NCBI RefSeq assembly: GCF_014779765.1
Contig: NZ_JACXZA010000001.1
Span: 744,001-808,000, forward strand
DNA from: Paenibacillus terricola
Lineage (GTDB): Bacteria > Bacillota > Bacilli > Paenibacillales > Paenibacillaceae
Direction of reading: 5' to 3'
DNA: 64,000 nucleotides
Below are positions 1-64,000 of this stretch, one piece after another. Each line of letters begins with the position of its first letter. The first letter of the stretch is position 1. The position numbers were made by a program, and so were the translations under genes. Under the pieces are notes generated by a model. That model made no database searches. It worked only from the letters and a program-made list of their open reading frames with translations, and was not told where the DNA came from.

Positions 1-146
1 TCGTGGTCGGAACGGTTGAGACGACGCCTCAAGCAGGGGACTTCGGCTTAACGAAGGTAGCTTCCGTTAAACCACAGGCTGACTTCAACCGACTGACGGA
101 AGTGTTCGTTGTGAAGATGGCGGACAATGAGGGCGGTACGCCATGA
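1..146 (+). CDS. mreC: MreC C-terminal end (partial, 5' truncated)
   Basis: Only the last 47 codons are inside the window, read in the frame that begins at base 3 and stops with TGA at 144-146. The tail contains DFNRLTEVFVV, which is typical of the C-terminus of MreC, the membrane-anchored scaffold that links MreB to the peptidoglycan elongation machinery. The stop codon overlaps the mreD start by 4 bases (ATGA), as is usual in mreBCD operons. The call rests on this short motif plus the position directly before mreD and minCD. Confidence 0.9.
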   Translation, partial: VVGTVETTPQAGDFGLTKVASVKPQADFNRLTEVFVVKMADNEGGTP

Positions 147-670
147 CGATCGGTCGACTAGGCGTCGTCATGTTTTTGCTTTTTGTAATCGAGAGTACGC
201 TGGTGCCATGGTTCATCCCAACCTCGCTAGTAGGGCGGCTTTATCCGCATTTCACATTCGTGTTCGTGCTATATGCGGCAATGTATGGCACAAGGCATAA
301 GGCATTAATGCTTGGGTTGCTATACGGCTTGCTTCAGGATGTGGTGTTCTATGGCAGTCTGCTTGGTCTTCATACATTCGCTATGGGCCTCATTGGCTAT
401 GTAACGGGTCTCCTTCTAGAGAAGCGGAAGGTTACGATGATGAGCGCATTGTTCACGATAGCGGTTTGCTGCATGGTTTATGAGATTATCATTTATGCCG
501 TTTATCGTGTGTTCTGGTTTACGCGGGAATCGCTTGCTTATGCAGTAGTTGATCATATGCTGCTGAGCACTTTCCTTCAGCTTGGCTTCGCACTGGCTGT
601 ATATGTGCCGGCAAGACGTTGGGTGCAAAGCGCCATTCCTGTACGCCAACCTGAAAAAGAAGAAGAATAA
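143..670 (+). CDS. mreD: Rod shape-determining protein MreD
   Basis: This 175-residue integral membrane protein has about five hydrophobic segments, starting with a membrane helix at residues 7-25 (VVMFLLFVIESTLVPWF). It ends in a charged tail (RQPEKEEE). MreD is a small membrane partner of MreC in the lateral-wall elongation complex. The length matches the family. The start overlaps the mreC stop by 4 bases, indicating translational coupling. A 65-base gap without a terminator leads into minC, so mreC-mreD-minC-minD probably form one transcript, as in B. subtilis. Sequence conservation in MreD is low, so context carries much of the call. Confidence 0.93.
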   Translation: MTIGRLGVVMFLLFVIESTLVPWFIPTSLVGRLYPHFTFVFVLYAAMYGTRHKALMLGLLYGLLQDVVFYGSLLGLHTFAMGLIGYVTGLLLEKRKVTMMSALFTIAVCCMVYEIIIYAVYRVFWFTRESLAYAVVDHMLLSTFLQLGFALAVYVPARRWVQSAIPVRQPEKEEE

Positions 671-735
671 CAGAAGCTCGGCAGGATTCGGGGCATGTCG
701 AAAAGAAAAGAAATAGATCATGGGAGGGACGAACG

Positions 736-1401
736 TTGACCGATAAACAACATATTACGATCAAGGGTGTTAAAGATGGTCTCGTGTTCATTCTCGACGA
801 TCGCTGCGAATTTTCGGCATTGCTCGACGAGCTGCATTATAAGTTGGAGAAAACACACCAACAGTTGTTAACCGGCCCGCTTATGCATGTCAACGTTAAG
901 CTAGGCAGCCGTGAGACGACGGATGATGAGAAAGAACAAATCAAGTCCGTGCTGAGGCAGCAGGGGAACCTGCTTGTCCAGTCAATCCAGAGCGATTCGG
1001 AACTTCAGTCGCTGACGGAAAGCAATCAGCAGGAGCTTAAGGTAATGTCTGGTATCATTCGATCTGGACAGGTGGTCACGCACGATGGCAGTCTGCTGCT
1101 GCTAGGCGACTTGCATCCCGGCGGTTCGATTATTTGTACAGGCGATATATATGTGATGGGAACACTCGCTGGTATGGCTCATGCGGGGTCGGAAGGCAGA
1201 ATGGACGTCATTATTGCAGCGTCACTGCTCAAACCGACGCAATTGCGAATCGCAGATGTCATAAGCCGACCGCCAGAGGAATGGCTTACCGGCGATGCTG
1301 CGATGGAATACGCTTTCCTCCAGGAAGGTGTTATGCAAGTCGATAAGACGACTCAATTGTTCCGTATGAGAAGAGAACCGCTCGTGTATAAAGGAGTGTA
1401 G
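736..1401 (+). CDS. minC: Septum site-determining protein MinC
   Basis: MinC inhibits FtsZ assembly away from midcell and works as a complex with MinD. The 221-residue length is normal for the family. The N-terminal domain is followed from about residue 105 by the C-terminal beta-helix domain, visible as the glycine-rich run GDLHPGGSIICTGDIYVMG and AGMAHAGSEG. The start is a TTG at 736, chosen because GGGAGGG at 722-728 lies 7 bases upstream and the protein begins MTDKQHITIKG as expected. minD follows after 5 bases, and its ribosome-binding site lies inside the end of minC. Confidence 0.95.
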   Translation: MTDKQHITIKGVKDGLVFILDDRCEFSALLDELHYKLEKTHQQLLTGPLMHVNVKLGSRETTDDEKEQIKSVLRQQGNLLVQSIQSDSELQSLTESNQQELKVMSGIIRSGQVVTHDGSLLLLGDLHPGGSIICTGDIYVMGTLAGMAHAGSEGRMDVIIAASLLKPTQLRIADVISRPPEEWLTGDAAMEYAFLQEGVMQVDKTTQLFRMRREPLVYKGV

Positions 1402-1406
1402 AGATT

Positions 1407-2201
1407 ATGGGAGATGCGATAGTCGTAACTTCGGGTAAAGGCGGCGTTGGCAAAACGACGACGTCCGCGAATGTAGGAACGGCGCTTGCGCTGCTTGGCA
1501 AAAAAGTGTGCATGGTCGATACCGATATCGGTCTTCGCAACTTGGATGTCGTGATGGGACTTGAGAACCGGATCGTATACGATCTTGTCGATGTCGCGGA
1601 GGGCCGCTGCCGTCTGCAACAAGCGCTTGTGAAGGACAAACGGTTTGAAGAGTTGTATATGCTTCCCGCAGCGCAAACAAAAGATAAGCATGACGTATCG
1701 CCGGAACAGGTTCGCGATATTGTGCTGGAGCTTAAGAAAGAATTCGACTTCGTCATCATCGATTGCCCTGCCGGTATCGAGCAAGGCTTCCGCAATGCGG
1801 TAGCCGGCGCTGATCGTGCAATCGTCGTCACAACGCCGGAGAATGCTGCGGTTCGGGATGCTGACCGTGTCATTGGACTGTTGGAGCAATCGCAAATTAC
1901 GGCTAAGCTGGTCATTAACCGGATCCGGCCTGCCATGTTGAAGACTGGGGATATGCTTGAAATTGACGAGGTTTGCCAAGTGCTTGCTATCGACTTGCTC
2001 GGCATCGTGCCCGATGATGAGAAAGTGATCAAGTCGGCGAATGCTGGTGAACCAACGGTTATGGACCCTTCATCGAGAGCAGCAATTGCATACCGCAATA
2101 TTGCTCGCCGCATTCTGGGTGATATGGTGCCGCTAATGCCGTTAGATGAGAAATCAGCCGGCATGTTCAAGCGTATCCGCAAGTTCCTGGGAATAGGATG
2201 A
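1407..2201 (+). CDS. minD: Septum site-determining ATPase MinD
   Basis: MinD is a ParA/Mrp-type ATPase that recruits MinC to the membrane. The deviant Walker A motif SGKGGVGKTTTSAN lies at residues 9-22, and FDFVIIDCPAGIEQGF is the switch II region. The C-terminus (MFKRIRKFLGIG) is the short amphipathic membrane-targeting helix. The 264-residue length is standard. AAGGAG at 1391-1396 sits 10 bases before the ATG. rodA begins 7 bases after the stop. Confidence 0.97.
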   Translation: MGDAIVVTSGKGGVGKTTTSANVGTALALLGKKVCMVDTDIGLRNLDVVMGLENRIVYDLVDVAEGRCRLQQALVKDKRFEELYMLPAAQTKDKHDVSPEQVRDIVLELKKEFDFVIIDCPAGIEQGFRNAVAGADRAIVVTTPENAAVRDADRVIGLLEQSQITAKLVINRIRPAMLKTGDMLEIDEVCQVLAIDLLGIVPDDEKVIKSANAGEPTVMDPSSRAAIAYRNIARRILGDMVPLMPLDEKSAGMFKRIRKFLGIG

Positions 2202-2208
2202 GCTTGCG

Positions 2209-3354
2209 GTGATCAATAAATTCAAGAAAATGGATTGGGGCATTATACTGATGCTGCTTGTGTTCATGTGCATCAGTACGCTAATCGTACACAGCGCCAC
2301 CTCGTACGACCCCAAATATGCCACATATGATACAAAGACGGTTATTTTTTATTGCGTTGGAATAAGCGTTGTGTTCATTATTTCGATGATCGACTATCGG
2401 CTGCTGCTCAAAGGTTGGCTCATATGGTACGGACTCGGTTTGATTCTGCTCGTTCTCGTTTTCTTCCTCGGTGCGGAAATTAACGGTGCGCGAGCTTGGT
2501 TCAAACTGGGCGGACTGAATTTTCAGCCCGCGGAGATGGTTAAGATCGTCTTGATTATTGGAATTGCGCACTTGATGGGCAGACGTCAAGGGGAAACGTT
2601 GAACTTGACCAGCGATGTATTGCCGATTGCTGTTTTCTCCATTGTGCCATTCTTATTGGTCATGATGCAGCCCGACTTGGGTAACGCCATCATCTATATC
2701 ATTATCGTTCTCGGAATGCTCTGGATCGGTAATGTCCGATATACACATGTCATGATTGGCGTGACTGCTGTCGTAGGCTTCCTGCTCATATTCGGTACGT
2801 TGTTTAATACGTATAACGACGAGATTAAGACGTATATGATTGATCATAACAAGCTGCACTGGTATGAGCGGATCAACGGATTTATGAATCCAGGCAATGC
2901 CTCGGAGAGGGAAGTGTATCAGGCGACCAAGGCGAAGATTGCAATTGGTTCAGGCGGGCTATCTGGCGATGGATACATGCAGGGCGATTCTAAGAATAAT
3001 GCCTTCATCTCGTATCCTTACTCCGATTCCATCTTTGTCGTCGTTGGCGAGGAGTTTGGCTTCCAGGGAGGAGCCGTGCTGCTGCTCCTATATTTCTTAT
3101 TGATATATCGGATGATCATCATTGCCTTCCAGTGCAATGACAAACGGGGGTCATTCATGATTATCGGGATTGTCTCGATGTTCGTGTTCCAAATATTCGA
3201 GAACATCGGGATGATGATCGGATTGATGCCGATCACCGGTATTACGCTTCCGTTTGTCAGCTATGGCGGTACGTCACTGCTGCTTAATATGCTTTGCGTT
3301 GGACTTGTGCTCAGCATTAAGATGCACCAGGATAAATATGAGATAGACACTTAA
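2209..3354 (+). CDS. rodA: SEDS peptidoglycan polymerase RodA
   Basis: This 381-residue polytopic protein of the SEDS (FtsW/RodA/SpoVE) family polymerises glycan strands from lipid II, working with a class B PBP. The hallmark regions are FQPAEMVKIVLI near residue 105, MMQPDLGNAIIYI near 153, a large extracytoplasmic loop with GSGGLSGDGYMQGDSK near 245, and the C-terminal PFVSYGGTSLLLNM. RodA is preferred over FtsW or SpoVE because of linkage to mreCD-minCD. The GTG at 2209 has only a weak ribosome-binding site (GGATGAGC), and the in-frame ATG at 2230 is an alternative. The gene ends the operon, with a strong terminator just downstream. Confidence 0.9.
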   Translation: MINKFKKMDWGIILMLLVFMCISTLIVHSATSYDPKYATYDTKTVIFYCVGISVVFIISMIDYRLLLKGWLIWYGLGLILLVLVFFLGAEINGARAWFKLGGLNFQPAEMVKIVLIIGIAHLMGRRQGETLNLTSDVLPIAVFSIVPFLLVMMQPDLGNAIIYIIIVLGMLWIGNVRYTHVMIGVTAVVGFLLIFGTLFNTYNDEIKTYMIDHNKLHWYERINGFMNPGNASEREVYQATKAKIAIGSGGLSGDGYMQGDSKNNAFISYPYSDSIFVVVGEEFGFQGGAVLLLLYFLLIYRMIIIAFQCNDKRGSFMIIGIVSMFVFQIFENIGMMIGLMPITGITLPFVSYGGTSLLLNMLCVGLVLSIKMHQDKYEIDT

Positions 3355-3371
3355 CCACCAATTAGGGATAG

Positions 3372-3406
3372 GGACGACTTTTGATTGCTCAAAGGTCGTC
3401 CTTTTT
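3372..3406 (+). terminator. Rho-independent terminator after rodA
   Basis: A 13-base-pair stem (3372-3384 with 3389-3401, one G-U pair) and a 4-base loop are followed by TTTTT. It ends the mre-min-rodA transcript. Confidence 0.9.
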
Positions 3407-3456
3407 CAATGGAATAATGAGAAGCTGCGGAAGCGCTGGACGAAGGGGTAGATAAG

Positions 3457-4416
3457 ATGAATATTGTAGTGCTGGATGGTTATACGCTTAATCCTGGCGA
3501 TTTGAACTGGGATGCATTCGAAGCATTGGGACAAGTAACCGTATATGACCGTACAGAGCCGTCGCTTGTCGTTGAACGTGCGCTAGAGGCAGACGTTATA
3601 TTAACAAACAAGACGCCGCTGAATGCGGAAGCGATAGCTTTGCTCCCGAAACTACGGTATGTCGGTGTGTTGGCGACGGGTTACAATGTTATCGATTTGT
3701 CGGCCGCGGCTGAGAAAGGGATAACGGTAACGAACATTCCGGATTACAGCACGATGTCCGTCGCCCAACTCGTGTTCGCTTATGTGCTGGAGCACTGTCA
3801 CCATATACAACGTCATAGCGATGCGGTGGAGGAGGGACAATGGAGCCGAAGTGAGCATTTTATGTTCGCCAATTATCCAATGGTCGAGTTGGCAGGGAAG
3901 TCGATCGGCATTATTGGCTTCGGGCAAATTGGCCAGCAGGTTGCGCGCATCGCGCTAGCATTTGGCATGAGGGTGCTCGTAAACAGCAGGACAGAGAAGC
4001 ATGTTGCCGGACTTGAATCAGTGAAATTCACTTCACTTGAACAGCTGCTGCCAGCGTCCGACTTCGTGACGCTTCATTGCCCATTAACCGAGCATACCCA
4101 GCATCTTATAAATAAAGAAACGATTGATTTGATGAAGCCTAGCGCTTTTCTTATTAATACGGCTCGCGGCGGACATATCGCAGAGGAGGAGCTTGCGGCA
4201 GCTCTTAATGAGGGGCGTCTTGCAGGTGCAGCTGTCGATGTGCTCTCGATCGAACCGCCTTCTTCCGGTAATCCGCTCATTGGAGCACAGAACTGCCTGA
4301 TCACGCCGCACATTGGCTGGGCTACGTTCGAAGCCCGACAGCGGTTAATGGCGATTGCGGCGAATAACCTAGCCCAGTATCAAGCAGGCAAGTCGATCAA
4401 CCGTGTTGTTGGCTAG
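3457..4416 (+). CDS. D-2-hydroxyacid dehydrogenase (glycerate/hydroxypyruvate reductase-like)
   Basis: This NAD(P)-dependent oxidoreductase of the D-isomer 2-hydroxyacid dehydrogenase family interconverts a 2-oxoacid and a D-2-hydroxyacid. The nucleotide-binding motif GFGQIG is at residues 154-159. The catalytic set is visible: Arg237 in NTARGG, Glu266 in SIEPP and His285 in TPHIGW. At 319 residues it is full length. It stands alone between two terminators, which gives no clue to its substrate. Overall character suggests the glycerate dehydrogenase-like subgroup, but a phosphoglycerate or lactate enzyme cannot be excluded. It is not part of the conserved Bacillus gene order at this locus. Confidence 0.88.
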   Translation: MNIVVLDGYTLNPGDLNWDAFEALGQVTVYDRTEPSLVVERALEADVILTNKTPLNAEAIALLPKLRYVGVLATGYNVIDLSAAAEKGITVTNIPDYSTMSVAQLVFAYVLEHCHHIQRHSDAVEEGQWSRSEHFMFANYPMVELAGKSIGIIGFGQIGQQVARIALAFGMRVLVNSRTEKHVAGLESVKFTSLEQLLPASDFVTLHCPLTEHTQHLINKETIDLMKPSAFLINTARGGHIAEEELAAALNEGRLAGAAVDVLSIEPPSSGNPLIGAQNCLITPHIGWATFEARQRLMAIAANNLAQYQAGKSINRVVG

Positions 4417-4440
4417 AATTGTAGGTTATGAATAAATAGC

Positions 4441-4492
4441 ACAAGCCGACCTTGCGACAGCTGGTTTCTCAGCTGGTGCGAGGTCGGCTTGT
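4441..4492. terminator. Bidirectional terminator between convergent genes
   Basis: A perfect 12-base-pair stem (4441-4452 with 4481-4492, ACAAGCCGACCT and its complement) encloses a second small CAGCTG stem. It lies between the convergent dehydrogenase and xyloglucanase genes. The T-tracts on both sides are short, so termination strength is uncertain. Confidence 0.65.
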
Positions 4493-4514
4493 TTGGTTCT
4501 AACCGAACAGCTTC

Positions 4515-7500
4515 TTACGGTTCAATACCCCAAGCAAGCACGCCGGAAGTGTATCCAGTTGCTTTGGTCGAGTCGGCATAAGCGGTAGCCGTGGAATTAT
4601 ACGAGTAGTCGTCCGTTTGCGTATAATTCGACCAGTCGGATTTGTTGAACCGGATTTGAATATCTACGCTTTGGCCTGCTGCCAGCGTGCCTGCTGCACT
4701 CGTGAAGCCGATCTCTAAATACGTATCGGCATTCGTTTTGGCTGTTGGCATCGTGACGAAGCTGCCTGTGATGTTCGTGCTGCTGATCGAAGCCCAGTCG
4801 ATCGCATAGACTTGCGATTGCGTACCGTTCGACGTGTAGTAGTAGCGAACTTTGATATCCGCTAAATTCAGTGCAGTCGTTCCCGTGTTCAGAATGCGGA
4901 TACGTGGGTTGATCGACTGGGTCGAAGCTGCGACCGTACCGTTGAAAGTTAGTACCTTGAAGGAGCCAGTTGCAGTTGAAGTCGTATCCACTACGGATAC
5001 GGTCAACGTCGCTGCAGTGCCTGCGCTGAAGTTGAATGTCAGCGTCGTCGTGCCAACAGCTTGCGCAGCCAGATAGCTTTTCTTAATCGTTAAGGCGCTG
5101 CCGGAGACGGTGTAATCCGTACCGGATACGAGCGTTGTCGAACCATTCTTGATGTTCGAGAGCGTGTTGCCGTTCAGCGTCATCGTTACGGCAATGTCGG
5201 CTTGATTCGCTGTTTTCTTATCGAACGAAGCGGTCGTTGGCGTAATCGTTGAGTTGTTTACCGTAGACGTCGTATCTACGACCGTTACTGCGAGCGTCGC
5301 TGCAGCGCCTGCGCTGAAGTTGAATGTCAGCGTCGTCGTTCCAACAGCTTGCGCAGCCAGATAGCTTTTCTTAATCGTTACGGCGCTGCCGGAGACGGTG
5401 TAATCCGTACCGGATACGAGCGTTGTCGAACCATTCTTGATGTTCGAAAGCGTGTTGCCGTTCAGCGTCATCGTTACGGCAATGTCGGCTTGATTCGCTG
5501 TTTTCTTATCGAACGAAGCGGTCGTTGGCGTAATCGTTGAGTTGACTGGCGTTGTCGTTCCGCCTGTTGGGTCTGCGTATAGAATGCCGCGGCCGTTCGT
5601 GCCCAGGTAGACGCGGCCATAGAGGCGCGGATCCCCTGTAATAACCGTCGGGCGTCCATATTGATGTTGGTCATCATTGATACGAACCCATGTTGCACCC
5701 GCATCATTGGAACGGAAGATGCCGCGTACGCCGTCGATCTTAGCAATCGTATAGAGTGCCATATAGGAGGCGCCTGGTGCGGCTTTACCGAAACCGATGC
5801 CGTCTGCTTCAGTTACATTGGACAGCTTCGTGAACGATGCGCCGGAGTTCGTCGAATGCCACAGGCCATATGGTCCTGGGTTGTCGTTGCCGCCGGCGAA
5901 CCAGATGTCGCCTTCAATTCCTGGTACAGCTTTAAGGTCCGCGGAGCCGCCCAGCGGCAGTCCCGTTGCTGCAGTCTGTGTAAACGAAGCGCCGCCGTTC
6001 GTGCTCAAGTAGAGTGCGCCTGCTGAGTAAGCATAGATTTTGTTTGGATTAACGCGGTCGGAAGCAACCTTCGCACCTGCGGGTACGCCTGTACTTGCAG
6101 TCCAAGAGTTGCCGCCTGTCTTGGAATAATAAACGCCTTTGTCCGACGTGCTCCAGACGATGGAACTTGCATCGGCCGCTACGGCTACAGTGCCGCCGCC
6201 TGTGGTGCCGGAAGGTTCCGAATTTGTTTTGTACCAGTTCGTTCCGCCATCCGTCGAGATGGCAACCGATTTCACAGATGGATCCGCCTTATAGTCGGCC
6301 ATGCCAACCCGTACGATATAGCTTGGACTAAGCTCGGCATAGTCGATGCCATAAGTGGTCGACCAGTGAGGGCTTGTGAACACTTTGGACGGAGGCGTCG
6401 TCAGGCTGTCATGACGGAAGCCGGCAATATCGCCGAGCGCGCTCAGCAGCGGTGCGCCTGATGGCGGGCTGATCAGACCGAGAACAGCTGTTTCCTCAAC
6501 GCCTTTAGCCATGACAGACAAATTGACTTTGCCGCCAGTATCTAGAGCTGTCAGATTCGTCGTACCGTAGATCGTTGCGCCAGTGCCATACATCATCCGA
6601 TCGGAGTTGAATGGGTCGATCTCGATATCGTCCATCATCCAACCAAGCTTCGGAGATACATCCGGCATCGATGCCGTTACGCCCATATCGAGCCACGGAG
6701 CTCCCGTAATATCATGCGAATAATTCAGCGTACGGCTCGGATAATTACCCCATACCCAGAACGTCGACCATGTTGCGCCACCATCGCGGCTGCGGTAAAT
6801 TTGGCTGTCCGGCCACCACATGTTGAGCGGTGCAACAACAAGCGTGTTCGGATTTTGCGCATCAACAGCAATACCGCCATAGCCGAAGTAGTTGTCCGAT
6901 GCGTTGCTGCTTGGTACTGGGCTAATGTTCGTCCATGCGCCAGTTGCTGTGTTCAGCTTCCACACGTCACCTTTGGTGCCGTCATATGGACCAGCGCCAT
7001 CGCTGTACGTTATGTACAGATAACCGTTCGATGCGAGCTCGCCATGATGCGGAATATAACCTGTTGGTTGACCCGCCACTGCCGACCATGTCGCGCCGCC
7101 ATTCGTACTCTTGTAGACGCTTGTCCCTTTGTCGGCGACACCCACATAAATCGTTTGCGTTGCATTGCCTGATGTGCCTGTGCTTGGATCAAACGTGACC
7201 CAGGACAGACCAACAATATCGCCGCCGTACACGTCACCTGGCGTTTGAATGTAAGTGCCTGCGTTCGGGAATGTCGTTACCTTCGACCAAGTTGCGCCGT
7301 AGTCCGTACTTTTCCACAGACCATTGCCGCTTCTAGCGCCGTAGAACAGAATGCTGTTCTTATTCGGGTCGATAACGAGACGTTCGCCCATTCCGCGTCC
7401 TGGCATATTGCCGCCCACTTTGAACGGGAGAGGGGTGACCGACCACGTATTGCCCCGGTCCGTTGAGCGCATAATTTGGCCGTTTCCGTCCCATTCGTTC

Positions 7501-7868
7501 GTGTACATGCCAGTTGCAAGGTACAGACGGTTCGGGTCGACAACGTCTGTCGCGAGCGCGTCTACACCGTTCTTATTCCAGTCGACCCAGCCAGCGGAGT
7601 CCGTGATGGAGTCCCAGCTGTTCGTCGTTTTATTCCAACGATAGGCGCCGCCGATATCGGTACGGGCGTAGATCAAATCTTTTTCCTTTTTGTTGAAAAT
7701 AATGCCTGGTACATATCCGCCGCCGCCACCGGTAACGACATTGTTCCAGTTATAAGCTTCACTTGCCGCTGCGGATGCCTGTTGAGGTGCGCTGAACACG
7801 AAAGAAGTCGCAAGTATGGCAGTTACGAGAGAAACAAAGCCAGCTTGCTTAAGCAACGATTTGAACAC
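4515..7868 (-). CDS. Secreted GH74 xyloglucanase with two X2 modules and a CBM3
   Basis: This 1117-residue secreted enzyme is predicted to cleave the beta-1,4-glucan backbone of xyloglucan. A signal peptide spans residues 1-33. The GH74 double seven-bladed propeller (about 36-768) is rich in STDRGNTW/STDYGATW-type repeats. Asp71 (ARTDIGGAYRW) and Asp480 (ALGDIAGF) match my recollection of the two catalytic Asp of the family. Two almost identical X2 Ig-like modules (about 776-866 and 873-963) and a C-terminal family 3 cellulose-binding module (about 967-1117) follow. The start is GTG at 7868-7866, with AGGAGG at 7881-7876 on the minus strand. The gene is opposite to all its neighbours and has a long control region, suggesting acquisition or relocation into a housekeeping locus. 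Confidence 0.95.
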   Translation of the reverse strand: MFKSLLKQAGFVSLVTAILATSFVFSAPQQASAAASEAYNWNNVVTGGGGGYVPGIIFNKKEKDLIYARTDIGGAYRWNKTTNSWDSITDSAGWVDWNKNGVDALATDVVDPNRLYLATGMYTNEWDGNGQIMRSTDRGNTWSVTPLPFKVGGNMPGRGMGERLVIDPNKNSILFYGARSGNGLWKSTDYGATWSKVTTFPNAGTYIQTPGDVYGGDIVGLSWVTFDPSTGTSGNATQTIYVGVADKGTSVYKSTNGGATWSAVAGQPTGYIPHHGELASNGYLYITYSDGAGPYDGTKGDVWKLNTATGAWTNISPVPSSNASDNYFGYGGIAVDAQNPNTLVVAPLNMWWPDSQIYRSRDGGATWSTFWVWGNYPSRTLNYSHDITGAPWLDMGVTASMPDVSPKLGWMMDDIEIDPFNSDRMMYGTGATIYGTTNLTALDTGGKVNLSVMAKGVEETAVLGLISPPSGAPLLSALGDIAGFRHDSLTTPPSKVFTSPHWSTTYGIDYAELSPSYIVRVGMADYKADPSVKSVAISTDGGTNWYKTNSEPSGTTGGGTVAVAADASSIVWSTSDKGVYYSKTGGNSWTASTGVPAGAKVASDRVNPNKIYAYSAGALYLSTNGGASFTQTAATGLPLGGSADLKAVPGIEGDIWFAGGNDNPGPYGLWHSTNSGASFTKLSNVTEADGIGFGKAAPGASYMALYTIAKIDGVRGIFRSNDAGATWVRINDDQHQYGRPTVITGDPRLYGRVYLGTNGRGILYADPTGGTTTPVNSTITPTTASFDKKTANQADIAVTMTLNGNTLSNIKNGSTTLVSGTDYTVSGSAVTIKKSYLAAQAVGTTTLTFNFSAGAAATLAVTVVDTTSTVNNSTITPTTASFDKKTANQADIAVTMTLNGNTLSNIKNGSTTLVSGTDYTVSGSALTIKKSYLAAQAVGTTTLTFNFSAGTAATLTVSVVDTTSTATGSFKVLTFNGTVAASTQSINPRIRILNTGTTALNLADIKVRYYYTSNGTQSQVYAIDWASISSTNITGSFVTMPTAKTNADTYLEIGFTSAAGTLAAGQSVDIQIRFNKSDWSNYTQTDDYSYNSTATAYADSTKATGYTSGVLAWGIEP
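5007..5544 (-). repeat. Direct repeat of about 250 bp encoding the two X2 modules
   Basis: Bases 5007-5256 and 5295-5544 are copies offset by 288 bases (96 codons). By eye I count about four base differences, so the duplication is recent or is kept uniform by gene conversion. Confidence 0.9.
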
Positions 7869-7997
7869 GAAATAACCTCCTGTAAATTGGAATGGGTGAG
7901 ATGGTGTTAGAATGTGTGCGGAATCGTGTAGCAGATCTGAATGCTTTCCTTAACACGAATACGTTCAAAACACATCATGAAATCTTTCAAAACACCA

Positions 7998-8014
7998 AAC
8001 CTGTCAGACCAGTT
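7998..8014. promoter_or_regulatory. Dyad operator-like site (GntR-type pattern) in the xyloglucanase leader
   Basis: The 17-base sequence AACCTGTCAGACCAGTT is an imperfect dyad that matches its own reverse complement at most positions. It contains GGTCTGAC on the minus strand, resembling GntR-family operators. It lies about 130 bases upstream of the xyloglucanase start. Just beyond it, AAGGAGGTGAT (minus strand, about 8036-8026) is an exact anti-Shine-Dalgarno match, but it is followed only by a seven-codon frame. The function is inferred from pattern alone. Confidence 0.35.
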
Positions 8015-8201
8015 TCGACGAGGGCATCACCTCCTTAAATCGGATCATAGATAGGAAGCAGATCGATATCGATTACATGTTGGGCAGTAGTTTGAATGCG
8101 GCGTTGATGTAGGGATATTAGCAAAACAACAACGTTGGAGTTAGATGTGGGAGCGGAATACGTAAGCAGTTCGTTGGTGGCAAAATGTTTCGAAAGACCA
8201 A

Positions 8202-8216
8202 ACGAAAACGTTTCCG
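8202..8216. promoter_or_regulatory. Second cre-like site
   Basis: ACGAAAACGTTTCCG departs from the CcpA cre consensus only at two outer positions and has the central CG dyad. It lies between the xyloglucanase start and the better cre at 8283-8297, just past the minus-strand terminator. It could be an auxiliary CcpA site or an operator for another LacI-family regulator. Confidence 0.4.
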
Positions 8217-8227
8217 AAATGTGGGAT

Positions 8228-8261
8228 AAAAAAAGCCTAATGCCCAAGGACGGGGTAGGCT
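8228..8261 (-). terminator. Intrinsic terminator or attenuator in the xyloglucanase leader
   Basis: Read on the minus strand, AGCCTA (8261-8256) pairs with TAGGCT (8239-8234), with an inner CCC/GGG pairing, followed by seven T (8234-8228). It starts about 30 bases downstream of the predicted minus-strand start site. Transcription towards the xyloglucanase gene would therefore have to read through it. Confidence 0.6.
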
Positions 8262-8282
8262 GAGACAATATGACACAAGAAA

Positions 8283-8324
8283 TGTTTGCGCTTACATCAT
8301 AAATCAATTCGAAATTGATGTAAA
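8283..8324 (-). promoter_or_regulatory. Sigma-A promoter with overlapping perfect cre (CcpA) site
   Basis: On the minus strand, TTTACA (8324-8319), a 17-base spacer and TATGAT (8301-8296) form a good sigma-A promoter. The 15 bases at 8297-8283 (minus strand ATGTAAGCGCAAACA) match the cre consensus WTGNAANCGNWNNCW at every defined position and overlap the -10 and start site. This predicts catabolite repression by CcpA. A nested inverted repeat (TTACATCA at 8292-8299 with TGATGTAA at 8316-8323, and an inner ATCAATT/AATTGAT) spans the promoter and may bind a further regulator. Confidence 0.7.
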
Positions 8325-8371
8325 GAAATTATTTGCCTCTATATTTGCACCGCATGTGCATCATGCACTGT

Positions 8372-8400
8372 TCATAGTTGTCCAGCCTTTTTCATACATA
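8372..8400 (+). promoter_or_regulatory. Sigma-E-type promoter of spoIVFA-spoIVFB
   Basis: TCATAGT (8372-8378) resembles the sigma-E -35 KMATATT. After a 14-base spacer, CATACATA (8393-8400) resembles the -10 CATACAHT. The spoIVF operon is transcribed by mother-cell sigma-E in B. subtilis, which supports the reading. Confidence 0.6.
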
Positions 8401-8427
8401 TAGGACAAGTGAAGGAGGGCGTTAGCG

Positions 8428-9468
8428 ATGAACGAGAGGATTCGAGAGAGGCAGAAGGAACGAATCCGCCAAATCATAGAGCAGAATCAACTTCAAATGC
8501 AGGTGGATCACATTGATATGGCGGACATAAGCGGACACACAATGACCCCGGCAGAAACAACGGTTTCTTCGCCGCTGCCGTTGAAGCATGCGATACAACC
8601 AGCGATGCCGCTGATGGAGGAAGGATCGCTTCCGCCAAGCGACATGGTGAATAGCCGTCCGCCTATGCTTGTCAAACGTGGCGATCCGGCTGTTGTATCT
8701 GCTGGTCCTCATCAGATGGAACAGGATCCGGAGAAACTGTGGAAATCAAGTTCGGCGCCATGGCTTGGGGTGAACCGGCCAGGTTCGGGATACGGCAGCC
8801 TTGCTTCGGAGTATCCTCCGGTTGGCCCAGTCGATGGCGGCGGGTCTCGCTTCTTGCGTCAACTGCGGTTGCAAATTGTTGCGAGCGCAGTGTTGTTCGG
8901 CGTTGTATGGGGATTATTTCAACTAAATGGCGGTATGGCAGAGCGTGGGCAGACGATTGTGACGGCTGCGCTGACGGACGAGTTTAATTTTCAAACCGTG
9001 GAAGCTTGGTACGATCGAACGTTTGCCGGCTCGCCTGCATTTATTCCGCTGTTCGGCGACAATAAAGATGAAGTTACGGCTGTAGATAGCGCTCCGCACA
9101 GCACACTGCCTATCGTCTCGCCACTGCCGAAGTCGACATTGATCAAATCGTTCGCGGAGTCGCTTGGCGGAATTGAATTGGCCGGGGATCCAGGAAGCTC
9201 GGTTGCGGCGGCTGAAACCGGACAAGTCGTGCTTGTCACAGAGAATGCCGGAAAAGGCCAGACGGTCGTCATTCAGCATTCGGGCGGCAGGCAGACGCAA
9301 TATGGACAGCTGGCTGCTGCGGCGGTGAGCAAAGGTGACTGGGTGGAAGCAGGCGATATTATCGGCCAGCTCGCGAATGACAGCGGCAGCGAATCTGGCG
9401 TATTGTATTTTGCTGTAAAAGAGGATGGACGTTATATTGACCCGACCGACGTGATCCCGCTTGATTAA
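8428..9468 (+). CDS. spoIVFA: Stage IV sporulation protein FA (degenerate LytM/M23 domain)
   Basis: SpoIVFA anchors and regulates the intramembrane protease SpoIVFB in the outer forespore membrane. The 346-residue protein has a long charged N-terminal half, one membrane segment (about residues 150-172, LQIVASAVLFGVVWGLFQL) and a C-terminal peptidase M23-like domain (about 255-345). That domain has GQVVLVTENAGKGQTVVIQH but GGRQTQYGQL where active M23 enzymes have a YxHL-type histidine motif, so it is probably inactive, as expected for SpoIVFA. AAGGAGGG lies 8 bases before the ATG. Its end overlaps the spoIVFB start by 8 bases. Confidence 0.88.
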   Translation: MNERIRERQKERIRQIIEQNQLQMQVDHIDMADISGHTMTPAETTVSSPLPLKHAIQPAMPLMEEGSLPPSDMVNSRPPMLVKRGDPAVVSAGPHQMEQDPEKLWKSSSAPWLGVNRPGSGYGSLASEYPPVGPVDGGGSRFLRQLRLQIVASAVLFGVVWGLFQLNGGMAERGQTIVTAALTDEFNFQTVEAWYDRTFAGSPAFIPLFGDNKDEVTAVDSAPHSTLPIVSPLPKSTLIKSFAESLGGIELAGDPGSSVAAAETGQVVLVTENAGKGQTVVIQHSGGRQTQYGQLAAAAVSKGDWVEAGDIIGQLANDSGSESGVLYFAVKEDGRYIDPTDVIPLD

Positions 9469-10342
9469 ATTCCGCGGCATCGTATGGAGTGTTCATCCGC
9501 TCTTCGTTATCGTTATGCTGCTGTCCGCTGCAGCAGGCCGATTCGCCGAGCTTATCACATTATTCATTCTCGTTTTTGTTCATGAACTAGGACATGTTGT
9601 AGCGGCGCGTTCATTCGGCTGGCACATCCGAGAGGTGAAGCTGCTTCCATTCGGAGGCGTTGCAGAGACAGAGGAAGCGGGCGGTATGCCAACGCGGGAG
9701 GAAGCGATTGTTGCACTCGCAGGACCGCTGCAGAACGTATGGATGGCGGCTCTGGCTTGGGGAATAGGGCAGATGGGAATCGGAGATCCCGCATGGGCGA
9801 ATGAGCTGGTCGAAGCGAATATGCTCATTGCGTTGTTCAATATGATTCCCATTCATCCGTTGGATGGCGGAAAGCTGTTTCAATGTCTGCTGTGCCGTCT
9901 CATGACCTATCATCTAGCGCTGGCATGGACAATCCGTATAAGTATGGCGCTGAGCCTACTGTTAGCTATATCGGCTTTCATTCAGCAGCTGTGGCCAGGC
10001 GGCGGCATCCAACTTAATGTGCTCACGATTGCAATCTTCCTGCTCGCTACGAATTGGACGCAGCGGCGCCATATGCCTTTTCTTTTCATCCGTTTCCTCA
10101 TGAACCGCGAGCGGTATGCCCGTAAACATATGAACCGCGGCGCCAGCGCAGCGCCAATCATTGTAAGGCCCGAAACAGCGCTGCATTCGGTGCTCAAATA
10201 TTTTCGACGGGATGCGGTTCATCTCGTCTATGTAACAACAGCGCGCGGAGAGCTGCTTGGCATATTGCCGGAAAATGAGCTGCTGCATGGTTTCTTTGCG
10301 TCTGCCAACCCGAATCGACCCGTTGCCGAACTGATCATTTAA
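9461..10342 (+). CDS. spoIVFB: Intramembrane metalloprotease SpoIVFB (pro-sigma-K processing)
   Basis: This site-2-protease family enzyme cleaves pro-sigma-K in the mother cell. The zinc motif HELGH is at residues 44-48 (FVHELGHVVAARSFGW). The third-ligand motif NMIPIHPLDGG is near residue 127. Several membrane segments and a C-terminal CBS-like region (from about residue 225) follow. At 293 residues it is typical. The start is TTG at 9461, overlapping the spoIVFA stop. The ribosome-binding site is weak, consistent with coupling to the upstream gene. Confidence 0.94.
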   Translation: MIKFRGIVWSVHPLFVIVMLLSAAAGRFAELITLFILVFVHELGHVVAARSFGWHIREVKLLPFGGVAETEEAGGMPTREEAIVALAGPLQNVWMAALAWGIGQMGIGDPAWANELVEANMLIALFNMIPIHPLDGGKLFQCLLCRLMTYHLALAWTIRISMALSLLLAISAFIQQLWPGGGIQLNVLTIAIFLLATNWTQRRHMPFLFIRFLMNRERYARKHMNRGASAAPIIVRPETALHSVLKYFRRDAVHLVYVTTARGELLGILPENELLHGFFASANPNRPVAELII

Positions 10343-10366
10343 CCGCCCATTCGTTCATGCTATAAT
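10338..10366 (+). promoter_or_regulatory. Probable sigma-A promoter upstream of the RNase E/G gene
   Basis: A perfect -10 TATAAT (10361-10366) lies 17 bases after a weak -35 (TTTAAC, 10338-10343). It is about 40 bases before the TTG start of the RNase gene and separates that gene from the sporulation operon. Confidence 0.5.
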
Positions 10367-10406
10367 CGTCCTGACGTTAACGAATCGGACGGGCAGGTGA
10401 CGACAT

Positions 10407-11678
10407 TTGAAGCAATTGCTTATGCATAGCAGCATGGATGGTCTCTATGCAGCGGTGCTCGATAACGGGATTTTGGTCGATTACGTCTCACAACTTCATG
10501 ATCCAGAGCAGCCAGGGCGAATGCAGCCAGGAGCGGTGATGGGCAATATTTATAAAGGCAAAGTAATGAATGTGCTGCCTGGTATGCAGGCAGCTTTTCT
10601 TGATATCGGTTTGTCGAAAAATGCGTTTCTTTACATCGACGATGTGCTGCACCCGAACCTTGAGAAGAGAGAGAAGCAGGCGGCTGACAAACCGTCAATT
10701 CGCGATGTGCTGCGGCCGGGACAAGAGCTGGTCGTGCAAGTAGTGAGAGAACCAGGCGGCGGGAAAGGCGCGCGCGTCACAACACACATTTCGCTGCCGG
10801 GCAGATGGCTGGTCTATATGCCGGAGGCGGCATATGTGGGCGTATCTCGCAAAATTGGCGACGAGCAGGAACGCGAGCGACTACGAATTGCAGGCGAGCG
10901 GATTCGGCAGCCTGAGGAAGGCGTCATTATGCGTACTGCGGCAGACGGAGTGCCGGATGAGGCTCTTGCCGATGACGCAGCCGTACTGCGCGAATTGTGG
11001 CAGGCGCTTACTGGACAAGCAGTGAACAAGAAAGCGCCGGCAGTGCTTCATCTTGAGGCGGGGCTGGTGCACCGGGTTGTCCGCGACATGCTGGCAGCCG
11101 ATATTGATGAAGTGCTCGTAAGCGATCAGCAGCTGTATGAGCAGGTATGCTCTCTTGTAGGCACAATGGCGCCAGGCAGGACCAATCTTGTGCGATGCCA
11201 CAGCACGGCAGGCGATCTGTTCGAACAATTCGGCATTAGCCATCAAGCGGAGAAGGCGCTCTCCCGAACGATTCAGCTTGCCAGCGGGGGCTATATTGTA
11301 TGGGACGAGACGGAAGCGCTGACGGTCATCGATGTGAATACAGGGCGATTTATCGGCAGTGACAATCTAGAGGAAACGATGTTTCGAACGAATGCGGAAG
11401 CGGCCGAGCTTATTGCCAGACTGCTGCGCATCCGAGATACAGGCGGCATCATTATTGTTGATTTCATTGATATGGAGATCGAAGCGAACCGTCAGCGCAT
11501 ATCGCAGCAGTTGGAGGCGCTGACTCGCATGGACCGCAGTCGCTGCACCGTTGTAGGCTGGACAAGGCTTGGTTTGCTGGAGATCACACGCAAGAAATCA
11601 CGTTTGAAGTCGCTGCCTTCCGCGATTACAACATGTGGCAGCTGCGGCGGGCGCGGACTTTTGTACGAAAAACGTTGA
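10407..11678 (+). CDS. rng: RNase E/G family ribonuclease
   Basis: This endoribonuclease acts in RNA processing and turnover. The N-terminal part contains the S1-type RNA-binding segment (GAVMGNIYKGKVMNVLPGMQ at about residues 45-65). The catalytic acidic residues are seen in VIDVNTGRF (about 308-316) and IIIVDFIDM (about 350-358). The C-terminus has TCGSCGGRG, the zinc-link cysteine pair used for dimerisation. The 423-residue length fits RNase G-like proteins without the long RNase E scaffold. TTG at 10407 follows AGGTGA. B. subtilis lacks this family, so its presence between spoIVFB and rplU is a genus-level difference. The rplU promoter overlaps its stop codon. Confidence 0.9.
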   Translation: MKQLLMHSSMDGLYAAVLDNGILVDYVSQLHDPEQPGRMQPGAVMGNIYKGKVMNVLPGMQAAFLDIGLSKNAFLYIDDVLHPNLEKREKQAADKPSIRDVLRPGQELVVQVVREPGGGKGARVTTHISLPGRWLVYMPEAAYVGVSRKIGDEQERERLRIAGERIRQPEEGVIMRTAADGVPDEALADDAAVLRELWQALTGQAVNKKAPAVLHLEAGLVHRVVRDMLAADIDEVLVSDQQLYEQVCSLVGTMAPGRTNLVRCHSTAGDLFEQFGISHQAEKALSRTIQLASGGYIVWDETEALTVIDVNTGRFIGSDNLEETMFRTNAEAAELIARLLRIRDTGGIIIVDFIDMEIEANRQRISQQLEALTRMDRSRCTVVGWTRLGLLEITRKKSRLKSLPSAITTCGSCGGRGLLYEKR

Positions 11679-11703
11679 ATTCGCCTAATGGGCATGCTAT
11701 ACT
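11675..11703 (+). promoter_or_regulatory. Sigma-A promoter of rplU-prp-rpmA
   Basis: TTGAAT (11675-11680), a 17-base spacer and TATACT (11698-11703). The -35 overlaps the stop codon of the upstream RNase gene (TGA at 11676-11678). Confidence 0.85.
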
Positions 11704-11709
11704 AGTCGG

Positions 11710-11820
11710 GTGTATGTTTTGCATATGTCTTGCATACACAAGGTACCGCTCCGATCAGGTCTATCAAGTGCAGGCGCTCCTGCGCATGCCACCTGCCATC
11801 AGGCGAGTCTTCACTAATAA
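11710..11820 (+). ncRNA. L21 leader (ribosomal protein autoregulatory leader)
   Basis: The untranslated leader between the rplU promoter and the rplU ribosome-binding site contains CTTGCATACACAAGGTACCG and CAGGCGCTCCTGCG. These elements recall the conserved L21 leader RNA upstream of rplU in Bacilli, which is thought to bind L21 and control the operon. The boundaries are approximate. The call rests on position and remembered motifs; a covariance-model search would be decisive. Confidence 0.65.
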
Positions 11821-11835
11821 GGAGGTGCACCATCC

Positions 11836-12147
11836 ATGTACGCAATTATTGAAACGGGCGGCAAGCAATACAAAGTCCAAGAGGGCGATGTTCTTTACAT
11901 CGAGAAACTCGAAGCTGGCGCAGGCGAAAGCATCACTTTCGATCGCGTTCTTGCCGTATCCAAAGGCGACGCTCTCGTTGCAGGAACGCCGGTTGTAGCC
12001 GGAGCATCGGTTTCTGCTAAAGTCGAGAAGCAAGGCCGCGGTAAAAAAATCATCGTTTACAAATACAAAGCGAAGAAAAACTACCGTCGTAAACAAGGCC
12101 ACCGTCAACCGTACACGAAAGTGACGATTGAAAAAATCCAAGCGTAA
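11836..12147 (+). CDS. rplU: 50S ribosomal protein L21
   Basis: This 103-residue large-subunit protein begins [20 protein letters not shown], the L21 signature, and ends with the RNA-binding [15 protein letters not shown]-type tail (here [19 protein letters not shown]). The ribosome-binding site AAGGAGGTG at 11819-11827 is near perfect. It is first in the rplU-prp-rpmA operon. Confidence 0.98.
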
Positions 12148-12160
12148 TCGGATTTGATCG

Positions 12161-12499
12161 ATGATTACGGTCACGATCGTGCGGAACGCCACTGACCGTC
12201 GTATCGTATCGTTCGAAGTTTCCGGACATGCGCATTACGCGAAGCACGGTCAAGACATTGTCTGTGCAGGCGTTTCTGCAGTTACCGTTGGAACGGTCAA
12301 TGCGATAGAGGCAGTTGCGGGCGTAACGCTGCCGGCATCGATGCGGAACGGTTTCGTGAGCTCGGATATTCCGGCTCAGGATGATTCGTCCGTCGATGAA
12401 CGGGTGCAGCTGCTGCTTGAAGGTATGGCGGTCATGATCGATTCGATACGGCAATCGTACGGGAAGTATGTTGCCATTCAAGAGCAATTCGTACAATAA
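12161..12499 (+). CDS. prp: Ribosomal-processing cysteine protease Prp (YsxB)
   Basis: Prp removes the N-terminal extension of ribosomal protein L27 in Firmicutes. The 112-residue protein has the family motif GHAHYAKHGQDIVCAGVS, which carries the catalytic His (about residue 22) and Cys (about residue 34). It sits between rplU and rpmA, as in B. subtilis and Staphylococcus. There is no clear Shine-Dalgarno before the ATG, so translation may be coupled to rplU, 13 bases upstream. The downstream L27 has the extension that Prp would cut. Confidence 0.95.
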   Translation: MITVTIVRNATDRRIVSFEVSGHAHYAKHGQDIVCAGVSAVTVGTVNAIEAVAGVTLPASMRNGFVSSDIPAQDDSSVDERVQLLLEGMAVMIDSIRQSYGKYVAIQEQFVQ

Positions 12500-12514
12500 A
12501 GGAGGGAAACCACC

Positions 12515-12826
12515 ATGTTGAAATTGGATCTTCAGTTATTCGCATCCAAGAAGGGCGTAGGCTCGACGAAGAACGGACGCGATAGCCACTCGAAGCGTCT
12601 GGGCGCTAAACGCGCAGACGGCCAACAAGTTACTGCGGGCAGCATTCTCTTCCGTCAACGCGGAACGAAAATTCACCCAGGTAACAATGTAGGCATCGGT
12701 AAAGACGATACGCTGTTCGCTCTGGTCGAAGGCGTCGTTAAATTCGAACGTTGGGGTCGCGACCGTAAGAAAGTTAGCGTATACCCTGTTGCTGAAGCAG
12801 CTGCTGTTGCTGCAGCAGTCGAATAA
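12515..12826 (+). CDS. rpmA: 50S ribosomal protein L27 with cleavable N-terminal extension
   Basis: L27 contributes to the peptidyl-transferase centre through its N-terminal tail. The 103-residue protein begins [21 protein letters not shown]. The first nine or so residues (MLKLDLQLF) are the Firmicute extension removed by Prp before the mature SKKG-type N-terminus. The body ([20 protein letters not shown]) is diagnostic. AAAGGAGG precedes the ATG. A strong terminator follows directly. Confidence 0.98.
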
Positions 12827-12843
12827 TATCGCTTCAACAAGAG

Positions 12844-12872
12844 CCCGGCCTGAAGTCACAGGCCGGGTTTTT
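12844..12872 (+). terminator. Rho-independent terminator after rpmA
   Basis: A perfect 9-base-pair GC-rich stem (CCCGGCCTG, 12844-12852, with 12859-12867) with a 6-base loop is followed by TTTTT. Confidence 0.93.
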
Positions 12873-12978
12873 CAGATTTAAATGAGTGTAACGGTCTGTT
12901 CTCGAACGGCCTATATTAGCAAATCATCCGTACTATGATGCATATACCGCTCTACATATAAAGGTGGGTTTATCGCGA

Positions 12979-13716
12979 ATGAATCGGATCGGTTCGGCAA
13001 AACTTTACGTGTCGGCTTCGCTGCTGCTCCCAATCGCTTGTTTATTCATTTGGGACAAGGCATGGTGGCCGATATTGACTTTCGTCGCATGGTCCGTGAT
13101 GGTGCTTGTCGTATGGATTCGACTCGAGCGGAATGAATATCGCAGGCGTCAGAGCACAATAGAACGCGCGATTCAAACTGCGGCAATTCGTACGTTGAAC
13201 CATCATCGTCATGATTGGATGAATGAACTGCAGGTGTTATACGGCTATATCCGTATGAACAAGCAGGAACGAGTTGTACAGTACGTGGAACGGGTTCGAG
13301 ATCGTATGGCAGCAGAAAGCCGGATTGCTAAGCTGGGTGTGCCAGCGCTTGTCATGTATCTGCAATCGTTCCGAACGATGACCAATTCGCTGCAGCTTGT
13401 CGTGGACATCGATGGCGACTTGGACATCGAAGAAATTCCGATCGATAAGGAGGCTGTTGCAGTCGCACTCATCGATCTTATGAATATTTATCGCAGCGGC
13501 GTAAAGCCAAGCGTCGGTGATCCTGCTTACTTAACGCTTCGGCTGTCGCGCGACGACAAGGCGCTGCATGCTGCCTTGTGCTATGATGGAGAATGGAATG
13601 ACATCGATAGTTCGATGCACAAAATAAAACAGCGGCTGAAAAACTCGCCGCTGCAGCCAATCGGTTCGGAGCAGTCTCCCAGTGGGCTGCTGCTCAAGGC
13701 TGAACTGCGTGGCTGA
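12979..13716 (+). CDS. spo0B: Sporulation phosphotransferase Spo0B, membrane-anchored form
   Basis: Spo0B relays phosphate from Spo0F to Spo0A in the sporulation phosphorelay. The phospho-acceptor helix [19 protein letters not shown] is present, with the likely phosphorylated His at residue 78. The protein is longer than B. subtilis Spo0B because of an N-terminal region with two membrane segments (about residues 11-25 and 30-47). The C-terminal half is a degenerate kinase-like domain. I place the start at ATG 12979 because AAGGTGG at 12961-12967 is correctly spaced for it; an in-frame GTG at 12964 lies inside that site. obgE follows 17 bases later, as in B. subtilis. Confidence 0.88.
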
Positions 13717-13733
13717 ACGGAGGCCAGAGCAAC

Positions 13734-15053
13734 ATGTTTGTAGATAAAACGAAGATTTTTGTAAAAGGCGGCGACGGCGGTAACGGTATCGTATCGTACC
13801 GGCGTGAGCTGTATGTTCCGAACGGGGGACCAGCAGGTGGTGACGGAGGACGCGGCGGCAACGTTATTTTCCGCGTTGATGAAGGCCTTCGGACGCTTGT
13901 AGACTTCCGTTATCAGAAGCACTTTAAGGCCAAGCCGGGCGATCGGGGTAAGGTCAAAGGCATGCATGGTGCGAATGCGGACGATATGATCGTACGTGTT
14001 CCGCCAGGAACGGTTGTCGTCGATGACGATACGCAAGAAATTATTGCGGATATGACGCGTCAAGGACAAGAAGTTGTTATTGCGCGCGGCGGACGCGGCG
14101 GACGCGGTAATATGCGGTTCGCAACGTCTAACAATCCGGCTCCAGACATTTCTGAGAATGGCGAAGAGGGCGAAGAGCGTTGGGTTGTCCTTGAGCTGAA
14201 GGTCATGGCAGACGTTGGTCTCGTCGGTTTCCCGAGCGTAGGCAAATCAACGCTGCTGTCGGTCGTATCGGGTGCAAAGCCGAAGATTGGCGCTTATCAT
14301 TTCACGACGATTACGCCGAATTTGGGCGTCGTTGACGTTGGTGATGGCCGCAACTTCGTAATGGCCGACCTGCCTGGTCTGATCGAAGGCGCAAGTGAAG
14401 GCGTTGGTCTCGGCCACGAGTTTCTCCGTCACGTCGAACGGACGCGGATCATAATTCATGTCATCGATATGGCTGCCACAGAAGGCCGCGATCCATTCGA
14501 TGACTGGGTGAAGATCAATGCAGAGCTTCGTCAATATAATGATAAGCTTAGCGAACGGCCGCAGATTATTGCTGCGAACAAAATGGACATGCCAGGCGCT
14601 GAAGAGCAGCTGGAGTTGTTCAAGGAGCAGCTGGCTGAGATTGAGGGCGGCGAAAAGTATGAAATTATGCCGATGTCGTCGCTGACGCGTCAAGGCGTTC
14701 AAGAGCTTCTGTACCGTGCTGCCGAAGTGCTGGAGACGGTGCCGGAGCAGCCGCTGATCGAGGAAGTAAGCGAGCTGGCGGAACGCAAGGTGTACAAGTT
14801 CGAGGAGCGCGATCAAATCAAGTTCCGCGTATTCCGCGAGGACGAGATTTTCGTTGTGGAGAGCGAAGGCATCGAACGTCTCATGAGACGTACGAACTTG
14901 AATTCGTACGATGCGGTAATGCGTTTCGCACGCATTCTGCGTAATCTCGGAGTCGACAAGGAGCTGCGCAAGATCGGCGCGAAAGACGGCGATATTTGCC
15001 GTATCGGGCACTATCAATTCGAGTTCTTCGAAGGCAGCGACTATAATTTCTAG
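13734..15053 (+). CDS. obgE: GTPase Obg (ribosome assembly, stress and sporulation)
   Basis: Obg is an essential GTPase that binds the 50S subunit and is needed for sporulation initiation. The N-terminal glycine-rich OBG fold is at residues 1-158 ([25 protein letters not shown]). The G domain follows, with G1 GFPSVGKST near 163-171, DLPGLIEGA (G3) and ANKMDMP (G4). The C-terminal OCT domain is at about 350-430. The 439-residue length is standard. It is last in the spo0B-obgE pair and ends at a terminator hairpin. Confidence 0.98.
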
Positions 15054-15078
15054 AAAGACGGGGAAACCCGTCTTTTTT
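15054..15078 (+). terminator. Rho-independent terminator after obgE
   Basis: A 9-base-pair stem (15054-15062 with 15067-15075) closed by a GAAA tetraloop is followed by a T-run. Its 3' arm and T-run are also the beginning of the first tandem repeat unit downstream. Confidence 0.9.
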
Positions 15079-15410
15079 CATTTGAGGAACCTAACTAACT
15101 ATCCAGCATCATGCTGCATCTAATCATAAGTATCCTCAATGGGCGGTGACAGTTGGGCACAAACGATATACCGTCTTTTTTCATTTGAGGAACCTAACTA
15201 ACTATCCAGCATCATGCTGCATCTAATCATAAGTATCTTCAATGGGCGGTGACCGTTGGGCACGAACGAACAAGCAGTGCGAACGATATACCGTCTTTTT
15301 TCATTTGAGGAACCTAACTAACTATCCAGCATCATGCTGCATCTAATCATAAGTATCTTCAATGGGCGGTGACCGTTGGGCACGAACGAACAAGCTGTGC
15401 GAACGATATA
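15069..15410 (+). repeat. Three tandem repeats, 102, 120 and 120 bp
   Basis: The units start at about 15069, 15171 and 15291 and each begins CCGTCTTTTTTCATTTGAGG. Unit 1 lacks about 18 bases near its end. Units 2 and 3 are almost identical (CAAGCAGTGCG against CAAGCTGTGCG). Each carries the small palindrome AGCATCATGCT. No convincing coding frame with a ribosome-binding site crosses them. The array appears to have grown by duplicating the tail of the obgE terminator. Confidence 0.92.
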
Positions 15411-15506
15411 CCGTATCTAGATCCATACGAACAAAAGCTTGCCGCCAAAGCGGCAAGTGCGTGCATACGTTCAGCATAATCAAGAAAAGTCCTTGTGAGG
15501 AGTCCA

Positions 15507-15645
15507 GAGTTTCTACCCACCCAAACCCTCCCTTGCAGGGAGGGTTTGGGTGGGTAGAAACTCTTCAGATAAGAAGAAAATATATCATTAGTATTTTTAA
15601 GATTACTTTAAATAAGGGGTCATTAGGGGCAGCGCCCCTAATTGC
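15507..15645. repeat. Palindromic intergenic element (27-bp perfect inverted repeat plus GGGGC hairpin)
   Basis: Bases 15507-15533 are perfectly complementary to 15537-15563 around a 3-base loop; the outer arm reads GAGTTTCTACCCACCC. About 55 AT-rich bases later, AGGGGCAGCGCCCCT forms a second hairpin. The same two parts in the same order recur in decayed form at about 38620-38812, so this is probably a dispersed, non-coding mobile or REP-like element. Confidence 0.8.
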
Positions 15646-15648
15646 CTA

Positions 15649-15677
15649 TTGCCGATACTCCAAAATTCACGTATAAT
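15649..15677 (+). promoter_or_regulatory. Sigma-A promoter of pheB
   Basis: TTGCCG (15649-15654), a 17-base spacer and TATAAT (15672-15677). It lies directly after the palindromic element, 44 bases before the pheB start. Confidence 0.75.
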
Positions 15678-15720
15678 GTCCGCTATAGGTGTACAGTTGT
15701 CTTTTTCAGGAGGACGATGA

Positions 15721-16158
15721 ATGACAGAACGTTATTATGTCGTCAGGGAGGACATATTACCGGAAGCGATCATAAAGACAATTCAAGTGAAGGACATGCT
15801 GAAGCGGGGCGAAGCGGCTACCGTACACGAGGCTGTGGAACGGGTAGGACTTAGTCGAAGCGCATTCTACAAATATAAGGATGGCGTATTTCCGCTGAGC
15901 GAGTTGGATCGAGAGCGAATTGTGACGATATCGATGGAATTGGAGCATCGCTCTGGTATTTTGTCGAAAGTGCTTGGTCTAGTAGCGGGAATTGAAGGCA
16001 ATGTGCTGACGATCAATCAGAGCATTCCGCTCCAAGGGCTTGCCAATGTCGTCATATCGGTTGATACTTCTTACATGACAGAACAATTGACAGAGATGCT
16101 CGAGAGGATTCGCCGATTGGATGGCGTCCGCAAAGCATCAGTTATCGGGCAAGGGTGA
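15721..16158 (+). CDS. pheB: ACT domain protein PheB (UPF0735 family)
   Basis: This 145-residue protein has an N-terminal helix-turn-helix-like region (about residues 20-55, AATVHEAVERVGLSRSAFYKYKDGV) and a C-terminal ACT domain (about 70-142, SMELEHRSGILSKVLGLVAG), which usually binds amino acids. It is the PheB family adjacent to pheA in Bacillus. The catalytic activity suggested by the old gene name is not established, and a regulatory role in aromatic or threonine metabolism fits the domains better. AGGAGG lies 8 bases before the ATG. hom follows 90 bases later with no terminator between. Confidence 0.9.
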   Translation: MTERYYVVREDILPEAIIKTIQVKDMLKRGEAATVHEAVERVGLSRSAFYKYKDGVFPLSELDRERIVTISMELEHRSGILSKVLGLVAGIEGNVLTINQSIPLQGLANVVISVDTSYMTEQLTEMLERIRRLDGVRKASVIGQG

Positions 16159-16248
16159 TAAGCTTTCTTTTGAGGTTTTTGTTTTTTCAATATATTCGTA
16201 AACTTTTATATTCTTATATGGCAAATCAACGGTTGTTGGAGGTAACGC

Positions 16249-17535
16249 ATGAAACCAGTAAAAGTAGGCTTGCTTGGACTCGGAACGGTTGGAACGGGCG
16301 TTGTGCGGATCGTAGAGGGACATCAAGAGGATTTGAAGAGCCAAGTAGGCTCGTCGATTGTAATCGAGAAAATTCTTGTACAAAATAAATCGAAGCAGCG
16401 CGCGCTGCATATCGATGCGGATAAACTGACGGAAGATCCATGGGATATTATCCGAGATCCAGAGATCGATGTTGTCGTTGAAGTGATGGGCGGTATCGCA
16501 GATACGAAGCAGTACATTCTCGAGGCGCTGTCGCGCGGGAAGCATGTCGTAACGGCAAACAAAGATTTGATGGCGCTGCACGGTCCAGAAATTATTGCCG
16601 CAGCACGTGCTAACGAATGCGACGTTCTGTATGAAGCAAGCGTTGCGGGCGGCATTCCAATCATCCGTACGCTGATCGAAGGCTTCTCCTCCGATCGGAT
16701 CACGAAGATTATGGGCATCGTGAACGGTACGACGAACTACATCTTGACGAAGATGAGCAAGGAAGGCGCCTCTTACGATGACGTGCTGAAGGAAGCGCAG
16801 CAGCTTGGTTATGCGGAAGCGGACCCGACTTCGGACGTAGAAGGTCTTGATGCCGCTCGCAAAATGACGATTCTATCGACGCTTGGCTTCCGTGCTAACG
16901 TTGCGCTTGAGGATGTTAGCGTCAAAGGAATTTCGTCGGTCAGCCAAGAAGATATCGCCTATGCCAAACGCCTTGGCTATGAGCTCAAGCTGCTCGGTAT
17001 CGCAGAGCGCCAGGACGACTATATTAGCGTCAGCGTACAGCCGACAATGGTCAAGATCAGCCACCCGATCGCTTCGGTTAACGGAGTGTTCAACGCCGTC
17101 TACGTACATGGTGAAGCGGTTGGCGAGACGATGTTCTATGGTGCAGGTGCAGGTGAACTGCCAACAGCAACTTCTATTGTTTCCGACTTGGTTGCAGTTG
17201 TGAAAAACTTGAAGCTTGGTGTGAATGGCAAACAAGGCGTTACGGCTTATAAGGAGAAGAAGCTCAAAACGGATGAGCAGATCTCTTCCAAATACTTCTT
17301 GCTGCTTCATGTAGCGGACCGTGCCGGCGTATTGGCACGCATTACGCAAGTATTCGCAGAGCATGAGGTAAGCTTGCAATCGGTGCTTCAACAGCCGAAT
17401 CCTCACAACCCGGAAGCAGAAATTATCGTTATTACTCATGATGCGAATAAAGCTGCAATGAATCAAGTGCTGGGCGCCTTCCAATCGCTCGATGTAATTC
17501 GGCAAGTGAAGAGCGTTTACCGCGTCGAAGGCTAG
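16249..17535 (+). CDS. hom: Homoserine dehydrogenase
   Basis: This enzyme reduces aspartate semialdehyde to homoserine in threonine and methionine synthesis. The NAD(P)-binding GLGTVGTGV is at residues 9-17. The substrate and catalytic region contains IMGIVNGTTNYIL and AYAEADPTSDVEGLDAARK-like sequence (GYAEADPTSDVEGLDA). An ACT domain at about 350-428 (HVADRAGVLARITQVF) suggests feedback control by threonine. At 428 residues it is the typical Firmicute form. TTGGAGG precedes the ATG. It leads to thrB, with an intervening hairpin. Confidence 0.97.
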   Translation: MKPVKVGLLGLGTVGTGVVRIVEGHQEDLKSQVGSSIVIEKILVQNKSKQRALHIDADKLTEDPWDIIRDPEIDVVVEVMGGIADTKQYILEALSRGKHVVTANKDLMALHGPEIIAAARANECDVLYEASVAGGIPIIRTLIEGFSSDRITKIMGIVNGTTNYILTKMSKEGASYDDVLKEAQQLGYAEADPTSDVEGLDAARKMTILSTLGFRANVALEDVSVKGISSVSQEDIAYAKRLGYELKLLGIAERQDDYISVSVQPTMVKISHPIASVNGVFNAVYVHGEAVGETMFYGAGAGELPTATSIVSDLVAVVKNLKLGVNGKQGVTAYKEKKLKTDEQISSKYFLLLHVADRAGVLARITQVFAEHEVSLQSVLQQPNPHNPEAEIIVITHDANKAAMNQVLGAFQSLDVIRQVKSVYRVEG

Positions 17536-17554
17536 AACGCAGGCGAATTTTACA

Positions 17555-17590
17555 ACCGGGCGTCGCCAATTGGCGGCGTGCCGGTTTTTA
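17555..17590 (+). terminator. Imperfect hairpin with T-run between hom and thrB
   Basis: ACCGGGCGTCGCC pairs imperfectly with GGCGGCGTGCCGGT around AATT, followed by TTTTTATTTTT. It could reduce read-through from hom into thrB rather than end transcription completely, since no separate thrB promoter is obvious. Confidence 0.65.
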
Positions 17591-17632
17591 TTTTTATCCT
17601 ATGCTGATAGACAAGCTGAAAAGAGGGGACAC

Positions 17633-18610
17633 ATGTACGGACCACGAATTCTTGTTAAAGTTCCGGCAAGCACGGCTAATCTAGGACCGGGCTTTGACAC
17701 GTTAGGAATGGCGCTATCATTGTTTGAATGGATTGAAATGCGGGCTGCAGATGAAACGACCATTACGGCGTATGGCAAAGGGATGCAGGATATTCCCGGG
17801 GATAAATCAAATCTGATCTATAAAGTGGCGCAGCTTGTATTCGAAGAGGCTGGAGTCTCCGTTCCCGAGCTGTCGATCTCGCTCTATTGCGACATTCCGC
17901 TGACGCGGGGGCTTGGCAGCAGCGCATCGGCGATCATTGGCGCACTGGTAGCAGCGAATGCACTTATCGGCTCGCCGCTGAGCGAGGATGAGCTGTTCCA
18001 GATCGCTACGAAGCTTGAAGGCCATCCTGATAACGTAGGTGCCTCGTTGTTTGGTGGCATCGTCGTCTCCGCATGGGATGGCGAACGCGCGGACCATGTG
18101 AGAATTGAGCCGCATCCTTCACTCGAGACGTTGGTTGTTATTCCATCGTTCCAGTTGTCGACGGAGAAAGCGCGCCATGCGCTGCCGAAGACGCTGAACA
18201 TGGCAGATGCCGTATTCAACGTCGGCCGCAGCTCTCTGCTTGTAGCAGCGCTTAGCGCTGGACGTCTTGATCTTATTAGCACAGCGATGCGCGATCGTCT
18301 GCATCAACCGTACCGTGCACCGTTGATTCCTGGCATGAGCAATATTCTGGCGCATGCTTCCGAGCATGGAGCGCTTGGTGCTGCACTCAGCGGCGCCGGT
18401 CCGACGATTATTACATTCGTCGATGGCAGCAGCAGCGAGAGCAGCAAAGCGGAGTTGGAACGGTTTCTTCTTGATACGCTCGCTGCAGAAGGCATCGAGG
18501 CTGAGACAATGTGGCTCCCGCCTTATAAGCATGGTGCAGTGTGGACGAAGCTCGAAGAGCATGATACGACGCCGCTTATGGATCTGATTCGAAATGAGGT
18601 GCGTGCATAA
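17633..18610 (+). CDS. thrB: Homoserine kinase
   Basis: This GHMP-family kinase phosphorylates homoserine on the way to threonine. It begins MYGPRILVKVPASTANLGPGFDTLG. The ATP-binding loop PLTRGLGSSASAIIGAL is near residue 85-100. The C-terminal motif LSGAGPTIITFV is near 255. I place the start at ATG 17633, preceded by AGAGGGGA at 17621-17628. An open frame extends further upstream to 17570, but that part crosses the terminator hairpin and is unlikely to be translated. The length is then 325 residues. The stop overlaps the pheA start by one base (TAATG). Confidence 0.95.
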   Translation: MYGPRILVKVPASTANLGPGFDTLGMALSLFEWIEMRAADETTITAYGKGMQDIPGDKSNLIYKVAQLVFEEAGVSVPELSISLYCDIPLTRGLGSSASAIIGALVAANALIGSPLSEDELFQIATKLEGHPDNVGASLFGGIVVSAWDGERADHVRIEPHPSLETLVVIPSFQLSTEKARHALPKTLNMADAVFNVGRSSLLVAALSAGRLDLISTAMRDRLHQPYRAPLIPGMSNILAHASEHGALGAALSGAGPTIITFVDGSSSESSKAELERFLLDTLAAEGIEAETMWLPPYKHGAVWTKLEEHDTTPLMDLIRNEVRA

Positions 18611-19494
18611 TGAGAGTAGCCGTATTGCCCCAAGGCTCGACATCCGATGATGCAGCCCGTTACATTTTAGACAATATCGAAGGTGTAGAATATCATTATC
18701 ATCGTCTGATTGCTGAAGTGTTCGCGAGTACGGCAGAAGGTCGCTCGGACTACGGCGTTATTCCGATCGAGAATACGATTGACGGTTCGGTAAGCCTGCA
18801 CACGGATTTGCTGATTGATGATGTGGATCTGCCGATTCAAGCAGAGTGGGTATATCCGTCTATTCAGAATCTAATTGGCCGTCAGGCAGAGCTGGATCGC
18901 ACATCAACGGGCGAGCTGGATTATAGCCGTATTGTGAAAGTAATGAGCCACCCTGTAGCAATGGCACAATGTCGTCAGTTTCTGAAGAAGCATATTCCGC
19001 ATGCTGAGCTTGAACATGTTGGAAGCACAACGGAAGCGATCCGTTTGGTTCGCGATAATCCAGGCCTCGGCTGGGCTGCTATCGGTCAGAAGACGGCTGC
19101 ACAGTATAATGGGCTGGATGTGCTGCAAGAATCGGTGACGGATCACGATAACAACTACACGCGATTTCTATTGATCGGTCCGAAGCCGCTGCAAGGCAAG
19201 ACGTCGGACAAGCATAAGACGACGATTATTGTATCGAGCCAAGAAGATTATCCAGGCGGTCTGCACCAAGTGCTGTCGGCATTGGCTTGGCGCCGCATTA
19301 ATCTGTCGCGGATCGAGTCGCGGCCTACGAAGAAGAAGCTGGGCACTTATTACTTCCTGATCGACATCGATATGTCGTTGGAATCGATTCTTCTGCAATC
19401 CGCGATTGCAGAGATCGAGGCGATTGGTTTCCAGGTTCGAGTAATGGGTACCTATCCAAGCTTCTCATATCAAGCAGCTGCGCATAACAAGTAA
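18610..19494 (+). CDS. pheA: Prephenate dehydratase
   Basis: This enzyme converts prephenate to phenylpyruvate in phenylalanine synthesis. The catalytic motif NNYTRFLLIGP is near residues 179-189, and the ACT regulatory domain with the phenylalanine-binding ESRPTK motif is near 236-241. The 294-residue monofunctional form, without chorismate mutase, is usual in Firmicutes. It is translationally coupled to thrB. Placing hom-thrB between pheB and pheA differs from B. subtilis, where pheB and pheA are adjacent. Confidence 0.97.
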   Translation: MRVAVLPQGSTSDDAARYILDNIEGVEYHYHRLIAEVFASTAEGRSDYGVIPIENTIDGSVSLHTDLLIDDVDLPIQAEWVYPSIQNLIGRQAELDRTSTGELDYSRIVKVMSHPVAMAQCRQFLKKHIPHAELEHVGSTTEAIRLVRDNPGLGWAAIGQKTAAQYNGLDVLQESVTDHDNNYTRFLLIGPKPLQGKTSDKHKTTIIVSSQEDYPGGLHQVLSALAWRRINLSRIESRPTKKKLGTYYFLIDIDMSLESILLQSAIAEIEAIGFQVRVMGTYPSFSYQAAAHNK

Positions 19495-19505
19495 GAACCT
19501 GAACG

Positions 19506-19541
19506 AAGCTCTTTCGGCGTTTTGCCGAAGGAGCTTTTTGT
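19506..19541 (+). terminator. Rho-independent terminator after pheA
   Basis: A 13-base stem with one non-canonical position (AAGCTCTTTCGGC with GCCGAAGGAGCTT) is followed by a T-run. It ends the pheB-hom-thrB-pheA unit. Confidence 0.88.
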
Positions 19542-19685
19542 ATTGGTGAACTAGCAGGAGATTCATGCAAATTTTTTTTCTAACGGACGGGGACATCGGC
19601 ATATAACGCGCATAGGATGTAATGATTGGTGGGCGAATGTCTCGCGCCGCTCGCAATATAGACCGTGAATGGAGGCTTGCGGGGA

Positions 19686-22256
19686 GTGAAAATCCATATT
19701 GTCAAAAGTGGCGATACGCTTTTCGGGCTCGCACAAAAATATGGCGTATCCGTTGAAGAAGTTATGAAGCTGAATCCTGGCATTACGAATCCTGACGTCA
19801 TCGAAGTTGGAATGAAGGTGAAGGTCCCTTCCAACCCGCATGGCGGGCATGGTTCGAACGGCTCACATGCAGGGGAAGACATTATGCATCAGCATGTTGT
19901 GAAACAGGGCGATACGTTGTGGAAGTTGTCCAAGGCATGGGGGATTCCGCTGAACGACTTAATTAAAGCGAATCCGCAACTGAAAAATCCGAATGTTCTG
20001 CTGACCGGCGATATTGTGAACATTCCGAAGACGCATGTGCATGCAGAGAGTATCGTCAACCAGATGAATGCGCATGGATCGTCTGGTTCGCATCATCACA
20101 GCCATCATATGAGCCCATCGTCGATCAAGAACAGCGTACAGGGCTTGGCAGGCAAAATTCCAACTGGCATTATTCCGGGCAAAAAGAATACGGGAAAAGT
20201 TCCGACTGCACCAATTGAGAAGACACCAACGGGTCCGATTGCAGAAGCTGTGCCTGAAGCACCAGTTCCGCTTCCTGCCCCTGCGCCAGCACCTGCACCA
20301 GCCCCAGCGCCAATTGTGGTAGAGAAGCCGGTACCGAAGCCGTATCCCGTTCATGTTGAATATCATCAACAGAACGTCCAGTTGTTCCAGCAATGCGGCA
20401 TACCAGCTGTTGAGGCAGGTGCCGTCTATGGCGTGCCGCATATGCCAGAGAAGGTGTCGCCAGCCCATTTCGAGCACCATGGCTATGGCTCGCCGCTCGT
20501 GTCGCCAGCGAATATCGGTACGGAGCATTACGGTTATGGCTCGCCGCTTGTATCGCCAGCGAATATCGGTCCAGAGCATTACGGTTATGGCTTGCCGCTT
20601 GTATCGCCAGCGAATATCGGCCCAGAACATGGTTATGGCTCGCCGCTTGTGTCGCCAGCGAATATCGGCCCAGAACATGGTTATGGCTCGCCGCTTGTGT
20701 CGCCAGCGAATATCGGCCCAGAGCATGGTTATGGCTCGCCGCTTGTATCGCCAGCGAATATCGGCGCAGAGCATGGTTATGGCTCGCCGCTTGTATCGCC
20801 AGCGAATATCGGCCCAGAACATGGCTATGGTTCACCGCTAGTGTCGCCAGCGAACGTAGGCCCAGGCTTTGGCTATGGCTCGCCACTCGTGTCGCCAGCA
20901 AACGTAGGCCCAGAGCAAGGCTATGGTTCACTGCTCGTATCGCCAGCGAATGTCAGCCCAGAGCAGTTTGGTTATGGCTCACCGCTCGTGTCGCCGGCAA
21001 ATGTCAGCCCAGAGCAATTTGGCTATGGCTCGCCGCTTGTATCGCCAGCGAACATAGGCCCAGAACAAGGCTATGGTTCACCGCTCGTATCGCCAGCGAA
21101 TGTCAGCCCAGAGCAGTTTGGTTATGGCTCACCGCTCGTATCGCCTGCGAACATGGGCCCAGGTTTTGGCTATGGTTCACCGCTCGTATCGCCAGCGAAC
21201 GTAGGCCAAGGCTCTGGTTATGACTCGTCGCTCGTATCGCCAGCGAACGCAGGTCGAGAGCCAGGCTATGGTTCGCCGCTTGTATCGCCAGCGAACGTAG
21301 GCCCAGGCTTTGGCTATGGCTCTCCACTCGTGTCGCCAGCAAACGTAGGCCCAGAGCAGGGTTATGGTTCACCGCTTGTATCGCCAGCGAACGTAGGCCC
21401 AGGCTTTGGTTATGGCTCGCCGCTTGTGTCGCCAGCAAACGTGGGCCCAGAGCAGGGCTATGGCTCGCCGCTCGTGTCGCCAGCAAACGTGGGCCCAGAG
21501 CAGGGCTATGGCTCGCCGCTCGTATCGCCAGCGAACGTAGGCCCAGGCTTTGGGTATGGCTCGCCGCTCGTATCGCCAGCGAACGTAGGCCCAGAGCAGG
21601 GCTATGGCTCGCCGCTCGTGTCGCCAGCAAACGTGGGCCCAGAGCAGGGCTATGGCTCGCCGCTCGTATCGCCAGCGAACGTAGGCCCAGGCTTTGGCTA
21701 TGGCTCGCCGCTCGTATCGCCAGCGAACGTAGGCCCAGGCTTTGGTTACGGCTCGCCGCTCGTATCGCCAGCGAACGTAGGCCCAGGCTTTGGTTATGGC
21801 TCGCCACTCGTGTCGCCAGCAAACGTGGGCCCAGAGCAGGGCTATGGCTCGCCGCTCGTATCGCCAGCGAACCTTGACCATTATGGTTACGGCGTGCCTT
21901 CTGTAGCGCCTGCAGGTGCAGGCGCAGACTATTATGGTTATGGTTCGCCAAACGCTGTTGATCCGTTCGCAGCCGGACAATCGGCTTGGCCTTATGGCGC
22001 GTATCCAACTTGGCCTGTACAGCAAGCTGCAGAGGATAAAGATTGTGGCTGCAACAAACGTGAGGATGAAGAAAATGGCGAGGAGGATGGCGAAGAGCTA
22101 TCCGAATTCGATTCCATTAAAGTTAACAATACGGCTAGCAACGGTAAATCAGTCAAACGGAACGCGCCACGCAAACCGGTTAAGAAGGTATCGGTACGCA
22201 GTGTCCCGTCCCGGTCGGAGCGTAAACGCAGCAGCAAGCCTTGGATTAACAATTAA
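19686..22256 (+). CDS. safA: SafA-like spore coat morphogenetic protein with two LysM domains and 29 repeats
   Basis: SafA sits at the cortex-coat interface and recruits coat proteins. It starts MKIHIVKSGDTLFGLAQKYG (LysM 1, residues 1-45), followed by LysM 2 (about 72-118, HVVKQGDTLWKLSKAWG). Then come a His/Ser stretch, a PAPAPAPAPAP linker and 29 copies of a 16-17 residue repeat GYGSPLVSPANVGPEQ. The tail carries DCGCNKRE, an acidic run and a very basic C-terminus. I choose GTG 19686 because GGAGG at 19671-19675 is well spaced and it gives the canonical N-terminus; an in-frame GTG at 19665 is the alternative. A possible sigma-K promoter (AC, 16 bases, CATAGGATG) lies at about 19593-19620. 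The length, 856 residues, far exceeds B. subtilis SafA because of the repeats. Confidence 0.85.
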   Translation: MKIHIVKSGDTLFGLAQKYGVSVEEVMKLNPGITNPDVIEVGMKVKVPSNPHGGHGSNGSHAGEDIMHQHVVKQGDTLWKLSKAWGIPLNDLIKANPQLKNPNVLLTGDIVNIPKTHVHAESIVNQMNAHGSSGSHHHSHHMSPSSIKNSVQGLAGKIPTGIIPGKKNTGKVPTAPIEKTPTGPIAEAVPEAPVPLPAPAPAPAPAPAPIVVEKPVPKPYPVHVEYHQQNVQLFQQCGIPAVEAGAVYGVPHMPEKVSPAHFEHHGYGSPLVSPANIGTEHYGYGSPLVSPANIGPEHYGYGLPLVSPANIGPEHGYGSPLVSPANIGPEHGYGSPLVSPANIGPEHGYGSPLVSPANIGAEHGYGSPLVSPANIGPEHGYGSPLVSPANVGPGFGYGSPLVSPANVGPEQGYGSLLVSPANVSPEQFGYGSPLVSPANVSPEQFGYGSPLVSPANIGPEQGYGSPLVSPANVSPEQFGYGSPLVSPANMGPGFGYGSPLVSPANVGQGSGYDSSLVSPANAGREPGYGSPLVSPANVGPGFGYGSPLVSPANVGPEQGYGSPLVSPANVGPGFGYGSPLVSPANVGPEQGYGSPLVSPANVGPEQGYGSPLVSPANVGPGFGYGSPLVSPANVGPEQGYGSPLVSPANVGPEQGYGSPLVSPANVGPGFGYGSPLVSPANVGPGFGYGSPLVSPANVGPGFGYGSPLVSPANVGPEQGYGSPLVSPANLDHYGYGVPSVAPAGAGADYYGYGSPNAVDPFAAGQSAWPYGAYPTWPVQQAAEDKDCGCNKREDEENGEEDGEELSEFDSIKVNNTASNGKSVKRNAPRKPVKKVSVRSVPSRSERKRSSKPWINN
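20481..21884 (+). repeat. 29 in-frame tandem repeats of about 48 bp inside safA
   Basis: The consensus is GYGSPLVSPAN plus a variable five-residue spacer: IGPEH in early copies, and VGPEQ or VGPGF later. Late copies show a higher-order order (EQ, EQ, GF) repeated every three units, indicating recent block duplication of about 144 bp. Copies 15 and 16 are the most diverged (VGQGS, GYDSSLVSPANAGREP). Confidence 0.95.
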
Positions 22257-22263
22257 GGTGCAG

Positions 22264-22307
22264 GAGACAGCGATTGTACGCGAAAGCGGCGATCGCTGTC
22301 TCTTTTT
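22264..22307 (+). terminator. Rho-independent terminator after safA
   Basis: An 11-base-pair stem (GAGACAGCGAT with ATCGCTGTCTC) and a long GC-containing loop are followed by TTTTT. Confidence 0.9.
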
Positions 22308-22316
22308 GTGCAGGAG

Positions 22317-22346
22317 TGAATATTTCCCTTGCATTAAGCCACAATA
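22317..22346 (+). promoter_or_regulatory. Sigma-G-type promoter of bofC
   Basis: TGAATA (22317-22322), a 17-base spacer and CACAATA (22340-22346) resemble the forespore sigma-G consensus. bofC belongs to the sigma-G regulon in B. subtilis. Confidence 0.55.
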
Positions 22347-22377
22347 ACGCAAAAAGGGATGTAAGGGGATATTCGCC

Positions 22378-23052
22378 ATGAGGGCATTCAGCCTATGGAA
22401 ACAGCTCAAACGTAAGCTTCGCCGCAATGGTCGCCCAATGTGGACGTTGGGAAGCATATTGGTTATGGTCTTGTTTGGTTTCAATGCAGGTGTGATTCCG
22501 ACAGCAGATGCAGCCGATCCTGGTTTATCATCAGGCTCATACAGCGGCAGCATACAGACTGCTGATCAATGGAAGAAGCTTGAGAAGGCTGTCCTGTCCA
22601 TTAAGCAGCCAATGATCGTTCGGATTCACCGCACCTATATATGCGGGGAAGAATATCGTTCGCTAGGTATGATTCCAACAGATCGTGCGCTCAAAATCGC
22701 TAAACGACCAACTGTGTCCTTCGTTCGCTTGAACGCTGACTCAGCAGCGATTCCATCACTTGTACTGGAGGAGCGGGTGAGCGATTTATCAGAAGCATGC
22801 AAACAGCGTGCAGTATTTGGTGTCGATCGTGCCGGCCGACTAACGTTATATGACGGACCGCCTAAGAAAGAAAAGGTGGTTCGTACTTTTTACCAACTTG
22901 ATGTCAACTTCATGGAAAGCAGTCTGCCTGAGGAAGAGATCAAACGATTGACGAATGGCATTCGCATCGAGGACAAAGAGACATACTACAGCGTCCTCTC
23001 CTCATTCAGCGACTTCGCAATCGACGCTTCCCGAGAGACGATGACGCCATAG
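22378..23052 (+). CDS. bofC: BofC, inter-compartment checkpoint protein of sporulation
   Basis: BofC is secreted from the forespore and restrains SpoIVB protease signalling, which in turn controls SpoIVFB. The 224-residue protein has an N-terminal signal or anchor segment (about residues 20-45, ending ADAAD). A middle domain contains IVRIHRTYICGEE. The diagnostic C-terminal domain reads FGVDRAGRLTLYDGPP, VVRTFYQLDV and ESSLPEEEIKRLTNGIR. AAGGGGA precedes the ATG. As in B. subtilis it lies just upstream of the ruv genes. Linkage with spoIVFA/FB in this window is interesting because the products act in the same pathway. Confidence 0.88.
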   Translation: MRAFSLWKQLKRKLRRNGRPMWTLGSILVMVLFGFNAGVIPTADAADPGLSSGSYSGSIQTADQWKKLEKAVLSIKQPMIVRIHRTYICGEEYRSLGMIPTDRALKIAKRPTVSFVRLNADSAAIPSLVLEERVSDLSEACKQRAVFGVDRAGRLTLYDGPPKKEKVVRTFYQLDVNFMESSLPEEEIKRLTNGIRIEDKETYYSVLSSFSDFAIDASRETMTP

Positions 23053-23065
23053 TAAAGGTAGTGCA

Positions 23066-23098
23066 AACAGCCCCCTGTCCATATGGCAGAGGGGCTGT
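23066..23098. terminator. Terminator between bofC and a convergent small gene
   Basis: AACAGCCCC pairs with GGGGCTGTT around a loop that itself contains a small stem. The flanks are only moderately T-rich. It may serve both converging genes. Confidence 0.6.
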
Positions 23099-23142
23099 TC
23101 TTGTTCTTGCATATAAACAATCGCCGCCTATTCAGCGAACGA

Positions 23143-23400
23143 TCAACGATTGACGATATAAGATACGACGAAGATCGCAGCGAGTGCGATAATCGCGGCA
23201 TAAAAGAAATAACCGAACCAGCGGACCGGTCCCGGCATCGACTTCAAATCCGCCTTCTTACTCGGAACACCCATAATGTTCTGATAGTGCGACGTCACAT
23301 CATTAAACACCGGAACATCCGCTCCGGAGCCCGTATCGGTGCTCTCTTGATGACTATGCGAATGGGAATGATTCGAGTTTGAATGATCATGATTGTCCAC
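23143..23400 (-). CDS. Small His-rich single-pass membrane protein, unknown function
   Basis: I do not recognise a family. The 85-residue product has an N-terminal run of alternating His and Ser (NHDHSNSNHSHSHSH) that could bind metal. A polar middle part follows, then a C-terminal membrane segment (about residues 63-83, YFFYAAIIALAAIFVVSYIV). The start at GTG 23400-23398 is chosen because AGAGGTGAG lies just upstream on the minus strand; a GTG at 23409 overlaps that site. The coding case rests on the clear ribosome-binding site, the plausible membrane topology and the convergent terminator, not on homology. Confidence 0.6.
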   Translation of the reverse strand: MDNHDHSNSNHSHSHSHQESTDTGSGADVPVFNDVTSHYQNIMGVPSKKADLKSMPGPVRWFGYFFYAAIIALAAIFVVSYIVNR

Positions 23401-23599
23401 AGAACTCACCTCTTCCGCAAGGTTTTCCTAAATTATACAGCGGAACGAGTATACGAGTCCACGCTGCAGACTAACTATATTCTGCACTAATGTTTATGAA
23501 TGGTTGTGGTCGTCTATATGAAATAGACGACCACACAAAGTTCCATCCCAAACACGAAGCGGGAAAACTCATTGAAGTAATGCGAACTAGGAGTCAGCG

Positions 23600-23725
23600 T
23601 AGTGGACAAATGATTCTGGAGAAGCGCCAGCGTTCGCCTTTGTGTCCGGATTGTTTCCTATTCTGAATTTATCAAATCAGAACAATCTGGACACAACAGC
23701 GATCGGAAGAACATTTGTTCACGAA
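23600..23725. repeat. Intergenic inverted-repeat element upstream of ruvC
   Basis: GTGTCCGGATTGTT at 23641-23654 pairs, with one G-U, with AACAATCTGGACAC around a 25-base spacer that has its own partial CTGA/TCAG pairing. The sequence resembles short dispersed repeats I remember from Paenibacillus intergenic regions, but that is memory, not a search. The rest of the 23401-23866 gap holds only the LexA-like box and the ruvC promoter. Confidence 0.5.
23709..23720. promoter_or_regulatory. LexA-like SOS box upstream of ruvCAB
   Basis: GAACATTTGTTC matches the Gram-positive LexA core GAAC-N4-GTTC. It lies about 95 bases upstream of the ruvC -10. Because it adjoins the repeat element, the match could be part of that repeat rather than a functional operator. 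Confidence 0.45.
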
Positions 23726-23790
23726 GCATATCCTATGAGCATTACAAAATAGATTTTATCCGCGAAGTGTTCTCCAAGTAGAAACGCGCG

Positions 23791-23819
23791 TTCTCATCTC
23801 GCTGATATTTTGCTATAAT
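23791..23819 (+). promoter_or_regulatory. Sigma-A promoter of ruvCAB
   Basis: TTCTCA (23791-23796), a 17-base spacer and an extended -10, TGCTATAAT (TATAAT at 23814-23819). It is 48 bases before the ruvC start codon. Confidence 0.75.
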
Positions 23820-23866
23820 GATAGGAAGCTTCCGTTAATTGCAGGTGGGTAAGGGAGAGGACGAAT

Positions 23867-24370
23867 TTGCGTGTGCTAGGCATAGATCCCGGGATAGCGA
23901 TTGTGGGATTCGGATTTGTAGATAAGGACGGACATAAGCTCACGCCTGTGCAATACGGATCGATTGAGACGAAGGCAGGAACGCCGCAGGAGACGCGCCT
24001 TATTCAGGTTTATGAATCGGCAGGAGCGCTGATGGACAAATACAAGCCGGACGAAGTTGCGGTCGAGAAGCTGTTTTTCAACCGTAACGTGACGACGGCT
24101 TTTGCTGTTGGTCAGGCTCGCGGAGTTATTATATTAGCGGCAGCGCAGCGCGGACTTCCCGTTGCGGAGTATACGCCGCTGCAGGTCAAACAGGCCGTTG
24201 TCGGTTACGGCAAGGCAGAGAAGCGGCAAGTGCAGGAGATGGTCCGCATGTTCTTGAAGCTGAGCGCGGTACCGAAGCCTGACGACGTGGCCGATGCGCT
24301 TGCTGTTGCCATTTGTCATGCGCATTCCGTCGTACTGACGAACAAATTGAACGGGGTGCCGAAATTATGA
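23867..24370 (+). CDS. ruvC: Holliday junction resolvase RuvC
   Basis: This crossover junction endonuclease resolves recombination intermediates together with RuvAB. Acidic catalytic residues are visible: Asp7 in LGIDPG, Glu in VEKLFF (about residue 67), and Asp residues in DDVADALAVA (about 138-144). The 167-residue length is standard. The start is TTG at 23867 with GGGAGAGG upstream. B. subtilis lacks ruvC and uses RecU, so this gene is a lineage marker. The stop overlaps the ruvA start (ATGA). Confidence 0.95.
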   Translation: MRVLGIDPGIAIVGFGFVDKDGHKLTPVQYGSIETKAGTPQETRLIQVYESAGALMDKYKPDEVAVEKLFFNRNVTTAFAVGQARGVIILAAAQRGLPVAEYTPLQVKQAVVGYGKAEKRQVQEMVRMFLKLSAVPKPDDVADALAVAICHAHSVVLTNKLNGVPKL

Positions 24371-24987
24371 TCGATTTTCTTAAAGGACCGGTTGTCCACT
24401 GGGATTCAGAATACGTTGTACTCGATGTGCGTGATGTCGGCTATCGGGTGTTCACGCCGAATCCGTATGCGTTCGCACGCTCGAGCGAGCCGGTTACCGT
24501 CTTCATTCATCATCATGTCCGCGAGGATGCAATCCAGCTGTTTGGTTTCTCATCGCGCGATGAGCAGACCATGTTCCGCAAGCTGCTGGATGTGTCTGGC
24601 ATTGGCCCGCGTGTAGCGCTTGGCGTGCTTGCTGGCGGCAAGCCGGAAGCCATCGTTGCAGCTATTCAACAAGAGAATATCAACTTCTTGACCAAGCTGC
24701 CAGGCATCGGAAGGAAGACTGCGCAGCGCATGATACTCGATCTGAAGGATAAGCTCGGTAATGCGCCGCTTGCATTCGGCGCGGATGCATCGGCATGGAC
24801 CGAGGAGAGCTCGCCTTCCGATCAGAAGATCGGCGCATGGGCGGAAGCTCGCGAGGCGCTGGAGGCGCTCGGTTATACAGGTGCAGAGCTGAACAAGGCG
24901 TATGAAGGGCTTCGCGAATCAATTAAGCCGGATGAGTCGGTCGATTCATTAATGAAGCGCGCGCTTCAGCAGCTGTTCAAGGGGTAA
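24367..24987 (+). CDS. ruvA: Holliday junction DNA helicase subunit RuvA
   Basis: RuvA binds the four-way junction and loads RuvB. The 206-residue protein starts MIDFLKGPVVHWDSEYVVLDV. It has helix-hairpin-helix motifs VSGIGPRVALGVL and LPGIGRKTAQRMILDLKDKL, and a C-terminal RuvB-binding domain (about 157-206). I set the start at ATG 24367, within the ruvC stop overlap and after GGGGTG. An open frame upstream of this is only ruvC sequence in another frame. Confidence 0.97.
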   Translation: MIDFLKGPVVHWDSEYVVLDVRDVGYRVFTPNPYAFARSSEPVTVFIHHHVREDAIQLFGFSSRDEQTMFRKLLDVSGIGPRVALGVLAGGKPEAIVAAIQQENINFLTKLPGIGRKTAQRMILDLKDKLGNAPLAFGADASAWTEESSPSDQKIGAWAEAREALEALGYTGAELNKAYEGLRESIKPDESVDSLMKRALQQLFKG

Positions 24988-25012
24988 AGGGAAGCGGAAG
25001 GAGGAATGACCC

Positions 25013-26020
25013 ATGGATGATGATCGTATCATATCCGCTAACTTGATGATGGATGAGCAGGCCGTTGAATTAAGTCTTCGTCCCCGCTATTTGGCTGAAT
25101 ATATCGGCCAATCAAGTGTTAAGGAAAATTTGAAGGTATTCATCGAAGCGGCGAAGATGCGTAAGGAAGCGCTTGATCATGTGCTGCTGTATGGACCGCC
25201 CGGACTTGGCAAAACGACGCTGTCGAACATTATCGCCAACGAGCTTGGCGTTAACTTAAGGACGACGTCGGGACCTGCTATCGAGCGTCCCGGCGATCTC
25301 GCCGCGCTGCTGACGAATTTGCAGGAAGGCGACGTCTTGTTCATCGACGAGATTCATCGGTTGAATCGGTCGGTAGAAGAAGTGCTGTATCCGGCGATGG
25401 AAGACTTCGCGCTTGATATAATGATTGGCAAAGGGCCAAGCGCCCGTTCGGTGCGGCTCGATCTTCCGCCGTTTACGCTTATCGGCGCAACGACGAGAGC
25501 AGGCTTGCTGTCCGCTCCGCTTCGGGACCGCTTCGGCGTCGTCAGCCGTCTTGAATTTTATAAGACAGATGAACTCGCATTTATCGTTTCTCGCGCCTCC
25601 GATATACTTGGCGTCAGCATCGTTGGAGAAGCGGCGACGGAGATCGCGCTTCGCGCACGTGGTACACCGCGTATTGCCAATCGGCTGTTGAAGCGGGTTA
25701 GGGATTTTGCACAGGTGCGTGGAGATGGCATCATAACGCATGATCTTGCCCGTTCCGCATTAGAACTGCTTCGCGTTGACCCGATGGGACTTGATGCAAT
25801 CGACCACAAGATGCTTCGCGCAATGATTGAGGGCTTCCGCGGAGGGCCTGTGGGCCTTGATACGATCGCAGCAACGATCGGTGAAGAGAGTCAGACCATT
25901 GAAGATGTTTATGAGCCTTACTTAATGCAGGTCGGACTGCTGCAGCGAACGCCTCGCGGACGTGTTGTCACGACGCAGGCTTATCGCCATCTTGGCATAC
26001 CGGTACCAGGCGATTCTTAG
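25013..26020 (+). CDS. ruvB: Holliday junction DNA helicase RuvB
   Basis: This AAA+ motor drives branch migration. Walker [13 protein letters not shown] is at about residues 61-72, Walker [10 protein letters not shown] near 109-117, sensor [18 protein letters not shown] near 160-177, and the winged-helix domain is at the C-terminus ([16 protein letters not shown]). The 335-residue length is normal. AAGGAGG precedes the ATG. It forms an operon with ruvC and ruvA. Confidence 0.98.
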
Positions 26021-26092
26021 AATATAATCCTCTTTAAGACATCGCCTGGCGTCGGCAACAGCATGCAATAGGGAAGGAGTGCGTTTTACAAC

Positions 26093-28177
26093 GTGTCTGC
26101 TAAACGAACCAAAGTTAGAAATCGGGTATTTGCTGTTATGGTGTCAGCGGCGCTGCTGATGTCCATCTCTGTGTGGCAGGATTCGCCTTCATCGGGGGCA
26201 GCAGCTCCCAAACTGGATAACATTCGGGTTGCCTTGTTTATTGATGCGTCAACCAAATATCGATTGAATACAGCAACTGCGACCTTTTCATCTGCAAGCT
26301 CCCTAAAGATCGGCTTGCGGACAGCTTCAGCTGTTGAGAACTGGTTAACTGCAGGCAAGGACCCTGTACGTTTCGCTGTCGACGATTTTAAAGTTAAATT
26401 GGCAGAAACGACGGATTTCAATACAGCGTTGTCGATTTCGAAGCGGGTGCTGGCGCTCGGCGGCTCAGCCGTCATCACAACGATCTCGAAAAGCGGCAAA
26501 AGTTTTTATGTTGTTTCTGAGGGCAGTTACGGTACGGCTGCAGATGCGAAGACAGCGATGGATAAGTGGACGAAGGATAGCTCTATTGCATCCTTGATGG
26601 GATCGCTCAAAGCTTCGCTTACGGGACCGCTTCACTTAGAGGGCGGGAGTTATGCAAGCGAGTCTGCTGCGCGCAGCGTTGTTCAATTGTTTAGTGCAGC
26701 AGGCATCGATGCCTATCCGGCTCTTCGCAAAGCGGGTACATACAGTGTTATGGTCGGGGCTGCAGCCGATTCGGCGGCGCTATCAACGCTTAAGACTAAT
26801 GCAAGCAAAGTTGCAGGTGCTCCTTCGCTTCGTGAAGCAGACACCTCAACGCCATATTTGCTGCTTCGTGACGATAACACCATCTCTGGCACAGCGAAGC
26901 AGACTTACCCATCCTATTCGTACCCAGCAGGCGGTACGAAGGTATGGGTGTCGACAGATGGCAGCGCAGGCATAAAACTGCAGGAACGTGGCGGACGTAC
27001 TTACCGGGGCTCCATGGAAGTCAGTGCATATAACGGCAAGATGGCTGTCGTCAATGAGTTGCCATTCGAACAGTATTTGTATTCGGTCGTTCCTTCCGAG
27101 ATGCCTTCGTCATGGGCTAGTGAAGCGTTGAAAGCGCAGGCTGTTGCGGCACGTTCCTATGCCCTTTATCAAGGGATGGGCTTCGGTATCGCACACGTGA
27201 ATGATACGGAGCTCAGCCAAGTATACAGCGGCATTGATACAGAGAAGCAATCAACGACAGACGCTGTCAATGCGACAGCAGGTATGGTCGCGATGTACAA
27301 CGGCAAGCCAATTGAAGCGCTGTTCTCATCGAATGCAGGCGGTCAAACGGCGGACGCAACCGAAATCTGGGGGAATGCGGTTCCGTATTTGAAGTCGGTG
27401 CCTAGTCCGGATCAAGCCGCGCAGAATGGTCTCATGCAGTGGTATCGCGTTGTTGTGCCAAGCGGGGACGTCGGCTATATCCGTCAGGATTTGCTGGATG
27501 ATACGGGGCGCAAGAATGCGGTTGGCGCGAAGGTGCTTGTCACGAACACGGATGGCGTGAAGGTACGTGATAATCCTGTCGTTAACGACACAATCGCGCT
27601 AGTGGACAAGTTAGCCAAAGGCACAGAGGTTGTTCTCATCGATCAGTCTATCGAATCGAACAAAATGTCATGGGTGCTTGGTCCATATACATCCGATACC
27701 CTTCAGAAGTCTTCGGGTTGGACATCGGCGATTCGCACGCTCGAAGCGGATTACGGACAATCGGGACGCGTCATTGGCATGCGCATTAACGGATCCTCGC
27801 TGTCTACGAAATCGCCGGTCAACTATCGGACGTTGATGGGAGGGTTGCCGAGTACGCGCTTTGAGATTGACGAGACGGCGCGCCTTGAAATCGCAGGCGC
27901 GAACGGTGCGACGAGCAAACGTCCGGAGCAGTCGGGAACGCTCTACATTGCAGGCGCTAACGGCAAGACGGCTGCTTCCTCGAATTACTATGTATTGAGC
28001 GGAGACGGTACTGTCCGTGCGGCCACAGTAGAACCAGAATTCCGTTTCGTTGGATACGGCAACGGACACGGCGTTGGTTTGTCGCAGTACGGGGCGCAGG
28101 GGCTGGCACAGCTTGGGTATGACTATGTCTATATCATGCAATACTACTATAATGGAATTACGATCGAAGGACAGTAA
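26093..28177 (+). CDS. SpoIID/LytB-family secreted protein with SPOR and SH3-like regions
   Basis: The product carries the SpoIID (amidase-enhancer/LytB) domain found in sporulation lytic transglycosylases. A signal peptide covers residues 1-37. Two SPOR-like segments, which bind denuded glycan, lie at about 130-260 (FYVVSEGSYGTAADAKTAM, YSVMVGAAADSAAL). The SpoIID core (about 300-450) contains VNELPFEQYLYSVVPSEMP, with the catalytic-type Glu, and LKAQAVAARSYAL. It is interrupted by an SH3-like insertion at about 456-533 and resumes with GYGNGHGVGLSQYGAQG near the C-terminus. At 694 residues it is about twice the size of B. subtilis SpoIID. GTG 26093 has a distant GGAAGGAG, so the start is somewhat uncertain. 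It precedes queA in place of any Bacillus counterpart. Confidence 0.85.
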   Translation: MSAKRTKVRNRVFAVMVSAALLMSISVWQDSPSSGAAAPKLDNIRVALFIDASTKYRLNTATATFSSASSLKIGLRTASAVENWLTAGKDPVRFAVDDFKVKLAETTDFNTALSISKRVLALGGSAVITTISKSGKSFYVVSEGSYGTAADAKTAMDKWTKDSSIASLMGSLKASLTGPLHLEGGSYASESAARSVVQLFSAAGIDAYPALRKAGTYSVMVGAAADSAALSTLKTNASKVAGAPSLREADTSTPYLLLRDDNTISGTAKQTYPSYSYPAGGTKVWVSTDGSAGIKLQERGGRTYRGSMEVSAYNGKMAVVNELPFEQYLYSVVPSEMPSSWASEALKAQAVAARSYALYQGMGFGIAHVNDTELSQVYSGIDTEKQSTTDAVNATAGMVAMYNGKPIEALFSSNAGGQTADATEIWGNAVPYLKSVPSPDQAAQNGLMQWYRVVVPSGDVGYIRQDLLDDTGRKNAVGAKVLVTNTDGVKVRDNPVVNDTIALVDKLAKGTEVVLIDQSIESNKMSWVLGPYTSDTLQKSSGWTSAIRTLEADYGQSGRVIGMRINGSSLSTKSPVNYRTLMGGLPSTRFEIDETARLEIAGANGATSKRPEQSGTLYIAGANGKTAASSNYYVLSGDGTVRAATVEPEFRFVGYGNGHGVGLSQYGAQGLAQLGYDYVYIMQYYYNGITIEGQ

Positions 28178-28214
28178 CGGACAAGCTGTTAATTGATCAG
28201 TTAGGACGGAAATC

Positions 28215-29261
28215 ATGAACGTAGATTTATTTGATTTTGATCTGCCGGAAGAGCTCATCGCACAGACGCCTTTGGCAGAACGGACCGGCTCCCGCCTATT
28301 AACGCTCAATAAGTTAACAGGCGAGGTTGGTCACGGCACATTCCTTGATATGGAACAAATGCTTGGCGAAGGCGATTTGTTAATTCTTAACGATACTCGC
28401 GTGCTGCCTGCCCGGTTAATGGGCGTGAAGCAGGATACAGGCGCCAAGGTGGAGCTGTTGCTGCTGAAGGCGCTTGGCGATAATCGGTGGGAAACACTTG
28501 CGAAGCCAGCAAAGCGTATGAAGGCAGGCACGGTGCTTGCTTTCGGCAATGAAGCAGATGGCAGCCCATTATTAACGGCTGTTGTAGAAGAAGAAGGCGA
28601 GCATGGCGCCCGCATTGTACGTTTCGAGTATGAAGGCATCTTCAATGAACTGCTCGACCGATTGGGCGAGATGCCGCTTCCCCCTTATATCAAGGAGAAG
28701 CTCGAAGATCGAGAGCGTTACCAGACGGTATATGCGAAGCATGAGGGATCTGCCGCTGCTCCGACGGCAGGTCTTCATTTTACACAAGATTTGCTTGATC
28801 GGTTGAAGAACAAAGGGGTTCGTATCGGATACATTACGCTGCATGTTGGGTTAGGTACATTCCGTCCGATGAGCGTCGATACGGTTGAAGAGCATGTTAT
28901 GCACAGCGAGTATTATGAATTGTCAGAAGAAACAGCGCAGCAATTGAATGAAACCAAAGCGCGCGGCGGACGTATTGTAGCTGTAGGCACAACATCGGCC
29001 CGTACGCTTGAGAGTGTTGCACAGCGGTTTGATGGTGAAGAAGTGCAGGCTTGCAGCGGTTGGACGGACATTTTCATATTCCCGGGCTATTCGTTTAAGC
29101 TGGTAGATGCGCTGCTGACGAATTTTCACCTGCCGAAGTCAACGCTCGTCATGCTGGTCAGCGCGATAGCTGGCCGAGAGCATATTATGGAAGCTTACCG
29201 ACAAGCGGTAGAGCGACGTTATCGGTTCTTTAGTTTCGGTGACGCCATGTTTATTTATTAA
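28215..29261 (+). CDS. queA: tRNA preQ1(34) S-adenosylmethionine ribosyltransferase-isomerase
   Basis: QueA transfers and isomerises the ribosyl moiety of SAM onto preQ1-tRNA in queuosine synthesis. The start [19 protein letters not shown] and the motifs [30 protein letters not shown] and [31 protein letters not shown] are highly characteristic. The 348-residue length is standard. tgt lies 50 bases downstream, so the two queuosine genes are linked as in B. subtilis. Confidence 0.98.
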
Positions 29262-29278
29262 ATGAATTGAATCATTAA

Positions 29279-30448
<1,170 letters not shown>

Positions 30449-30463
30449 AAAGGAGGAATTCGT

Positions 30464-30805
30464 ATGTATCTAGCAGCAGACTCTGCCTCTAGTTCAGGCG
30501 GTGGCATTTGGGGTCTTGTACTCCCGTTCGTTCTCATGTTTGCGGTATTTTATTTCCTATTACTGAGACCGCAGCAGCGCAAGACGAAAACGCGTAATGC
30601 GATGATGAACCAGCTGAAGAAGGGTGACAAAATCGCAACAATCGGTGGCTTGCACGGTACGATCGTTGAGCTGAACAGCGACACGGTTGTTCTTCGCGTC
30701 AACGATACGGTCAAGCTCACGTTCGAACGCAGTGCAATTAGCAGCGTTCTGACGAGCGCGCCTGCTCCGTCGGAGAAGCTGGAGAAAGCGGAGAAATCCG
30801 AGTAG
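30464..30805 (+). CDS. yajC: Preprotein translocase subunit YajC
   Basis: YajC is a small accessory subunit of the Sec translocon, associated with SecDF. The 113-residue protein has one N-terminal membrane segment (about residues 14-34, GLVLPFVLMFAVFYFLLLRP) followed by the signature QQRKTKTRNAMMNQLKKGDKIATIGGLHGTI. AAAGGAGG precedes the ATG. It closes the queA-tgt-yajC unit. secD and secF lie about 4.5 kb downstream. Confidence 0.95.
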   Translation: MYLAADSASSSGGGIWGLVLPFVLMFAVFYFLLLRPQQRKTKTRNAMMNQLKKGDKIATIGGLHGTIVELNSDTVVLRVNDTVKLTFERSAISSVLTSAPAPSEKLEKAEKSE

Positions 30806-30819
30806 TCCATAGGAACGAG

Positions 30820-30855
30820 AAAAGGTTGAGCAGATTATTCTGCTCAACCTTTTTT
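30820..30855. terminator. Strong terminator between yajC and the convergent PAP2 gene
   Basis: A perfect 14-base-pair stem (AAAAGGTTGAGCAG, 30820-30833, with 30840-30853) is flanked by A and T runs on both sides. It can act in both directions and touches the stop codon of the minus-strand gene. Confidence 0.92.
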
Positions 30856-31705
30856 ATTTCACTTCTTCACGTGCACGTGCGAACAAGCGGCTAGGAAGTT
30901 GTTCAGGAAGACGAAGTAAGTTTAACTTCGCAAGCTTGAGGCCAACTACGGAAGCGAATGTTGCGAGCACTAGTCCTCCACACATATCAATGAGCCAGTG
31001 AATGCCCAGATAGAAGATGGAGAAGATCGTGAGTGCCGCACAAGTGCAGACAAGAACGGCCCATTTCTTATTGCCGGATTTTACAGCCAAGATCGCAAGC
31101 GTTGTTGAGATCGAGGTGTGAAGACTAGGGAAGCAGTTGTTTAACCCTGACAATGGACGATATTCGGTCTCGAATTTCGGGAAAGCTTCCAGCATGAGAA
31201 ACCTTACATTCGGGTCGTAAGACCAGACCTCGTTAATCGGAAAGAACAGGTAGAATGGTATGGCGACGAGATAATTAATCATAATAGCATAGCAGGTTGC
31301 GTAGTACATTTGTTTCGATTTGCTTCGATACGTATAGAGAATGATTGACGAAACAAGGAGAGCTTGCAAGCAAACCACATATATGAAAACTAGTCCAGTC
31401 GTTAACGTAGAATTTTCAAAAGTATGCTGCAGATTGGCAACGAAATTACCTTCAATGGATTTGAACAAGTGTGTGAAGTTGGCGGAAAAGTCTATGTTTC
31501 GTTCGAAACGCATTTCATTCTTGTTCAGAAACAAAATGGCTAGCACTGCAACAAAATGAATGAAATGCTTCGGCGATAAAACTAAATTTTTCAGAAAATC
31601 CAATGCGGCAGCAAACGGATTTCCAGCTACGCCGTATGTAAGAAGCGCGGTGACGACCAGGACTGTGTATAACGTTACGCTCCCCATATTGTCAAACAAA
31701 ACCAT
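30854..31705 (-). CDS. PAP2-superfamily integral membrane protein
   Basis: This 283-residue protein has about six membrane segments and PAP2-type phosphatase or phosphotransferase motifs: NNCFPSLHTSIS (PSxHT, second motif) and YLGIHWLIDMCGG (HxxxD, third motif). The layout resembles the inositolphosphotransferase/lipid phosphatase branch, which acts on polyprenyl or phospholipid headgroups at the membrane surface. The actual substrate cannot be told. ATG 31705 has GGGGG just upstream on the minus strand. A candidate -10 (TATACT, minus strand, about 31764-31759) lies in the 91-base gap before yrzE. Confidence 0.8.
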   Translation of the reverse strand: MVLFDNMGSVTLYTVLVVTALLTYGVAGNPFAAALDFLKNLVLSPKHFIHFVAVLAILFLNKNEMRFERNIDFSANFTHLFKSIEGNFVANLQHTFENSTLTTGLVFIYVVCLQALLVSSIILYTYRSKSKQMYYATCYAIMINYLVAIPFYLFFPINEVWSYDPNVRFLMLEAFPKFETEYRPLSGLNNCFPSLHTSISTTLAILAVKSGNKKWAVLVCTCAALTIFSIFYLGIHWLIDMCGGLVLATFASVVGLKLAKLNLLRLPEQLPSRLFARAREEVK

Positions 31706-31796
31706 GCATGATCCCCCTAATGACGTAATGCAGCGGCGAAGTCCAAAGTGCCTGCATTAGTATAACACAAAACTGGGGGAACATCACAAAAGCGAT

Positions 31797-32186
31797 TTAT
31801 TTCTTCAAGTTGACGCCAATCATACCACCAATTGCAGAAGCTGGTACGACAACAGCAAGCAGATTCCAAGTATGTGAGGAGAAGCCGGCATTGACAGACA
31901 GGAAGCCAATTAGAATGATGATTAGCGCATAGAGAATGCCAAGCCCACCGCCATGATACCAGCCTTTGCGGCCAGAACGTTTACCTGAAGAAAAGCCGCC
32001 GGCGAAGGATGCGCAGCCGTGTATGGTCATCGCATACATCGGGAGCGATGTTTCCTGCATGCTGCTAAATTTCAGAATAAGCGATAACAGCAAGGCGCCA
32101 GCACCAAGCCAGATACAAGCCGTCAATGCGCCGCCTAGCATAGGTGAAGAGACACTTACCTTGGATACATTTTTAATCGGATTCAC
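31797..32186 (-). CDS. yrzE: YrzE/TIGR04086-family membrane protein
   Basis: This 129-residue protein has four predicted membrane segments and the glycine-rich pattern SFAGGFSSGKRSGRKGWYHGGGLGILYAL, typical of the TIGR04086 (YrzE) family of unknown function. I place the start at GTG 32186 (MNPIKNVSKVSV), preceded by GAGGGGG on the minus strand. The open frame reaches 32273, but the extra residues lack a ribosome-binding site. Its place between yajC and the DUF421 gene and spoVB matches yrzE in B. subtilis. Confidence 0.82.
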   Translation of the reverse strand: MNPIKNVSKVSVSSPMLGGALTACIWLGAGALLLSLILKFSSMQETSLPMYAMTIHGCASFAGGFSSGKRSGRKGWYHGGGLGILYALIIILIGFLSVNAGFSSHTWNLLAVVVPASAIGGMIGVNLKK

Positions 32187-32399
32187 GAGTGATGTACCCC
32201 CTCTAACGAATTTTGGAGTGAATAGTACGTACGAATGATGACTTACTTCCACTGTATGGCTATGTCCAACCATTTAGTACAAGCGCCTGGCTTACCTGCC
32301 ATAAATTCGAATGCTAACGCAGGCATGACGGCTGAGGGTGGAGGTGAGAATACTTCTACAAGTCGGATAAAACGTACAGCGAAGAGGAGGGCGTTAAGT

Positions 32400-33122
32400 G
32401 TGGAAGCGGCAGAATTCGGGAGCTTATTCCTTCGAACGGTTCTGATTTACTTCGTTGTTTTAATTGTCATGCGTCTGATGGGCAAACGCGAGATCGGCAA
32501 AATGTCGGTGCTTGACCTCGTCATTTCCTTCATGATTGCCGAGATTGCTGTCATTGTTATCGAGGATACGAAGCGTTCCATGTGGCACGGCATATTCCCG
32601 ATGGCGCTGCTTATGTTGCTGCAAATCGTGATTTCTTTCATTACGATGAAGAATCGCAAGCTGCGTCTGATGTTTGATGGCAAGCCAAGTATTATTGTCC
32701 AGAACGGGGAACTGAACCGTCATGTGATGCACAGGGGGCGTTACAACTTGGATGACCTGATGCTCCAGCTTAGGGAGAACGGGATCAGCTCCGTAAGCGA
32801 GGTAGAATTCGCCATTTTGGAGACGAGCGGCAAGTTGTCCGTTATTAAGAAAGAACATCCTCCAGCTACCCCTATCATAAGTGATAAGCCGGAGGAATCT
32901 GAGGACACGATCTTCCCGCATCGTTACCGGTTTGAAATGCTGCCAGTTCCACTCATAATGGATGGCAAGGTGCAGGATAATAATTTGGAGAAGATGGAGA
33001 AAACGCGTTTTTGGCTCAAAAATGAACTGCAGCAGCAGGGAGTTACCGACTTCAAGGATGTATTCTTCTGCACGATCGATCATCGCGGAAGATGGTATGT
33101 GGATAAGAAGCGAAGCCGATAA
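32400..33122 (+). CDS. yrbG: DUF421 (YrbG/YetF-like) membrane protein
   Basis: The N-terminus has three membrane segments with the family motif RLMGKREIGKMSVLDLVISFMIAEIAV. A cytoplasmic domain follows (LMFDGKPSIIVQNGELN, MHRGRYNLDDLMLQLRENGI). The function is unknown; related YetF-type proteins are linked to the spore and cell envelope. The chosen start is GTG 32400, after GAGGAGGG at 32383-32390, giving 240 residues. The open frame extends to 32235, but that part overlaps the divergent promoter region. It converges on spoVB with only 8 bases between the stop codons. Confidence 0.85.
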   Translation: MEAAEFGSLFLRTVLIYFVVLIVMRLMGKREIGKMSVLDLVISFMIAEIAVIVIEDTKRSMWHGIFPMALLMLLQIVISFITMKNRKLRLMFDGKPSIIVQNGELNRHVMHRGRYNLDDLMLQLRENGISSVSEVEFAILETSGKLSVIKKEHPPATPIISDKPEESEDTIFPHRYRFEMLPVPLIMDGKVQDNNLEKMEKTRFWLKNELQQQGVTDFKDVFFCTIDHRGRWYVDKKRSR

Positions 33123-33130
33123 TCGAGTGA

Positions 33131-34711
33131 TCACTTAAACAATCGACCAATGATTGGAAGGCGCATAGCATCATAACGATCAACGATGCCGGTAAGCAGC
33201 ATAATGATGAGATAGAGCACGACGCCGCCTGCGGATGCGAGCATGAGATTGAGCGCTTCATGCGGCAGCCAAGCGCCTTTCATTAGCCAGAGCGAGAAAG
33301 CGCTCATGATCGTCATCGCAGTTCCGACCTTTACAAAATCTAATAATTTGATCCGATAACCGACGAATCGGGCGACACTCCAGCCATGCAGTGCGGTTAC
33401 GATCACAATGTTCAGACAGATAGCGATGGCAGCACCATAGATGCCTAACTCAGGTTTTGAGGCAAGCTGAATAATGAGGACGAGCTTAATGCCAGCACCA
33501 ATAAATGTATTCAGAAGTGCTGTTCCAGGCTTCTCCAAAGCTTGAAGAGCCGCTTGCAGTGGTCCTTGCAAATAAATGAACATGCCAAATGGTGCAATAA
33601 GCTGGAGCAGTGGAGCGATATCAGCATGATTATAGATCAGTCGACATAACGGTTCAGCGAATAGGGTCATGACAACAACGAATGGGGCGCCTGTCACGAG
33701 CGACAGACGCAGTGATTGATGCATTCGACGATGGATGAGCTCTCGATCTCCGCGTGCGGCTGCTTCCGCTAATGTCGGTATTAAAGATACAGACAGCGAG
33801 TAAGTCAGAGCGGTGGGCAGCAGTACTAGCGGAACGACCATCCCTTGCAGCGCGCCGTATTGCGATGTTGCCACTCCGATGGCAATGCCGGCTGCCGCGA
33901 GACTGCGATTGGTGAATATCGTCTCCAGCAAGTAAGACAGTGATCCGACCAGTCGACTGCCCGTGACCGGGATAGACAGATGCAGCAGACGGCGAAGAAC
34001 CGGAGGTTCCGCAGGACGGCGTTTATATAAGGAAGGAACAGAGGCGTCAGGCTCTTGGTCAGGCATAACAGGCTGACGTCTGCGGTCTTTGAAATAATGG
34101 TAAAGGGTAACACCAAGTCCAGCGATTTCACCCGCGACGGTACCTAACATGGCGCCAGCTGCCGCCCATTGTAATCCGTAAGGGAGCAGCGCTGTGGCAA
34201 GCATGAGCTGAAAGATGATGCGGATGATTGTTTCCGTAACCTGTGAAGCCGCTGTAGGAATCATGTTATGTTTGCCTTGGAAATAGGCGCGATACACCGA
34301 GGAAACGCCAATTATCGTAACAAGCGGCGTCATACATAGAAACGTCTGATACACCCTGGCATCTGGCAAAATGTGAGAGGATATCATAGGTGCAAACAAA
34401 ACAAGCAGCGCCGTGAGCAATAAGGATAGCGTTACAGTAAACGTCATAGCCGTTCGGAATATCTTCTTGACCCGTCTCGTATCACCAAGCGATTCAGCTT
34501 CAGCTATCCATTTGGCCACAGCTAGAGGGATGCCGCCAACAACAATCGTCAGCATGACCGATAGGAAAGGGTAGCCAAGCTGATAAATGCCGACCCCTTC
34601 CGCTCCCATTATGCGCGGCAGGACGATACGGGGAACGAATCCGAGCAGTCGATTGATTACGCCTGCCAGCAGCAAAATCAAAGCGCCTTTGATGAACGAT
34701 TGTTTCGTCAC
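33131..34711 (-). CDS. spoVB: Stage V sporulation protein B (MurJ/Wzx-type flippase)
   Basis: This 526-residue polysaccharide-export/MurJ-like protein has about fourteen membrane segments. SpoVB is needed for spore cortex synthesis, probably as a lipid II flippase. Typical motifs are GVINRLLGFVPRIVLPRIMGAEGVGIYQLGYP near the N-terminus and VYRAYFQGKHNMIPTAASQ. The start at GTG 34711 (MTKQSFIKGALIL) has AGAGGG a few bases upstream; a TTG at 34729 is less likely. Position between yrbG and comN matches B. subtilis. Confidence 0.93.
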   Translation of the reverse strand: MTKQSFIKGALILLLAGVINRLLGFVPRIVLPRIMGAEGVGIYQLGYPFLSVMLTIVVGGIPLAVAKWIAEAESLGDTRRVKKIFRTAMTFTVTLSLLLTALLVLFAPMISSHILPDARVYQTFLCMTPLVTIIGVSSVYRAYFQGKHNMIPTAASQVTETIIRIIFQLMLATALLPYGLQWAAAGAMLGTVAGEIAGLGVTLYHYFKDRRRQPVMPDQEPDASVPSLYKRRPAEPPVLRRLLHLSIPVTGSRLVGSLSYLLETIFTNRSLAAAGIAIGVATSQYGALQGMVVPLVLLPTALTYSLSVSLIPTLAEAAARGDRELIHRRMHQSLRLSLVTGAPFVVVMTLFAEPLCRLIYNHADIAPLLQLIAPFGMFIYLQGPLQAALQALEKPGTALLNTFIGAGIKLVLIIQLASKPELGIYGAAIAICLNIVIVTALHGWSVARFVGYRIKLLDFVKVGTAMTIMSAFSLWLMKGAWLPHEALNLMLASAGGVVLYLIIMLLTGIVDRYDAMRLPIIGRLFK

Positions 34712-34807
34712 ACGCTTCCCTCTTTTCAAAAAATAAGACTTCGCCCTAGTGGAACAAGCTCTTATTCATCCTTATGCAGGCAACGATTAGCGCATGTCCA
34801 ATCGGAT

Positions 34808-34836
34808 TTGAACGGCATAAGAATTTATCTTATCTT
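34808..34836 (+). promoter_or_regulatory. Candidate sigma-A promoter of comN
   Basis: TTGAAC (34808-34813), a 17-base spacer and TATCTT (34831-34836), lying in the divergent gap between spoVB and comN. Confidence 0.5.
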
Positions 34837-34967
34837 CGAATGACCTAGATAACGGCTAGAGGTTTTCTCAAATTTGCCAGCAGGATAATTTGTGGGTGAA
34901 GGCGAATAAAGAAGTGTTGCCCATCAGTGGATAAGGGAATAACGGCAATGGAGAGGAAGAGCGGGCG

Positions 34968-35207
34968 ATGACGGAAGGTGAATTTGATGAGATGGTGCAG
35001 ACGCTGTGCGAGAGTAAAGCGGAAGAATTTCGGCTGATCGGCTATGAGCACGTTGAAGCAGAGGAAGTTTGGACATGTGTCAGCAGCAAATATAGCAAGA
35101 ATGGCGTTCCAGCATTGCATGCTGTTGTGAACGACATTTTGTCGCTTAAGGCGACGACATTCATGAATCAGATGACGTTGAACGCTTACCGAGGCAGCCG
35201 TTTCTGA
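34968..35207 (+). CDS. comN: ComN-like post-transcriptional regulator (YrzD)
   Basis: This 79-residue protein matches the small post-transcriptional regulator family that includes ComN, which affects comE mRNA in B. subtilis. Visible family-like features are SKAEEFRLIGYEHVEAEEVWTCV and a hydrophobic C-terminal helix (VVNDILSLKATTFMNQMTLNAY). GGAGAGGAAG precedes ATG 34968. The position between spoVB and secD is the same as yrzD/comN in B. subtilis, which carries much of the call. The terminator hairpin overlaps the stop codon. Confidence 0.78.
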   Translation: MTEGEFDEMVQTLCESKAEEFRLIGYEHVEAEEVWTCVSSKYSKNGVPALHAVVNDILSLKATTFMNQMTLNAYRGSRF

Positions 35208-35228
35208 TACAGAAACGGTCTTTTTTTT
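35198..35228 (+). terminator. Rho-independent terminator after comN
   Basis: A 9-base-pair stem (CCGTTTCTG with CAGAAACGG) and a 3-base loop are followed by TC and eight T. The stop codon TGA (35205-35207) lies inside the hairpin. Confidence 0.92.
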
Positions 35229-35255
35229 GACTGCTTTTTACCTCCTCGGTATAAT
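35227..35255 (+). promoter_or_regulatory. Sigma-A promoter of secD-secF
   Basis: TTGACT (35227-35232), a 17-base spacer and TATAAT (35250-35255). The -35 overlaps the end of the comN terminator T-run. Confidence 0.88.
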
Positions 35256-35290
35256 AGGACTATTGTGAAAATAAGGGGGATCATTCGTCT

Positions 35291-36526
35291 ATGAAAGGCA
35301 GCAGCAGGTTGGTAGCCTTCCTGGGTATTATTGTAATTATGGCCGGCGTTTTCGCTTGGACAACCCCAGGGCTAGTCAAGGACATCAAGTTAGGATTGGA
35401 CTTGAAGGGCGGATTCGAGGTTTTGTACGAAGCATCACCGCTTGAAGGCGGCGAGGCGGTAACGCCGGAGTCATTGAAACGTACGGCCAAAAGCCTTGAG
35501 GATCGGATCGACTCCAGAGGTATCGCCGAGCCTGAAATTACAACGGAAGGCACCAACCGCATTCGCGTGAAGCTGGCCGGCGTAATGGATGAGGATGAAG
35601 TGCGTGACATGCTCAAGAAGCCTGTCAACCTCACATTCCGTAATCCGCAAGGCGAAACCGTGCTGACAGGTACGGACTTCGTACAGAACGGCGCAGAAGT
35701 TGTACGTGACCAACTCGGCAGCCCGATGATAACGATCAAGCTGAAGGATGCTAAGAAATTTGAGGAAGTTACGACTAAGCTGATTGGCCAAAAGATGTCG
35801 ATCTACTTGGACGAAGAGATGTTGTCCGATCCAATGGTCAATTACGCGATTCCTGGCGGCAGCGCGCAAATTAGCGGTAATTACACGATGGAAGAAGCGA
35901 AGAAGCTGAGAGATACGATCAACCTGGGTGCACTTCCGCTCAAGCTGACGGAGAAATATACGCAAAGCGTAGGCGCTAAACTTGGTGAGCAATCGCTTCA
36001 CCAGACGGTTGAGGCGGGTATTATCGGTTCCGCAATCGTTCTCGTATTCCTGGTCATTCTGTTCCGCGTGCCAGGTGTTGTGGCTGGTATTACGGTTATT
36101 TCGTACGTCTGGCTGCTGCTACTCGTATTCAAGCTAATGAACGCAACGCTAACCCTTCCGGGTATCGCGGCATTCGTGCTTGGTGTCGGTATGGCGGTTG
36201 ACGCAAACATCATTATGTACGAACGGATCAAAGAAGAAATCCGCAGTGGCAAAAGCTTGCTCTCCTCGCTGAAAGCAGGTTCGAAGAACTCGCTGCGCAC
36301 GATCATGGACGCGAATATCACGAACATCATCGCAAGCGTTGTGCTGTATGTCATCGGCAATGGCGCCATTCGCGGTTTCGCGCTCACGATGATTTTCAGT
36401 ATTCTCGTAAGTATCGTTACGAACATCTTCTTTAGCCGGTTCCTCATTCACCTGCTCATTCGCAGCAACGTGTTTAAGAAACCAAGCTACTATGGCGTGA
36501 AGGAGGAAGAAATCCGTGCACTATAA
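35291..36526 (+). CDS. secD: Protein translocase subunit SecD
   Basis: SecD uses the proton gradient to complete Sec-dependent export. The 411-residue protein has an N-terminal membrane segment, the LGLDLKGGFEVLYEA motif, an extracellular P1 region (about 60-230) and five C-terminal membrane segments. The RND motif LGVGMAVDANIIMYERIKEEIRSGKS is present. B. subtilis has a fused SecDF; here secD and secF are separate and overlap by 11 bases. GGGGGA precedes the ATG. Confidence 0.97.
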   Translation: MKGSSRLVAFLGIIVIMAGVFAWTTPGLVKDIKLGLDLKGGFEVLYEASPLEGGEAVTPESLKRTAKSLEDRIDSRGIAEPEITTEGTNRIRVKLAGVMDEDEVRDMLKKPVNLTFRNPQGETVLTGTDFVQNGAEVVRDQLGSPMITIKLKDAKKFEEVTTKLIGQKMSIYLDEEMLSDPMVNYAIPGGSAQISGNYTMEEAKKLRDTINLGALPLKLTEKYTQSVGAKLGEQSLHQTVEAGIIGSAIVLVFLVILFRVPGVVAGITVISYVWLLLLVFKLMNATLTLPGIAAFVLGVGMAVDANIIMYERIKEEIRSGKSLLSSLKAGSKNSLRTIMDANITNIIASVVLYVIGNGAIRGFALTMIFSILVSIVTNIFFSRFLIHLLIRSNVFKKPSYYGVKEEEIRAL

Positions 36527-37451
36527 CGAGAGATTCCATACCAAGATTCGTTTTGACTTCATTAAGCATCAGAAGAAGTTTTTCGGTGCATCGATCGCGC
36601 TTGTTATTATCGGGATTCTGTCTCTGATCTTCTTCCAAATGAACTTCGGCGTCGACTTCAAAGCCGGCACGAACATGGATATCGAGCTTGGCAAAACAAT
36701 TACGCAGGCAGAAGCGAAAGCCGAACTGGCTGAGCTGGGCTATGAAGGCGTAGATACGACAGTTGGCGGTTCGAACAACTCGCGTCTCTCTGTTCGTTTC
36801 GATGATGTTCTGGAGCAAGCAAAGGTTACTGAAATTTTGACTGGCTTGAAAGCGAAGTATGGCGATACCGTTTCGGCTGAGACGAACGTTGTATCCCCGG
36901 ATATGGCGCAGGAGCTTGGTAAGAAAACAATCTATGCGATCATTATTGCGAGCATTGCAATCATGCTCTACGTGATGATTCGTTTCGAATGGCGGTTCGC
37001 TGTGGCTGCGAATATTGCGATCTTGTATGACGCATTCGTCGTTATCGCATTGTTCTCGATCTTCAGGCTCGAGGTAAACCTTCCGTTTATCGCGGCTGTT
37101 CTGACGACGATCGGTTATTCGATCAACGATAAAATCGTTATCTTTGACCGTATTCGCGAGAACCTGCGTTTCAGCAAGCAAAAAAATAAAGAGCAGCTCG
37201 CCGAGCTTGTTAATGCGAGCTTGTGGCAGACAATGGCGCGTAACATCTACACGGTGCTTACCGTATTGATCGTGGCTGCCTGCCTCTACCTGTTCGGCAG
37301 CGAGTCGATCAAGCTGTTCGCGCTTGCGAAGCTGATCGGTCTGGCGAGCGGCGCTTACTCGTCTGTCTGCATCGCAAGTCCGTTGTGGCTGATGCTTCAC
37401 GGTAATGGCAAGAAGCAACGCAAAACAGTCAAGACGCCTGCTGCATCGTAA
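36516..37451 (+). CDS. secF: Protein translocase subunit SecF
   Basis: This is the partner of SecD. The 311-residue protein has the FGVDFKAGTNMDIEL motif near residue 45, TIGYSINDKIVIFDRIRENL near 200, and six membrane segments. The start is GTG at 36516 after AAGGAGGAAG, inside the end of secD, so translation is coupled. The downstream CDF-family gene begins 12 bases after the stop and is probably cotranscribed. Confidence 0.97.
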   Translation: MHYNERFHTKIRFDFIKHQKKFFGASIALVIIGILSLIFFQMNFGVDFKAGTNMDIELGKTITQAEAKAELAELGYEGVDTTVGGSNNSRLSVRFDDVLEQAKVTEILTGLKAKYGDTVSAETNVVSPDMAQELGKKTIYAIIIASIAIMLYVMIRFEWRFAVAANIAILYDAFVVIALFSIFRLEVNLPFIAAVLTTIGYSINDKIVIFDRIRENLRFSKQKNKEQLAELVNASLWQTMARNIYTVLTVLIVAACLYLFGSESIKLFALAKLIGLASGAYSSVCIASPLWLMLHGNGKKQRKTVKTPAAS

Positions 37452-37463
37452 GAGGGGATTTAC

Positions 37464-38363
37464 ATGAGCGCTAATCAATTATCGGACAAGCGATTCTCTG
37501 CCATGCGCGCAGGGATATGGGGTAATGGAGCATTGGCGCTTGGCAAGGCGGCTGCGGCGCTTTTATCAGGCAGCACTGCATTAATGGCGGATTCGATCCG
37601 ATCGATCGCCAATGGCGCTGAATCGTTGGCTTACAGCTTTCACATTGATGGGCGCAGAATAACCCGAATGAAACACCAAGAGAGCAGTGGAGCTACGGCA
37701 GTCATTATCGTGTCTGCGATTACGCTGCTCCTTGGCGTCGAGATCGGACTTGAAGCATTTCGCAGTTGGTCATCGGAGTCGGCCGCTGTGCCGGATTGGA
37801 CCGCAGCTGTATTTGCTCTAATTGCGCTCGTCTTGAAGGAATGGCTGGTTCCTGCTGTAAGCAAACAGCTGCTGGATCGACTGGCGTCGCTTGTAACAGT
37901 TGCTGGCGCAGGCTGTGCTGCAATAGGCGATTATGCTAACATGCCTGCACTGGAAGCGGCCGATCCAATTGCCGCCATGTTCGTTGCCCTAATTGTCGTG
38001 TACAAGGGATATACTTGTTTGCTTCAGCTCGCATCGAATCGGCGCAGCATGCCGCTCGGGCATGAGGAACAAGTTTCAGCTATTATGGAAGTTGTTCAGC
38101 GTGTCGAAGGCGTTGTTACCGTTGAGTCGCTGCGTGCACGCGAGCACGGGCATTATATTGTTGTTCATATCGTAATTAGCGTTAATCCGCGCATCTCCGT
38201 GCTGGAAGGCAATGAGATCGCGAAGATGATTAAAGAACTCATTATGAAAAGGTTCATTCACGTAACGGAAACAACCGTCTACGTCGAACCCTATGATCCT
38301 GGTTATCCGTACAAATCCAACCACGATCCGAATCAAAACCATATGCCGACGCTGCTGCAATAG
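37464..38363 (+). CDS. CDF-family membrane protein with degenerate metal site
   Basis: The fold is that of a cation diffusion facilitator: about six membrane segments (residues 15-180) and a C-terminal ferredoxin-like domain (about 205-285, HYIVVHIVISVNPRISVLEGNEI). Active members carry HxxxD in the second membrane helix and again in the fifth. Here the second helix has ADSIRSIANGAES (Arg and Asn in place of His and Asp), and the fifth has SKQLLDRLASL (Lys in place of His, Asp kept). The usual His-rich HPYGHGK loop is replaced by ITRMKHQESSG. Metal transport is therefore doubtful. It is in one unit with secD-secF. Confidence 0.82.
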   Translation: MSANQLSDKRFSAMRAGIWGNGALALGKAAAALLSGSTALMADSIRSIANGAESLAYSFHIDGRRITRMKHQESSGATAVIIVSAITLLLGVEIGLEAFRSWSSESAAVPDWTAAVFALIALVLKEWLVPAVSKQLLDRLASLVTVAGAGCAAIGDYANMPALEAADPIAAMFVALIVVYKGYTCLLQLASNRRSMPLGHEEQVSAIMEVVQRVEGVVTVESLRAREHGHYIVVHIVISVNPRISVLEGNEIAKMIKELIMKRFIHVTETTVYVEPYDPGYPYKSNHDPNQNHMPTLLQ

Positions 38364-38373
38364 CAGCGTCTTT
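38348..38373 (+). terminator. Possible terminator overlapping the CDF stop codon
   Basis: A perfect 9-base-pair stem (GACGCTGCT with AGCAGCGTC) with a 5-base loop is followed only by TTTG, so the terminator is weak on sequence grounds. Confidence 0.45.
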
Positions 38374-38416
38374 GCATGTGGTTGAACGTTTGTAAGATTC
38401 TTCTTATTTATCTTTT

Positions 38417-38637
38417 AAACGCTCGAACAAGAGGTGTACCCCACAGGGGTACATGACTCTCAGCTCGCAGTAACTCATTTACGCTTTATTCAAACGCTCG
38501 AACAAGAGTTGTGCCAAGAGGGTAGACGGCTCACAGCACGCAGTAACTCATTTGCGCTGTATTCAAACGCTCGAACAAGAGTTGTGCCAAGAGGGCACAC
38601 GGCTGACAGCACGCAGCAACATTTCTACGCCACTGTT
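38417..38637 (+). repeat. Three tandem repeats of about 73-75 bp
   Basis: The units begin at 38417, 38492 and 38565 with AAACGCTCGAACAAGAG. The shared core includes GTGCCAAGAGGG and CACGCAGTAACTCATTTGCG. The third unit breaks off at about 38618, where the palindromic element begins. The variable spacers do not have the length pattern of CRISPR spacers. Confidence 0.85.
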
Positions 38638-38812
38638 CCTCCAACATCCCCTTCCGGGGTCCAGGGGTTGGAAACCCCGGGGGTCCTCCCTAGCAGGGAG
38701 GATTTAGGTGGGTAGAAATATTGGTTTTAATGTGTGTAATAGGACTTGTAATTTTATTTATTTTTTTGTTTTAAAACAATCGGGGTCAAAAGGGGCGGAA
38801 AGCCCCTATTCA
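38620..38812. repeat. Decayed second copy of the palindromic intergenic element
   Basis: ATTTCTAC at the left and GGTGGGTAGAAATAT at the right (about 38707-38721) match the arms of the element at 15507-15563. TCCCTAGCAGGGAGGA corresponds to its loop region. About 64 bases later GGGGTCAAAAGGGGCGGAAAGCCCCTA repeats the second hairpin found at 15616-15640. The left arm is disrupted by CCCCTTCCGGGG and GGGGTTGGAAACCCC hairpins. Confidence 0.65.
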
Positions 38813-38829
38813 AGGGAGGCGATGCACCG

Positions 38830-41226
38830 ATGATTCCATCCAAAACACGGTGGTCGGAGCCGGAATGGACAGAAGACCGCGAACAGGCGGCCAGCAGCTT
38901 ATCGAAGCTGCTCAGCATTCCCCCGATCGTTGCTCGTTTGCTCGTAGGACGAGGCATCGAGACGGCGGATGAAGCAGAAGCTTTTCTCAAGGGCGGCGCG
39001 GAGCTGCTGCATGATCCTTATGAGCTTCATGGCATGGACGCTGCTGTTGAACGGATCCGTCAGGCGATCACGGACGGAGAACGCATCCGCATTTACGGTG
39101 ACTACGATGCTGACGGGGTATCCAGCACGTCGCTTATGATACATTTGCTTCAACGACTTGGCGCTAACTTCGATTATTACATTCCGCATCGGACTCGCGA
39201 GGGCTACGGGATGAACAATGGAGCGGTAGATCTTGCAGCCCAAGCAGGGGTAAAGCTGTTCATCACAGTCGATACTGGAATTAGTGCTGTTGATGAGGTT
39301 GCATACGCGAATGAACTTGGCATTGATGTGGTTGTAACAGATCACCATGAACCGCCGGACATTTTGCCTGATGCATATGCCATTATTAATCCGAAACAAG
39401 AAGCATGCACATATCCTTATTCCTCGCTTGCAGGTGTAGGCGTTGCATTCAAACTAGCAACAGCGTTGCTGGGCGAACCGCCAATCGATTTGACCGACAT
39501 CGTCGCTCTCGGAACAATTGCTGATGTCATGCCGTTGACAGGCGAGAATCGTATACTCGTTAAGCTAGGTTTGGAAACGATGGCTGCCAACACGCGTCCT
39601 GGATTTCGCTCATTAGCAGAAATCGCTGGGTTCGATATTCACAAGGTAACGTCGACGAACGTCGCTTTTGCAATGGCGCCACGCATTAATGCGAGCGGGC
39701 GGCTTGATCATGCGAATGGCGCTGTGGAACTGTTGACCGCATCGGACCGGGAATCTGCCGATGTGATGGCTGCACGGCTCGATACGCTAAATCGAGAGCG
39801 CCAGGGCATTGTAGAAGTCATCGTAGAACAAGCTAAACAGCAGTGGGCCGATAAGTGTCAAGCAGCAGCAGAAGCCGATTTGCCGGAGCCATCTGTCATT
39901 GTCGTTGCCGGCGAGGGCTGGAATGCTGGCGTCATTGGCATTGTCGCATCCAAGCTGCTCGATAAGCATTACAAGCCGACTGTCGTGCTTGGTATCGATC
40001 CAGAGACGGGCATGTGCAAGGGCTCGGCTCGCTCAATCGATAGGTTCGATCTGCATGCAGCACTGAATGAGTGCGCAGAGCTTTTTGATCATTTTGGTGG
40101 TCATCAGGCTGCTGCAGGGATGAGTCTGCATCGAGATCGACTTGAGGCGTTCGAAGCGAGCTTGATTCAATCGGCGAATGCATGGTTAACGTCAGAAGAC
40201 TGGATACCGAAAACAGCAGTCGATATTTGCTGCGCGGCATCAGACGTATCGTTGGAGACGATCGATCATCTTGGTTTGCTCGAGCCTTTCGGAGTGGGTA
40301 ATCCGGCTCCGCGGTTTCTATTGGCAGCTCAACCGGTAGCAGATAAACGCACGATGGGCAAGGATCATCGGCATCTTCGTCTGACAGTCGGCACTGGGAT
40401 GAAGCTAGAAGCGGTTGGTTTCGGGTTCGGCGAGCTTGCTGAGCGAATGGCGCACGGTGCGTTCGTTGATCTTGTAGGTGAGCTTGCTGTGAATGAATGG
40501 AACGGCAATCGGAAACCGCAGCTGTTCATTCAAGATTTACGAGTGGAGAAGGTCCAGCTGTTCGATTGGCGGGATGAGCGGGAGCCTTATGCAGCTTTGC
40601 GCCGTCTTCTGGAGACGGCAAGTCGAGGCAGTAGACGGACGATCGTATTAACAAGTGAAGATGCAGTGCGTGAAACAGCAGCTGCTTGTGCAAGGACGGA
40701 TGCCGTATCCGAGCATTATTATATTGGTCATTATGAAGATACGTTGTCAGATTCACTCCCATTTGTTGAAGCTATCGTATACGGACTGCCGCCTTCCGCG
40801 GATGCGCTGCAGCTGATGATTGCTAACAAGCTCGGTAAGCTGCAATCGGTTCATCTGCTGTATGCGAAGCGTCAGAATGATCGCGGTGACCGAACAGGGA
40901 AGACAAGCTTCCCTGAACGGAAAGATTTTGGAGCGGCATATCAGCTCCTTAGACGGCTTGGTCAAGCGCCGGAACGCGGGTTGAACGAGCGGATCGCGCA
41001 GCAGATTGGCTGGCCGCCTTCTGTTGTATCGATGATGCTGGATGTGTTCGAGGAGCTTGCGTTCATTGCGCGGAATTCGGGTGTCGTAACTGTTGCGGAG
41101 ACGCCTTCTAAGGCAGATCTGTCCACATCGCAAGCATATAACAAGGCGAAGCGTCAAAGCGAGAATAATGGCATTTTATTTGCATCCACTGAGCAATTGT
41201 ATAATTTTATTACGAGAGGAAGTTAA
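38830..41226 (+). CDS. recJ: Single-stranded-DNA-specific exonuclease RecJ
   Basis: RecJ degrades single strands 5' to 3' in recombination and mismatch repair. The DHH-family motifs are clear: [15 protein letters not shown] near residue 92, FITVDTGIS near 145, [10 protein letters not shown] near 168, and the DHHA1 motif [19 protein letters not shown] followed by [10 protein letters not shown]-like sequence ([15 protein letters not shown]) and [12 protein letters not shown]-terminal extension makes it 798 residues, typical of Bacilli. AAGGGAGG precedes ATG 38830. It lies directly after the repeat patch. Confidence 0.96.
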
Positions 41227-41231
41227 GCTTC

Positions 41232-41747
41232 ATGAATTTCAAAGACTACATCCGCGTCATCCATGACTACCCGCAGCCGGGCATTCGTTTCAAAGATATT
41301 ACGACTCTGCTTCAGAACGGCCCTGCCTATCGTGCCGCAATAGAAGCAATGAAGGCTGCGGTTGAACATTTGGAGATTGACGTAGTAGCCGGTCCTGAAG
41401 CTCGCGGCTTCGTCATTGGCGCTCCGCTTGCCATTTCACTTGGCGTAGGCTTTGTTCCTGTCCGTAAGCCAGGTAAGCTGCCGTTCGAGACCGTGCAAGC
41501 AAGCTATGACCTTGAGTATGGGAATGACAGCCTTGCCATTCATAAAGATGCAATCAAACCAGGCCAGCGGGTTCTTATTGCAGACGACCTGCTCGCAACG
41601 GGCGGTACCATTGCAACGACGATCAATCTGATCCGCCAGCTCGGCGGCGAAGTCGTTGGCACATCGTTCCTTATTGAGCTTGGCTACCTGCCAGGGCGTG
41701 AGAAACTCGGCAGTGGGTTCGAGATTAATTCGCTCATTACGTACTAA
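41232..41747 (+). CDS. apt: Adenine phosphoribosyltransferase
   Basis: Apt salvages adenine to AMP using PRPP. The 171-residue protein starts [27 protein letters not shown]. It has [17 protein letters not shown] and the PRPP-binding loop [17 protein letters not shown]. It begins 5 bases after recJ, with AGAGGAAG upstream, and precedes relA as in B. subtilis. A terminator lies 56 bases downstream. Confidence 0.98.
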
Positions 41748-41802
41748 TTGTAGTGAAGCAGCGTAAGCTTACGTGAACAAGTTAGCTATTGATTATATCC
41801 AG

Positions 41803-41830
41803 ACACGTCCGTTAAGGGCGTGTTTGTTTT
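41803..41830 (+). terminator. Rho-independent terminator after apt
   Basis: An 8-base stem (ACACGTCC with GGGCGTGT, one G-U) and the loop GTTAA are followed by TTGTTTT. Confidence 0.78.
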
Positions 41831-41993
41831 ATTCGTGTATATTGATGCCGGGCGTGCATCGACAGCCAAAGAGTTGACGCCGCGTTGGTTTAACAGGCAT
41901 AATAGCTTTAATCCATTATGAATGAATCGTGTACGATTGATAGTTTGATTAGGGCAAACGGGGGAGTCGACTCGTTTCGGAAAGGGACGTTGC

Positions 41994-44180
41994 ATGGGCA
42001 TAGAGCAGTTACTTGAAAAGGCATCGGCCTACATGAAGGAACAGGATCTGCTGCATGTACGCGAAGCTTATGCTTTTGCGGAGCAGGCGCATTACGGCCA
42101 AGTCCGTAAATCGGGTGAGCCGTACATCTTGCACCCAGTCGCAGTAGCCGAGATTCTTGTCGACATGCAGATGGATGTGATGTCGATTATTGCGGCACTC
42201 CTGCATGATGTTGTCGAAGATACGACCGTAGAATTAAGTGCTGTACGCGCGCGGTTCGGCGATACGTGTGCGATGCTGGTCGATGGCCTGACGAAGCTAG
42301 AGAAAATTCAATTCCGGTCGAAAGAAGAGCAGCAGAATGAGAACTATCGCAAAATGTTCGTGGCGATGGCTCAGGACATACGCGTTATTCTCATTAAGCT
42401 CGCTGACCGGCTCCACAATATGCGTACGCTGAAATTTCAGTCGGAAGAAGCGCAACGCCGTATTGCCTATGAGACGCTCGAAATTTTTTGTCCCATTGCG
42501 CATCGGCTCGGCATCAGTGCGATCAAGTGGGAGATGGAGGACATTGCTCTTCGCTACTTGAACCCGCAGCAGTATTATCGGATCGCTAACCTGATGAAGA
42601 AGAAGCGGACCGAACGTGAGCGGTATATCGCGGACGTAATTGCAAGAATATTTGAAAAGATGGAGGAAATGGGCATTGAAGGCGACATTTCCGGCCGTCC
42701 CAAACATATTTACAGCATTTATAAGAAAATGACGATCAAGAACAAGCAATTTAACGAGATCTACGATTTGCTTGCGATTCGGATTATAGTCGACAATATT
42801 AAAGATTGCTACGCGACCCTTGGCATTATTCATACGCTGTGGAGACCGATGCCAGGCCGCTTCAAGGACTATATTGCGATGCCTAAGACGAACATGTACC
42901 AGTCGCTCCATACGACAGTCATTGGACCGAATGGGGAACCAACCGAGGTGCAAATTCGGACATGGGACATGCACCGGACGAGCGAATATGGCGTTGCTGC
43001 GCACTGGGCTTATAAGGAAGGCAGCTCGCATGTTGTAGCAGGCGGCAATTTTGAAGACAAAATGTCCTGGTTCCGCGAAATTGTCGAGCTTCAGCAGGAT
43101 GCGAAGGATGCATCGGAATTTGTCGAATCGTTGAAGATGGACTTTTTCTCCGATCTTGTATTCGTGTTCTCGCCGAAAGGTGAAGTGTTCGAGCTCCCTG
43201 CAGGCTCCGTACCGCTGGACTTTGCGTATCGTGTCCATACGGAAGTCGGTAACCGCACGATTGGCGCGAAGGTCAACGGCCGCATCGTTCCGCTCGACCA
43301 CAAGCTAAAGACAGGCGATATCGTTGAGATTCTTACTTCGAAACACTCGTACGGTCCATCACAGGACTGGGTGAAGATTGCACAGTCTTCGCATGCGCGA
43401 AGCAAGATCAAGCAGTGGTTCAAGAAGGAGAAGCGTGACGAGAATGTCGCGAAAGGACGCGAACTGCTCGAACGCGAGATTAAGCGTCTTGGACTGGAAG
43501 CATCGGTATGGTTAACGGATGATAAGCTGCAGGAAGTTGCGACTAAATTCACATTTAACGATGTTGAAGATATGCTCTCAGCTATCGGCTTTAACGGCAT
43601 CACAGCCGCTCAAGTATGCTCGAAGCTGACGGAGAAGCTCCGCAAAGAGGCAGAGGAAGCAAACCTCATCGAGCTGTCGAACGAGCCGCATGAGATGAAG
43701 TCGCCGGGAGCGAAGCGGAATCGTCCGAATTACGGCGTTACCGTTAAAGGTATCGATAACCTTCTTGTTCGTTTCGCACGTTGTTGCAATCCTGTGCCAG
43801 GCGACGAGATTATCGGGTACATTACACGTGGTCGCGGCGTATCCGTGCATCGGCTGGACTGCACGAACATCCCGGCAGCAGGCGAGGGAGAAGAAGCAGA
43901 TCGCGTCATTGAGGTGGAGTGGGAAGAATCGGTTGAGGCGAATTACAGTGTCGATATCGAGATTACCGGCCATGATCGCAGAGGCGTTCTGAATGAAGTG
44001 CTGCAGGCTGTGTCCGAGAGCAAGACGAATATTTCGGCGGTTACGAGCCGAGCTGTGAAGAATAAGATGGCGATGATTCACATGACGATTCTCATTCGCA
44101 ACGTTCAGCATTTGGAATCCGTCGTGGAGAAAATCAAACGTGTCAAAGATATTTATTCCGTTCAGCGGATTATGCAATAG
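41994..44180 (+). CDS. relA: Bifunctional (p)ppGpp synthetase/hydrolase RelA
   Basis: This protein makes and degrades (p)ppGpp in the stringent response. The HD hydrolase domain is at about residues 45-200 (AALLHDVVEDT, LIKLADRLHNMRTL). The synthetase domain is at about 235-350 (GRPKHIYSIYKKM, YDLLAIRIIVDNIKDCYATLG). TGS is at about 390-450 (VFSPKGEVFELPAGSVPLDFAYRVHTEVG), and a zinc-finger region (FARCCNPVPGDEIIGYITRGRGVSVH) and the ACT domain are at the C-terminus. The 728-residue length is standard. Both catalytic sites look intact, so a bifunctional Rel is expected. Confidence 0.97.
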   Translation: MGIEQLLEKASAYMKEQDLLHVREAYAFAEQAHYGQVRKSGEPYILHPVAVAEILVDMQMDVMSIIAALLHDVVEDTTVELSAVRARFGDTCAMLVDGLTKLEKIQFRSKEEQQNENYRKMFVAMAQDIRVILIKLADRLHNMRTLKFQSEEAQRRIAYETLEIFCPIAHRLGISAIKWEMEDIALRYLNPQQYYRIANLMKKKRTERERYIADVIARIFEKMEEMGIEGDISGRPKHIYSIYKKMTIKNKQFNEIYDLLAIRIIVDNIKDCYATLGIIHTLWRPMPGRFKDYIAMPKTNMYQSLHTTVIGPNGEPTEVQIRTWDMHRTSEYGVAAHWAYKEGSSHVVAGGNFEDKMSWFREIVELQQDAKDASEFVESLKMDFFSDLVFVFSPKGEVFELPAGSVPLDFAYRVHTEVGNRTIGAKVNGRIVPLDHKLKTGDIVEILTSKHSYGPSQDWVKIAQSSHARSKIKQWFKKEKRDENVAKGRELLEREIKRLGLEASVWLTDDKLQEVATKFTFNDVEDMLSAIGFNGITAAQVCSKLTEKLRKEAEEANLIELSNEPHEMKSPGAKRNRPNYGVTVKGIDNLLVRFARCCNPVPGDEIIGYITRGRGVSVHRLDCTNIPAAGEGEEADRVIEVEWEESVEANYSVDIEITGHDRRGVLNEVLQAVSESKTNISAVTSRAVKNKMAMIHMTILIRNVQHLESVVEKIKRVKDIYSVQRIMQ

Positions 44181-44190
44181 CACATTACAC

Positions 44191-44222
44191 GACTGCCTGC
44201 CCGCCTTGGGCAGGCGGTCTTT
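44191..44222 (+). terminator. Hairpin between relA and dtd, weak terminator
   Basis: A 12-base stem (GACTGCCTGCCC with GGGCAGGCGGTC, one mismatch) is followed by only three T. It may attenuate rather than stop transcription into dtd. Confidence 0.5.
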
Positions 44223-44241
44223 GGATTGAGGGCAGATGCAG

Positions 44242-44712
44242 ATGAGAGTTGTACTGCAACGCAGCAAGAAGGCATCCGTAGAGGTAGATGGCGTAACAGT
44301 AGGTGCGATCGATCACGGTCTCGTGTTGCTAGTTGGTGTTACGCATGAAGATACCGAGAAAGACGCGAAGTGGCTTGCGGACAAAATTGCAGGCTTGCGC
44401 ATCTTCGAAGATGACGCGGGCAAAATGAATTTATCCATCCGAGATGTCGGCGGGTCGGTTCTGTCGATCTCGCAGTTTACGTTGTATGGCGATTGCCGCA
44501 ATGGCAAACGCCCGAATTTCATGGGAGCAGCTCGTCCAGAGCCTGCTGAAGCGCTGTACAATCGTTTCAATGAGCTGCTGCGCGACGCAGAGCTTCATGT
44601 CGAAACAGGTCGATTTGGTGCGATGATGGACGTCTCCTTGGTCAATTGGGGGCCGGTTACGCTTATATTGGACAGTCCGAGTGCCGCCTCCAGCCCAAGT
44701 TTGAATAAGTAA
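44242..44712 (+). CDS. dtd: D-aminoacyl-tRNA deacylase
   Basis: Dtd hydrolyses D-aminoacyl-tRNAs. The 156-residue protein begins [17 protein letters not shown]. It has the family motif [19 protein letters not shown] and the C-terminal [23 protein letters not shown], which includes the GPVT motif. I choose ATG 44242 because GAGGG at 44228-44232 is well spaced; an ATG at 44236 lies too close. relA-dtd linkage is the same in B. subtilis. Confidence 0.95.
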
Positions 44713-44820
44713 CAACCTCTTTAGCGCCGCGACGATTACTTTACCCGAATTCGGAAACAATACGGATAGCGAAATGCCGTAGTTACGGCAGACGAATGAC
44801 CGTAAAGGAGCTGAATTCGA

Positions 44821-44991
44821 ATGCATCAATCGCGCAAGGAGCAAAGTGTAGAACGGGCGAATCGCCGTCTTCTGTTCACTGATCGCAAGGAAGCGATGCT
44901 GCTGGACGAATGGGAGGATGACATGGAGGCCGCTGCGGAGTGGGCGCAAGGCACAATGCCGGCGAGAAGGCATAATCAGGAGCAGACGTAA
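44821..44991 (+). CDS. Small charged protein of 56 residues, unknown function
   Basis: The open frame begins at ATG 44821 with GGAG 44807-44810 upstream and ends at TAA 44989-44991. The product begins MHQSRKEQSVERANRRLLF, has an acidic middle with Trp residues (LLDEWEDDMEAAAEWAQG) and ends in a polar tail. There is no membrane segment or cysteine. It is supported by a suitable ribosome-binding site and a terminator about 100 bases later, but I recognise no family. Confidence 0.5.
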   Translation: MHQSRKEQSVERANRRLLFTDRKEAMLLDEWEDDMEAAAEWAQGTMPARRHNQEQT

Positions 44992-45095
44992 ACGCTTTAT
45001 ATTTTGTAATCTGATTGTAATAGGATTAACATCTTCCTTTAACATGGTCGGTCTATACTAGAACTCGACCCCCTTTTTTAAAATATACTTTGGAT

Positions 45096-45124
45096 AACCT
45101 GCGGTGTATGCCGCAGGTTTTTTT
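45096..45124 (+). terminator. Rho-independent terminator before the NRPS cluster
   Basis: A perfect 9-base-pair stem (AACCTGCGG with CCGCAGGTT) and a 6-base loop are followed by seven T. It separates the housekeeping block from the NRPS cluster. Confidence 0.92.
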
Positions 45125-45306
45125 CTGTCTTTTTTCAAGAATAATTTGTGCTTCAACAATAATGGAATCAAATCTTTATATGTAAATATTTAGTTATATG
45201 AATAAGTTAGAGAGCGATTTGTCTGAATAATACAGAGGATACAGCGTATTGAAGTTTTCATTCATCACGATTTTTTTCAAGCAGCATTATATTATTTCTA
45301 GAAAAT

Positions 45307-45321
45307 TGAAAGTTATTATCA
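45307..45321. promoter_or_regulatory. Fur-like box upstream of the NRPS cluster
   Basis: TGAAAGTTATTATCA matches the 7-1-7 Fur consensus TGATAATNATTATCA at 12 of the 14 defined bases and is extended by ATTGA/TCAAT symmetry. A second possible promoter (TTGAAA 45306-45311, 18 bases, TATGTT 45330-45335) overlaps it. This suggests iron control but needs experimental support. The rest of the 45125-45439 gap is AT-rich and I see no gene in it. Confidence 0.5.
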
Positions 45322-45357
45322 ATCGAATGTATGTTGCTTGACGAACAGCCAGACCTA

Positions 45358-45386
45358 TTGACCAATGTTCCATCTATGATTACAAT
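45358..45386 (+). promoter_or_regulatory. Sigma-A promoter of the NRPS cluster
   Basis: TTGACC (45358-45363), a 17-base spacer and TACAAT (45381-45386). The start site would lie about 115 bases before the preferred start codon of the first synthetase. The Fur-like box is 36 bases upstream of this -35. Confidence 0.75.
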
Positions 45387-45508
45387 CAGAACGAAATGTA
45401 CAGGTTAAACGATCTAACTATAGTCATATTTGTCAAAATGTGAATTTGTTAGCAAATGTCGAAATGCTGGTACAATGCCTCATACTCAACAAAGGGGTTG
45501 AACAAGCT

Positions 45509-48500
45509 TTGAATCAACATTTGTCGGATGATCGATTAACCGAGGGGCAAATTCGCGACTATTGGTCCAAGCTGCTGGAAGGGTGGCAGGCGGATCAGGT
45601 GATGATGCCCGATTCGAAGCTTTCCCCTGGGCAGCAATCCTCTCGTGTATGTCGATGGATAGCCGAAACTCATCAGATCGATCGATATTGCAAAAGTCGG
45701 GAAGATTTGAAAGCTGTTTTTTTGTTGACCGCATTATCGGAAACGTTTTCTACACTTGCCCTCGATGGCGCTGATCATGTTATCGCAATGCCAGCAATCC
45801 GTCGAATGGTTGCCTCTGAAGTTACAATTTCGTCACAAAACTTCGTTCAGTGGATGCCGATCCGATGTCGAAACAGACCGGGATCGGAAAACTTTCGGGA
45901 TGCTTTACAGCGTAACCTGGAGACAGTGAAGCACTGCAATAAGCATTCGCAGCATGAACAGCTGTATCAAGCGATAAGTGACTCGTTTCCTAATGGACTT
46001 TATCGGATTCGATTCGTCCATGAGCCGCTGCATGGCATGGTTAAAGTACCAGATGATGAGGCAGATTTGGTCTTTAGAATACGTGCAGAGGATGAAAGAA
46101 AGCTAAGCATGGAGCTGACAGGTGCCGCCAATTATAGTTCGACACTTCTTGCATCATTAGCCGATCTGTTTATGCGAGTTTTATCGACAGCGATTAGCGG
46201 CGAACTCCAAACCCCGCTCAAGCAGATAAACTTGCTGTCAGAATGCGAGAAAGCAAGGCAGGACGAATGGAACGCTACGACGCATCCTTTCGATTCCGAG
46301 CAGTCCATTATCGAGGCATTCGAGCGACTCGTATCCAAGCAGCCGACTTCACTTGCCATTGTGGATGAAGGTATCGAATGGACTTACAAAGAGCTTCACA
46401 TTCAAGCGCTTAACGCAGCGACGCAGCTGCGTCGTGCAGGTTATAACCCAGGCGATCGAATTGTCGTTATGATGGAGCGATCCGCTTCTTGGATTGCAGC
46501 GTTCCTAGGCATCCTGCATAACGGCTGCATCTATGTGCCGATCGATCCCGCTTATCCGCAAGAAAGAATCGATGCCATGCTGAAGGACAGCGAAGCAGTC
46601 GCCTGTATCGGAGATCGCGGCAGTCCCGCCGGCTGGACAGGCACTTATTACCACATCCAAGATCTAACAACCTCAAATACTTCCCCACAAATTGGCTTCA
46701 CGCAACAAGAGAGCAGAGCGGCGCCGGATGCGCTGGCTTATCTGTTGTTTACCTCAGGATCGACCGGACAACCGAAAGGTGTCATGATCGAACATCGCGG
46801 AGTTATTAATCTAACCAACTTGTTCATGCACAGAATGGGTATTGGCCCCGAAGACCGTATTATCCAGTTTGCGAGCGCTTCATTTGACGCGTCAATATGG
46901 GAAATCGCCATGGCGCTGCTTACAGGAGCAGCACTTGTAATCGCTAAGCCTAATCGAATCGCCGATTCGAGACTGTTCGAACAGCTGATACGGGAACAGC
47001 GGGTGACAACGGCAACTTTGCCTCCAGCTTATGCTGCGCAGCTCGCGCCCGAACGGATTCCCAGTCTTCGAACGCTTATTACAGCCGGATCAGAAGCCCA
47101 TCCTGAGCTGCCTGCACGATGGAACGGCAAGGCTCGCTATTATAACGCTTACGGTCCAACAGAGACGACTGTATGCGCAACAGTATGGGAGTGTCCGAAC
47201 GCTAAGGACTTCGCTATGAACGAATTATTAGAACCGATTCACTCGATCGTTCCTATCGGAAGACCGCTTCCGAATATGACCGTTTCGATTGTGAACGGCA
47301 GCATGCAGCGACTGCCGACAGGTATGGCAGGAGAGCTGTGCGTAGGCGGTATCGGATTGGCGCAAGGTTATTGGAATCGACCGGATTTGACATCGGAACG
47401 TTTCGTGTTAATGCCCGAGGACGGCATGCGTGTCTACCGTACCGGTGATTTAGCACGATGGACTGAAATGGGGGATATAGAGTTTTTAGGTCGGATTGAC
47501 CAGCAGGTCAAAATAAGAGGCTTCCGAATTGAGACGGAGGAAGTCGCGCTTGCTATACGCAGCTTGAAAGGCGTTGAGACTGCAGTCGTTCTGGCAAAGC
47601 CAGACGAGCACGGAGAGCATGTCTTGATCGCCTATTATACCGGCGAAGAAGCACCGGCTTCGAAGATGCTGGCTGCCGGTCTCGCAGCTAAGCTGCCGCG
47701 TCATATGTTGCCCGAACGGTGGGTTCGCCTTCCGATTATACCGCTTACGATCAATGGCAAGCCCGATCGAAAGGCGCTCCCAAGCGCTGCGGAAGCGGCT
47801 GCTTTGATGGAGCGAGAGCGTTTCGAAGCGCCACAGGGCGCGGTAGAGAACGAATTAGCTCGATTATGGGCGAAGGTGATAGCGGTCGACAACATTGGAC
47901 GACATGACCGCTTCTTTGAAATCGGCGGGCACTCGCTCAAGGCTGCCAAGTTAGGATCATTGCTGTACGAGCAATTCGGCGTAGATGTACCGCTTGAGCA
48001 GCTCATAGAGCATGCATCGCTTGCGGAGATGTCCGCGTTGATCGAGAAGGAACGGCAGCTGCGCGTGATCCGGCCGATTGCGCCAGCTCCGAAAGCTTCT
48101 GCCTATCGAGCTTCCCCTGCTCAGCGTCGCGTGTATGCCGTTGAGAAGTCGAGGCAGTCCGGTTCGCTGTATGTCCTCCCCTTCGCCTTATGGGTAAGCG
48201 GAGAGCGCGCCTCGGCGGATCGTTTCGAAGATGCGCTGCGCAAGCTTATCGATCGGCATGAACCGCTTCGTACGTCTTTCGGCTGGCAGGATGGGGAGCT
48301 CGTGCAATGGATAAGCGAGCATGTACCCTTTTATCTAAACAAGTTGTCACTTCCGATCGAGAAGCTGTCTGAAGTCGCGGATTACATGAATCATACGTTT
48401 ACTATTGAACAAGCACCGCTGCTGCATGCGGATTGGATTGATTGGTCCGATGGCAGGACGATGTTGTTCATACAGATTCATCACCTCATCGCAGACGGCA

Positions 48501-49438
48501 TGTCACTTGGTCGACTCGTTCATGACTTATTGGCGCTGTTGTCAGAACGTCCGCTTGCGCCGCTTCAACTGCAGTACAAGGATTACAGCGAATGGCTGCA
48601 GACGAGCGGTAATGAGCATGACAGCCGAATGGAAGAAGCGGAAGCGCATTGGCTTCGCCGTTTCTCGGACGGCCAGAGCAGCGGCGAGCTTCCGATCGAC
48701 TATTCACGTGGGACGGTACGTCAATTTGCAGGCGATACGATAGCGATTCAATGGGACCGTTCCATGGCAGAAGCCTTGAAACATCTTGCGGTACAATGCG
48801 GCGCGACTGTTCATCTGACCTTGCTTGCCGCTTATTATGTGCTGCTTACTCGTACAACGGGTTATCGCAACTGGACGGTCGGATCGCTGCATGCGGGACG
48901 AAGCCATCCTGATGCGGCAGATATGGTAGGGATGTTCGTGCATACGCTGGCACATCGACAGCAAATGCAAGAAGAAATGCGCTTCGATGAGTTTGTCAGC
49001 CGAGTGAAACAAGACGTAATGGAAGATTATGCGCATAGCGCTTATCCTTTCGAGACGCTTGTACGCAAGCTCGGTATTCGGGATTCTTCACGCAACCCGT
49101 TGTTCGATACGATGTTCGTTCTGCAAAATCTTGAAATTCCGCTCGCTTCGTCAGAAGGCTTAGCGATAATTCCTCATCGGTTGGAAGAGCGGATGACGCG
49201 ATTCGATCTCGTCTTCCAAGCATGGGACAACGCTGACGGGATGCTGCTGTGGATTACGTATGCTTCCGCGCTCTTCAGACGATCGACAGTAGAGAATTTG
49301 GCCTCTGATTACTTGCTGCTGCTTGAGCAGCTTGCCGCCAATCCAGCTATGCGAATTGGTGATGTAGAGCTGCCAGTTCATGAAGCGAAAGCGCAGCCAG
49401 TTGTTTCTACTGGTTCGGCGCTCGATTTTGAGTTTTAG
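45509..49438 (+). CDS. NRPS 1: half C - A (Phe-like code) - T - C
   Basis: A nonribosomal peptide synthetase of about 1309 residues. Residues 1-235 form only the C-terminal lobe of a condensation domain, without HHxxxDG. The A domain (about 250-770) has FTSGSTGQPKG near 412 and specificity positions, read against GrsA, of D-A-W-T-I-A-A-V-C, the phenylalanine-type code. The carrier domain has GGHSLKA near 805. A complete condensation domain (about 850-1290) has IHHLIADG near 990. There is no epimerase or thioesterase domain, so the final C domain must act with another protein. The start TTG 45509 is chosen for AAAGGGG at 45491-45497; the frame is open back to GTG 45440 and also holds ATG 45464. 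Confidence 0.9.
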   Translation: MNQHLSDDRLTEGQIRDYWSKLLEGWQADQVMMPDSKLSPGQQSSRVCRWIAETHQIDRYCKSREDLKAVFLLTALSETFSTLALDGADHVIAMPAIRRMVASEVTISSQNFVQWMPIRCRNRPGSENFRDALQRNLETVKHCNKHSQHEQLYQAISDSFPNGLYRIRFVHEPLHGMVKVPDDEADLVFRIRAEDERKLSMELTGAANYSSTLLASLADLFMRVLSTAISGELQTPLKQINLLSECEKARQDEWNATTHPFDSEQSIIEAFERLVSKQPTSLAIVDEGIEWTYKELHIQALNAATQLRRAGYNPGDRIVVMMERSASWIAAFLGILHNGCIYVPIDPAYPQERIDAMLKDSEAVACIGDRGSPAGWTGTYYHIQDLTTSNTSPQIGFTQQESRAAPDALAYLLFTSGSTGQPKGVMIEHRGVINLTNLFMHRMGIGPEDRIIQFASASFDASIWEIAMALLTGAALVIAKPNRIADSRLFEQLIREQRVTTATLPPAYAAQLAPERIPSLRTLITAGSEAHPELPARWNGKARYYNAYGPTETTVCATVWECPNAKDFAMNELLEPIHSIVPIGRPLPNMTVSIVNGSMQRLPTGMAGELCVGGIGLAQGYWNRPDLTSERFVLMPEDGMRVYRTGDLARWTEMGDIEFLGRIDQQVKIRGFRIETEEVALAIRSLKGVETAVVLAKPDEHGEHVLIAYYTGEEAPASKMLAAGLAAKLPRHMLPERWVRLPIIPLTINGKPDRKALPSAAEAAALMERERFEAPQGAVENELARLWAKVIAVDNIGRHDRFFEIGGHSLKAAKLGSLLYEQFGVDVPLEQLIEHASLAEMSALIEKERQLRVIRPIAPAPKASAYRASPAQRRVYAVEKSRQSGSLYVLPFALWVSGERASADRFEDALRKLIDRHEPLRTSFGWQDGELVQWISEHVPFYLNKLSLPIEKLSEVADYMNHTFTIEQAPLLHADWIDWSDGRTMLFIQIHHLIADGMSLGRLVHDLLALLSERPLAPLQLQYKDYSEWLQTSGNEHDSRMEEAEAHWLRRFSDGQSSGELPIDYSRGTVRQFAGDTIAIQWDRSMAEALKHLAVQCGATVHLTLLAAYYVLLTRTTGYRNWTVGSLHAGRSHPDAADMVGMFVHTLAHRQQMQEEMRFDEFVSRVKQDVMEDYAHSAYPFETLVRKLGIRDSSRNPLFDTMFVLQNLEIPLASSEGLAIIPHRLEERMTRFDLVFQAWDNADGMLLWITYASALFRRSTVENLASDYLLLLEQLAANPAMRIGDVELPVHEAKAQPVVSTGSALDFEF

Positions 49439-49508
49439 CGATTGTTCGAACATGCACTTTTAATAGCAAACGTACGCATCACAAATAAAGCACTGGAGGC
49501 TGATGTAG

Positions 49509-50600
49509 ATGGCAATCGCTTTGGATACGAGACGGGTTCTACCGATCGCAGAACCGGATATTGCGACATACGCGCACAATGCTTATTTCAACTCCATTTT
49601 GTATACCGATGAAATTGCAATGCGCTGGGTGTACAGCAATCATGTCCAACTCAAGGTGACGCTTTTTCCGAACGGGACCGAGGGTAATTCGCTATTTGTT
49701 GATTTTACGACGCCGTGTCCGTTCTCGGCCTACATCTCTTTCCTGCAGGGCTCTGAGCAGATGACCCGGGACTCCGTCAAGGAGACCGGCAGCTTTACAG
49801 ATTTTGTCCGTAACCGAGTTAGCCGAGGATTTTACGTCTTCGCCTCGCTTGATGAATATTACATTCCCGGCAGCTTGAGCTATAACAATCGCTATTTTGT
49901 CCATAGCATGATGATCCACGGCTATGACGATGAGCTGAAGAAGTTCCATGTGATGGGCTTCTTCGCTAACCAGAAGCTGGCCTCCCGCTTGATTGACTAC
50001 GAGGATGTAGAGCGGTCTTTTGCCAATATCGAAGGGTTCTTTTCCGAGGATTTTCATCGGATGGTGCATTTGATTCGAATCAATGAGGAACGCAGAAAAG
50101 GGATGTCGTTCAAGCTGTATTGGGTCATGGAACAGCTGCAGGATTATTTGAATGCAAAGCCGACCACTTACGCCAATTACGCCATGGACGAGCTGCCGCC
50201 ATTCCCTTCGATGTATGGAATCGATGTGTACGGCGAGCTCATTCGCAGGGTCGATGATCACTTGAACGGCAAAGATGTCGTCGATCATCGCCCGCTGCTA
50301 ATATTGTGGGAACACAAGCGGGTGATGAATGCCCGTCTGGACTACATGGAGCAGAACGAGATTTTCCAGTTCGACCGGCAGGTAAGAGAAGGATATGAGC
50401 GGATTGAACAGTCGGCGCTTGTGATGAAAAACCTGATTCTGAAGTTTTGGTTGTCTCAGGATATGCGGTTCCTTCAGCAATTGCGTGAGCGTCTCGTTCA
50501 GATGGAGCAGGACGAGCGGGTCATTATGACATCCATGCTCGAGCAGTATGCGGCGAATCCACAAGGAAGAGTGAAGGAGAATGGTGCCTATGCCTTTTGA
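49509..50600 (+). CDS. NRPS-associated protein with BtrH-like/papain-fold features
   Basis: I do not firmly recognise this 363-residue protein. The segment GFYVFASLDEYYIPGS, then HSMMIHGYDDELKKFHVMGFF (about residues 117-162), recalls the core of the BtrH N-terminal family, where an acyl or aminoacyl group is moved from a carrier protein. The cysteine expected near the N-terminus of that fold is not evident: the region reads AHNAYFNSILYTDEIAMRW, and the only Cys is in TTPCPF. The C-terminal half is helical and charged, with WEHKRVMNARLDYMEQNE. There is no signal peptide. The gene overlaps NRPS 2 and lies within the biosynthetic operon, so a role in transfer, release or tailoring of the peptide is likely. 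That is inference. Confidence 0.7.
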   Translation: MAIALDTRRVLPIAEPDIATYAHNAYFNSILYTDEIAMRWVYSNHVQLKVTLFPNGTEGNSLFVDFTTPCPFSAYISFLQGSEQMTRDSVKETGSFTDFVRNRVSRGFYVFASLDEYYIPGSLSYNNRYFVHSMMIHGYDDELKKFHVMGFFANQKLASRLIDYEDVERSFANIEGFFSEDFHRMVHLIRINEERRKGMSFKLYWVMEQLQDYLNAKPTTYANYAMDELPPFPSMYGIDVYGELIRRVDDHLNGKDVVDHRPLLILWEHKRVMNARLDYMEQNEIFQFDRQVREGYERIEQSALVMKNLILKFWLSQDMRFLQQLRERLVQMEQDERVIMTSMLEQYAANPQGRVKENGAYAF

Positions 50601-53600
50601 TGCATCGAACGGTCAAACGTTAAGCGGTGTCGTGCATGAGGCGGATCGGTTATTCTGGCGCAATCTGCTGGGGAACGACCGGGAGCTGACACGCGTTCCA
50701 GCCGATAGCAGAAAGCTGGACTCGCTGCTAGCCCAGTACAGCTTAAAATGTGATGAAGGGTTAACGGCGCTGCTTCATGGTAGAAGCGGCGGTTCGGATT
50801 ATGCGATGTACTTGCTTGTGACAGGCGCGCTTGCGCTTGTCACAGCCCGATATACGAATCAGCACGAAGTGCTGCTAGTGACGCCCGTGTTCGAACAAAC
50901 AAGGGAAGGGGGGATGGATAACGATCTTCTTGTGATGCCGGTTGCGATCGGGCAGCAGGATAACACAAGAATGTATTTGAACGGCATGCGGGATATGCTT
51001 CGAGGTGTGATGGAGCATCAACGCTATCCTTTTGATCGATTGGCTCGCGAGATCGGCTGGCTTGCTCAAGAGGAGGAACTGCTGACCATTCCGATTGCAG
51101 TCGGCTACAGCAAGCTGCAGTCTAAGGCTGAGCTTGACGCGAATCTCACCGATCTTCAGTTCTGGTTCAGTTATTCGGCGGACGGTCAATTGCTGCTGGA
51201 ACTGACCTATAATGCACAGCTGTATTCAGAGGCGTTCATTGAACAGATCAGCATGCATTGGCAATCAGCCGTTCGAGAACTGGCGGTGCAAACCGATACG
51301 ACGCTCGTTGAACTGGAGTGGCTGCCGGCATCCGATCGTTCACTTGTTATCGAGCAATGGAATGCAACGGCAGGACCTTTCCCTTCGGATGCAACGCTGC
51401 ACAGCTTGTTCGAGGCACAGGCGCTTCGAATGCCGGATGCGATTGCTGCGCTGTGTCGGGATGAACGGATCTCGTATCGCGAGTTAGATGAATGGTCGAA
51501 TCGGATTGCAAGAACGCTTCGGCAGACAGGCGCTGCTTCCGGCTCGCGTACAGCGGTGCTGTGCAGCCGTTCGTTTGCGATGGTGGCCGCCGTGCTGGGC
51601 ATCCTCAAAGCAGGCGGGGCCTATGTTCCGCTTGATGCTGCATGGCCGAAGCGAAGGTTGGAGACGGTGCTTCAGGAAGTAGGAGCGACGCATATCGTTA
51701 CGATGAAACAGACTTGGGAGCCTGTTGCGGATCTGGCGCGTCGCGTACGTTCGATCGACCGCATTCTTCTGCTTGATGAAGAGGACGTTCATGCAGAACC
51801 AGTCCTGCAGCAGCCGGATCTTATTGTCCGGATGTTTGACGATCTATCCGCTGCGGCCCATGATCGGGTATCGGCAGGCGGATTCATTAGCGCCTACACA
51901 GGTCTTGCTTATACAGAAGAAGAGGTCAATCAATATGTGAACCGGATTGTCGAGCTAGCAAGGCCGTTCGCAAGAGATGATAGGCGGGTGCTTGAAGTAG
52001 GCTGCGGCTCCGGCTTGATTATGTTCGAGCTGGCACCGTTGTTCGGTTTCTATGTCGGTCTTGATCCTTCGCCAGCAACACAACAGCGCAATGAGCAGAT
52101 TCGCCGCGAGCGCGGGTTCGCTAACGTTTCGCTGCTCACCGCTTTCGCGGACAGCATGGCTGACATGGAGGCGGCATCGTTTGATTTGATTATGCTGCCG
52201 AGTGTTTTTCAGTTCTTTGACGGGTACCGGTATGCGGAGAAGGTTATGCGTTTAGCATTGCGTCTGCTGAAGCCAAACGGAACGATTCTGATTGCGGATG
52301 TGCCCGACGAGGATTCCAAGGAGGAGTTCCGCATCTCGCTCGAAGAGTTCCGCCGTGATTATGGAATGGTCTATCAGTCCCGATTCAATATCGATCAACA
52401 TCTGTACGCGAGCGAAGCATTTTTCCAAGGTTATGCGGCTATGTATCCGAATGTATCGATCGAGATAGCACGCAGATCCGGTTTCCGCAACGAGCTGCGA
52501 TATCGATATGATGTCGTGATGACCTTGGATGGAGAATATATGGAGCCTGGTCACAATCTATACGTAACAGGCGGCCGAATTGCGCAAGAGAGCGCAGATG
52601 CTCTCGATCCTGTTGAGAGACCGGAGGATACCGCTTATGTGTTGTTCACATCTGGCTCGACAGGTACGCCCAAAGGCGTTGTCGTCACGCATCGCCCGGT
52701 CGTAAACGTTATCGACTGGGTGAATAGAACGTTTGGGGTGGACGAGCAGGACCGTTTGTTCTTCATTACCTCACTATGTTTCGATCTGTCGGTCTACGAC
52801 ATGTTCGGCATGTTCGCGGCAGGCGGCGCTATCGACATTGTGCCGGAGGAAGACGTCAAACGACCGGAAGGCTGGCTCAAACGTATGGCAGAAGCGGGCA
52901 TTACGATCTGGGATTCGGCTCCTGCTGCATTAGCGCAGTGCGTGCCGTACATGGAACGCCAATGGTCGGAGCTTGTGAAGCTCCGTCTGGCTCTTCTAAG
53001 CGGCGACTGGATTCCGCTGACGCTGCCTGGCCAATTGAATAATCGGTTTCCGGGCATTCGCGTTGCAGCGCTTGGCGGTGCGACGGAGGCGTGTATCTGG
53101 TCTAACTGTTACGAGGTTGACGAGGTGGATCCGGCTTGGGCAAGCATTCCGTACGGCAAACCGATTCGCAATGCGCGTTATTACATTCTGGACCGGAATT
53201 ATAAGCCTTGTCCGATCGGCGCAATAGGCGAGCTGTATATCGGCGGAGATTGCTTAGCATCTGGTTATCACTCGGAGAAGCTGACGCTGGATCGGTTTAT
53301 TGCTGACCCTTATTCCCCTATAGCTGGCGGTGTGATGTACAGGACAGGCGATCTCGCCAAGTGGATGCGGGATGGCAATATGGAGTTTCTCGGTCGGACG
53401 GATCATCAGGTCAAAATCCGCGGGTACCGCGTCGAGCTTGGCGAAATTCAAGCGAAGCTGCTGCGATATCCTGGCATCGGGCAGTGCATCGTGCTGGATC
53501 GTGCTGATGCCGCCGGCGTAAAGTCGCTGTGCGCCTATTATGTCGCAGAAGAAGAATATCAGGTGCGGTCGCTGCGTGACTATTTGGGCACCGAGCTGCC

Positions 53601-53946
53601 GCCTTATATGATTCCTTCTTATTTCATCAAGTTGGCATCGATCCCCGTCACCTCGAATGGCAAGGTTGACCGATCCGCATTGCCGGATCCCCACTCGATT
53701 AAGCGGCCGGATGAAGCTTATGAGCCGCCAGCGAATGACATGGAAGCGGAAATCGCAGAGCTGTGGAAGGAACTGCTCGAACTTGACAACGTGAGCGTGC
53801 TCGATGATTTCTTCGAAATCGGGGGCCATTCCTTGCTGGCCGTGAAGATGGAACTCGAGATGGAGCTGCGCGGCTATCTCATATCGCCTGAGCAGTTCGC
53901 ACAGTGTCGTACGATACGTGATCTGGCGCAGCATACGACTAAATAA
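50590..53946 (+). CDS. NRPS 2: half C - A with embedded methyltransferase (Cys-like code) - T
   Basis: This single-module synthetase of about 1118 residues starts with a C-lobe-only condensation half (residues 1-230) that lacks HHxxxDG. The adenylation domain begins near 255 and is interrupted between core motifs a2 (LKAGGAYVPLD, about 340) and a3 (VLFTSGSTGTPKG, about 684). The insert is a SAM methyltransferase (about 420-655) with motif I RRVLEVGCGSG. Specificity positions read D-L-Y-D-L-S-L-I-W, one change from the cysteine code DLYNLSLIW. The carrier GGHSLLA is near 1077. No C, E or TE domain follows. ATG 50590 has AAGGAG 10 bases upstream; ATG 50581 and GTG 50584 are too close to it. The start overlaps the preceding gene. 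Confidence 0.9.
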   Translation: MPFDASNGQTLSGVVHEADRLFWRNLLGNDRELTRVPADSRKLDSLLAQYSLKCDEGLTALLHGRSGGSDYAMYLLVTGALALVTARYTNQHEVLLVTPVFEQTREGGMDNDLLVMPVAIGQQDNTRMYLNGMRDMLRGVMEHQRYPFDRLAREIGWLAQEEELLTIPIAVGYSKLQSKAELDANLTDLQFWFSYSADGQLLLELTYNAQLYSEAFIEQISMHWQSAVRELAVQTDTTLVELEWLPASDRSLVIEQWNATAGPFPSDATLHSLFEAQALRMPDAIAALCRDERISYRELDEWSNRIARTLRQTGAASGSRTAVLCSRSFAMVAAVLGILKAGGAYVPLDAAWPKRRLETVLQEVGATHIVTMKQTWEPVADLARRVRSIDRILLLDEEDVHAEPVLQQPDLIVRMFDDLSAAAHDRVSAGGFISAYTGLAYTEEEVNQYVNRIVELARPFARDDRRVLEVGCGSGLIMFELAPLFGFYVGLDPSPATQQRNEQIRRERGFANVSLLTAFADSMADMEAASFDLIMLPSVFQFFDGYRYAEKVMRLALRLLKPNGTILIADVPDEDSKEEFRISLEEFRRDYGMVYQSRFNIDQHLYASEAFFQGYAAMYPNVSIEIARRSGFRNELRYRYDVVMTLDGEYMEPGHNLYVTGGRIAQESADALDPVERPEDTAYVLFTSGSTGTPKGVVVTHRPVVNVIDWVNRTFGVDEQDRLFFITSLCFDLSVYDMFGMFAAGGAIDIVPEEDVKRPEGWLKRMAEAGITIWDSAPAALAQCVPYMERQWSELVKLRLALLSGDWIPLTLPGQLNNRFPGIRVAALGGATEACIWSNCYEVDEVDPAWASIPYGKPIRNARYYILDRNYKPCPIGAIGELYIGGDCLASGYHSEKLTLDRFIADPYSPIAGGVMYRTGDLAKWMRDGNMEFLGRTDHQVKIRGYRVELGEIQAKLLRYPGIGQCIVLDRADAAGVKSLCAYYVAEEEYQVRSLRDYLGTELPPYMIPSYFIKLASIPVTSNGKVDRSALPDPHSIKRPDEAYEPPANDMEAEIAELWKELLELDNVSVLDDFFEIGGHSLLAVKMELEMELRGYLISPEQFAQCRTIRDLAQHTTK

Positions 53947-53966
53947 ACGGACGGAGAGTGCGCCGA

Positions 53967-54689
53967 TTGAAATTGTTGTGCTTACCGTATGCTGGAGGCT
54001 CCGCCAATTTATACGCTGCATGGCGTAGAAGGTTTCAGGCTGGCATCGCGTGCATGCCAATTGAGTTGACGGGGAGAGGCGTTCGCCGTCAGCTCGCTTT
54101 CTATGAAGGAATGAAGGATGCGGCGGAAGATGTGGTAGAGCAGATGATGAATCACGTCACTGACAGGGAGCCTTATGCGTTGTTCGGCCATTCGATGGGC
54201 GGCATGATTGCGTATGAGGCCGCGCACCTCATTCTTGAGCGACAACTTCCGCCGCCTGCGCTGCTTATTTTCTCCGGTCGGCCGGCCCCTCATGTTGAGC
54301 GAACGGATGCAAACATCCATCAACTGCCGGATGCCGATTTCATGAAGCGGATCGAAGAGATGGGCGGCACGCCTTCCGAGCTGTTCGCTGACCAACAGCT
54401 TCGCAATATATTTCTGCCCGTGCTTCGTGCAGACTTTCGACTCGTTGAGACGTATGTGTACAAGCCTCGGGCGCCGCTGCCCTATCGGTTTCTTGTCGTT
54501 GCAGGAACGACTGAGCGATGGACGGATGAACAATTGAATGGCTGGCACAGCCATACATCGGCTGGCTGCCGCATCACGAGGCTTGAAGGCGGCCATTTCT
54601 ATTGGAACGGCAATCCGGAACCGATTACCTCGCTTCTGTCAGAGGAGCTTCAATTCTTGCATGCGAATATCGGGTGGGAAAGGGGATAA
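53967..54689 (+). CDS. Type II (editing) thioesterase
   Basis: This alpha/beta hydrolase is of the kind that removes wrong or stalled groups from NRPS carrier domains. The 240-residue protein begins MKLLCLPYAGGSANLYAAW. The nucleophile motif FGHSMGGM has Ser76, and the C-terminal GGHFYWNG carries the likely catalytic His. Discrete size and position between two synthetases indicate type II rather than a release domain. TTG 53967 is preferred because GGAGAG at 53953-53958 is correctly spaced; GTG 53958 overlaps that site. It starts 20 bases after NRPS 2 ends. Confidence 0.9.
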   Translation: MKLLCLPYAGGSANLYAAWRRRFQAGIACMPIELTGRGVRRQLAFYEGMKDAAEDVVEQMMNHVTDREPYALFGHSMGGMIAYEAAHLILERQLPPPALLIFSGRPAPHVERTDANIHQLPDADFMKRIEEMGGTPSELFADQQLRNIFLPVLRADFRLVETYVYKPRAPLPYRFLVVAGTTERWTDEQLNGWHSHTSAGCRITRLEGGHFYWNGNPEPITSLLSEELQFLHANIGWERG

Positions 54690-54693
54690 GACG

Positions 54694-57600
54694 ATGAGAT
54701 TTGCCGACTTAGCCGCAATGCTCGAGCAGCGGGCTATGGACGAGGCAGGTGCAGGTATCGTTTTTATACGTAAAAAAGGCGATGAACGGCTCTCGTACCG
54801 CCAATTGTACAAAGAGAGCCTTCAGCTTGCCGGTCAACTGCGCTCGTATGGCATGCGGCCAGGCGATGAAGTCGTGCTTCGCATAGAAGATATGCGGAGC
54901 TTCGTGAGAGCTTTCTGGGCGGCTGTTCTTAGCAGCATGATTCCCGTTCCGCTTGCTTCCGGCGGTGGAGATGAGAGTCTAGCGAAGCTGTACAAGGTAT
55001 GGGGGGTGCTTCGGCGTCCTTGGCTCATTACAGACGAAGCGAAGATGCTCCTTCAGGTAATCGGTTCGGGGAATGGTTCAATTCCAGCTGAAGCTGTTGT
55101 GGACTGGAAACTATTCGTTGATCAACCGTCAGGTATCGGACACGTGGAGCTGTATTCGTCTGAGCATGTTGATGAAGGGGACTCATATGCCTTGCCTGAT
55201 TCGAATGCCGATTCCCTAGCGTTCATTCAGTTTTCTTCCGGTTCGACCGGCGATCCGAAAGGCGTCATGCTCACGAACCGCAACCTGATGTCCAATATGG
55301 ATGCGATCGTATCAGGCTCGCGCTCAACGCCAAGCGATCGCTCGCTCAGCTGGATGCCGCTGACGCATGATATGGGTTTGATCGGTTTTCACCTGTCCCC
55401 GATCTACGCTGGCATGAATCAATATTTGATGCAGCCGGCGCAATTTATGATGGATCCCGCGATGTGGCTTGCCAAAACATCTGAATATCGCATTACGTCC
55501 ATTGCGTCGCCTAATTTTGGTTATAAGCATGTCCTTGGCCGATTGAAGCCATCGGAGAGGCACGACTGGGATTTATCGGCTGTCCGGCTTATTTTCAATG
55601 GCGCGGAGCCGATCTCCGCTCAGTGGGCCGATCGTTTCGTCGATGCACTCGCTGATTACGGGTTGAATCCGGCTGCCATGTTTCCGGTGTATGGCATGGC
55701 TGAAGCGACGCTCGCTGTCACTTTTCCGCCTGTGGAGGAGCGGCTCGTATCGGTATCGGTTCAGCAGCAATCGCTTAAACTCGGCGGTTCAGCCGTTATC
55801 GCTGAAGAAACAGTGGATGGGACGATTACATTCGTCGACGTCGGCTTGCCCGTAGCGGACTGTGAGGTTCGCATTGCGGATGATGAAGATCGTATGCTGC
55901 CGGAGCTGGCGGTTGGCCACATTCATATTCGCGGAGCTGGTGTAACGACGGGGTACTACAATAACGCGGAAGCGAATCATGCCGCCTTCACCGCTGACGG
56001 CTGGCTGCGGACTGGCGATATCGGGTTTGTGAAAGCAGGCAGGCTGATCATAACGGGCCGATTCAAAGACATCATGTTCGTTCGCGGGCAAAATGTTTAT
56101 CCGCATGACGTAGAACGCCGAGCGGAGGAATTGGACGGCACCGGCAATGGCCGCGCGGCAGTATGCGGGGTAAAGCTGCCCGATTCCGGCGATGAGGAAA
56201 TCGTCTTATTCGTCGTCCATCGCGGCAAGCTGGAACGGTTCGCCGAGCAGGCGAGACTTTGGAGGAAGCAGTTAAATCGCGAGTTGGGCATGGACGTATA
56301 TGCCATCGTTCCGATTCGGACGATTCCGCGGACGACGAGCGGCAAGATCCAACGGTATCTGCTCGCTGAACGTTGGCAAGCTGGTGAGTGGACTTCCATT
56401 ATGCAGGAGTTGGCGGAGCTCGATTGCCAGGGGAGCCAGACTTCTGTTTCGAAGGAGAAAGATAACCTATCAAGTGAGACAATCGATGGGATAAATGCTG
56501 CGGAATACCCGGACCGCTTCGAAGAATTGACCGCTATTTGGCGAGAGGCATTGGGCAAAGAGCAGTTGACTATTGGGCTTGACAGCCACTTCTTGGAGTT
56601 GGGCGGCAACTCGCTTAAGGCGGCTTATGCCGCTCATGCGATAAGCGCTCGTTGGCGCACGGATATATCGATTCGCGAGCTGTATCAGTGTCCAACGCCA
56701 AGGCTGCTTTTAGCTCGACTAGCAGCAGAGGAAGCGGGAGCTGCAATCGGCGAAGCCGCTAGTTCAACTGATTTGCAACTCTTGGTTCGATCGGATCGGA
56801 ATGAGCCGTTCACAGCTGCATCTTATGCTGAAGCTCGAATCGCGCTTGTTGAGCAGGCGGAAGGGATCGGCAATGCTTATGTCATTGCGGTAGCGCTGCA
56901 AGCCGATGGTCCTTTGGCAGCGGATAAGGTTTATGCTGCATTATCTACGTTGATTGAAAGGCATGAAACGTTGCGAACGAGCTATCGCTGGCAGAATGGA
57001 GAGGTTAGAGCGGTGCCGCTGCAGGCGGGACAATGGAATGACAGCTGGTGGGGTGTCGTTCATGTCGAAGAAGGACGAGCAGATCAGGAACATAGCGACC
57101 TATTGCTGCGACCGTTCGACTTATCTTCTCCACCGCTGTTACGCGCGCTGCTCGTGACAGATGGTAATCTGCAGCATGAGCTTCTGTTAGCTATCCATCA
57201 TATTGCGGCTGACGGTGTTGCGATGAATGTGCTGCTGAACGAATTTACGGCATTGTTGGTTGGCCATACGCTAGAGGGACTGCAAGCGAGTTATCGGGAT
57301 TATGCAGAAATGGAGCGCAAGCGGCATGGTTCTGCTGTAATAGAGCTTTCACTTGGTTATTGGAAGCAGCAATTAGCAGGTCGGCTTCCGGTTATCGAAT
57401 GGCCGGCATCTGCAGCGAGAGCAGACAAGCGTACCTACCGCGGAGGAACGGTACAAAGTCAGCTTCCCGCTTCGGTGACCAAGCGTCTCCAGCAGCTAGC
57501 TGCGACGCAGCATGCTCCAATGTCGGCGGTGCTTCAATCGCTGCTCGGCATGCTCCTGCACCGATATACCGGACAGGAACAATTCGTAATCGGCATGCTG

Positions 57601-60600
57601 CTGGCGGGCCGCGATCATCCGAGCACTGCTGCAATCGTCGGTATGTTCAATAACTACGTACCGATTCGGATGCATGCGGCAGGCAACGTTTCACTTCAAG
57701 AGTTACTGGCTGAGACCCGTACGACTGTCCTGGATGCGCTCCGTCACGGCAGCGTTCCTTATGAATTAATTACTTCGCTTACAGAGGTTTCGCCAGAGCG
57801 AGGACGTAATCCATTGTTCGATACGATGCTCGTGCTGCATAACCAGACGGAAGGCATCCGTACAGCGTTCAAGGCAGCAGGCTGCCAATTCGAGCAGCGG
57901 TTTCTGGATACGAACTCTGCGAAGCTGGATCTGAAGCTTGATGTGTTCCCGGAAGCATCCGGGGAACTAAGCTGCGTCTGGGAATACAACGAAGCGCTGT
58001 TCACCCGTCAAGCGGCGGAACGATTAGCTCGCTTATGGTTAAAGCTGGTGCAGCAGGCTGTAGAACGTCCTGATGCTACTATTCGTGAGCTGGAACTACT
58101 GGACGAGCAGGAGCGGGAATTACTGCTGCATACATTTAACGCAACGGCAATCGAGCATCGGTTCGAGGAAGCAACCTTGCACGGAATGTTCCGTCGACAA
58201 GCAGAACGGGTACCCGAACGGATCGCGGCGGCATTCGGTGGTGGCGCCAAGGCACAGCTTACCTATCGCGAGCTTAATGAGCGGTCAGATCGACTCGCGA
58301 AGCAGCTGCGGAGACAAGGCGTACAACGTGGCTACGCAGTTGGCTTAATGGCTGAACGTTCACCTGCCATGATGGTTGGCGTACTCGGGATTCTGAAGGC
58401 GGGCGGCGCTTATGTGCCGCTGCCGCCTGATTTTCCGACGGAGCGTCTGCGTTTCATGACGGAGGAGAGCGGACTGGATGTCGTATGCGTGCAGGAAGCA
58501 TGGGGGGATACGGCAGCAGGTGCGCTGCCCGAGATGAAGCTTCTCTCGATTCATGAGGATGGTTATTGCGATTGCGAGCGCTCTGAACTAGAAACCTATG
58601 ATGAACTTCTAACCAATGATGAATCAGTTACCGCTGATGACTTGGCTTATATTCTGTTCACTTCCGGCTCTACCGGCCGGCCGAAGGGCGTCATGATCCG
58701 CCATGGTGCCGTCTTGAACCGCATTGGTTGGATGCAGCGCGCTTATCCGCTCGACGCGGGAGACGTCATCGTACAGAAGACGCCTTACAGCTTCGATGTC
58801 TCGGTCTGGGAGCTGTTCTGGTGGATGCTTGCTGGCGCATCAGCGACTTTCCTTGCTCCTGGCGATGAGAAAGACCCAGCTGCGCTGCTGCAGGCGATTG
58901 AGGCGAGCGGCGCGACGACGATCCATTTTGTGCCGTCGATGCTGGCGGCTTTCACGGATTCATTGCAGCCTCAGCCAGTAGAACAGCTTCAGCGCAAGCT
59001 GCGAACGCTGCGCCGCGTGTTCGCGAGCGGAGAAGCGCTCCAGCCGAGTCATGTGGATCGATTCTACGAACAGATGACCCGAGCAAGCAATACCGAGTCA
59101 AGGTTGATTAATTTGTACGGGCCGACCGAAGCGACGGTGGACGTTACCGTGTACGAATGCGAACCAGGGGCGAAGCTTCGCACCGTGCCGATCGGTCGCC
59201 CGATCGATAATACGACAGCATACGTCTTGAGTCCGAACGGAATGGAGCTTCAACCAATCGGGATCGCAGGAGAGTTATGTATTGGAGGCGTTCAAGTCGC
59301 AGCCGGCTATGTGAATCGGCCAGAGCTGACAGCGGAGCGGTTCGTGCCAGACCCATTCTCAGATGTAACGGACGCTCGGCTGTATCGGACAGGCGATCTC
59401 GTACGCTGGACGGAAGAGGGAACGCTCGATTATTTGGGCCGAATCGACAATCAGGTGAAGATTCGTGGTCACCGCATCGAGCTTGGCGAGATTGAGCGTG
59501 CACTGCTGTCGCATGAAGCGGTATCAGAAGCGGTCGTAACCACCGTTGATGGCGCGGCAGAAGGCGATCGTTCGATATGGGCCTATATCGTGGCGAGCCG
59601 CACTTGCACTTCCACGGAACTGCGCGAGCATTGCGCGGCGCTGCTGCCTGCGTATATGCTGCCAGTCGTCTGCATACAGCTGGAGCAAATGCCGCTGACG
59701 GCAAGCGGCAAAGCAGACCGGAAGGCACTGCCGAAACCGCCGGCTATTATATCCATGGAGACGGGCTCAACACATATTGAGCCGAGAACCGCGACGGAGC
59801 AAGCATTGGCAGCGCTCTGGCAGGAGCTGCTTGGACGTGAGCCGATTGGTGCGGACGATGACTTCTTCGCAATAGGCGGTCATTCGTTGAAGGGCGCATC
59901 TCTGCTGGCCTCCATCCATCGCACCTTCCAGTGTACGTTGTCATTGCGGGATATTTTCAACCATTCTACGGTCAGGCAGTTGGCCGCTCGCATTGATGAG
60001 CAGAATGCGGAACGCAGGGCGGACGGTTATGAAGACCTTCCGAAGCAGCCGCGTCGAGCAGAATATCCATTGTCTATGGGTCAAAATCGTCTGTTTGTGC
60101 TGCAGCAGCTCGATCCAGCTAGTACGGGCTATCATGTTTCGGCAACCCTGCGCATTACGGGGCCGCTGGATCTGGCACGCTTGCGTGCGGCGTTCCAATC
60201 CCTTATCGATCAGCATGAGATGCTGCGTGCATCGTTTCACTGGGTCGATGGACAACCTGTCATGCGGATCGCGCCAGCGACAGAAGCGGAATGGGAGTGG
60301 GTGGATGAACGCCACTCGAGTTCGATTGCCGCAGCAGACAGCTTCTCGCGGCCGTTTGACCTTCAACAGGCTCCGCTGCTTCGGCTGCAGCTAGCAGCAG
60401 TGGACAACCAAGAACATCGGCTGCTGCTTGAGATGCATCACCTTATCGCTGACGGGCTGTCGATCGCGGTATTAGCTCGACAGTTTATGACGTTGTACGA
60501 GGGCCAAGAATTGGAGCCATCCAGAGCCGCTTACGTCGACTATAGTGCGTGGCAGGAGCAGTGGATGTCGACTGAACAAAGCGGTAAGCAGGAGCAGTTC

Positions 60601-63600
60601 TGGCAGCAGACGCTGGCGGGGACGCCTCCGACGCTGTCGCTTCCAGCCGATTTCAGCCGTCCGGACCGGCTCGAATTCGCAGGCGACGATGTTCGAGTCG
60701 AGCTGAATGAGATGCTGGTGACGCGGCTGCAATCACTTACCACAAAGTCTGGCGCAACGATGTTCATGACGCTGCTGACGGCGTTCCAAGCGCTTCTGCA
60801 CCGGTATACGGGGGAAGAAGATATTTGGATTGGCACACCGGTCGGCGGCAGACCTCATTCTCAGCTTCATGAAATGATCGGGATGTTCGTTAACACGGTC
60901 GTCATTCGTTGTATGCCGCACGGCAGCCTAACCTTCCGCGAACTGCTTGCGCATACGCGTGAACAGTCGATTTCGGCGTTGGATAACGATCGGTATCCGT
61001 TCGAGCGGCTGGTCGATAAGCTGTCGGTTCGGCGGGATAACAGCCGCAATCCATTGTTTGATGTCATGTTTATTGTGCAAAATACGTCGATTCCAGCTGT
61101 CGCATGCGGAGACGTCGTATTCGAACCTGTCGACCAGCGTACATCAACATCCAAATTCGATTTGACTCTGGAGGTTATCGAGAAGGCAGGCAGCGATTCG
61201 CTGCAATGCCGTTTCGAATACCGGACGAAGCTGTTCCGCCGAGAGCGGATCGAGAGGATGGCCGGTCATTGGCTTCGCCTTCTGGAGTCGGCGGTGAGCA
61301 ATCCGGATGTACCGCTCAGCGAGTTGGCGCTGCTGGACGAGCAAGAGCGGGAACAGCTGCTGCACAGGTTCAACAGGGCGGCAATGGAACATCCGTACGA
61401 AGCATTGACCCTGCATGATATGTTCCGTCTACAGGCGAAACGTACGCCAGAGCGGATCGCAGCAGTATTCGGCGGCACGATATCACTGACTTACCAAGAG
61501 CTTGATCTACGATCAGATCGTCTGGCGAAGCAGCTGCAGTCACATGGTGTGCGTCTGGGGGGCGCAGTAGGCCTGATGACCGAGCGGTCGCCGGCACTGA
61601 TAGTTGGCGTTCTTGCGATTATGAAAGCGGGAGGCGCGTATGTGCCGCTGCCGCCGGATTTTCCAGCGGAGAGGCTGCGCTTCATGACAGAGGACAGCGG
61701 GCTGGAAGTCATATGCGTGCAGGAGGATTGGGTGAATGCTGCGGCGTCCGCGCTGCCCGAGAAGCGGATCGTTACGCTTAATACGGAAGGCGAGTGCACG
61801 TCTTCTCATTTGAGTTCAACCGATGATCTTCATCTCAGCGCAGCCAACGTCACGGCCGACGATCTCGCGTACATTTTGTTCACCTCTGGTTCAACGGGCA
61901 GACCAAAGGGCGTCATGATCCGCCACGGCGCCGTCATGAACCGAATCGGTTGGATGCAGCGGGCATATCCGCTTCAAGCGGAGGATGTCATCGTGCAGAA
62001 AACGCCTTACAGCTTCGACGTCTCCGTCTGGGAGCTGTTCTGGTGGATGCTTGCCGGCGCATCTGCATCTTTCCTTGCGCCTGGAGCGGAGAGGGATCCC
62101 GATGCGCTGCTGCAAGCCATCGAGACGAGCGGCGCAACGACGATTCATTTTGTGCCATCGATGCTGGCGGCCTTCACGGAATCAGCGCAGCTTAAGCCAG
62201 TAGAACAGCTCCAGCGCAAGCTTCGGACGCTCCGCTACGTATTCGCCAGCGGTGAAGCGCTGCAGCCAAGCCATGTGGAGAGGTTCTACGACTTGATGAT
62301 GGCAGCGGGAAATACAGAATCCCGGCTGATCAACTTGTACGGTCCGACAGAAGCAACCGTCGACGTAACGGTGTATGAATGCGAGCCAGGAGCTCGGCTG
62401 CACGCTGTACCGATTGGCCGGCCGATCGATAATACGACAGCGTACGTCTTGAGTCCGAACGGATTGGAGTTTCAACCAATCGGGATTGCAGGAGAGCTTT
62501 GCATTGGAGGCGTTCAAGTCGCAGCGGGTTATGTGAATCGGCCAGAGCTGACGGCGGAGCGGTTCGTGCCAGATCCATTCTCACATGATCTAAGCGGACG
62601 TTTGTATCGGTCGGGCGATTTGGTGCGCTGGACGGAAGATGGGATGCTGGACTACTTGGGCCGGATCGACAATCAGGTGAAGATTCGTGGTCACCGCATC
62701 GAGCTTGGTGAGATCGAACGTGCGCTGTTGACGCATGAAGCGGTGTCAGAAGCGATTGTGACCGTTGTTGACGGAAATTCGACATCGAAGGATGAGCGCT
62801 CCATATGCGCATACATCGTCGCTGGGCGCTCTTGCACAGCAAGCGAGCTGCGCGAGCACTGCGCTGCGCTGCTGCCAGTCTACATGCTGCCAACAGCCTA
62901 CGTGCAGCTGGAGCAAATGCCGCTTACAGCAAGCGGCAAGGCAGATCGCAAAGCGCTGCCTCAACCGCATGCCGGCACGTCCATGAAGACAGGCACAGCC
63001 TACGAGGAGCCGCGAACAGAGACCGAGAAAGCGTTGGCAGCTCTCTGGCAGGAGCTTCTGCAGCGAGATCGAGTCGGCGCACGCGATCAATTTTTCGAGC
63101 TGGGCGGCAATTCGCTGCTGCTCATTCGGCTTCATCGGGCGCTGCAGGATCGGTATCCGCAGTATGAAACCGTCAGCGTAGGCGACTTGTTTGCATATCC
63201 GACGATTGAGCAGCTGGCTAGATATTTAGACGAATCAAGTATACAGACGGCGGTAACGCCTGAGTTGATTGCGCTGCCTGACAGCTGGCGTGTCGAGCTG
63301 GAACCGAGCAGAACGATTCAGCTTTATCGCTCCACTCTGCCGGAGGAAACGGTCGAGCAGCTGACTATGCTTGGGCAATCGGCGGGGCTCGCTGCTCAAG
63401 AGGCAGCGCTTGGGATATTCTTGCTCGTATTCGCTCAGCAATTGGGACGACCAGCCTATGAACTGGCTGTTTGCGGGTTCGGCGAGGAGATGAGACTGCT
63501 GCGAGTCGATCTCCGCCAAACCAGAGGTTTCGCAGACATAATGGCCTTCGTCGGCAGCTGGCAGACAGAATATTCGCCTGTGCGTGCTGCAGCACCCAAA

Positions 63601-63843
63601 CGCAGGGCAATTCAGGATGGCGAAGCGTTGGTTGTATTCCGCGCGGCGCCTTCTGCGGAGCTGACGACCGATTGGACAAGCCGAGCGGCTGTCGTGTTCG
63701 GAGTTGAGCTTGCGGCGTCCAGTCTGCAGCTGCGCATCGATGCATCAGTGGTCAGCAAGCAGAAAGCGGCACAGTTGCTGCAAGCTTTCGCTGCTGCCTG
63801 CCGCAAGCTTGCACCGGCCGCTGCATCCCGCGCGGAGCAATAG
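54694..63843 (+). CDS. NRPS 3: acyl ligase - T - C - A(Ser) - T - C - A(Ser) - T - half C
   Basis: A 3049-residue synthetase. The N-terminal acyl-AMP ligase (about 1-590; FSSGSTGDPKG near 180, SWMPLTHDMGLIGFHLSP) loads a carrier (GGNSLKA near 636) with a fatty or other carboxylic acid. C1 has AIHHIAADG near 833. A1 has FTSGSTGRPKG near 1322 and code D-V-W-H-F-S-L-V-D, a serine code, followed by T with GGHSLKG near 1727. C2 has EMHHLIADG near 1913. A2 (near 2396) has the same serine code, followed by T with GGNSLLL near 2803. The last about 190 residues are a condensation C-lobe only. Expected output is acyl-Ser-Ser on the last carrier. There is no TE or E domain. ATG 54694 follows GGGAAAGGGG. 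Confidence 0.93.
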   Translation: MRFADLAAMLEQRAMDEAGAGIVFIRKKGDERLSYRQLYKESLQLAGQLRSYGMRPGDEVVLRIEDMRSFVRAFWAAVLSSMIPVPLASGGGDESLAKLYKVWGVLRRPWLITDEAKMLLQVIGSGNGSIPAEAVVDWKLFVDQPSGIGHVELYSSEHVDEGDSYALPDSNADSLAFIQFSSGSTGDPKGVMLTNRNLMSNMDAIVSGSRSTPSDRSLSWMPLTHDMGLIGFHLSPIYAGMNQYLMQPAQFMMDPAMWLAKTSEYRITSIASPNFGYKHVLGRLKPSERHDWDLSAVRLIFNGAEPISAQWADRFVDALADYGLNPAAMFPVYGMAEATLAVTFPPVEERLVSVSVQQQSLKLGGSAVIAEETVDGTITFVDVGLPVADCEVRIADDEDRMLPELAVGHIHIRGAGVTTGYYNNAEANHAAFTADGWLRTGDIGFVKAGRLIITGRFKDIMFVRGQNVYPHDVERRAEELDGTGNGRAAVCGVKLPDSGDEEIVLFVVHRGKLERFAEQARLWRKQLNRELGMDVYAIVPIRTIPRTTSGKIQRYLLAERWQAGEWTSIMQELAELDCQGSQTSVSKEKDNLSSETIDGINAAEYPDRFEELTAIWREALGKEQLTIGLDSHFLELGGNSLKAAYAAHAISARWRTDISIRELYQCPTPRLLLARLAAEEAGAAIGEAASSTDLQLLVRSDRNEPFTAASYAEARIALVEQAEGIGNAYVIAVALQADGPLAADKVYAALSTLIERHETLRTSYRWQNGEVRAVPLQAGQWNDSWWGVVHVEEGRADQEHSDLLLRPFDLSSPPLLRALLVTDGNLQHELLLAIHHIAADGVAMNVLLNEFTALLVGHTLEGLQASYRDYAEMERKRHGSAVIELSLGYWKQQLAGRLPVIEWPASAARADKRTYRGGTVQSQLPASVTKRLQQLAATQHAPMSAVLQSLLGMLLHRYTGQEQFVIGMLLAGRDHPSTAAIVGMFNNYVPIRMHAAGNVSLQELLAETRTTVLDALRHGSVPYELITSLTEVSPERGRNPLFDTMLVLHNQTEGIRTAFKAAGCQFEQRFLDTNSAKLDLKLDVFPEASGELSCVWEYNEALFTRQAAERLARLWLKLVQQAVERPDATIRELELLDEQERELLLHTFNATAIEHRFEEATLHGMFRRQAERVPERIAAAFGGGAKAQLTYRELNERSDRLAKQLRRQGVQRGYAVGLMAERSPAMMVGVLGILKAGGAYVPLPPDFPTERLRFMTEESGLDVVCVQEAWGDTAAGALPEMKLLSIHEDGYCDCERSELETYDELLTNDESVTADDLAYILFTSGSTGRPKGVMIRHGAVLNRIGWMQRAYPLDAGDVIVQKTPYSFDVSVWELFWWMLAGASATFLAPGDEKDPAALLQAIEASGATTIHFVPSMLAAFTDSLQPQPVEQLQRKLRTLRRVFASGEALQPSHVDRFYEQMTRASNTESRLINLYGPTEATVDVTVYECEPGAKLRTVPIGRPIDNTTAYVLSPNGMELQPIGIAGELCIGGVQVAAGYVNRPELTAERFVPDPFSDVTDARLYRTGDLVRWTEEGTLDYLGRIDNQVKIRGHRIELGEIERALLSHEAVSEAVVTTVDGAAEGDRSIWAYIVASRTCTSTELREHCAALLPAYMLPVVCIQLEQMPLTASGKADRKALPKPPAIISMETGSTHIEPRTATEQALAALWQELLGREPIGADDDFFAIGGHSLKGASLLASIHRTFQCTLSLRDIFNHSTVRQLAARIDEQNAERRADGYEDLPKQPRRAEYPLSMGQNRLFVLQQLDPASTGYHVSATLRITGPLDLARLRAAFQSLIDQHEMLRASFHWVDGQPVMRIAPATEAEWEWVDERHSSSIAAADSFSRPFDLQQAPLLRLQLAAVDNQEHRLLLEMHHLIADGLSIAVLARQFMTLYEGQELEPSRAAYVDYSAWQEQWMSTEQSGKQEQFWQQTLAGTPPTLSLPADFSRPDRLEFAGDDVRVELNEMLVTRLQSLTTKSGATMFMTLLTAFQALLHRYTGEEDIWIGTPVGGRPHSQLHEMIGMFVNTVVIRCMPHGSLTFRELLAHTREQSISALDNDRYPFERLVDKLSVRRDNSRNPLFDVMFIVQNTSIPAVACGDVVFEPVDQRTSTSKFDLTLEVIEKAGSDSLQCRFEYRTKLFRRERIERMAGHWLRLLESAVSNPDVPLSELALLDEQEREQLLHRFNRAAMEHPYEALTLHDMFRLQAKRTPERIAAVFGGTISLTYQELDLRSDRLAKQLQSHGVRLGGAVGLMTERSPALIVGVLAIMKAGGAYVPLPPDFPAERLRFMTEDSGLEVICVQEDWVNAAASALPEKRIVTLNTEGECTSSHLSSTDDLHLSAANVTADDLAYILFTSGSTGRPKGVMIRHGAVMNRIGWMQRAYPLQAEDVIVQKTPYSFDVSVWELFWWMLAGASASFLAPGAERDPDALLQAIETSGATTIHFVPSMLAAFTESAQLKPVEQLQRKLRTLRYVFASGEALQPSHVERFYDLMMAAGNTESRLINLYGPTEATVDVTVYECEPGARLHAVPIGRPIDNTTAYVLSPNGLEFQPIGIAGELCIGGVQVAAGYVNRPELTAERFVPDPFSHDLSGRLYRSGDLVRWTEDGMLDYLGRIDNQVKIRGHRIELGEIERALLTHEAVSEAIVTVVDGNSTSKDERSICAYIVAGRSCTASELREHCAALLPVYMLPTAYVQLEQMPLTASGKADRKALPQPHAGTSMKTGTAYEEPRTETEKALAALWQELLQRDRVGARDQFFELGGNSLLLIRLHRALQDRYPQYETVSVGDLFAYPTIEQLARYLDESSIQTAVTPELIALPDSWRVELEPSRTIQLYRSTLPEETVEQLTMLGQSAGLAAQEAALGIFLLVFAQQLGRPAYELAVCGFGEEMRLLRVDLRQTRGFADIMAFVGSWQTEYSPVRAAAPKRRAIQDGEALVVFRAAPSAELTTDWTSRAAVVFGVELAASSLQLRIDASVVSKQKAAQLLQAFAAACRKLAPAAASRAEQ

Positions 63844-63901
63844 CTATGGCATGACAGAGTAGAAGCATCGTACCTTAACGACGAAAGGAAAGGGATCGAT
63901 T

Positions 63902-64000
63902 GTGAGATTCAATGTGAAAGTGCTAGCTGGCTCCGTGCTGCATGCGGTGTTGTATTTGTTTGTGTTCTGGGTTATTTCGGAGCTTCATGGCAAGCTGGTC
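63902..64000 (+). CDS. Start of a membrane protein gene (partial, runs off the window)
   Basis: The frame opens at GTG 63902 after GGAAAGGGA and stays open for 33 codons to the window edge. The product begins MRFNVKVLAGSVLHAVLYLF with a hydrophobic segment through about residue 25 (VFWVISELHGKLV). The gene is probably part of the NRPS operon, since it starts 58 bases after NRPS 3 with no terminator. The function cannot be told from this fragment. Confidence 0.6.
   Translation, partial: MRFNVKVLAGSVLHAVLYLFVFWVISELHGKLV

Follow-up and report, generated by a model that had tools for sequence, protein, structure and literature searches.

The closest described systems to the locus considered here are TioN of thiocoraline and MarQ of maremycin. 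Two reviews, in the sections drawn on here, list both as adenylation (A) domains that are interrupted between motifs a2 and a3 by a methyltransferase (M) domain and S-methylate cysteine, and place most other inserts between a8 and a9 (PMC11355689, PMC8949500). For TioN this is what a sequence-only reading of our locus had stated, and the listing is that of PMC11355689. TioN and MarQ are the only a2-a3 cysteine S-methylases named in these sections, one table of which is a self-described partial list. The a2-a3 position itself carries no information on methylation of sulfur versus nitrogen, as TtcC and TtmB of thalassospiramide are entered in the cited section as a2-a3 N-methylating enzymes (PMC11355689).

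The window analyzed here comprises 64,000 nucleotides of the Paenibacillus terricola genome (contig NZ_JACXZA010000001.1, positions 744,001 to 808,000), and coordinates below are those of the window. ORF3 (50581..53946, plus strand, 1121 amino acids) encodes, in order, a partial condensation (C) domain, the N part of an A domain, an M domain, the C part of the A domain, and a T (PCP) domain, with all of these features on the plus strand. The protein starts with the C-terminal half of a C domain (50638..51333; Pfam match partial, residues 20-251, profile positions 192-450 of 456), and a full C domain closes the upstream protein, ORF1. A motif scan places a2 (LKAGGAYVPLD) at residue 342 (51604..51636), the SAM-binding motif VLEVGCGSG at residue 470 (51988..52014) and a3 (TSGSTGTPKG) at residue 690 (52648..52677) of this one reading frame, which bears out the earlier statement that a SAM methyltransferase sits between a2 and a3. 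The span then given for the feature, 51840..52570, is close to that of the M domain, which occupies residues 417-647 (51829..52521) in an alignment to the M domain of TioS (PDB 5wmm), its best match among solved proteins (5.5e-16). Motifs a4 to a10 were likewise located by the scan, as was the GGHSL serine of the T domain (53749..53934, Pfam and motif), and an a1 pattern tried on ORF3 gave no match. Pfam finds two AMP-binding stretches (9.6e-78) that flank Methyltransf_31 (1.3e-14) and four further methyltransferase models, and a PP-binding match; the spacing from a2 to a3 is 347 residues, compared with 73-108 in uninterrupted relatives where measured. The M domain thus lies between a2 and a3 in a single frame with A motifs intact on either side, and ORF3 is a real a2-a3 interrupted A domain, not a chance arrangement, which is probably active. 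Both the motif order and a separate clade in the M-domain tree distinguish its insert from the a8-a9 kind.

ORF3 is like TioN and MarQ in its a2-a3 site, its SAM-dependent M domain, and its Cys-type A domain; we call it TioN-like by architecture and code, not by direct sequence comparison. It is unlike them in its in-line T domain and partial C domain, its Bacillota host, and a search of the one P. terricola genome for an MbtH-like gene (PF03621), which found none. TioN has an MbtH-like protein as its partner, but the need for such a partner varies among A domains, so that the missing gene is not decisive. In the thiocoraline cluster the MbtH-like protein is TioT, according to the section cited (PMC4052310).

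The gene belongs to an NRPS/PKS cluster that spans positions 45440 to 76208 in window numbering, beyond the window end; its first six genes are on the plus strand. ORF1 (45440..49438) consists of an N-terminal region without a Pfam match, an A domain, a T domain, and a C domain (HHLIADG). The first 260 residues (45440-46220) resemble a partial C domain by eye, and the A-domain code, DAWTIAAVCK, presumably specifies Phe. ORF2 (49509..50600) has only a weak C39-like match and no Pfam family over the cut-off, with weak BtrH_N matches in five of seven relatives scanned, and is possibly a release or acyl-transfer enzyme. An ORF2-like gene adjoins the A-M-A gene in L034-L037, L039, L040, L049, and L054, and L036, L037, and L039 have two copies. 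ORF4 (53958..54689) is a stand-alone thioesterase by Pfam, overlapped by the putative start of ORF5 (54538..63843; AMP-ligase, ACP, C, A, T, C, A, T by Pfam). We read the AMP-ligase of ORF5 as fatty-acyl-AMP ligase (FAAL) type, and both of its A domains have the Ser code DVWHFSLVDK. The start of the CPBP/Rce1-like ORF6 (63902..64000) reaches the window edge, and ORF7 (65580-76208 in window numbering; L002:3580-14208) contains a KS, three C and three T domains, an FkbH domain (TIGR01686, 4.5e-88), and one A domain with a Ser code. No acyltransferase family is listed for ORF7 in the profile scan, and its KS and FkbH line may build in a glyceryl-type unit. The upstream flank holds housekeeping genes (recJ, apt, relA/spoT, and dtd), and the downstream flank a histidyl-tRNA-synthetase-like gene.

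Judged by domain order, the chain would pass from ORF5 to ORF7, ORF1, and ORF3, giving a predicted product of fatty acyl, Ser, Ser, a small ORF7 unit, Ser, Phe, and then the ORF3 residue. Homologues of ORF1, ORF3, ORF4, and ORF5 are present in all eight nearest named loci (L034-L040 and L054, from Cohnella and Paenibacillus), and a homologue of ORF2 in seven of them. Identity among the ORF3 homologues is 53-56% to the window, and in each of the eight the ORF1 homologue has the code DAWT[IV]AAVCK and the C domain motif HHIIADG.

Alignment to an A domain from the same cluster yielded the code DLYDLSLIWK from the a4-a5 region of ORF3 (52780..53100), in agreement with the D-L-Y-D-L-S-L-I-W read before. 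Asp278 is not part of the classical Cys code. Compared with module 2 of BmdB (bacillamide; PDB 7ly7), the sole change in the window pocket is at position 278, D for N, and the cited section of PMC8795117 reports that the structure of this module was determined with a cysteine adenylate analogue. BmdB module 2 combines Asn278 with a Cy domain, while ORF3 combines Asp278 with a C domain. Cysteine is the simplest reading of the ORF3 substrate.

We therefore put forward, with confidence a little above even, that ORF3 makes S-methyl-cysteine. Its A domain would activate L-cysteine and load its own T domain, the M domain between a2 and a3 would methylate the thiol using SAM, and the terminal C domain of ORF1 would join the S-methyl-cysteinyl-T to the upstream chain carrying the Phe from ORF1. 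The cysteine substrate, the sulfur acceptor, methylation on the T domain, and the module order are all parts that we infer; inserted M domains methylate the T-bound residue according to a review section. S-methyl-cysteine had already been suggested in the sequence-only reading. The Cys-type code and the separate M clade speak for that suggestion, and Asp278, the non-Cys locus L052 (below), and the silence of the a2-a3 site on S versus N limit it.

We considered Asp278 as a marker of S-methylation and rejected it, as 19 uninterrupted A-domain rows also carry this residue. Among uninterrupted domains, L151-L161, L163, L168, and L169 have the code DLYD[FL]SL[VI]W, and such upstream C domains as were seen have HHAxLDGWS. 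A free methyltransferase sits beside the uninterrupted A domain of S. decoyicus (L168) and does not match the M domain convincingly. In the uninterrupted Cys-type A-T proteins L165, L167, and L174, an ORF2-like domain is seen by eye behind the T domain. In the A-domain tree most interrupted domains fall together (SH-aLRT 89), in a group whose rows comprise 27 interrupted domains, six without the insert, and one undecided. The insert needs four changes on this tree, which we tentatively read as one gain and some losses.

To place the insert itself, phylogenetic trees of M domains were generated. A quick tree of 76 rows held the window, all 15 varied-code rows plus the two orphan M ORFs of the 30 loci from the family, 50 of the 78 named loci, seven further actinomycete rows, and L115. 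The 50 named loci were the 22 of the Cys set, three other a2-a3 loci, 24 a8-a9 loci, and L108 (as L112); 11 of L005-L016 are repeats of named loci, and L011, which is not a repeat, was omitted. A tree of 60 rows, made by a more careful method from the same set less 18 rows removed for speed and with L134 and L136 added, separates three groups (supports are bootstrap/SH-aLRT). The window's clade has 31 rows (100/98), a varied-code a2-a3 clade has 17 (16 plus one orphan; 99/96), and the a8-a9 inserts form the third with 12 (100/100). The quick tree agrees, with 99 for the window's clade and 83 for the varied-code clade. Within its clade the window groups with its eight cluster relatives at 100/100. 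Seven actinomycete rows, namely S. katrae L112, S. albidoflavus L134, L122, and four from the order of S. katrae, also lie inside the window's clade (100/99), and these members have the stand-alone A-M-A form of TioN and MarQ. A T-like motif after M is seen in none of the eight loci from the first of two actinomycete searches (below), a PP-binding match is absent in L108, and all eight loci have Asp278 and the V/I-W pair.

Codes in the varied-code clade read as Thr, Leu, Asn/Asp, and others. In the window's clade, by contrast, 30 of 31 rows have Cys-type codes as far as these are readable. Among the named loci L034-L055, 20 of 22 yielded a full code. Asp278 is present in 19 of these codes and Asn278 in the remaining one, L050; the reading of L045 stops after DLYDFS. 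The exception is L052, from an Acidobacteriota metagenome-assembled genome (MAG), whose Cys-type label in the trees predates the reading of its code and which lies within the clade regardless. The sequence FDLTLTS in its A domain does not correspond to a Cys-type code; this code begins D-L-T, and the end of the contig follows shortly. A tie to one residue type is expected of a thiol methylase and not of a backbone N-methylase, so the window's clade favors S-methylation, but strict Cys exclusivity had to be rejected on account of L052. This weakens the exclusivity argument, and we lowered our confidence in S-methyl-cysteine from modestly above even to the slight preference given above.

Backbone N-methylation of the loaded residue by the M domain is the alternative that fares best, and we consider it unlikely. 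TtcC and TtmB are the a2-a3 precedent for it, the M domain is homologous to that of the N-methylating TioS at 5.5e-16, and L052 breaks any strict link between the clade and Cys codes. Against it stands first the tree: the window M domain lies outside the a8-a9 clade, the type of TioS (an a8-a9 enzyme in the cited section of PMC11355689), and outside the clade in which Tistrella pTM1 L136 forms a long branch. The circular record of L136 opens with the M-bearing protein, which starts at base 1, and a 15.6-kb NRPS gene stops 44 bases short of the record end; on these grounds L136 is probably TtmB. The phylogenetic check that the sequence-only reading had called for, against other kinds of insert, thus puts the window's insert apart from both the varied-code a2-a3 clade with its probable TtmB and the a8-a9 clade, an outcome in favor of that reading.

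A second line of evidence against N-methylation is the motif-IV region (LPSVFQFF, 52195..52218, counted by hand from the SAM motif), where the window reads MLPSVFQFF in alignment with ILNSVVQYF of TioS. Most NRPS M domains compared here have Asn at this place (ILNSVxQYF). In the window's group all 33 rows have Ala or Pro instead, among them L052 with its Ala, so the window M domain lacks the Asn, but it is kept in 18 of 19 varied-code a2-a3 rows, among them L136, and in 50 of the 51 remaining NRPS M rows. The latter figure includes a rest of 29 rows counted as 27, as L108 repeats L112 and L109 is a2-a3, and the insertion sites of those 27 were assigned by motif only, some being unclassified. 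L109, outside both counts, has Asn, and the two orphan M ORFs have Ser. The residue that follows strand 4 in class I methyltransferases often contacts the acceptor, so that loss of the Asn fits a non-amine acceptor. Since the change arose once, on a single branch, it counts as a hint, short of independent proof.

The A domain might instead take L-2,3-diaminopropionate, with Asp278 turned toward the amine of its side chain, and the product of the M domain would then be beta-N-methyl-diaminopropionate. We regard this as improbable. In its favor are Asp in place of Asn at 278 and the SbnA-type diaminopropionate enzyme, which is present in the P. terricola genome and over the cut-off in all nine tested genomes with a window-type A-M-A gene (in one of these, G067, only the A-M-A gene and not the rest of the cluster was examined). 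Overall, SbnA is found in 10 of 13 tested genomes, compared with 48 of 98 genomes of the family. However, the nearest SbnA match is not part of the cluster, being separated from ORF1 by about 92 kb of the same contig; SbnA occurs in six of six genomes of the window's genus; G053, G038, and G007, which have related A-M-A genes, show none over the cut-off; and apart from position 278 the pocket matches a Cys A domain.

An inactive M domain with a structural role, or one that works on another substrate, is also quite improbable. SAM-binding motif I is intact, and in an alignment of 13 rows (the window M domain and 12 relatives at 38-53% identity) E97, G99, C100, G101, S102, G103, and L104 are invariant along with many other positions, arguing for functional selection; moreover, some near A-domain relatives lack the insert, so the A fold is independent of it.

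The condensation domains bear on the fate of the cysteine. The upstream C domain in ORF1 has HHLIADG and is not a Cy domain (DxxxxD), and HHxxxD is found in the upstream C domain of all four Cys-type ORFs in which it could be read in the same protein (L043, L050, L053, and L055), so that thiazoline formation is not expected. Methylation of the cysteine alpha carbon has a precedent in thiazoline peptides, whose alpha-methyl-cysteine units are then heterocyclized, but with the C domains read being HHxxxD and not Cy we think it very improbable here. In Moorena L043, neighboring Asn278 modules have Cy domains and the A-M-A module has a C domain, which makes this locus a candidate for a peptide with both thiazoline and S-methyl-cysteine.

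Relatives of the M domain at E <= 1e-15 occur in 41 of 394 genomes of the family. The sequence-only reading had held a2-a3 inserts to be rarer than a8-a9 inserts; the cited sections of both reviews agree (PMC11355689, PMC8949500), whereas 28 of 30 loci fetched from family genomes have the N part of A before M and the C part after it, the a2-a3 arrangement, in a sample drawn from among the best matches to the window M domain and thus biased. The other two, L028 and L032, are orphan M ORFs of 446-456 amino acids, homologous to NRPS M domains, in which an A domain was not detected. L017-L027, L029-L031, and L033 form a second a2-a3 set in the family, whose codes vary (Thr- or Leu-like, and others) and which is probably backbone N-methylating. 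In the collection of named genomes, 137 stretches encode an M relative, and 78 of these loci were taken. Two actinomycete searches matched 8 genomes out of 391 and 2 out of 394, both of the two being among the eight, and TioN was not identified among these matches. The window's M clade extends over at least six phyla (Bacillota, Actinomycetota, Cyanobacteriota, Pseudomonadota, Acidobacteriota, and Cloacimonadota), several of them represented by MAGs only.

As an enzyme, ORF3 probably belongs to the known but sparsely described kind of TioN and MarQ, and the clade-wide pattern is more interesting than the single case. We tentatively propose that the Cys-type a2-a3 A-M-A proteins are one old machine, dedicated to cysteine S-methylation and shared by at least six phyla, that the residue after strand 4 of the M domain, Asn versus Ala or Pro, tells an amine from a side-chain acceptor, and that the Cohnella and Paenibacillus lipopeptides end in Phe-S-methyl-Cys. 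We would expect this broad proposal to fail somewhat sooner than to hold, and the non-Cys code of L052 moved it slightly further in that direction. If true, the methylated atom could be read from sequence, and the lipopeptide family of Cohnella and Paenibacillus would be both conserved and undescribed. A cross-phylum clade with in-line T domains would supply more parts to study, and the residue split from N-methylating domains would give a testable rule for methyl placement. In our literature searches the code strings appeared in no paper and nothing on point for the clade came up; an earlier listing is possible.

Two loci merit separate mention. In S. katrae L108, a tryptophan-dioxygenase-like gene (7341-8816) lies close to the stand-alone A-M-A gene. 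L108 was considered as a MarQ orthologue and the idea dropped, because this neighbor matched only tryptophan 2,3-dioxygenase entries of the PDB at E <= 0.001 and not the MarE entries 8VYY and 9CA3 (for MarE, see the cited part of PMC11904535). In L055, from a Thiomargarita MAG, a single protein carries the Cys-type a2-a3 insert together with a second M domain in a Gly-like A domain (DILQLGVIW).
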